This document shows, one piece after another, positions 1 to 25,850 of a stretch of 25,850 nt of DNA. The DNA lies in IMG/VR virus record IMGVR_UViG_3300044858_002264, positions 1 through 25,850 of that record. The stretch is one strand, 5' to 3'. The notes under the pieces are model-generated. The model did not search any database. It saw only the letters and a list, made by a program, of their open reading frames with translations, and was not told where the DNA came from. A program made the position numbers and the translations under genes. Each line of letters opens with the position of its first letter. The first letter of the stretch is position 1. This stretch comes from a virus.

Positions 1-82
1 AACGCAACGCCTGCATCAGCGCGACGCAGCACGCCAGCCATGCGGCCAGGGAGACGGCGGCGGTGGTCAGGAGGTCGGTCAT
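1..82 (-). CDS. Start of a hydrophobic (membrane or secreted) protein, truncated by the window edge
   Basis: Only the first 27 codons are inside the window. They begin MTDLLTTAAVSLAAWLACC and continue hydrophobic, like a transmembrane helix or signal peptide. The ATG at 82 overlaps the stop of the LamG gene (ATGA at 82-79), the junction style used throughout this operon, which supports the start. A holin or another lysis or membrane protein would fit a position after the tail fibres, but that is only inference from position. The rest of the gene is outside the window and its function cannot be assigned. Confidence 0.5.
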   Translation of the reverse strand, partial: MTDLLTTAAVSLAAWLACCVALMQALR

Positions 83-1086
83 GTGAGGGACCACTTGGAG
101 ATCAGGTAGTTCTCCACTGCGGCGCGGTCGGTGTTGCCGAGCGCGGAGTTGTACAGAATCACTTCCGCAATGTTTGCGCTGGCTGGGTTGTAGTACGTTC
201 CTAGGTACTCTTGAATCCCGATCCGAACTATTGCCGATGTGTTGTCCGGCGATTGCGCTCCGTCGCCAGACGTGATGGCCGCATCCATCTGCAATGCAGC
301 CCCGTTCCTGTACGCGCCTGCCTGCTGGAACGATCCGCTAGTGGCAGAAAAGGTGGCGACGATATACGAAGTAGCGGTCACAGTGGAACTTGTGAGCCTA
401 TTGCAAGTTCCAGACGAGGTGTCGTTGTAGATGGACAGCTTGTTTGAATCGGCGTGCCGCAGCAACCAGCCCTTGCCGTTCGTGTCCATCTTGTAGACAA
501 GCTCGTGATTTGCGCCAGTTGCGTTGCGTTTGTAAACGACGAAGGCAGTCAATCCGCCGGTGCTGGCGTCAAGAAAATCCGAGCCGTCCAAGAAGTCGTT
601 CGTACCGTCGAACAATAGCGTGTCCTTGCCGTTCTGCTGGCTCGCCTTCCGCAGCGGCCTGCTGCCGCTTGTCGCTTGCGTCATGTGCCGAGCGTTGCCA
701 GACTTGTCCTCCCAACGCGCCACGCCGCCATCGGCCGCGACGAGCGAGCCGCCCGTCGTTGCGTCGTACAAAGAACTGGCATCTGAGGCATCCAGCCAAA
801 GCTGCAACCCCGTCACGCTCGCGGGCGTGAACACTGCCCACGTCGAAAGCGCCGTCCGCACCCAAGTGTTGTTTTGCGGCGCAAGATAGAAATAGCTCCC
901 GTCATACGCGATTTGGCCCGCCGTACCGCTCGCCGTCGCAGACGCGGGCACGCTCGACCACGAGAGGCCAGAGCCGCCGCCGCCGCTCGACACGAACTCC
1001 CAGACGCTGCCGGTCCATTTGTATGTGCGGCCGTTCTGCGTGCTGGTCTGGTTGACTGACGGCGAGGATGGGAAAGAGAGTGGCAT
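79..1086 (-). CDS. Tail fibre/adhesin with LamG-like (concanavalin-type) domain, copy 2
   Basis: 335 residues. The N-terminus (about 1-34, MPLSFPSSPSVNQTSTQNG, then YKWTGSVWEFV) resembles short anchor segments of phage tail fibre proteins. A Gly/Ser linker follows, then a LamG/concanavalin-like beta-sandwich from about residue 92 (GLQLWLDASDASSLYD) to the end, closing with the family-like IAEVILYNSAL and DRAAVENYLISKW. Such domains usually bind glycans, so a receptor-binding or adhesin role at the tail tip is likely. The gene next upstream is a clear paralogue with a different N-terminus. The start at 1086 overlaps that gene's stop by one base (TGATG), and a GGGGGA run lies just upstream. The LamG fold is fairly sure; the ligand is unknown. 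Confidence 0.8.
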   Translation of the reverse strand: MPLSFPSSPSVNQTSTQNGRTYKWTGSVWEFVSSGGGGSGLSWSSVPASATASGTAGQIAYDGSYFYLAPQNNTWVRTALSTWAVFTPASVTGLQLWLDASDASSLYDATTGGSLVAADGGVARWEDKSGNARHMTQATSGSRPLRKASQQNGKDTLLFDGTNDFLDGSDFLDASTGGLTAFVVYKRNATGANHELVYKMDTNGKGWLLRHADSNKLSIYNDTSSGTCNRLTSSTVTATSYIVATFSATSGSFQQAGAYRNGAALQMDAAITSGDGAQSPDNTSAIVRIGIQEYLGTYYNPASANIAEVILYNSALGNTDRAAVENYLISKWSLT

Positions 1087-1985
1087 CAGCTAATCCCCCA
1101 CTTGGTCATCAGGTAGCTCTCCACTGCGGCGCGGTCGGTGTCGGAGAGTGCGGAACTGTATACCACTACCTCAGCAATGTTGCCGTTGAGCGAGTCGTAT
1201 AGCACGCCCGCGCTCGTTCCACCGCCAACCTCAACAGCCGCCGAGTTGTCGGCTACGCTCTGCACCGACCCGGATGCAGATACCGCAAGCGAATCGCCGT
1301 TTTTGTAAATTGCTGCTGACGACAGCGAGCCGCCAGAAGCCTTAAAAACTAGAACAGAATAACTGCTGGTAGAGACAGTGCTGGCAGTTTCTACCGTGGT
1401 CCGACCGCCGCTGTTGTCATCAAAGAAAAGCTTTAACTTGTTGTCGCTTTCCACAAGAAATCGCCATCCGCCCGAGGCGTCCTGCTTATTTATCAATTCA
1501 TGCCGCACGTCTGACGTTAGCGTCTTGAATACAACAAATACTGTCGCGGACTGGCCGGATTGCAGGTAATCACCAAAATCAGAGCCGATCAAAATATCAT
1601 CGCCGCGACTTGGCACGGCACCGGCCGCAAACAGCAACGTACCAAGCCCGTTCTGCTGACCCGTCTTTCGTAGCGGCCTGTTACCGCTGGTCGATTGAGT
1701 GAAGTGCCTCGCGTTGCCAGACTTGTCTTCCCAACGCGCCACCGCACCGTCGGCAGCGACCAGCGAGCCGCCGCTGGTGGCGTCGTATAGTGTCGAGGCA
1801 TCGGAAGCATCGAGCCAGAGTTGCAGGCCGGCAAGATTCGTCGGCACCAGCTCTCCAGGCCACGTCCCAGCCCGTTTGAGCGACTCGGCCTCGCGCAGCG
1901 TCCAAATGCCGCTGGCCGCAGAGTTGAAGCCGGCTGCCGCCGGCACGCGATTGAACCCGACGTAGCCGCCGCGTGGCCGGGTCAT
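1086..1985 (-). CDS. Tail fibre/adhesin with LamG-like domain, copy 1
   Basis: 299 residues. The N-terminal 44 residues contain GYVGFNRVPAAAGFNSAASG and then GIWTLREAESLKRAGTWP, an anchor-like segment I recognise from other phage fibre proteins. A LamG-like domain begins near residue 53 (GLQLWLDASDASTLYD) and ends with IAEVVVYSSAL and DRAAVESYLMTKWGIS. The first 70 or so and last 30 residues of the domain match the downstream paralogue closely, while the middle, probably the exposed loops, has diverged. The middle is also AT-richer by eye (about 1250-1600). The start overlaps the preceding gene's stop (ATGA, 1985-1982). The likely role is host-surface carbohydrate binding at the tail tip; the target is unknown. 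Confidence 0.8.
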   Translation of the reverse strand: MTRPRGGYVGFNRVPAAAGFNSAASGIWTLREAESLKRAGTWPGELVPTNLAGLQLWLDASDASTLYDATSGGSLVAADGAVARWEDKSGNARHFTQSTSGNRPLRKTGQQNGLGTLLFAAGAVPSRGDDILIGSDFGDYLQSGQSATVFVVFKTLTSDVRHELINKQDASGGWRFLVESDNKLKLFFDDNSGGRTTVETASTVSTSSYSVLVFKASGGSLSSAAIYKNGDSLAVSASGSVQSVADNSAAVEVGGGTSAGVLYDSLNGNIAEVVVYSSALSDTDRAAVESYLMTKWGIS

Positions 1986-2464
1986 ACGTCACCGCCATTG
2001 TCGGGCGCAGGCCCGGGCGACGTCTCGGCACTCGCCGCCGCGCGTGCCGCACCGTAGGCAAGCATCAGCGACTCGAACTCCGCGAACGTCAGCGTATGAC
2101 GCTGGCCGGCCATGTCGGTGACGACGCAAGGCTGATTCACACCGAGGGTCGCCGCCCGCGACGCGAGCACATAGAGCCCCGTGAGCAGGGCAACGTCGTC
2201 AGGTTGCCACCCGAGCCGCCAGCCGCCCGGCGTCTCCCAGCCAGCCTCCAGCCACGTCGGCTCCGTAGGAGGAGGGAACAGCAGGTCAAGGTCTTCCTGC
2301 GTCAGTTCCGAACGACTCCATCCCGCAGCGACGAGCACCGCCTGGTCCGCACCCCACTGGGCCGGATCGGTACGTGTCGAGCCATCCGGCATCCGCACGC
2401 GAAATGGCAGCGCAATCGCCGCCACGCCGTCGCGTCGCCAACAGGGATCGCCGAGAGCAGGCAT
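1982..2464 (-). CDS. Fibre-associated protein with DUF4376-like C-terminal region
   Basis: 160 residues. The C-terminal part, about residues 85-140 (DVALLTGLYVLASRAATLGV, then HTLTFAEFESLMLAYGAAR), resembles the DUF4376-type region of proteins encoded beside tail fibres in many phages. The N-terminal half is rich in Trp and Pro (DPAQWGADQAVLVAAGW). It lies between a small beta-rich protein and the LamG adhesins, with overlaps at both ends (TAATG and ATGA). AGGAG stands eight bases before the ATG. It may be a fibre accessory or assembly protein. The domain match is from memory and moderate; no catalytic motif is seen. Confidence 0.7.
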   Translation of the reverse strand: MPALGDPCWRRDGVAAIALPFRVRMPDGSTRTDPAQWGADQAVLVAAGWSRSELTQEDLDLLFPPPTEPTWLEAGWETPGGWRLGWQPDDVALLTGLYVLASRAATLGVNQPCVVTDMAGQRHTLTFAEFESLMLAYGAARAAASAETSPGPAPDNGGDV

Positions 2465-2838
2465 TACGCGAACTCCTGGTATTCGCAGTCAAACGTCAAG
2501 TCGCCCGCCGCACTCGCAATCACGCGGATGTCATGCCCCTCGGGGACAGATAGCGAGGCGTAATCGTCATACACCCGCAAGCTTGCGTCGGCGGGCACTG
2601 TGATCGTGTTGATGATCGCGGTCGAGTTCGTGCCGCTGAATCGCAGGATCGACACGTCGGCGGCGTTTGTGCCGTCGATGTTGTTTACATCGAGCCGCGT
2701 CACCCGCAGCACCGTGCTCGAAGCCGAGCCACACGAAACAATAAGCGTGGCACTCGTGCCGGTCGCCGTGGCGATCGGGCCGCACGCCATGCGGAGGTAT
2801 ACGGTCGAACTTGCGGAGCCGATGTTGGGAGCAGCCAT
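2464..2838 (-). CDS. Small beta-rich probable virion protein, unknown
   Basis: 124 residues, rich in Ser, Thr, Val and Ala with alternating hydrophobic residues, suggesting a beta-sandwich. The stretch VTRLDVNNIDGTNAADVSIL resembles small structural proteins found beside tail fibre genes in environmental phages. The end (DLTFDCEYQEFA) reads like a closing strand. GAGGTGA stands four bases before the ATG at 2838. The repeat-built tail fibre lies four bases upstream and the DUF4376-like gene overlaps its stop. A minor tail-tip component is the best guess. No enzyme motif, signal peptide or membrane segment is seen. Confidence 0.7.
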   Translation of the reverse strand: MAAPNIGSASSTVYLRMACGPIATATGTSATLIVSCGSASSTVLRVTRLDVNNIDGTNAADVSILRFSGTNSTAIINTITVPADASLRVYDDYASLSVPEGHDIRVIASAAGDLTFDCEYQEFA

Positions 2839-2842
2839 TAGT

Positions 2843-3895
2843 TCACCTCAGAAGCCAAACGATTGTTCGAGACGCGCCGCCACCGCTGCCGCCACCGGCC
2901 TCCACCGTGATCGTGCTGCCTGCGGTGCTTACTGTGACGTTAGCACCGGCGGCAAGTGTCAGCGTGCCTGAGAGCCCGTTGATACTCGTCAACGTGTAGC
3001 CCGTGATGTCGCTGGTCGTGTGGGTGTGGATTGAAGCGGCCGCGCCAACTTGGGCGGCAGTCGGCATCGCGTGGACGTGGTCGGCTCGGCTCGCATCGCC
3101 GGACGTTCCGGCCGACGCCGTGCCGAGGGGCTGCGGCGTCTCGTCGGCAAGGTTGACGCTGCCGGGCACGCCGCGGGGGATTGTGAAGTTCAGCGTGACC
3201 GTGTTGCCGCTTGTGACCGCGTCGACCTTGGCCGACGTGCCGGCGTCCCCGGTCGTCACCGTCCCCGCCTGAATCGACGTGTACGGCCCAACCTCGCCCT
3301 GCGGCCCGCGAGGTACGACGAATGAGATTTGCTGCGACGGCGAGTTGCCGGTGATGCTGACGCTGGCGGTTGTTGCCGAGGTCGTGCTGACGCTCCCAAC
3401 GGTCAGTGTGTTTGGCGGGCCCGCCGGGCCTTGAGGCAGCACGAAGCTCAGAGCCTGCGACGGTGCCGAACCGCTGATGCTCACGGCCGCTGTCGTGCCT
3501 GTCGTCACGCTGCCGATCGACAGCGAGTTCGCAGGACCGACCGGCCCTGGCTGCAAGACAAACGAGAGTTGCTGCGACGGCGCGCTGCCGCTGATTGTCA
3601 CGGCCGCGGTCGTGCCCGTCGTCACGCTGCCGACAGAGAGCGAGTTCGCCGGCCCCGCGCCCCCGGTCTGCCCGCGTGGTATCGAGATGTCCCACTTCTG
3701 GGCGAACGCGGAGCCTGAATTCACCACCGTTGCGGTCTGCGTCGGCTCGAGCGTCTTGACGGAGCCGATCGCGATTGTCGTGGCCGCTCCGCTGCCGCCG
3801 CCGTCCCCGCCCACCGACACGTTGACTGTGTCGCCGTTGCCCACGACGCTGTTGATGCTCGTCGAGCCGACGACAACGACGCTGATTTCGCTCAT
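2843..3895 (-). CDS. Repeat-built tail fibre protein with collagen-like turns and HxH motifs
   Basis: 350 residues. Residues 41-248 are five imperfect repeats of 39-44 residues, each of the form S-L-x-V-G-S-V-T-T-G, SGSAPSQ, LSFVLP and a Gly-Pro-rich turn such as GPAGPPN. This unit is typical of trimeric phage fibre shafts. Beyond it, DHVH (272-275) and IHTHTTSDITG (289-299) give the histidine pairs found near metal-binding collars of fibre tips. A short beta-rich end with a GGGSGGG linker closes the protein (ASRTIVWLLR). The fibre probably reaches from the baseplate toward the host surface. The start overlaps the previous stop (ATGA, 3895-3892). Units 2 and 3 are almost identical, suggesting recent duplication. 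Confidence 0.82.
   Translation of the reverse strand: MSEISVVVVGSTSINSVVGNGDTVNVSVGGDGGGSGAATTIAIGSVKTLEPTQTATVVNSGSAFAQKWDISIPRGQTGGAGPANSLSVGSVTTGTTAAVTISGSAPSQQLSFVLQPGPVGPANSLSIGSVTTGTTAAVSISGSAPSQALSFVLPQGPAGPPNTLTVGSVSTTSATTASVSITGNSPSQQISFVVPRGPQGEVGPYTSIQAGTVTTGDAGTSAKVDAVTSGNTVTLNFTIPRGVPGSVNLADETPQPLGTASAGTSGDASRADHVHAMPTAAQVGAAASIHTHTTSDITGYTLTSINGLSGTLTLAAGANVTVSTAGSTITVEAGGGSGGGASRTIVWLLR
3152..3775 (-). repeat. Five tandem repeats coding for the fibre shaft
   Basis: The DNA coding for residues 41-248 of the fibre gene is built of five units of 117-132 bases. Units 2 and 3 (residues 85-123 and 124-162) are the closest pair. Units 1, 4 and 5 have diverged, mainly in the Gly-Pro turns. 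In-frame unit gain or loss would change the fibre length. Confidence 0.8.
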
Positions 3896-4212
3896 GGAGC
3901 CACCGCCGTCACGCTGCCGCTGACGATCGTGCGGGTGATTTCACCGGGCGCGACCCAGCGGAGAAACCAGCGGTAGTTCTCGTTCGGGCTGAGAAGGGCC
4001 GTCTGGACCTCGGAGAGGCCGATGATCATCGACCCGGCCGTCACGTTCGTGATGCCGATGGTCGGGGCAACGACCGTCTGGCCGAAGCTGTTGATCGTCC
4101 CCATGCCGCCGCCTGCGCCGGTGGACGTGCTCCGGTAGACGTAGCTGGTGAACGTGTGAGACGTGATATCCCGTTGCAGGTTCACGGCAAGATTCACCTC
4201 GTCCCCAGGCAC
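3892..4212 (-). CDS. Probable baseplate/tail-tip Ig-like protein (BppU-like candidate)
   Basis: At least 106 residues from a GTG start. The sequence is beta-rich: VPGDEVNLAVNLQRDITSH is followed by a GAGGGMG loop and ITNVTAGSMIIGLSEVQTAL. The plan of a polarity-alternating domain with a closing WFLRWVAPGEITR strand recalls N-terminal Ig-like domains of BppU-type baseplate proteins, but the resemblance is loose. The stop overlaps the tail fibre start, so it probably acts in fibre attachment. The start is uncertain: the frame stays open back to 4270, and the only strong ribosome binding site (GAGGTGA) sits before an ATC codon at 4257, not before the GTG at 4212. The ATC start would add 15 residues, reading (M)ATFSQLPGDLGIQL. 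Confidence 0.65.
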   Translation of the reverse strand: MPGDEVNLAVNLQRDITSHTFTSYVYRSTSTGAGGGMGTINSFGQTVVAPTIGITNVTAGSMIIGLSEVQTALLSPNENYRWFLRWVAPGEITRTIVSGSVTAVAP

Positions 4213-4269
4213 GAGCTGAATTCCCAGGTCGCCTGGGAGCTGGCTGAAGGTAGCGATGGCGTCACCTCG

Positions 4270-4569
4270 TCAATTGTGGGGCGCTTCGCCGGTCTTCTTC
4301 ACGACCGCCTGCTTGATTTCCTGCTGGCCGGCGGCGATCTCTTGGAGGGTTTCGGCCTGCTTGTACTGGGTTTTCCCGATCTCGTCGAGGGTTTCCCTCG
4401 TGGAATCGAGGAACTCGGTGTGGGATTTGACGATCGGCACGAGCACGGTGCCGTGCAGCGTCACGGCCGCATCCCTGAGAAACCAGATCATCACGGCCAA
4501 GATGACGACAGGAACGCCGAACCTCTCGGCCACGCGGAACGCGGCCTCGGTGAACGATTCGCTTGACAT
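4270..4569 (-). CDS. Small membrane protein with coiled-coil tail
   Basis: 99 residues. One hydrophobic segment at about 18-37 (FGVPVVILAVMIWFL) follows a short polar N-terminus. The remainder is a charged helix rich in Glu, Gln and Lys (TETLQEIAAGQQEIKQAV type), likely a coiled coil. GGAG six bases before the ATG at 4569 decides the start over an in-frame upstream codon near 4650. Phages often encode such one-helix proteins near lysis genes, so a holin or spanin-like accessory role is possible, but no family signature is visible. It lies between the dNMP kinase and the baseplate gene. Its stop is directly followed by a strong Shine-Dalgarno sequence for the next gene. Confidence 0.7.
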   Translation of the reverse strand: MSSESFTEAAFRVAERFGVPVVILAVMIWFLRDAAVTLHGTVLVPIVKSHTEFLDSTRETLDEIGKTQYKQAETLQEIAAGQQEIKQAVVKKTGEAPHN

Positions 4570-4594
4570 CTGCCACTCCGCGGGAACTACAAAA

Positions 4595-4609
4595 TGTCGG
4601 CTAGTAGCC
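4595..4609 (-). repeat. Intergenic inverted repeat followed by GACA (site 1)
   Basis: On the minus strand an 11-base palindrome GGCTA-C-TAGCC (4609-4599) is followed at once by GACA (4598-4595). It lies three bases after the kinase stop. A near copy, with one base pair swapped between the arms, is at 7158-7172, and similar elements are at 20748-20764 and 22730-22745. The function is unknown; there is no T-run of a terminator. Confidence 0.5.
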
Positions 4610-4612
4610 TTC

Positions 4613-5155
4613 TTAAATTGTAGCACCAGCGAGTTGCAGTCTGAGGTCATCCAAGGTGCCCGAATTGTCGATGGTTCTGGCGACTAAGTGGTCGCCGACC
4701 CCGGCCTCGCTCGAGTGCGACGCCGCGGCGGCGTCAAGGCACCGCCACCCAGGCCGCGCGACCCTCCACACCTCGCCGCCCGCGTCAATGATCGCCTGCG
4801 CCTCGTTGTCGAACCGAACGTCGGTGATGACGCAGCTCAGGCCGGCGGCCAGCTCCGGCCTGATCCGCTCCAGGGTGATGCGAATCCAGATTTCGGGGTG
4901 AACTCCGTCCCTCCCCCACTCAGTTCCCAGGCTCTGGAGAAGCTGCCTCGGCGACTTGCCCAGCCAGGGGATCACGGCCTCCTTGACGGCCCGATCCTGA
5001 AGCCGACTGACGGGCAGGCCGGTGATCGTCGAAATGCACTGGTAGAGCCGATCGGCGAAGGCCACCTGCCGGAACGAGCAGCCGTCGGCATCTATAAGAA
5101 ATTCTGCCACTGTATTCTTACCAGCCCCCGCGGGCCCGCAGAGCCCAATCAGCAT
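4613..5155 (-). CDS. Deoxynucleoside monophosphate kinase
   Basis: 180 residues. A P-loop lies at the N-terminus (LIGLCGPAGAGKNTVAEFL, residues 2-20). ITDVRFDNEAQAI (Walker B-like region) and RQLLQSLGTEWGR fit the T4 gp1-type deoxynucleoside monophosphate kinase family, which converts dNMPs to dNDPs for phage DNA synthesis. The length is slightly below T4 gp1. The ATG at 5155 is seven bases after GGGAGG and overlaps the deaminase stop by seven bases (ATGCTGA), so the two are probably translationally coupled. With the deaminase upstream it forms a nucleotide-supply cassette. A role in an unusual base pathway is possible, but nothing in the sequence shows it. Confidence 0.85.
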   Translation of the reverse strand: MLIGLCGPAGAGKNTVAEFLIDADGCSFRQVAFADRLYQCISTITGLPVSRLQDRAVKEAVIPWLGKSPRQLLQSLGTEWGRDGVHPEIWIRITLERIRPELAAGLSCVITDVRFDNEAQAIIDAGGEVWRVARPGWRCLDAAAASHSSEAGVGDHLVARTIDNSGTLDDLRLQLAGATI

Positions 5156-5628
5156 GGAAAATCCCTCCCGTCGAAGCGAATCGTCACCCCTACGCTGCCG
5201 GCCAGGAGCCTCTGCCCGACGCCGGCCTCCTCGATCATCTCGCAGGCGACCTCGACTTTTTTCAGCCACCGGGCGGGGGTCGCGTTCCGCAGGCTGATCA
5301 GCCCGACGACCTCGCGGACTCCGGCGATGATGATCGCTCTGGCGCAGTCTGGGCACGCGAACCAGGGGCAGTAGAGGGTCGCGCCGGCCGTCGCAAAGCC
5401 TGCGGCGGCTGCCCGGTGGATGGCGGCCCGCTCGGCGTGCTCGATAAAGTCGTATTTGACTGGGGCCGAGAGCCGGCGATCGTTCCTCTTGACCCCAGGC
5501 GGGACACAGTTTGCAGCGTAGACCGTATGCCGGCCCGCTACCAGGATCGCCCCGTTCTGCGTGTTCGGGTCGTGCGAGTGGGTCGCGGCGTGCCGGCAGG
5601 CTTCGGCGAGATATTCGAGGTCAGTCAT
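5149..5628 (-). CDS. dCMP/cytidine deaminase family protein
   Basis: 159 residues. Zinc-dependent deaminase motifs are present: HAE at 64-66 (zinc ligand and catalytic Glu) and ACPDC at 91-95 (two Cys ligands), preceded by ATLYCPWF. The spacing fits the dCMP/ComE-type deaminase fold. The likely reaction is deamination of dCMP to dUMP, feeding dTMP synthesis, although related members act on other cytosine or guanine substrates. The stop overlaps the kinase start, and the ATG at 5628 overlaps the phosphoesterase stop (ATGA). The Shine-Dalgarno sequence is weak (GGGG), so coupling to the upstream gene is likely. No thymidylate synthase is visible in the window. Confidence 0.85.
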   Translation of the reverse strand: MTDLEYLAEACRHAATHSHDPNTQNGAILVAGRHTVYAANCVPPGVKRNDRRLSAPVKYDFIEHAERAAIHRAAAAGFATAGATLYCPWFACPDCARAIIIAGVREVVGLISLRNATPARWLKKVEVACEMIEEAGVGQRLLAGSVGVTIRFDGRDFPC

Positions 5629-6800
5629 TTCGTCGGCCCCGCAACGTGCATGGCGTGGAGCCCGCCCTCGGGCTTGTAGATGAAGCACTCCATCCCGCGG
5701 CGGGAGCCCAGGTAGCCGCTGGCCGCGTGCCACTCGTCGGCCGGCGCGATGGACGGGGCGGTGCGAATCGTCACCGAATCCTCGGATGCCAGGAACTTCT
5801 CTGCGGCCTGCCCGTGGAGGTGTCCTGTGTGGTACTCGCGATACCAGCACTCGGCCCACTGCTGCGCCGCCTCGATCGCCATAAGCTGCGGCAGCCGCTT
5901 CCTCGCGCGGTCACCGTGTGCCGCCCCCAGTAGGTTCGACCCATGCGAGACATACTGGCGGCGGGTGTAGTTGTTCGACACGACCACGCGGCCGTCGTTT
6001 CGGAACCGCTCGATCAGAATTCGCCGAAACGCCGTCGACAACATTTCGTCGTGGTTGCCCGGCACGACCAACAGGTCGGTCTGGGCCGTCTGCGCCGCCC
6101 GCTCGACGACGCCGATCAGGGCGCTGCATCCCGTGTTGAACACTTTCTGGATGCGTCCATCGTTGTCCTGCGGGGTGCCGGAGGTCGTCGCCCCCGCCGG
6201 CCCGTCGGAGTTGAAGAGGTCGCCCAGGAATAGAATCGTGCGGCGAGACGGCTTGTAGGTGTCGCCGATTTCGATGAGTTCATTGGTCGTGTCGCGGATC
6301 GTTGTTTCGGCGATCGAAATGTCGAAGTCGGTGTCGCCGGTCGATTTCGACCAGCAGTACCGGCCGACATGCGTGTCGGCGATGACCAGCACCTGCCAGA
6401 GGTCGCCTCGGCTTTTTCTCTGGATCGGCTTCTGCTTCGTCCTTGGCAGGCTCGCCCCGGCGATCATCGCCTCGACGATCTCCTTGACTCCTGGCCCCGC
6501 CTTGGGCTTGAGCCTCACCCAGACGCGGTGCAGCTCAGTGACCGTCGGCTCGCCGTTTGCGTCGGCGGTCGCCACCTCCCACTTGGTCGCCTCACTAGCC
6601 GCTACTTCGTAGCGGCTAGTGTCGGCCTCGATGTGCTTGAGGAGGTCATCGACCGTCTTAATTCGACGACTCGTCGATCTCGCCTCCAGCGTGTCGCCGT
6701 CGCGACGCTGGGTCACCTGCTCGGCGTCCAGTGCCGGTTTCGGTGTGACTCCGGCGGCGGCGGACGAGAGGATGTCGCCTGTCAGCCCTGAGTCAGCCAT
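5625..6800 (-). CDS. Calcineurin-like metallophosphoesterase
   Basis: 391 residues. The C-terminal two thirds carry the five metallophosphoesterase motifs in order: DTH (142-144), GDLF (193-196), GNHD (248-251), HGD (295-297) and GHLHG (326-330). These bind two metal ions for phosphodiester or phosphomonoester hydrolysis. The N-terminal 120 residues form a separate region, KTVDDLLKHIEAD followed by a beta stretch ending WVRLKP, perhaps a winged-helix or nucleic-acid-binding module. AGGTG stands five bases before the ATG. The start overlaps the upstream small helix-turn-helix gene by 19 bases. A nuclease, nucleotidase or DNA end-processing role would suit its neighbours, but the substrate is unknown. 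A perfect 13-bp hairpin lies inside its coding region. Confidence 0.85.
   Translation of the reverse strand: MADSGLTGDILSSAAAGVTPKPALDAEQVTQRRDGDTLEARSTSRRIKTVDDLLKHIEADTSRYEVAASEATKWEVATADANGEPTVTELHRVWVRLKPKAGPGVKEIVEAMIAGASLPRTKQKPIQRKSRGDLWQVLVIADTHVGRYCWSKSTGDTDFDISIAETTIRDTTNELIEIGDTYKPSRRTILFLGDLFNSDGPAGATTSGTPQDNDGRIQKVFNTGCSALIGVVERAAQTAQTDLLVVPGNHDEMLSTAFRRILIERFRNDGRVVVSNNYTRRQYVSHGSNLLGAAHGDRARKRLPQLMAIEAAQQWAECWYREYHTGHLHGQAAEKFLASEDSVTIRTAPSIAPADEWHAASGYLGSRRGMECFIYKPEGGLHAMHVAGPTK
6593..6621. repeat. Perfect 13-bp inverted repeat with 3-base loop inside the phosphoesterase gene
   Basis: The arms are CACTAGCCGCTAC (6593-6605) and GTAGCGGCTAGTG (6609-6621), exact reverse complements around a 3-base loop (GAA in the mRNA). 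It encodes residues 60-70 of the phosphoesterase (around TSRYEVAASE), between its N-terminal region and catalytic domain. No T-run follows. Confidence 0.9.
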
Positions 6801-7027
6801 CGTTGCACCTGACGGTATTTGGCGACCTTGTAGCCGCGGGCAGAGAGCTTCTCGATGATTGTCTTCGCCATCTGGCTGGCCGAGACGCCGGTCGCTTCGG
6901 AGGTCTTTCGCCAGGAGTCGCGGACCTCAAGGATTGCGCTTTGGTGTTCTTCTGACAGAGCGGTGAACCAGCTTTGGCTTCCTGACGACGGCCTTGCGCT
7001 TTCGAGAATCTCCTTCGCTAAGTCCAT
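6782..7027 (-). CDS. Small probable helix-turn-helix protein
   Basis: 81 residues from the ATG at 7027, which follows AAGGA by eight bases. The frame is open further upstream, but that part looks like a shadow of the overlapping ORF. The protein is helical: WFTALSEEHQSAILEVRDSW, then SASQMAKTIIEKLSARGYKV and YRQVQRWLTQG. The last segment looks like a recognition helix of a DNA-binding domain. It could be a small transcription regulator or a DNA-binding partner of the phosphoesterase, whose start it overlaps by 19 bases. The 5-prime end overlaps another small ORF by about 100 bases in another frame. The function is inferred only from helical pattern and size. Confidence 0.65.
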   Translation of the reverse strand: MDLAKEILESARPSSGSQSWFTALSEEHQSAILEVRDSWRKTSEATGVSASQMAKTIIEKLSARGYKVAKYRQVQRWLTQG

Positions 7028-7148
7028 CCTGCTTTTCCTTGAGGTGAATCCACCCGTCGTCGTCGGGGATACCGCCGGTCGAGGCATCCTCGTCGTCATC
7101 CAGTTCGGGCGGGAGGATCAGTCCCTTGGGTGGAAATGCCTTGCCCAT
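6927..7148 (-). CDS. Small acidic ORF overlapping the helix-turn-helix gene
   Basis: 73 codons from the ATG at 7148. The first 40 residues (MGKAFPPKGLILPPELDDDE, then GIPDDDGWIHLKEKQ) look like real protein. The last 32 are basic and low in complexity (SRKRKAVVRKPKLVHRSVRR), as expected where the frame is constrained by the helix-turn-helix gene beneath it. No clear Shine-Dalgarno sequence precedes the ATG. Either it is a short gene overlapping its neighbour by about 100 bases, or its first half belongs to the helix-turn-helix protein through a +1 frame change near 7027. I recognise no family. Confidence 0.4.
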   Translation of the reverse strand: MGKAFPPKGLILPPELDDDEDASTGGIPDDDGWIHLKEKQDGLSEGDSRKRKAVVRKPKLVHRSVRRTPKRNP

Positions 7149-7157
7149 GACTGATAG

Positions 7158-7172
7158 TGTCGCCTAGTAGGC
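7158..7172 (-). repeat. Intergenic inverted repeat followed by GACA (site 2)
   Basis: On the minus strand the palindrome GCCTA-C-TAGGC (7172-7162) is followed at once by GACA (7161-7158), one base after the TAA stop of the zinc-ribbon gene. It matches the site at 4595-4609 at 13 of 15 positions. Both differences lie at the same pair of the palindrome, so the pairing is kept. Confidence 0.5.
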
Positions 7173-7173
7173 T

Positions 7174-7647
7174 TTACTGGTCAATGCTGTTTCGATGTGG
7201 CGTCGCCTTGCCCCATTTACCAATCGGACATTCCTGGTCGGCCCACGACAGCTTGCTGACATAGCCGGCCACCCTGCTGACCGGGCATCCGCACAGGTTG
7301 CAGGCGTCGTTTTGCAAGTGCTCGCACGTCAGGCAGATGTCGTGCCTGCGGATGATCTCCTCGTCCGACGCCATCGGCATCCCTGCTGCGACGTGCTGTG
7401 CCGCTGCGGTGGCGAAGTTACGGACCTTCGCGAGGAACGACGGGGTGTTCGTGCGGTCGAAGTCGGGGGGCAGGGCCGGCGGCTGCGGCTCGTATCCCGG
7501 TTTCGGCGTGCGTGGATAGAATTCGCTCTCCACGTCAATCGTCCACTCGTCACCGTTTTGTGCGACGACGCACGGCATCACCTCGTCAAGCGTGTAGCCA
7601 CGATCCGCGCAACGGGCTTCGAGGTGTGAGCGGTGGCAGGTGATCAT
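7174..7647 (-). CDS. Phage zinc-ribbon-like protein with C-terminal CPIGKW motif
   Basis: 157 residues. The C-terminal quarter has CLTCEHLQNDACNLCGCPV followed by a Lys/Ser stretch and CPIGKW. This cysteine pattern (CxxC, CxxCxC and a last Cys) occurs in small phage proteins and probably binds zinc (DUF6171-like, from memory). The N-terminus (MITCHRSHLEARCADRGYTL) also carries Cys and His. The ATG at 7647 overlaps the previous stop (ATGA), which decides the start over a longer open frame. It lies between probable tail proteins and the accessory block. The role is unknown: a structural zinc site, or contact with nucleic acid or protein. Confidence 0.72.
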   Translation of the reverse strand: MITCHRSHLEARCADRGYTLDEVMPCVVAQNGDEWTIDVESEFYPRTPKPGYEPQPPALPPDFDRTNTPSFLAKVRNFATAAAQHVAAGMPMASDEEIIRRHDICLTCEHLQNDACNLCGCPVSRVAGYVSKLSWADQECPIGKWGKATPHRNSIDQ

Positions 7648-8237
7648 GGAAGGGGGTTCCCGCAGCCAGCACCGCACTCGCCCACGGTGCCGAATGGTCC
7701 ACCGACGGCTTGGTATCCATTGATAGTCGGCGAAGTGTTGCAAAAATCGGGAAGGTTACTATCGAAAACCAGCTCGATTGTCGGCGGCGTCTCAATAAAA
7801 GTATCAATGATAGTACGGACGCAAGGTGGCGGGTTTCCGGCATTATTATTTTGACCCGTGTTTACAACAACAGCGTTTGCGTCAAGCGTCGGAAACTCAA
7901 AGGCGTATCTGCGTGTCCATATGTAGTCGCCGCCCTCAAACACGCTACAGTACACTCGTCCGCCAAAAATCCGGCCCGAGCGGAGGCCGGTGCGCTCGCA
8001 GTAAGAAGGATACTCACCGGGGCTTACTCCGTCGATAGTTCCGCCGAACTGAATTCTCTGCCGCGCGACGCACGAACCCGATACGATATCGTGCTCAACA
8101 CGCCCGAAGCCGCCCCCGCCAAGGCCGGCGACGGTAGAAACCGACACGGTTCCGCCCCAGCTAAGTTTAAGCCTTGCCCCGCGATTACATGGGTTCGGCG
8201 CGTGGCAGTAGTAGAATGTGCAACAGCGGCACGCCAT
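7644..8237 (-). CDS. Cysteine-rich probable virion protein, unknown
   Basis: 197 residues. The N-terminus is Cys-dense (MACRCCTFYYCHAPNPC), with more Cys through the protein and CGAGC near the end. The middle is beta-like and Gly-rich (VSVSTVAGLGGGGFG) with several Tyr and Phe, and there is a Pro/Asn-rich turn (NNNAGNPPPC). Disulfide- or metal-stabilised structure in a tail-tip protein is plausible, but no family is recognised. GGAGA six bases before the ATG supports the start. The gene is AT-richer by eye than its neighbours, hinting at separate origin. It is one base downstream of another unknown protein and overlaps the zinc-ribbon gene. Confidence 0.65.
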   Translation of the reverse strand: MACRCCTFYYCHAPNPCNRGARLKLSWGGTVSVSTVAGLGGGGFGRVEHDIVSGSCVARQRIQFGGTIDGVSPGEYPSYCERTGLRSGRIFGGRVYCSVFEGGDYIWTRRYAFEFPTLDANAVVVNTGQNNNAGNPPPCVRTIIDTFIETPPTIELVFDSNLPDFCNTSPTINGYQAVGGPFGTVGECGAGCGNPLP

Positions 8238-8238
8238 C

Positions 8239-8877
8239 TCAAATCTCCAGCGTAATGTATGTGGCCGTGTAAGTTCCTGTTGTTATCACCGCCGTCTGAG
8301 TACCAGACATCGACATGATCGTTGCGGTCTGTGTCGAGCCGACAACCCGTACAGAAGTAGTTGTTTTGTTGACAGTAATACTGCAATTGCTTGAATTCAG
8401 AACAGCCGATATGTTTGTCAAAACAGATACGCTCTCGCCCGGCGTTGCGAACGCGACTGTTTGCGTTGCGTGAGTCCCAACAAACGTAATTGTCTGCGTT
8501 CTGCCAGAAAACACCGCAGTCGCCGTCGACATCTGGAAGCTGACCAGATACCACGCCGTGCCATCCTTGGCGACGTTGACGATGCGGCTTGTGTTCGTGC
8601 TTGCCGGGGCCGGGAGGCTGACGATCTTGTTGATGACGCTGACCGTGTTCGGCGTGGCCGTGACGCCGAGGAACGTCACCGACTTCGACGTGTCGATGGG
8701 CCAAGCGCCGGCGGCGGTGCAGACGCGGAAGACCTTGGGGACATAGGTCGGCGAGGTCTCGGCTCGCGTCGGTATCTGCGACACCCCGCCGCCGTATGGC
8801 ATTCCATCAACACGCGCAATGGTCTCCTTGATCTTGGCGACCAGTTGCGGCCCGATGAGGAAGCCTTTTTGCGCCAT
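8239..8877 (-). CDS. Unknown probable tail/virion protein, Thr/Ser/Val-rich
   Basis: 212 residues. A short helical N-terminus (MAQKGFLIGPQLVAKIKETI) is followed by a long region dominated by Thr, Ser and Val (FVGTHATQTVAFATPGESVS, then TQTATIMSMSGTQTAVITTG), typical of beta-structured virion proteins. There is no membrane segment, signal peptide or enzyme motif. It follows the probable baseplate protein by two bases and precedes the Cys-rich gene by one. The 3-prime half is AT-richer by eye than the surrounding genes. A baseplate or tail-tip component is inferred from position only. Confidence 0.68.
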   Translation of the reverse strand: MAQKGFLIGPQLVAKIKETIARVDGMPYGGGVSQIPTRAETSPTYVPKVFRVCTAAGAWPIDTSKSVTFLGVTATPNTVSVINKIVSLPAPASTNTSRIVNVAKDGTAWYLVSFQMSTATAVFSGRTQTITFVGTHATQTVAFATPGESVSVLTNISAVLNSSNCSITVNKTTTSVRVVGSTQTATIMSMSGTQTAVITTGTYTATYITLEI

Positions 8878-8879
8878 GC

Positions 8880-9956
8880 CTAGAAGATCCAGCGAATATC
8901 GAATGCGGAGAAATCGTCGCCGAACGGCATTTCGGGCTGAGTGCGAAACGCCTCGAACTCTATACTCGAGACAGTGGCGTCAAGTGGCGTGCCGTTGCTA
9001 AAGAGCGGCACGGGCTGGCCTGACGGCACCTGCGTGTAACCGCCGTCATCGAACGGAATCTTGACCATAGCCCTGACTCTCGTCCCTTGCGTGGCTGCGG
9101 CGTAGTCCCTCCCGGTCGGCGTCGGCAGGGTCGTCAGCACTCGCCCTCCAGATCGCTCAAGGGCCAGCGCGTCACTGTTGACGCCGGGGGAGCCCAGGCC
9201 AGCCTGGAGAACCATGTAGCCCGTCACCGGAACCTTGAGGTTCCAGCCGTTCGGTTTTCCCGTCACCATGAACTGAAAAGTCCGCTTGAACCCGCGGAAC
9301 GTCGCGCCGCCCCAGGTCTCGACAACTGGGACGGTCTCGATGTTGCGGAGCATACAAGCCTTTGATGGCACGCTGCTCCCAGAGAACGTGAACGACTGAC
9401 TGTTGATGTAGCCGATCTTGTCGTTGTGCCGCGTGGGGAGTGTGTCGAATTGCTCGATGTTGATCGTGAAGCTGGGGACGAGCGTCGTCAGCCCGTCATA
9501 TAGCTCGCCGTTCGGGTTTTTGGCGACCGCCTTAGACGAGTTGTCGTCGGGCGTGTCGTAGTATTCGTGTACGGCGATTTCTTCGAGCGACCCCGAGATC
9601 GAGAACATTGCGGGGCGGATATCCGGCGGGTCGAGTTTCGGGTCACGCTCGCCCCCGCTCTCGCCGCCACCTACGTCCAAGCCCACGCCCGGCGTCGTCC
9701 GGTATGTGGCCGTGACGATGCGGACGAGCCGACTTTCGCCGTCTGCCTTCACGTCCAGGCTGACGCACGGGATCAGTTCGCTCTCGCTCAACGGGTCGCC
9801 GATGTTGACGCCGACCGCCTCGGGCACGACGAACGGCTCGTTCGGGTACTCAAGCAGCACCTTCCAGACGCGGGTGGCCGTGTCGGCCAATGCTCCGCCT
9901 TCGCTGCTGCGGCTGTACGATTTCCCCTGCGCGAGTTCGGATACGAGTTTTGGCAT
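8880..9956 (-). CDS. Probable distal tail/baseplate protein downstream of the tape measure
   Basis: 358 residues, directly downstream of the tape measure gene and sharing TAATG with its stop. This slot usually holds the distal tail or baseplate hub protein of siphophages. The sequence is mixed alpha/beta and many stretches look like virion sandwich domains (TINIEQFDTL, SQSFTFSGSSVPSKACMLRN). The C-terminus (DDFSAFDIRWIF) is aromatic. AGGTGGT precedes the ATG. I do not recognise a Dit or Tal signature, and no peptidase or lysozyme motif is visible, so the assignment rests on gene order. Confidence 0.6.
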   Translation of the reverse strand: MPKLVSELAQGKSYSRSSEGGALADTATRVWKVLLEYPNEPFVVPEAVGVNIGDPLSESELIPCVSLDVKADGESRLVRIVTATYRTTPGVGLDVGGGESGGERDPKLDPPDIRPAMFSISGSLEEIAVHEYYDTPDDNSSKAVAKNPNGELYDGLTTLVPSFTINIEQFDTLPTRHNDKIGYINSQSFTFSGSSVPSKACMLRNIETVPVVETWGGATFRGFKRTFQFMVTGKPNGWNLKVPVTGYMVLQAGLGSPGVNSDALALERSGGRVLTTLPTPTGRDYAAATQGTRVRAMVKIPFDDGGYTQVPSGQPVPLFSNGTPLDATVSSIEFEAFRTQPEMPFGDDFSAFDIRWIF

Positions 9957-12900
9957 TAGTTCACCACCTGCCCAGTGTTTGCGACCACGGCCTGCCTGAT
10001 TTCCTCGAGCTTCGATATCTGCTTGTTGAGAGCCTCGAGGTTCTGGTTCTTGGCGTCGTCATCGCCGCGTAGAAGCCTGTTGAGTTCGCTCTGGCCCTGC
10101 GAGGTGTTGATGTCGGCGGCCTGGAGCCTCGCCCGCGACGGCTCACGCATGGCGTTCTTGAACTGCTCGTCCATCGAGAAGAGGATCGGAGCGGCGTCCT
10201 TGAATGCGTTGCGGGTGGCGTCTTCGATGAACTGCTGGCGATCGCGGCCGCTCTCGATTTGGGAGGCGCGGGCGGCGATGTCGGCACCTATGCCGTCGGC
10301 TTTCTCTCTGTCCCTATCGCGTTCCGTCATGCCGAGTTCGCGTCCGCGGGCGGCAGATTTCTGGAACTCCTCCTCCGCCGTGGAAGCGTCTCTCGCGGCA
10401 TCGACTTTTTTCTGGCTTCGCCTTGCGTCGTCCTCCATTTGGTTGACGAGAGTCTCTCTCTCGCGGATTAGCTCCTCGCGTCGCTCGCTATCGTTCGTCG
10501 GCACGGCGGCGATCTGGGCGTCGATCTCGGCGAGTCTCGCCGCGCCTTCGTTGGCGACTTCAGCCTGCCGAGCCAAGGCGGCGGCGAGTTCTTCGCCGGC
10601 TTTGCGGACTGCATCCCAGAACTTGGCTCCTCGCTCTTCCTTAGTGAATCCGGCGGCCACCATCGCGGCGTCGCCCTCGTCGTTACGACGCTCAAACTCG
10701 TCTGCGAGGTCGCCACGGCCAGCATCGCGAATGGCATTGCGAACGGCTGTTTCACCCATGCCGGCAGTGTCAATGCCGAGGTCTGTTGCGGTATTCTGCA
10801 AATCACTCAGTGTCTGCGATTGAGCTTGCGCGGCCTCGTTCCTCTTCCTTGCCAGCTCGACATCTGCGGATGCCGCCGAACTCTGGTTGCTAACGTCTGC
10901 GGCTACCGCCGCCCGCTCGTCGGCGAGCCTCTTGCGCTCCTCCTCCTGCTTCGCGCGACCGCTCTTCAGCTCTTCGTCGATCTCCTGCACCCGCTCCTTC
11001 TGCGGACGCTGCATTTCCTCGAGGCGGTCGCGTTCAACCTCAATCTCTTCTTGCGCCCGACGCTCCACGCCCCTCTGGGCCTCTAGGTCGGCCTCGGCCT
11101 GACGGCGAGCCTCTCGCGTCGCGGGAGTGCTGTTGCCGAGATCGGCCCGGCGAGCCTCGTCGGCTCGCTGCTGCGCCGAGTTCAGATTGCCGGCGACCTC
11201 CTCGGCAGCCTTGTTCAGCTCTGCTGCAAATATCTTGACGGCGATCGTTGCTGCCTCGATGGCTGCGGCCTCTTCGTTGAGTGCCTGCTCGGCGTCTTGC
11301 AGACCGCGACGCATCTCTGGAGTCTGAAACTCAGGCAGCTCCGCGCGGCGGCGAATCTGCTCCCGCTCGGCCTCGATCTCACGCATGCGGCGGGCGATGC
11401 GGCCGTCATCGAGACCGGCGGACGAGAGGTTGCTGCGAGCACGACCAAGCCGGGCGTCGATCTGCCGCTGGGGGTCGACGATCCGCTCGTTGGCGAAGGC
11501 GTCGGTCTGGGCGGCCATATCGCGGCGGCGGGCGTTGAGAGCGTCGATGTCGGCGCGGGCGGCGGAGACCAGCCCTTCCGCCTCGGCTGGCGTGAGCGGA
11601 CGACCGTTCTCGTCCTTGCCGGAAGCGGCGGACTCGAGTCTCTTATACGCCTTCGCCAACTGCTCCGCGTTATTGTCCAGCTCCTGCTGGAACAACCTCG
11701 CCCCAGGCAGGCCGAGTCTGATTGCCTCGGCGACCTCTTCCTGCGCTTGACGGATTTGCTCCGCCGGGCCGCGGGATGCTGCGGCGATTTCTGTTGCAGC
11801 CTTGTTGATCTCCCGCAGGAGGGGAGCACTCAGGGTGCCGAGGATAAGAGTGAGTTCCGCGATCTCTTTCTTGGCCGCGGTGGCCTCGTTCGACGTGAGA
11901 AGCCCGCCTTCGATCTGCGTCGACAACTCTTGAATGCGGGCATCAACTTGCTGCCTAGCTTCGCTGACGCTTCCAGCCAACGGCACGGCGGCGGCTCGCT
12001 CCATTAATGGCGCGGCTGCACGAGCGGGAGCGAACGGGTCGTCGGGGTTCACGGCACCGGCGTCCCTCGCGGCGGCCACCGCCTGTGCCTCCAGAGACTC
12101 CCGCAACCTTTTTTGAATCTGCTCAAAGTCAGGTGGAGTCGCAGAGACGGCGCGGTCGGCTGCCTCCCGCTCGCGCCGCCTGGACTCCTCCAGTTGCCTC
12201 TGGAGCCCGGCAATCTCGCCAACGTCTGTGCTCTTTTCGATCTTGTTCTTTAGCTTTTGCTGCTCGGCCCGCTCCTTGATAACCTCGGGATCGAAGTCGG
12301 CCACGCTGTTTCGGATCGCCTCGTTCTGCTTCTTCCTGATATCCTCTAATTGCTTTGAGAACTCGGCAGCCCGCTCGCCGCCGGTTGAGAAGGTTCCGCG
12401 AGACATCGAGTCGCCGAGCGAGCGAAACGCTTGAGCCAGTTCCTCGACGAGGCTTTTCTGTCGAGCCAGGGCGTCATTGAGTGCCTTCGTCTGGTCTTCG
12501 GCCGAGCGGCCGTTGTTGGCATACTTGATGAGGGCGACCGCTGCCTGCCCCGCAATCACGGCCCCGAGGCCAATCCACAAACCCTGCGTGCCTCCGAGAA
12601 TGAATGCGAGTTGCGTGACGTTGTTGCTTATCGCGCGGAGCTTGAACTCAAGACCGCCGGTCGAGGACAAGAAGTCGTCGACCGCAAAGGCGGCTTGATT
12701 CAGGGCGAGCGCAAACTTGTCGGCACCGGCGCGCCCCACGTCACCGATGCCCTTGACGAATGACGCAGCTTCTGCCTTGCTCTTGAACAGGCCAGCAGCT
12801 AGGGCCGCCTCGCCAATCTTCTCTGCAAGTTGGTCGGCTTGCTCCTTCGTGGCGGCAAGACCAAGGGTGCCCTTCCTGGCCGCGCTCTCGACGAAAGCTG

Positions 12901-15900
12901 CGTACTTGTTAAAGGCGTCGGCGACGGGGCCGCTGGCCGCCGCTCCAATGTCCAGCAGTTTGGCCCTAATGAATCCGATCTGCTTTTCTGTGCGAGTGAA
13001 CGCCGCGGTGTTCAGCGCGTCTCCAAGCGTGCCGCCGAGCTTGGTGGCCTGCTGCGCTCTGGTCAGCACCCGCTCAAGACCGGCGGCCTTCTTCGTGACG
13101 GCATCGATCTCCGCCGCAGTTGAAGATGGCCCGAGCCCCTTGAATGCGTCCCGAACCTTGTTGATCGCCGGAATGAACTGAGCCTGCAACGGCATCGGCA
13201 GCTTTTCAAGGCTGTTCTGGAGCGAGACGACATTGGCCTGGAGGTTGGCGTATCCACGAGCGGCGGTGCCGAAGTCGGCACCGAGAACATCCACGGGTGG
13301 TTTCGGCGGCGGTGCCGCCGCGACCGCCGCGTCCCTCAATTGGGCTGCACGCTGGCCGGCAAGCCTCGCAGCCGCCTCGTTGCCAGCGTTCGCGCCGACG
13401 AACGTCTCGATCTTGGCGATGTTCTTCTCGCCGATGGCTTTCATCGGGCCGTCGAGCTTCGCGACCGCCGCCTTTGCCTCGGCAAGGTTTTTCTTGAGGA
13501 TATCGATGGGCTGGCTCGGATTCGCGTCGTCTCCGATGGCCGCCATCGCAGCCTTGAGGTCATCTGCCGCCTTCTTCGCCTGCAACTCCTTGTCGACGAG
13601 ATCGACGAACACCTTGATCAGCGGCGCGCCGAAGTCCGCGTTACCAAGCCCCGCGATGGCCGCGTCCTTGGCGGTCGTCACCCTCGCCAAGGCGGCGGGG
13701 TCGAGGCTGCCGGCTCTGGCGATGGTGCTACGCAGCTCGCCCTCGGCCTGCGCCCTGTTCTGCGGCAGTCCCGTGAACTGGAACGCGGCGGACTCCTTGA
13801 GGGCGTCGATGCTGGCCTTCAGGTCATCCGTCTTCTTCTTGGCGTCTGCGGTAGTGAGGTTGAACTTCTTGTCCTGGGCGAGCTTGAACGCGATCTGGTC
13901 AAGAACGTCGTTGTACTTGTCCAAGTCGCCAAGCAGGCGAGCCATAGCCGCATCTTCTAGGAGCGGCTTGTAGTTCTGTCGCTGGGCGCGGTCTAGGCCG
14001 ACGATGTCGCCTTCTAGCTGCCCTCGGCGGCCGTCTGCCTGCTCCATGTTCTGCGGACGGCCGGTGATGACGAAGGCGGCGCGCTCGCGCATTGACGTGA
14101 TCTTCGCCGTGATCTCGTCAGCCTTTCTCTGCGCCTCGGCGGTGTCAATGGTGACCCTGATTTCCTTTTCCGCGACCTCCTGAGCCTCACCGAGCTTCTT
14201 GATAACAAGATCAAGCGACAGTTGCGCTGGCCCCGTCGGGAGGCTATCTGCAATCACTGCTTGCAGCTTCGCGTACCGAACCGTGGCCTCCTGCGAAAGC
14301 CTGCTGACCTCCACGAGCGACTCGACAATCCTCGGGTTTGCCTGAATCGCCGAGGCCGGCAGCGCCGCTGCTTTGTCGCCGATAGCCGCTCCGCGGTCCA
14401 AAGACTCGGACAGCCCGGGCTGGTCAAAGAAAAGCTCCCTGCCGGTCTTGATCTTCCCGACCTTCGCCGACGCCTCGGCCAATCGCGAGACCGACGCCAC
14501 GACCTGATCGACATCCTGCTTTATGCCGACGAACGTGGCCTCAATTGCCTTGGCGGGAGCGACGCCGTCGTCGATCAGTCTTGCCAGCGACTCAAGATCG
14601 TTTTGCACGCTTGAGAGCGCAGGCAGGAAACCAGCCTGAACCTCTCTGGTCAGCGTACCGAACTGCTGCGTGGCTGCCGCGATAGGCTTTGACAGCTCCT
14701 CCGACTGAGACACCATCTGCCGCATCTTCGTCGTCGCGGCCGTCAGGTCAGAGCGGCCAAGCTCTTCCATGACGCGAGGCAGTTTGCCGAGTACCGCCCC
14801 CGCGGCCTCGGCCTTCTTGGCGACATCGTCAAGCGTCTGAATGTCGACGTTCACGCCGAACTCAGCGGTGACCTTTTTGCCGAGTTGGCGATTCAGCTTG
14901 CCGAGCGTGCTTTCTGCCTCTGTCAGCTCGTCGTACTTCGCCTTGATGTCGACGACGCTCCCGCTGGCCTTGGCCTTCTCCAGAGCGGCCGTCAGCCTGT
15001 CGACCCTGTCCTGCGCCTCGGCGATCTGTGCCTTGAACTCGTCTGTCGATACGCTGACCTTGGCGACCCTGGCCTGCTTCTTTTCAAGCGAGTCGATCTT
15101 CTCCGAGATGCCGTCGATCACCGCGCGGACCTTTTGAAGCTCGCGTTCATCACCGCGAACGCGAATGGCCTTCGCCTCAAGGGATTCCCGCTTGCTGTTC
15201 AGCGCATCAAGTTGTTCGTTGATCGCGTCGAGTTCGCGCGAACCGCCGCCGCCGGCTGCGGCCTGATCCTGCAACCTCTTCAAGGCCGCCGTAGCCTTGG
15301 CAAGCCGCCCCTCGAGCTTCTGCACCGCGGCGTCATCGACGGGGACGGTAACCTTGCCACCGCTGTCGGCCGCGGACTTGATCTCCTGCTTCAGCGTCTG
15401 AATCCGCTCTTTGGCCGATTCGACATCCGCCGCCACCTTCATAACAGCGGGCGACGACCTGATCTGCTCACGAAGCTCGCTGATCTTCTCCAGGCCGCCG
15501 ACGCGGGTGATGATCTCCACGTCCTTCGACGTAAGGCCGTTGATGGCATCGCGGAATTCCGTGATGCTCTTCATTCCGCTCGTCTTCAGGACGATGTCGA
15601 TCTGTCGCTCGTTGAGACCTTGCAGCCGCCGCTGGAGGGCGTCCACGTCGCCGATGAGCCCCTTGAAGCCCTTGAACGAGAGCTTCATCGACTCGGCGGC
15701 CCGAAGCGACCGCTCGACCTTCTGGAGCGGCGTGTAGATGCCCTCGAGCGCCCTCGCGGCCTGACTGGACGCCGATGTCAGGTTGCCCTGCACCCGGCTG
15801 GCGAAGTTGGCGACCTCCTTCGCCGACTTCGCCAGCTTGCTGTCAAAGTCACCCGTGCTCGCCGAGACGACCGCGCTGATCTTGCCGAGGTAGCCGTTTG

Positions 15901-15904
15901 CCAT
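9956..15904 (-). CDS. Tail tape measure protein
   Basis: 1982 residues, by far the longest gene, following the tail chaperone pair as in most siphophages. The N-terminus (MANGYLGKISAVVSASTGDF) leads into very long Ala/Glu/Lys/Arg-rich coiled-coil helices throughout. One hydrophobic segment lies at about residues 1099-1129 (LWIGLGAVIAGQAAVALI), as in other tape measures that insert into the host membrane. Residues of about 593-785 hold a two-copy internal repeat. No peptidase, lysozyme or transglycosylase motif was noticed. The protein sets tail length and helps DNA entry. At about 0.15 nm per residue the length would suggest a tail near 300 nm. AGGGA stands seven bases before the ATG. Confidence 0.92.
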   Translation of the reverse strand: MANGYLGKISAVVSASTGDFDSKLAKSAKEVANFASRVQGNLTSASSQAARALEGIYTPLQKVERSLRAAESMKLSFKGFKGLIGDVDALQRRLQGLNERQIDIVLKTSGMKSITEFRDAINGLTSKDVEIITRVGGLEKISELREQIRSSPAVMKVAADVESAKERIQTLKQEIKSAADSGGKVTVPVDDAAVQKLEGRLAKATAALKRLQDQAAAGGGGSRELDAINEQLDALNSKRESLEAKAIRVRGDERELQKVRAVIDGISEKIDSLEKKQARVAKVSVSTDEFKAQIAEAQDRVDRLTAALEKAKASGSVVDIKAKYDELTEAESTLGKLNRQLGKKVTAEFGVNVDIQTLDDVAKKAEAAGAVLGKLPRVMEELGRSDLTAATTKMRQMVSQSEELSKPIAAATQQFGTLTREVQAGFLPALSSVQNDLESLARLIDDGVAPAKAIEATFVGIKQDVDQVVASVSRLAEASAKVGKIKTGRELFFDQPGLSESLDRGAAIGDKAAALPASAIQANPRIVESLVEVSRLSQEATVRYAKLQAVIADSLPTGPAQLSLDLVIKKLGEAQEVAEKEIRVTIDTAEAQRKADEITAKITSMRERAAFVITGRPQNMEQADGRRGQLEGDIVGLDRAQRQNYKPLLEDAAMARLLGDLDKYNDVLDQIAFKLAQDKKFNLTTADAKKKTDDLKASIDALKESAAFQFTGLPQNRAQAEGELRSTIARAGSLDPAALARVTTAKDAAIAGLGNADFGAPLIKVFVDLVDKELQAKKAADDLKAAMAAIGDDANPSQPIDILKKNLAEAKAAVAKLDGPMKAIGEKNIAKIETFVGANAGNEAAARLAGQRAAQLRDAAVAAAPPPKPPVDVLGADFGTAARGYANLQANVVSLQNSLEKLPMPLQAQFIPAINKVRDAFKGLGPSSTAAEIDAVTKKAAGLERVLTRAQQATKLGGTLGDALNTAAFTRTEKQIGFIRAKLLDIGAAASGPVADAFNKYAAFVESAARKGTLGLAATKEQADQLAEKIGEAALAAGLFKSKAEAASFVKGIGDVGRAGADKFALALNQAAFAVDDFLSSTGGLEFKLRAISNNVTQLAFILGGTQGLWIGLGAVIAGQAAVALIKYANNGRSAEDQTKALNDALARQKSLVEELAQAFRSLGDSMSRGTFSTGGERAAEFSKQLEDIRKKQNEAIRNSVADFDPEVIKERAEQQKLKNKIEKSTDVGEIAGLQRQLEESRRREREAADRAVSATPPDFEQIQKRLRESLEAQAVAAARDAGAVNPDDPFAPARAAAPLMERAAAVPLAGSVSEARQQVDARIQELSTQIEGGLLTSNEATAAKKEIAELTLILGTLSAPLLREINKAATEIAAASRGPAEQIRQAQEEVAEAIRLGLPGARLFQQELDNNAEQLAKAYKRLESAASGKDENGRPLTPAEAEGLVSAARADIDALNARRRDMAAQTDAFANERIVDPQRQIDARLGRARSNLSSAGLDDGRIARRMREIEAEREQIRRRAELPEFQTPEMRRGLQDAEQALNEEAAAIEAATIAVKIFAAELNKAAEEVAGNLNSAQQRADEARRADLGNSTPATREARRQAEADLEAQRGVERRAQEEIEVERDRLEEMQRPQKERVQEIDEELKSGRAKQEEERKRLADERAAVAADVSNQSSAASADVELARKRNEAAQAQSQTLSDLQNTATDLGIDTAGMGETAVRNAIRDAGRGDLADEFERRNDEGDAAMVAAGFTKEERGAKFWDAVRKAGEELAAALARQAEVANEGAARLAEIDAQIAAVPTNDSERREELIRERETLVNQMEDDARRSQKKVDAARDASTAEEEFQKSAARGRELGMTERDRDREKADGIGADIAARASQIESGRDRQQFIEDATRNAFKDAAPILFSMDEQFKNAMREPSRARLQAADINTSQGQSELNRLLRGDDDAKNQNLEALNKQISKLEEIRQAVVANTGQVVN
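13550..14128 (-). repeat. Two-copy internal repeat in the tape measure gene
   Basis: Two adjacent segments of about 96 residues share a pattern: RKADEITAKITSMRERAAFV with ITGRPQNMEQADG in copy 1, and KKKTDDLKASIDALKESAAF with FTGLPQNRAQAEG in copy 2. Each then ends with a helix before DKKF or a KELQAKKAADDL stretch. Coordinates are approximate. Confidence 0.65.
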
Positions 15905-15908
15905 CGAT

Positions 15909-16169
15909 TCATCCCTGAAGTGGCGTGTTCAACTTCACCAGCTCGGCCATGATCTGATCGTTCGTCTGCTCCGGCTTGACCACGCTCGGGATGAACGCCG
16001 CTTCGTCTGGGAGATCGTGCTTCTTGTAGTTCCCAGACGACGCCATGATCACCCTGCACAGTCTGGCCGTTTGCCCCCACGGGTCAGGCAGCGGCCACCT
16101 CTGATCGAATGCGTACCATTCGGCGATCTCCGCGCTGTCGACCTCCTGCAACAGCCGCTTGACGCTCAT
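15909..16169 (-). CDS. Tail assembly chaperone, T part of a G/GT-type pair
   Basis: 86 residues from the first ATG, starting MSVKRLLQEVDSAEIAEWYA. DSAEIAEWYAF matches the family-typical segment of lambda T-like chaperones. The same frame stays open upstream across the end of the G-like gene and reads GRFRVRPERRFYFRLAATLG just before this ATG. That is what the conserved start of a T domain looks like, so the protein is probably made only as a G-T fusion by a -1 frameshift. The ATG itself has no good Shine-Dalgarno sequence. The fusion would be about 215 residues. The pair helps the tape measure protein and tail tube assemble. The tape measure starts four bases downstream. Confidence 0.78.
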   Translation of the reverse strand: MSVKRLLQEVDSAEIAEWYAFDQRWPLPDPWGQTARLCRVIMASSGNYKKHDLPDEAAFIPSVVKPEQTNDQIMAELVKLNTPLQG

Positions 16170-16183
16170 CCCCAGCGTGGCCG

Positions 16184-16555
16184 CTAGGCGGAAGTAGAAC
16201 CTCCGCTCTGGGCGGACTCGGAATCTTCCCCCAGGGCATCCACTGCCTCCTGGGTGAAGGCGTTCAGCTTCCAGCCGGCCTCAAAGAGGCGATTGATCAC
16301 CACCGACGACTTCTTGCCGAGGATGTCGGACTCGTCGTCGTTGAAGAGCCGCTCGCCGTCTTCGTCGCACAGGGCCAGCAGGAGGAAGCGGATGCGGAAC
16401 GCCTTCATCTTCTGGTCGGCGTAACTCTCCTCGAACCTGTCGCGATCAGTGCCAGTGAGAACGCGGAGAAACACGTCGCCCTTCCACTCGGGGACGGCGA
16501 CCTTCTCTTTACGAACGTCGTCTGCGGCCAGGATGCTTTTGCGGTCAAGCGCCAT
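16184..16555 (-). CDS. Tail assembly chaperone, G-like
   Basis: 123 residues from the ATG at 16555. The sequence runs MALDRKSILAADDVRKEKVA, then VPEWKGDVFLRVLTGTDRD, with LLLALCDEDGERLFNDDE near the middle. This is the pattern of siphophage tail assembly chaperones that sit just before the tape measure gene. The C-terminal 14 residues (EDSESAQSGGSTSA) look unstructured. A GGGGG run at codon 109 is the best place for a -1 frameshift into the T frame. An in-frame start near 16591 is less likely because the ATG at 16555 begins the recognisable chaperone sequence. The gene follows the tail-tube gene after a 45-base gap that holds a hairpin. Confidence 0.82.
   Translation of the reverse strand: MALDRKSILAADDVRKEKVAVPEWKGDVFLRVLTGTDRDRFEESYADQKMKAFRIRFLLLALCDEDGERLFNDDESDILGKKSSVVINRLFEAGWKLNAFTQEAVDALGEDSESAQSGGSTSA
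16228..16232 (-). other. Candidate -1 frameshift site in the tail chaperone genes
   Basis: A run of five G on the minus strand falls at codons CTG-GGG-GAA of the G-like gene. GGG can re-pair one base back. After a slip the frame continues through the T-like gene without a stop. The heptamer G-GGG-GAA is not a perfect slippery sequence, because the second codon re-pairs poorly, so the exact slip position is not certain. Confidence 0.45.
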
Positions 16556-16584
16556 GTCTCTTCTGCTCCAAGTAACGGTGTAAG

Positions 16585-16598
16585 GCGGCATCCTTGCC
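16585..16598 (-). promoter_or_regulatory. Hairpin with AGGA loop upstream of the tail chaperone gene
   Basis: In the mRNA the arms CGGCA and TGCCG (5 bp) surround the loop AGGA, 30 bases before the G-like start and two bases after the TAG stop of the tail-tube gene. GCAAGGAUGC around the loop resembles the CsrA/RsmE binding consensus. Regulation by such a protein is inference only. Confidence 0.35.
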
Positions 16599-16600
16599 GA

Positions 16601-16966
16601 CTATGTGCCTTGATAATCAGTCATCAAAAACTTGAGCGAGCCGCGCACCAGCTCGCCGGCCTGCGCGCCGATGGATGCGGATTCGCAGATCACTCGCCGG
16701 CTGATGCTGTATCCGTTCGAGCGGAACGTGAGGTTCCCGACCTTTCTGACAAGCGCCTGCGGGTCGACGTTGGAGGTCAGGAAATCCACGGTGATGGTGC
16801 CGCCAGACCACTCTCCGGTCGGCACCATCACCGAGTTCCCGAGCGGGGACGTTGCGGAGGTCATGTTCGTGACCTCCGCAACCGGCATCTCCACCGAGAT
16901 GCCGGCCAGCTTCCCGCTGAAGTTCAGAAACGAGAACGTCGCGCCGTGCGCGGTGACTCCGGCCAT
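16601..16966 (-). CDS. Tail-tube-like protein, copy B
   Basis: 121 residues, starting MAGVTAHGATFSFLNFSG. The plan resembles siphophage tail-tube and major tail proteins: EMPVAEVTNMTSATSPLG near residues 26-43, then beta strands and a closing GELVRGSLKFLM. A near-perfect Shine-Dalgarno sequence (GGGAGGTGA) stands before the ATG. The gene upstream has a similar plan and start (MAGV) and end (GDLVKGSATW), so the two are probably diverged paralogues. This copy sits directly before the chaperones. Which copy forms the bulk tube is not visible from the sequence. Confidence 0.7.
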   Translation of the reverse strand: MAGVTAHGATFSFLNFSGKLAGISVEMPVAEVTNMTSATSPLGNSVMVPTGEWSGGTITVDFLTSNVDPQALVRKVGNLTFRSNGYSISRRVICESASIGAQAGELVRGSLKFLMTDYQGT

Positions 16967-16986
16967 GTCGGGTCACCTCCCGGGCG

Positions 16987-17316
16987 TTACGCCACCCGCC
17001 AAGTCGCGCTGCCCTTGACGAGGTCACCGACAGTTCCGCCCACGGTCGAGGACTGGAGCGTCGCATTGCCGCTGAAAGTGACCGGGCCGGCGATGCTGAT
17101 CGCGGCCGACTGCACGGTGACGTTCGTCGTGGCGATGTAGTCGCAGGAAATTTCCCGCTGCACGAACGTGGGGACGAACTCCCGCCGGCCGCCAGGAGGA
17201 ATGCCGAGGTGCGAGCCGTCGGCGTTGTCGATCTGGTCGTTGACATTGAAGCTCGTGATCGTCAGGGTCTGAGCGCCGTAGGTCAACGTCACGCCCATCG
17301 CAGCAACACCGGCCAT
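16987..17316 (-). CDS. Tail-tube-like protein, copy A
   Basis: 109 residues, starting MAGVAAMGVTLTYGAQTLTI. NDQIDNADGSHLGIPPGGRR leads into strands ending GDLVKGSATWRVA. Length and beta pattern fit a tail-tube fold. The gene is between the tail terminator and copy B. AAGGAGG stands six bases before the ATG, an ideal ribosome binding site. The duplicated start (MAGV) and end (G-E/D-L-V-R/K-G-S) link it with copy B. One copy may be the main tube protein and the other a special ring or a decoration, as seen with some phage tail paralogues. The exact role is unknown. Confidence 0.68.
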   Translation of the reverse strand: MAGVAAMGVTLTYGAQTLTITSFNVNDQIDNADGSHLGIPPGGRREFVPTFVQREISCDYIATTNVTVQSAAISIAGPVTFSGNATLQSSTVGGTVGDLVKGSATWRVA

Positions 17317-17319
17317 ATT

Positions 17320-17333
17320 GCGCCTCCTTGCGC
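17320..17333 (-). promoter_or_regulatory. Ribosome binding site of tail-tube copy A displayed in a hairpin loop
   Basis: In the mRNA GCGC-AAGGAG-GCGC puts the whole Shine-Dalgarno sequence in the loop of a 4-bp stem, three bases before the ATG at 17316. A stem this short could be chance in GC-rich DNA. Confidence 0.3.
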
Positions 17334-17340
17334 TAAAGTC

Positions 17341-17766
17341 TTATTCGGTAGCTTCTGACCACCGAATCTGAAACAGTTGTCGAACCTCGTATGCGGGAGG
17401 GAGCTGGGCTCCCACGGCTGCCGGGTCTAGATAGTCATCCGTCTCCGACACGAGCCGTATATCACTTATTGTAACGCCCGCGAGGGTGCCGGTGCGGCCA
17501 TCCAAAGCGAGACGCACCTCGTCTGCGAGTTCCCTCGCCACGTCGTAATAGAGCGCCCAGGAGGCGATCTGGAGATGCACGACCGGCTGGTAGAGCGGGC
17601 CCGTGAGATGGGCTTCGCGGGTAATGTTGTTTCGCTTGTAGACGCAGAAAGGCAGGACGGCGTTCTTCGGCACCGCGATCGGGTAGACCTGAAAGCCGAC
17701 CATCCTCGCCACCTCGGGGGTGGTGATCAGACGCTGGAAAACGTGCTTTTCGGGCGAGATGATCAC
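17341..17766 (-). CDS. Tail terminator/completion protein (DUF3168-like)
   Basis: 141 residues from a GTG start at 17766 that overlaps the stop of the gp10-like gene (GTGA). YPIAVPKNAVLPFCVYKRNN near residues 28-47 and VHLQIASWALYYDVARELAD near 73-92 are typical of the DUF3168/gpU-like tail terminator group. These form a ring that ends tail-tube growth and joins the tail to the head. It is placed between the gp10-like and tail-tube genes, the usual position. An AGG lies eight bases before the GTG. Confidence 0.75.
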   Translation of the reverse strand: MIISPEKHVFQRLITTPEVARMVGFQVYPIAVPKNAVLPFCVYKRNNITREAHLTGPLYQPVVHLQIASWALYYDVARELADEVRLALDGRTGTLAGVTISDIRLVSETDDYLDPAAVGAQLPPAYEVRQLFQIRWSEATE

Positions 17767-18500
17767 TTCGACAGCCTGTCAAGCGAGTTCTGGATGGCCG
17801 CCTTGAGCGTGTTCAGCACGGCGTCCTTGGTTTCGGCGATAGATCGCTCCATCGCGTGGCTGGCCGGCATGGGGGCGTAGGTGTCGCCTGGGTGGAGAGT
17901 GATCGGATGCTGCTTGCCGTTGGAGTAGCCGAAATCATGGGGGTAGCCGATGCCTTGGCGGGCCTGTCGTGTCTCTTCGTCTCGGCTACCCATGAGGAAG
18001 TAGTAGCCTCTCGACATATTGGCGAATTGCTGGTCATTCGCTGACGAGTGCCGTCGCATCTTGCCGTTGATCATCTGGTGGACGTTGACGTAGGTGCGAC
18101 GCCCTTTTGTCCCCGGCCTACGCGGGCCGGACCCGAATTCCTTGAGCCAAGCGTGGTTGCCCGAAGCCTGCCTGTCAGTGCTACGCCCCGTGCCAGACTG
18201 GTACGGCCCCACGATCGCCACGGTCGCCGCGTCGTAGACCTTGGTTTCGATCCTCGTCGATCTCGCGAGGTTCCCCGTGACGTTGCCGACTTTTGACTGA
18301 TAGCTTCGCTTGATGTGGCCGCTGGCCGTCCTGACGGCCAGCTCGAGGGCCTTCGGCTCGCCGACCTCTGCGCCGAGCCTTTGGAGCTTCTCCGCCATCT
18401 CGCGGACGCCCTCCATCCTGACCGACACGAAACCCTCGGCCAGCGACTTGCCGGTGCTGCCGCCAATCGATCTTGGAGTCCCGTATCCCTGCGTAATCAT
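17763..18500 (-). CDS. HK97 gp10-like neck/tail component
   Basis: 245 residues. The N-terminal half has VRMEGVREMAEKLQRLGAEV and the helix ELAVRTASGHIKRSY, followed by a basic stretch (VGNVTGNLARSTRIETKVY) and IVGPYQSGTG. This is the arrangement of HK97 gp10-like proteins that bridge the neck and tail. The C-terminal half has GSGPRRPGTKGRRTYVNVH and ends with an amphipathic helix. At 245 residues it is longer than many members. It lies between head closure and tail terminator genes, with ATGA overlap upstream and GTGA downstream. Confidence 0.72.
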   Translation of the reverse strand: MITQGYGTPRSIGGSTGKSLAEGFVSVRMEGVREMAEKLQRLGAEVGEPKALELAVRTASGHIKRSYQSKVGNVTGNLARSTRIETKVYDAATVAIVGPYQSGTGRSTDRQASGNHAWLKEFGSGPRRPGTKGRRTYVNVHQMINGKMRRHSSANDQQFANMSRGYYFLMGSRDEETRQARQGIGYPHDFGYSNGKQHPITLHPGDTYAPMPASHAMERSIAETKDAVLNTLKAAIQNSLDRLSK

Positions 18501-18817
18501 GTCGCGTCCTCCCTCGCCAGTATCTCATGGACCGAGCGGGTCTCACGCTCAAGGACGCTGGAAATCTCCATCACGCGGCCTCTCCAGAGGAGCCGGTGCT
18601 GGTGGTTCAAGCCGGGGAAGAACCTGATGCGGATGCGGTGCGTCACGATCGCGCCGGCCTGCTGGGCGGCGAAGTAGTCGCTCGCCCTGACGCCCATGAT
18701 GCTGGCGTAGACCGTAGCCAAGTCCACCCAGGTGAGCGTCGTCTCGCCGAAGGAACTCTGCTGTTCCACGGGCTCCTGAATCGTGACCCGCTCGCGCATC
18801 GTGCCCGAATTGATCAC
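18497..18817 (-). CDS. Head closure / head-tail adaptor protein (SPP1 gp16-like)
   Basis: 106 residues from a GTG start, three bases after the previous stop and near GGGGTG. An alternative ATG is seven codons in (MRERVTIQEPVEQQ). The RERVTIQ start, the YASIMGVRASDYFAAQQAG segment and HRIRIRFFPGL with LLWRGRVMEISSV are the usual plan of the head-tail joining family (PF05521-like). It seals the connector and joins the tail. Its stop overlaps the gp10-like start (ATGA). Confidence 0.8.
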   Translation of the reverse strand: MINSGTMRERVTIQEPVEQQSSFGETTLTWVDLATVYASIMGVRASDYFAAQQAGAIVTHRIRIRFFPGLNHQHRLLWRGRVMEISSVLERETRSVHEILAREDAT

Positions 18818-18820
18818 TTT

Positions 18821-19150
18821 TCACCCCATCCAGAGGGCGGTGTACGAACCCGTGCCGGACGGCGCAGAAACCGTGATCGCCGTCGTGACCGGCAGCACGG
18901 CCACGCGGCCCGCGGCCACGTCCACGCTCCCGGCCAGCCGCAGGACGCTCGAGCCCGTGTTCTTGACCACCAGCGTCGTGAGCGGCGTAGACCCGACGAT
19001 CTGCACGGCAGCCGTCCCGACGCTGCCATTGATCGTCTGGGCCGTCGTCAGCGACGGGGCAATGTGCTCGGACAGCGCGCCGATTGTCAGCGAGTTGCTG
19101 TCTGAGTCGTGGTAGACGGCGTCGATGTCGATGCGAGCCTTGACGGTCAT
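18821..19150 (-). CDS. Small beta-rich probable virion protein
   Basis: 109 residues with alternating hydrophobic and Thr/Ser residues: TLVVKNTGSSVLRLAGSVDV, then AAGRVAVLPVTTAITVSAPS, ending YTALWMG. It looks like a compact beta-sandwich, such as a decoration or neck protein. The start overlaps the connector stop (ATGA, 19150-19147) and it ends three bases before the head-closure GTG. I recognise no named family. A structural role at the head-tail joint is inferred from position. Confidence 0.65.
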   Translation of the reverse strand: MTVKARIDIDAVYHDSDSNSLTIGALSEHIAPSLTTAQTINGSVGTAAVQIVGSTPLTTLVVKNTGSSVLRLAGSVDVAAGRVAVLPVTTAITVSAPSGTGSYTALWMG

Positions 19151-19788
19151 CGGTATACCCCCATGCTGGCCGCGGCCAGGAGCGTCTCGAACGTCTGCGG
19201 CACAGAAACAGGAGCCCCCGTGACCGCCGGCTGTCTCGTGTCATACCAGTGGGCCACGAGCAGGCAGATCAGATGCTTCACGACCGGAGGGCAGGCCAGC
19301 CCGTCATCGCCGTAGCCCGCCGAATACCGCACCGTCACCGAATTCTCGTCGCCACGAGTCGCCGGCCACGATCTGGCCCACTGCGGGTAAACCCGCCCTG
19401 GCATCACGCTCGCATCGATCTGGAAGTCGCCGTTCGCGCTATAGAGCGTGCCGTAGGTGCCGTCGCCGTTTCGGTAGGTCACCGTGATCGCCCTGTCCAA
19501 CAGCGGCAGGCGGGGCAGGACGATCGCCCAGACGGGAAACAGGTCGTACTTGACCTCCCACACAGTCGTGCAGATCGTGATATCAAGGACATCCTCGACG
19601 TACTGCCGCGCGACGGCGATCAGCCCCTGGATGTAGAGGTCGTCGGTCTCGGTGTCGACGCGGCAGTGCTGCTTCGCCGTCGACAGGGTGACCGGCTCCA
19701 CGGCCGGGTTCGTGATGCGGCGCAGGCTGCGAAACGGCGTAATCGTCGCCGTCGGCTTCTGCGGCGTGCCGAAGATAATCGTGTCCAT
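19147..19788 (-). CDS. Head-tail connector, gp6-like (phiE125 gp8 family)
   Basis: 213 residues. PVTLSTAKQHCRVDTETDD (residues 32-50), then QGLIAVARQYVEDVLDITI, is the hallmark of the gp6-like/phiE125 gp8 head-tail connector family. These form a dodecameric ring under the portal. The middle has LPRLPLLDRAITVTYRNGDG and the C-terminus has VTVRYSAGYGDDGLACPPVV followed by HLICLLVAHWYDTRQ, all family-like. The ATG is immediately after the TAA of the 63-residue gene (TAAATG), and the stop overlaps the next start. Confidence 0.82.
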   Translation of the reverse strand: MDTIIFGTPQKPTATITPFRSLRRITNPAVEPVTLSTAKQHCRVDTETDDLYIQGLIAVARQYVEDVLDITICTTVWEVKYDLFPVWAIVLPRLPLLDRAITVTYRNGDGTYGTLYSANGDFQIDASVMPGRVYPQWARSWPATRGDENSVTVRYSAGYGDDGLACPPVVKHLICLLVAHWYDTRQPAVTGAPVSVPQTFETLLAAASMGVYR

Positions 19789-19980
19789 TTACCGCCTCTT
19801 CTTCGGTGTGTGCTTCACGGCCACTTCCGCCCGCTCGACGGTCTCGGGCACAGCCTCGGCCGTCTCGACCTCCTCGATCAGCCCGCGGCGGATGAGGATG
19901 TCGCACATTCCGGCCGCCCAGTCCTCGAAGACTTGCCCCTTTTCGTAGCAGTCAAAGTTTTGGAGTACGCGGATTTTCAA
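19789..19980 (-). CDS. 63-residue unknown protein
   Basis: The reading frame starts at a TTG (19980) that overlaps the glycosyltransferase stop (TTGA), with GGGGGCAGG just before it. The protein reads KIRVLQNFDCYEKGQVFEDW, then AAGMCDILIRRGLIEEVE, and ends with acidic then basic residues (VKHTPKKRR). Short phage proteins with the pattern of a beta start followed by a helix ending in a Gly-Leu turn are common between head genes, but no function is known to me. A longer open frame upstream is a shadow of the glycosyltransferase gene. Confidence 0.65.
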   Translation of the reverse strand: MKIRVLQNFDCYEKGQVFEDWAAGMCDILIRRGLIEEVETAEAVPETVERAEVAVKHTPKKRR

Positions 19981-20705
19981 TGAACCTGCCCCCAGGCGGT
20001 TTCCGGCGCTTTTTGGCCGTTCGTCCAGTATTCCGTCGTGTGCTGCTGCACCTTGCCGCCCTCGACCGTCCTCGAGGGCCATGTCACCATCAGCTCGGCG
20101 TGGCCGACGCTGACATGCGTGGCGAGCCCCAGCGTGTTCCCGCAGGCCGCCCAGGATTTCCAGAATGCGATGTCCTCGTCGGTATGCCCGCCGGTCCACT
20201 CGCCCTGGTCGTTCGCCCTGGCGAGGAACCACGGCTTCTTCATCTTCTTGAGGCCGGCAGTCCGCAGGAACGTCAGGCCGAAGTGGGCCGTCTCCACGGG
20301 CTGCACGACCTTGTTGAAGAAGTCGCTGTCCACCGTCGTCTTCGCGTCTACGTCGTTGCCGGCGAGGGCGAACATCACCGCGTTCGCCTCCCGCTTGCTC
20401 TGGAGCGGCGCGATGGCGTCGTAGCCAGAGTGCAGGAGCAGAGTCAGCAGGGCCTCGACCGTCTTCGCGTTGAAGACCGTGTCGTAGTCGATGGTTAGGA
20501 TCACGTCGTGGGTGTCGACGACCTGCTCCATCGCCCGCTGGAGGCACTGGCCCCAGAAGGCACCCGTCACCTTGATGGGACTGATGCCATGAGGGGCCAG
20601 TGCCGACGAGACGCAGAAGAAGTTGTCGGTGAATCCAAGTCGCGGGGTGCTCATCACCGCCGCGACTTTGATTTCCGCTTCGACGTTACCGACTCTCAAC
20701 AGCAT
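19977..20705 (-). CDS. Glycosyltransferase-like protein (GT-A fold) in the head module
   Basis: 242 residues. VILTIDYDTVFNAKTVEALL has the D-x-D motif (D73, D75) expected of GT-A nucleotide-sugar transferases. It is followed by a SKREANAVMF region, AHFGLTFLRTAGLKKMKKPW, the acidic DEDIAFWKSW (176-185) and VGHAEL with a His at 202, as in many family 2-like enzymes. AAGGAG six bases before the ATG is an excellent ribosome binding site and is partly paired in a small hairpin. The gene sits between decoration-like and connector genes. It could glycosylate capsid, decoration protein, host surface or DNA; the sequence does not say which. Confidence 0.72.
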   Translation of the reverse strand: MLLRVGNVEAEIKVAAVMSTPRLGFTDNFFCVSSALAPHGISPIKVTGAFWGQCLQRAMEQVVDTHDVILTIDYDTVFNAKTVEALLTLLLHSGYDAIAPLQSKREANAVMFALAGNDVDAKTTVDSDFFNKVVQPVETAHFGLTFLRTAGLKKMKKPWFLARANDQGEWTGGHTDEDIAFWKSWAACGNTLGLATHVSVGHAELMVTWPSRTVEGGKVQQHTTEYWTNGQKAPETAWGQVH

Positions 20706-20710
20706 GGATC

Positions 20711-20726
20711 GCTCCTTGTATGGAGC
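20711..20726 (-). promoter_or_regulatory. Hairpin pairing the ribosome binding site of the glycosyltransferase gene
   Basis: In the mRNA GCTCC and GGAGC form a 5-bp stem around a 6-base loop. The 3-prime arm contains the GGAG of the AAGGAGC Shine-Dalgarno sequence, ending five bases before the ATG. This could lower expression until unfolded. The stem is short, so it may be chance. Confidence 0.3.
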
Positions 20727-20747
20727 GGGCGCGCATCCATGCGCCTT

Positions 20748-20764
20748 TGTCGGCCATCATGGCC
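20748..20764 (-). repeat. Intergenic inverted repeat followed by GACA (site 3)
   Basis: On the minus strand GGCCAT-G-ATGGCC (20764-20752) is followed at once by GACA (20751-20748). It lies in the 75-base gap after the decoration-like gene. A second small inverted repeat (TCCCG/CGGGA, 20766-20780) precedes it and a third (GCGCAT/ATGCGC, 20731-20744) follows. No T-run is present. Confidence 0.4.
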
Positions 20765-20780
20765 GTCCCGCAGTTCGGGA

Positions 20781-21206
20781 TCAGCCCTTGACCCAGCCGA
20801 TGACGCCAGCGTCGGCCGCCGTCACCGGAGCCTCTTCGCCACGCGACAGGCGAGCCGTCACCACCGTGTTCACGCTGACCGCGGGGGTCGCCGTGACCTT
20901 GAGGTAACGCTTCTTCGCCTTGGTGTCGACATCGAGCTTCACGATGGAGGCCACGGCCGTATCGGCCACAGCCGGGATCGTGAAGTCGGTGCCGCCGACG
21001 AGGCCCGACACGTTCGAGTAGGACACGTTGTCGTCCGACTCTTCGACCTTCAGCACGCTCGCGAACGCCGTCGAGGCGTTGCTCGCCCGCAGCACGGCCA
21101 CGCTGGCGTAGTCGTAGCCGAGGGTGTCGATCGTCAGGGTCACTGCGCTGGTGCCGACGGCCGCGGGGACGGAGCCGACAACCTTGTCGTTCTGCGAATG
21201 GATCAT
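20781..21206 (-). CDS. Capsid decoration-like structural protein
   Basis: 141 residues, just downstream of the major capsid gene. TIDTLGYDYASVAVLRASNA, then VLKVEESDDNVSYSNVSGLV, and DVDTKAKKRYLKVTATPAVS fit a family of phage virion proteins with a jelly-roll or Ig-like plan encoded next to capsid genes. It likely decorates or stabilises the capsid. The ATG at 21206 follows GAAGGAGA by 11 bases. The C-terminus (AADAGVIGWVKG) is uncharged and short. The exact fold is not proven. Confidence 0.65.
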   Translation of the reverse strand: MIHSQNDKVVGSVPAAVGTSAVTLTIDTLGYDYASVAVLRASNASTAFASVLKVEESDDNVSYSNVSGLVGGTDFTIPAVADTAVASIVKLDVDTKAKKRYLKVTATPAVSVNTVVTARLSRGEEAPVTAADAGVIGWVKG

Positions 21207-21244
21207 GGTTCTGGGGTTCTCCTTCTAGAGGGGGTTTGTCAGGC

Positions 21245-22597
21245 TCACGACGCCGCGGACTTGAGGGCAACCACGGGGCCGGCGGTCGTGTTGTCGCCGA
21301 GCGAGTGATGAACCACGTCGAACCGCATCGTGCCTTGGAGCAGGAGCTGGTCGGTCGTGGCGTAGACTTGGTCGTACATCCGCACCGAGAAGTCCCGGCG
21401 ACGGGCGTAGATGCTGGACAGACCCAGGTTCGCGAAGAGAACCTTGACCCTGCCGGGATCGGCACCGAGCGTGCCGTCGAGGACGTGAACGTAGTTCACA
21501 GGAAATCCCATGAACTGCTCGGTCACGCCGCCGCCGACCTGCTCGACGGTGTTACCACCAGCCGCGTAGCGGAGGCGGGCCATCGAGGCCGCGAAGCCGG
21601 CCGGCGAGATGTACCACGCTGCACCCTGGCGGGCGTAGAGCGGCATCTTGCCGATGACCTTGATGAAGTCGGTCACGGTCAGGGTCTCGAAGCCCGTGGC
21701 ACCGGCACCGGCAGTCACGACGCCCGCGGTGTGCGTGCCGTCGTTGACCTTCGGCACCACGCCGTAGATTCCGCCAGAAGCCGAGTCGCCCGCGCCGAGC
21801 CAGCCGACCAAGTCGGTCTTGTAGGCCAAGCTCGTGGCGAACTCCGTAGCCACGGCGTCAGCGATCGACACCAGGGCGTCTTCCACCACCTCGCTCGACA
21901 TGCGAGTGCCGACCGCGAGCTTCTTCGCGATGAGCTGCACGTTCGAGTAGGTCGGCTCGCTCTCGCTCACCGCGGTGCCTTCGCCGACGAAGTAGGCCGT
22001 GGTGCCCGTGACACGCTTCGGGATGATCATCGTGTCGCGGGTCATCGTCACCTTCTCGACGTTGCTCGCTGCGAAGGTTCCGAAATTTTCGACCAACCTG
22101 ATCACGCGAGAAGCGAACTCCTCTGGGACGAGGGCACCGCCGGAAGCGTTGCTGTTCTCGCCCATCGCGCGGTTCTCGACGCCGTGATCCTTGCACCACC
22201 GGAGGTCTTCGGCGTTCTTGAAGATGTGAGCCCGCAGCCACCGGCCGCAGCGGTACGCGCTCTCGACGGCCTCGGGGCCATCGTTGAACGCCCGCAGGCT
22301 GGTGTGATGGGGCTGGATCGAGCGAATCTCGACCTTCTTCTCCTCGACCTTCGCGGCGACTTCAGCCACGGGAGCCGGGGCAGGGGCGGCCTTCTCGACC
22401 ACGGCCCGCAGTTCGGCTTCCTTGGCAGCGATCCGCTCCTCGAAGTCGAGGGAGGTCTTCAGGTCGTCGGCCTGGGTGCCGAGCGAGATGAGTTCCTTGG
22501 TCTGCTCGGCCGAACGGTCCTCGATGCTGGACAGCTCGGTCATCCGCGCGGCGACAGCCGCGGCACGTTCCTGAAGACGCTTGAGATTCGATGCCAT
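21245..22597 (-). CDS. Major capsid protein, HK97 fold, with N-terminal scaffold-like domain
   Basis: 450 residues from the ATG at 22597, with AAGGAG ten bases upstream. Residues 1-65 form a charged coiled coil (LKRLQERAAAVAARMTELSS), followed by an Ala/Pro linker at 66-85. This resembles the delta domain of HK97-type capsid proteins, cut off by the protease. The mature part begins after about residue 95, with GGALVPEEF at 153-161, MIIPKRVTGTTAYFVGEGTA, and LAVGTRMSSEVVEDALVSIA, all typical of HK97 capsid folds. SIYARRRDFSVRMYD is near the end. It is preceded by the protease gene and a structured 148-base leader, and followed by the decoration-like gene. Confidence 0.92.
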   Translation of the reverse strand: MASNLKRLQERAAAVAARMTELSSIEDRSAEQTKELISLGTQADDLKTSLDFEERIAAKEAELRAVVEKAAPAPAPVAEVAAKVEEKKVEIRSIQPHHTSLRAFNDGPEAVESAYRCGRWLRAHIFKNAEDLRWCKDHGVENRAMGENSNASGGALVPEEFASRVIRLVENFGTFAASNVEKVTMTRDTMIIPKRVTGTTAYFVGEGTAVSESEPTYSNVQLIAKKLAVGTRMSSEVVEDALVSIADAVATEFATSLAYKTDLVGWLGAGDSASGGIYGVVPKVNDGTHTAGVVTAGAGATGFETLTVTDFIKVIGKMPLYARQGAAWYISPAGFAASMARLRYAAGGNTVEQVGGGVTEQFMGFPVNYVHVLDGTLGADPGRVKVLFANLGLSSIYARRRDFSVRMYDQVYATTDQLLLQGTMRFDVVHHSLGDNTTAGPVVALKSAAS

Positions 22598-22676
22598 GTT
22601 TGGCCTGCTCCTTGGTTTGAGCCGGCCAATCGCACAATGCGGCGGCCGGCGGGTGATCCCGCTAGCGCGCCGCGTG

Positions 22677-22690
22677 CTTGAATCCTCAAG
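22677..22690 (-). promoter_or_regulatory. GGA-loop hairpin 2 of the capsid leader
   Basis: The arms CTTGA and TCAAG (5 bp) close the mRNA tetraloop GGAT. The loop sequence matches that of the hairpin at 22707-22724, about 32 bases away. Confidence 0.45.
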
Positions 22691-22706
22691 TCGCTCGCAC
22701 TGCCCC

Positions 22707-22724
22707 TCACGACATCCGTCGTGA
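22707..22724 (-). promoter_or_regulatory. GGA-loop hairpin 1 of the capsid leader
   Basis: The arms TCACGAC and GTCGTGA (7 bp, perfect) close the mRNA tetraloop GGAT. ACGGAUGU across the loop is close to the core of the CsrA/RsmE consensus. No T-run follows, so it is not a simple terminator. Confidence 0.5.
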
Positions 22725-22729
22725 AGCAA

Positions 22730-22745
22730 TGTCTCTACCTGTAGA
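22730..22745 (-). repeat. Intergenic inverted repeat followed by GACA (site 4)
   Basis: On the minus strand TCTAC-AG-GTAGA (22745-22734) directly follows the TAG stop of the protease gene and is itself followed at once by GACA (22733-22730). It shows the same arrangement as sites at 4595-4609, 7158-7172 and 20748-20764. Confidence 0.4.
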
Positions 22746-24419
22746 CTACTGACCCTGACGTGCGCCGTGCAACTGAGTCCGAAGGATTGTCGCCTTCAGG
22801 TTCGCAAGCTTCACAGCGATGTCGACGCTTTCCTGCTCCGCACGCATGTCCTCGGCGGGCTTTTCTTCAACCGGAGCAGGCTCCGGCTTCTTCTCTTCTT
22901 GGCTCATACGCTCCTCGGGGATGATCCACAGCTTGCACACGGCGTCGGCCGCGATGGCACCTTGAACGATGTAGCACCGGCCCTCTTCGCTCTCGAAGAA
23001 GACGCAGTTGCTGCACTTCACGCCATCCTTGGCGAAGGGATTCTCAGTCATGTAGTGAGCGTCGTTCTGGCTCCAGGGGCCATACTCCTCGGCGATGCCC
23101 TCATACGACTCGGCCAGGGCGAGGTTCGCGGCCGACAGGACGCCGCCGTACTCTTCCTTGATGGCCTCGCCGTCTTCGCCGATGTCACGCTTGCCGCTCT
23201 CGCGTTCCATCTGCGAGACCTTGGCCTCACTCCACCGCCACGCGGGATCGCCGCCCCAGAGCATCCAGGCGGTGTAGCCAGGGGTTTCATCGCCGGCCTT
23301 GCTCCAACCGGGTCGCTTGTCGACCTTATGACGCCGGAACCACGCCCGCATCTCGCGAACGTGCTCAGGCGTCAGTTCCTCGCGGGCCGCGATCTTGCCG
23401 GCACGGGCCACCGTCTCCGGCTTGAGGCCGTCGCCCGACCGGCCAGCCTCGTGCAGAGCCAAACCACGCTTCGCGGCGGCGGCCATGCCGGCGGTGGGCG
23501 TCAGATTCACGTCAGAGGCGGCTCTTTCCTCGGAAACAGGGGCGGTTTCAGCCGGGATGTCCACCGACGGGGCTACCTCATCGGACGATGAGGCAGCACG
23601 CCGATCCACCCACTTCTCGCCAGCGTCGCCGCCGGCCAGTTGCCACTCGATCCAGGCCGGCGAGCCAGACCAACCCGTCACTTTCGCCGCCAAACACCGC
23701 TCGTAGACGCCGGAGAGGTACGAAACCTCCTCGACGCTGACGATTTCGCGGTTCGCGACTCGTTCGGCGATGCAGAGGAGGCGAGAATCGATGTTTTCGT
23801 GCCTCTGCGCCAGCTTCAGACCTCGTTTCGACGCATTCGCCATCGTCTGGATGGGCCTGAACGACTCGCCGAGGGCCATTTCGATGGCTCGGCGGCTCAC
23901 AACCACGCTCGATGAGTCGTAGGCGGGCCGAACGACAGGCCCAACGTCCTCGAGCAGGCCGATCGCACGCACTTCACGCCTGCGAATGCCTCTCTGGTTG
24001 TCCGTCGACCACGAATCGCCACCGTCTCGCTTGATCGCGAAGGCGAAACTGGAGCCGACAACCGTCCGGTCCTTCACCCACTCGATCACGTCGCGACCGA
24101 TGGAGGTGTTTTCGTTCGGCGTGATCTCATAACGAAGCCCATACGGGTCTTTCGTGAGCTTCATCGACCCGTTTCCGGTGCGGCCGAGGAGCAGGTTGCG
24201 GTCGTGATTGAACACACCGATGACATCGGGGTTCTCGGCGAGCACTTCGTCGAACGCATTCGGATGAATCGTCTCGATGAAGCCGCCCAGGTTGCGACTT
24301 TCGGCGTTAAAGACGGCGGCGTAGCCCGAAATCACGGGCTTCTTCTCGCCATTTCCCATGTCGCGGTACTCGATCGTCGCGTCAGAAACCGTCGTTCGCC
24401 GCTCAATCTCGTTGCTCAT
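22746..24419 (-). CDS. Prohead protease (HK97 S78-like) with fused repeat domains and a four-Cys domain
   Basis: 557 residues, far longer than typical prohead proteases of about 200. Residues 1-180 are the protease: ISGYAAVFNAESRNLGGFIE, NHD with catalytic His72, and VGSSFAFAIK with the probable catalytic Ser124. It matures the capsid by cutting the N-terminal scaffold domain. Residues 193-275 and 312-400 are two related domains (MANASKRGLKLAQRH to WLAGGDAGEKW style; AAAAKRGLALHEAG to WMLWGGDPAWRW). Residues 469-495 carry four Cys (CSNC, C482, C495) in a pattern like HiPIP-type iron-sulfur or zinc domains in phage proteins. An Ala/Glu/Pro tail and helix close it. It is directly upstream of the capsid leader and overlaps the ferritin-like gene (ATGA). 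Confidence 0.85.
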   Translation of the reverse strand: MSNEIERRTTVSDATIEYRDMGNGEKKPVISGYAAVFNAESRNLGGFIETIHPNAFDEVLAENPDVIGVFNHDRNLLLGRTGNGSMKLTKDPYGLRYEITPNENTSIGRDVIEWVKDRTVVGSSFAFAIKRDGGDSWSTDNQRGIRRREVRAIGLLEDVGPVVRPAYDSSSVVVSRRAIEMALGESFRPIQTMANASKRGLKLAQRHENIDSRLLCIAERVANREIVSVEEVSYLSGVYERCLAAKVTGWSGSPAWIEWQLAGGDAGEKWVDRRAASSSDEVAPSVDIPAETAPVSEERAASDVNLTPTAGMAAAAKRGLALHEAGRSGDGLKPETVARAGKIAAREELTPEHVREMRAWFRRHKVDKRPGWSKAGDETPGYTAWMLWGGDPAWRWSEAKVSQMERESGKRDIGEDGEAIKEEYGGVLSAANLALAESYEGIAEEYGPWSQNDAHYMTENPFAKDGVKCSNCVFFESEEGRCYIVQGAIAADAVCKLWIIPEERMSQEEKKPEPAPVEEKPAEDMRAEQESVDIAVKLANLKATILRTQLHGARQGQ

Positions 24420-24889
24420 GCCGTCACCTGATTCGCGAGGTAGTTATCCAGACCGATCTGCTCGATCACACGCTGCACTGCTTCGATTTTTGCGATCGCC
24501 TCTTCGCTGCCTTCAAGCAGCTTGGCGACGGCAATAGCCGAAATCTCGTCGCCTGCCGCCCGGCACGCCTGCACTCCGGCCCGCTCTGTCTCCGCGGCGG
24601 CGGTTTCCAGCGAAAGATTCGCCGCGAGGATGCCCTCGTAGTCGTGCCTGGGCCAATCGGGCTGATCATGGTCGTAGGTCGGCTGAACGTCGTAGTATTC
24701 GAGCCGGGACTGCACCTCGTGCAGGTGGCCCCGCTCCTCCTCGGCGTCGGCGCGGCTGCCGGCGGCCAGCTTGCCGTAGCCCCAGCGGTCAAGATGCTCC
24801 GCCTGCGACTGATAGTTCTCAATCGCCAGCAGATGCAGCCGAACGGAGGCTTGGAGGGCGTCGATCACGCCTTCAGGTGCTTGCGGCAT
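24416..24889 (-). CDS. Bacterioferritin-like helical protein with degenerate metal site
   Basis: 157 residues. It aligns by eye with E. coli bacterioferritin over nearly its whole length: LLAIENYQSQAEHLDRWGYG matches the helix A region including the Tyr, ERGH at 52-55 matches the E51-x-x-H54 ligand pair, E95 matches E94, and VIEQIGLDNYLANQV matches the C-terminal helix. Three ligands differ (E18 is H19, E127 is S128, H130 is A131), and the haem Met52 is Arg53. A complete di-iron centre is therefore unlikely. It lies between portal and protease, overlapping the portal by 17 bases and the protease by ATGA. No strong Shine-Dalgarno sequence is seen. It may be a structural four-helix bundle or an iron-binding relict; an alternative helical fold cannot be excluded. 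Confidence 0.75.
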   Translation of the reverse strand: MPQAPEGVIDALQASVRLHLLAIENYQSQAEHLDRWGYGKLAAGSRADAEEERGHLHEVQSRLEYYDVQPTYDHDQPDWPRHDYEGILAANLSLETAAAETERAGVQACRAAGDEISAIAVAKLLEGSEEAIAKIEAVQRVIEQIGLDNYLANQVTA

Positions 24890-25850
24890 CGGTCGTCAGG
24901 TGCTTGTCGCACCAGTCCTCGGTGACAGATTCGTACTTCTGGCCGCTGCGATGACACTCAAGCAGGAGTTCTCGCGAACGGGCCATCCACGTTCCCACAA
25001 ACTGGTCGATGTCTCGGCCGGTAGCCTGTGCCGACTCGCGAAGCTCTTCCCGCATCCGATTGGTCATCTGATCGAGCCACGCGGCGAGCTTCTCGGGCTT
25101 GTTTCGCCGCTCGAGGACGCCATCTGCCTCGACGGCGGCGAGCCTGCGGAGGCTGGTCTTGAACAGGACTTCGGCTCCTGCGATCTGGCGGGCGTCGGGG
25201 GCGTCGGTGGCCGGCGGTTCCTGCGGCCCGTCAACATTGCTCGGGGGAGCGGGCGTCGCCTCCGGCTGCGGCTTCTGGCCGGTGGGGTTGTCGAGCGTGA
25301 AGGCATCCAGCAGTTGCATGTTGACCTGAACGAACCGCTTCTTGCCCAGGCCGTCGGGCAGCGGGTTGTAGCCGATCTGCGCCCTGATCTCGTCGACATC
25401 GAGTGCCCCGAGGTTTGCCATCTCCCGAATGAACTGCGAACGCGCGGCGTAGTCGCCGACCATCAGGGCGTTGGTGTCGAACTGGCAGAAATACTGCTTG
25501 TCGTCGACCACGAGGTCGCGGCGGCAGGCCATCTCCCACCGCCGGCACCAAGGAATCAGCGAGAAGGTGACGAAGTCGATGGCCGACTGTTCCACCGTCG
25601 AAAAACGCACGTTCGACAGGTCGCCGATCAGGTGGCCTGGAACGCGATAGGCTCGGCTCACCTCCTCGCACTGGTAGCGTCTGGTCTCAATGAGCTGGGC
25701 CGTATCGTTGCGAACTTCGACTTGTTTGCGATGGAAGCCGAACGGCATGACCACGGTCTTGTATGCCTTGTCCGGCCCCTGGTGAGCGTCGTTCCACTGC
25801 TCCTTGAACCTCGACAGCACCTCGGGCTTGTGCGGCTGATCGGTTTCGAT
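24873..25850 (-). CDS. Portal protein (HK97-like), N-terminus beyond the window
   Basis: The last 325 residues are inside the window; the frame is open to the edge (IETDQPHKPEV at the border). SRAYRVPGHLIGDLSNVRFS, then TVEQSAIDFVTFSLIPWCRR, is the signature of HK97-type portal proteins, which form the dodecameric DNA gate at one capsid vertex. NLGALDVDEIRAQIGYNPLP follows as in the family. After a Pro-rich linker (PQPEATPAPPSNV) an added helical domain of about 110 residues ends the protein, which is longer than the basic portal C-terminus and may help assembly. The terminase genes are expected just outside the window. Confidence 0.9.
   Translation of the reverse strand: METDQPHKPEVLSRFKEQWNDAHQGPDKAYKTVVMPFGFHRKQVEVRNDTAQLIETRRYQCEEVSRAYRVPGHLIGDLSNVRFSTVEQSAIDFVTFSLIPWCRRWEMACRRDLVVDDKQYFCQFDTNALMVGDYAARSQFIREMANLGALDVDEIRAQIGYNPLPDGLGKKRFVQVNMQLLDAFTLDNPTGQKPQPEATPAPPSNVDGPQEPPATDAPDARQIAGAEVLFKTSLRRLAAVEADGVLERRNKPEKLAAWLDQMTNRMREELRESAQATGRDIDQFVGTWMARSRELLLECHRSGQKYESVTEDWCDKHLTTDAAST

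Follow-up and report, generated by a model that had tools for sequence, protein, structure and literature searches.

A conserved predicted glycosyltransferase among the head genes of uncultured phages suggests that they sugar-coat their own capsid

The window analyzed here is a whole stretch of virus DNA of 25,850 bases (an IMG/VR record), and the gene under study lies on its minus strand among the genes of the head (Table 1). Read along that strand, the order is portal, ferritin-like gene, prohead protease, major capsid protein (MCP), a gene of family phrog_5707, the glycosyltransferase gene, a 63-aa ORF and a gp6-like connector, followed by a 109-aa ORF, a head completion protein and tail completion genes. 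The glycosyltransferase gene starts 540 bases past the capsid gene. We refer to the phrog_5707 protein as the decoration protein, which is a positional label for a family to which PHROGs assigns no function.

Several neighbors have features of their own. The ferritin-like gene between portal and prohead protease (Pfam Ferritin, E 3.9e-11) has homologues in 63 of 179 loci; some of these loci do not extend far enough to contain it, and some contigs are counted twice. The Pfam S78 protease match of the 557-aa prohead protease covers residues 20–180 only, and the remainder partly matches phrog_2859 (E 1.1e-12), a family of unknown function in PHROGs. In the majority of the 32 loci viewed, the MCP sequence ends in residues that include S or T. 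Near the start of the window lie two adjacent proteins of similar sequence, the second with a LamG-like Laminin_G_3 match (E 1.3e-10) and the first with no Pfam match.

Table 1. Features of the window discussed in the text.
Feature	Position	Strand	Remark
GT-A glycosyltransferase gene, 242 aa	20705..19977	minus	ATG at 20705, stop ending at 19977
AAGGAG ribosome-binding site of the glycosyltransferase gene	20712..20717	-	six bases 5' of the ATG
D73-Y74-D75 codons, DXD metal/nucleotide-sugar motif	20481..20489	-	invariant in A1; preceded by strand 68–72 (model)
D176-E177-D178 codons, putative catalytic-base motif	20172..20180	-	start of helix 177–187 (model)
H202 codon, putative C-terminal metal-ligand histidine	20100..20102	-	invariant in A1 and A3
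63-aa ORF	19789..19980	-	TTG start; overlaps the glycosyltransferase stop
gp6-like head-tail connector	19147..19788	-	
Putative decoration protein, phrog_5707, 141 aa	20781..21206	-	
MCP, HK97 type (Phage_capsid)	21245..22729	-	preferred candidate acceptor
Prohead protease, 557 aa	22746-24419	-	
Ferritin-like gene	24416-24889	-	
dCMP deaminase domain and deoxynucleotide monophosphate kinase domain	4613-5700	-	side by side
Two adjacent proteins of similar sequence	79-1985	-	second LamG-like

Long ORFs overlap one another on both strands of the window in large numbers by chance (ORF listing), so the length of the glycosyltransferase ORF alone proves nothing. The gene is established instead by its relatives in IMG/VR, by a 40-member alignment and by a low dN/dS. 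Relatives of the enzyme are encoded by 286 pattern-matched IMG/VR stretches, of which the best 80 were kept, and 40 family members (alignment A1, the window plus 39 of 47 representatives) align in 244 columns. The median dN/dS in the frame of the gene is 0.203, calculated over 47 loci from the 822 of 1,081 pairs whose dS lies between 0.2 and 1.2 (6 pairs were saturated). A preliminary description of this DNA had placed a gene at 19977–20705 but had left its strand unstated; the ORF is there, and it is read from the minus strand. The strong ribosome binding site noted at that time is the AAGGAG of Table 1, and the 242-residue protein carries the D73-x-D75 motif, the acidic stretch 176–178 and the histidine that had been pointed out, as D73, Y74, D75, D176, E177, D178 and H202.

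An AlphaFold2 model of the enzyme, built from 36 sequences (alignment A3, comprising the window, 30 close relatives and 5 distant ones), has a mean pLDDT of 89.1 and a pTM of 0.89 and takes a GT-A fold; an alignment-free model reached a pLDDT of 37, and the 36-sequence alignment was therefore used. The residues expected of an active site are retained to a high degree, with D73, Y74, D75, D178 and H202 invariant in the 40 members of A1 and D176 and E177 conserved in at least 90% of them, while in A3, five distant relatives included, D75, D178 and H202 remain invariant and D73 is kept in at least 90%. In the predicted structure H202 falls within strand 201–203.

The solved structure that best matches this model is A197 of the archaeal virus STIV (VIA-align Z 17.6, rmsd 2.8 over 176 residues, 15% identity; Foldseek E 2.7e-9). 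It is followed by LH3, Mimivirus R699, COLGALT1, B4GALNT1, RmlT, Mnn9 and TarP, and many GT-A enzymes match at Z 12–16; the other structures listed are, judged by title, glycosyltransferases or related nucleotide-sugar enzymes. LH3 also counts among the glycosyltransferase-type matches and is presumably matched over its accessory domain, and a collagen-like acceptor was not inferred although LH3 and COLGALT1 rank high. At the level of sequence, profile A3, searched against the PDB up to E 10, found a single chain, again A197 (E 0.11), and the profile alignment sets its D151 on D178 of the window. The Pfam family Glyco_trans_2_3 (PF13632) matches the window protein with E 0.043 and 14.1 bits against a cut-off of 27 bits, so the protein falls below the curated cut-off and is not filed under the Pfam glycosyltransferase family 2 group (PF13632/PF00535); 38 of the 40 family members match Glyco_trans_2_3 at E up to 1, the best at 5.4e-8. 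Residues 65–208 match phrog_1574 (E 2.1e-4), a family that carries neither a function nor a curated cut-off in PHROGs and is matched by 33 of the 40 members at E up to 1 (best 3.5e-6). No membrane segment was found in the enzyme, the highest 19-residue hydropathy being 1.15. By its predicted fold and motifs, then, the window protein is a GT-A glycosyltransferase, with sugar transfer as its predicted activity. This class had been proposed in the preliminary description, with structure prediction named as a check; the modeled GT-A fold, the motifs and the weak family hits all agree with it.

Glycosylation of the bases of the phage DNA by this enzyme seems very unlikely, even though the window encodes a dCMP deaminase domain next to a deoxynucleotide monophosphate kinase domain and these two enzymes occur in some phages with modified bases. 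The gene sits among head genes, and the thymidylate-synthase family (PF00303) was found in none of the 20 records searched for companion genes (18 of them from the window's family; records may be fragments), with a control that was positive in 9 of 14 genomes. The corresponding search for Tet/JBP (PF12851) gave 0 of 20 records with a silent control and carries no weight. DNA glucosyltransferases of the T4 AGT/BGT type are GT-B enzymes; the window model matches GT-A enzymes, and GT-B DNA glucosyltransferases are absent among the structural matches listed, a list that need not include every matching family.

The position of the gene was compared across 116 distinct enzyme sequences, drawn from 218 loci with at least 55% identity (8 more distant loci of the 226 matching ones were excluded), with order and strand scored relative to ten neighboring genes. 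As far as the contigs reach, all 116 copies show the same gene order and strand. The enzyme lies between the decoration gene and the 63-aa ORF in 100 of them, between MCP and 63-aa ORF in 5 and between MCP and connector in 1; in a further 6 the decoration gene precedes the enzyme and the contig ends within 50 bases, and in 4 the enzyme is followed by the 63-aa ORF on a contig that begins within 163 bases. The 63-aa ORF is accordingly the next gene after the enzyme in 109 of the 116 copies, and 6 of the remaining 7 are cut there. A search with the capsid protein, which is independent of the enzyme, leads to a similar picture: the best 80 of 225 contig matches were kept, and 75 of the 80 encode the enzyme. 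The 5 that do not (L089, L093, L119, L120 and L122) stop 0, 0, 205, 272 and 304 bases past the capsid match, short of the usual place of the enzyme. The comparison of gene order in relatives, which had also been suggested beforehand, thus finds the same slot throughout, and the earlier placement of the gene inside the head module can be extended, since the slot does not vary within the family and is found again in five annotated phages of other types. The glycosyltransferase is a core, fixed head-module gene in a large group of uncultured phages.

A divergent query retrieved relatives at 24–43% identity; distant relative loci are labeled L202–L206 in this analysis. In L202, L203 and L204 the glycosyltransferase domain is C-terminal within a longer protein and is preceded by a methyltransferase domain (Methyltransf_23/11 in L202 and L203, FkbM in L204), in L205 a methyltransferase gene comes after the glycosyltransferase, and in L206 a glycosyltransferase-methyltransferase fusion and a further glycosyltransferase lie downstream. 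The domain combination of the L202–L204 fusions is like that of A064R of Chlorovirus PBCV-1, a eukaryotic virus, which has glycosyltransferase and methyltransferase domains for capsid glycans. Matches of the L202 N-terminal domain to methyltransferases of Pbunavirus were dropped, the phage 14-1 gene being apart from the capsid genes shown. Two of these loci have further peculiarities: L203 encodes at 4882-6870 a 662-aa protein with apparently two methyltransferase domains (the second match is weak) and the glycosyltransferase domain, and L202 has two similar capsid-like proteins (806-1864 and 3546-4871) within a single head module, separated by a further long ORF; the first of the two proteins matches major head protein families.

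Companion genes of this kind are rare in the window's own family. Among its 18 records, PF08241 methyltransferases were found in none, PF05050 (FkbM) methyltransferases in 2, tens of kilobases from the gene, and extra PF00535 (GT2) matches, weak and below the cut-off, in 2, distant from the gene. Presumably the lone enzyme of the window's group adds a sugar straight to protein, or extends one made by the host.

As for the slot, the gene follows the capsid gene and one small gene in L202, L203, L204 and L206, and it stands right after the annotated capsid gene, or one small gene on, in the Manatee Spring phages ctyzp037, ctvy9321 and ct2t2046, the Microcystis phage Mel-JY34 and the Mycobacterium phage Thibault. 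In vir323, a virus of methanogens, several genes stand between the protease and this gene, which precedes tail genes; a capsid gene is neither annotated nor found. Other relatives sit elsewhere: near tail-fibre and baseplate genes in the cyanophages ACG-2014f and DSL-LC02 (phrog_1574 relatives), between primase and helicase in the pelagiphage HTVC027P, and after a 1358-aa repetitive protein in the 178-kb phage L205. In ctKR88 a relative lies among several sugar genes, which may or may not be close to the capsid gene. One family member matched 136 annotated records, 87 of them from cyanophages, and, provided that the two cyanophages are representative, phrog_1574 genes counted by record do not generally occupy the head slot. 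The caution, voiced in the preliminary description, that targets other than head proteins are possible stays valid in view of the cyanophage and pelagiphage relatives outside the head module.

Within the window's group the enzyme is also the most constrained of the genes compared. Its median dN/dS is the lowest of five, with 0.272 for MCP, 0.324 for the decoration gene, 0.337 for the connector and 0.450, the highest, for the 63-aa ORF, and mean identity to the window over 95 distinct copies is 79.0% for the enzyme, 76.6% for MCP, 70.6% for the decoration protein and 66.1% for the connector. Strong conservation and a position in the head module are compatible with a structural head component that keeps the glycosyltransferase fold without its activity. 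We consider this highly improbable, since catalytic residues should decay in an inactive enzyme, while D73, D75, D178 and H202 are invariant across the 40 members and the last three in the wider set as well; the three distant relatives that carry methyltransferase domains in the same chain likewise argue for an enzyme.

The acceptor was sought by co-variation of gene distances (47 loci, left from 131 once near-copies were removed), and no partner emerged. The distance matrix of the enzyme correlates with those of the head genes at 0.61–0.69, compared with 0.74–0.87 for head genes among themselves, and its partial correlations are all low (0.08–0.21), the top one being with the 63-aa ORF and not with MCP or the decoration protein. 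This lower agreement speaks against a tight partnership of the enzyme with any one head protein.

More can be learned from phages that have the enzyme and lack the decoration gene. The phrog_5707 gene is missing and the enzyme kept in 10 of the 196 loci where capsid and enzyme genes are both present, which amount to 6 of the 116 distinct copies, and in these loci the enzyme is 66–80% identical to that of the window. The phrog_5707 gene was found nowhere else in the two longest decoration-less records (44 and 60 kb; records may be fragments), nor in the other three decoration-less records or that of L204, by a search that did detect it in the record of L203 and in all 11 of the other close relatives. 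In a capsid tree of 32 loci, its 4 decoration-less loci make up one side of a branch with support 100/99, and we count the missing gene as one evolutionary event. Loss of the gene is the simpler reading, as a phrog_5707-like protein is present in L203 and, weakly, in L202. The tree of the enzyme hints at an exchange of this gene between phages that have the decoration gene and phages that lack it; such an exchange is not supported, as a tree that keeps the four loci together is not rejected (p-AU 0.143).

Since the enzyme is kept where the decoration gene is missing, the decoration protein is probably not its sole acceptor, and MCP is the better guess. Our best guess is that MCP is the most likely acceptor and the phrog_5707 decoration protein the next, with the reservation that a slot in the head module does not prove the acceptor. 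Of the earlier proposal that the capsid or decoration protein is modified, the virion acceptor is retained, by inference only, but the decoration protein as a necessary target is not, given the relatives without its gene.

Alternatively, the enzyme may act on the surface of the host, where a modified sugar could bring superinfection exclusion or a serotype change. Modification of host sugars is a common role of phage glycosyltransferases, and TarP, a teichoic acid glycosyltransferase, is among the fold matches. We nevertheless regard this as quite unlikely in the present case. The Gtr systems of serotype conversion have a membrane-spanning enzyme with flippase and GtrB neighbors, in contrast to the window enzyme, which has no membrane segment, lies among head genes and is under strong constraint. 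Moreover, only 1 of 392 genomes drawn from the candidate host phylum has a copy, on a contig also known as a virus contig, which does not point to a conversion gene that has spread through lysogens. This sole copy from a metagenome-assembled genome (MAG), of Planctomycetaceae, is on a 14,043-base contig, and an equally long IMG/VR contig is 100% identical over the gene; the binning of the MAG may therefore be wrong.

The reading in which a head protein receives the sugar has counterparts in known viruses. A197 of STIV has a GT-A fold with a DXD motif and Asp151 as catalytic base (PMC4187194), and its gene is described as essential and it is the proposed enzyme for the glycosylated STIV capsid protein (PMC10551542). 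It resembles the window enzyme in being a small single-domain GT-A protein (PDB 2c0n), with Asp151 aligned to D178, and in coming from a viral gene whose proposed role is to glycosylate the capsid protein of the same virus (PMC10551542, PMC4187194). It differs in belonging to an archaeal virus with a double jelly-roll capsid protein (PMC10551542), and the two are 15% identical in the structure alignment, with a sequence match (E 0.11) that is not significant. Capsid glycosylation is also mentioned for archaeal spindle-shaped viruses (PMC10866085).

Among tailed phages, the closest likeness in position is the glycosyltransferase/methyltransferase island of cluster J mycobacteriophages (Thibault gp11-gp19, Omega, LittleE), which occupies the slot between major capsid and connector genes and in which LittleE gp17 is a methyltransferase-glycosyltransferase fusion (PMC3706429). 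In the literature searched, which included few subscription journals, glycosyltransferases between capsid and connector genes are described only in that paper. The island comprises 8-10 genes, among them several glycosyltransferases, a kinase and a protease, whereas the window's group has a single gene in the slot without a glycosyltransferase/methyltransferase set, and the family is not filed as an island of this type. Thibault gp11 belongs to phrog_12406 (glycosyltransferase) and also matches phrog_1574 (E 1.1e-7), with a methyltransferase nearby. For the Thibault stretch 7016-12895 (L238), near-identical copies of gp11, the glycosyltransferase next to the capsid gene, are found in 34 mycobacteriophage records, and mycobacteriophage isolates with gp11 could act as proxies.

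Che8 and its relatives are reported to have glycans on capsid and tail-tube subunits of the virion (Freeman et al. 2023, as cited in PMC12619734 and PMC11256854) and are similar to our proposal in this respect; the Che8-related F1 phage Maravista differs in having its putative glycosyltransferase genes near the 3' end of the genome (PMC11256854). Such tail-tube glycans (as cited in PMC12619734), together with the phrog_1574 relatives near the tail-fibre and baseplate genes of ACG-2014f and DSL-LC02, would also fit an enzyme whose targets are not head proteins but a tail or fibre protein, or several proteins of the virion. This seems unlikely to us, as the slot in the window's family always lies in the interval from capsid or decoration gene to connector, and five annotated phages of other kinds carry the gene just past the capsid gene.

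We return to the preferred explanation, namely that a GT-A enzyme probably glycosylates a head protein in the cytoplasm, MCP being the likeliest acceptor and the decoration protein the second. From the computed gene, its predicted GT-A fold, the conservation of its catalytic residues and its fixed position, we infer the following course of events. A small soluble enzyme would take a nucleotide-sugar from the host and hold a divalent metal with its D73-x-D75 motif and H202, and D178 would be the likely catalytic base. The enzyme would be active in the cytoplasm, late in infection, and the sugar would be joined to the head protein before or during assembly. The benefit may lie in virion stability, shielding or adsorption.

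Viruses that glycosylate their own capsid are known yet little studied. The idea put forward here has direct precedents, and what is new is a widespread further member among uncultured phages. A broader reading, which is possible but which we hold only tentatively, is that a single ancient GT-A family (phrog_1574 together with A197-like enzymes) is devoted to the glycosylation of virions in bacterial tailed phages, in the tailed viruses that infect methanogens and even in an archaeal virus whose capsid is unrelated, that it has repeatedly been retained right behind the capsid gene and repeatedly been joined to sugar-capping methyltransferases, and that in the window's group it may be obligatory for a working virion and not an optional shield.

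In the literature searched, glycosylation of phage virions is mainly described for mycobacteriophages; here it would depend on a lone, constrained head-module gene in uncultured phages. If confirmed, this would suggest a function for phrog_1574 and would provide a one-enzyme system that is simple to rebuild in the laboratory, and it would mean that glycosylation of the capsid is central to assembly or stability in these phages.
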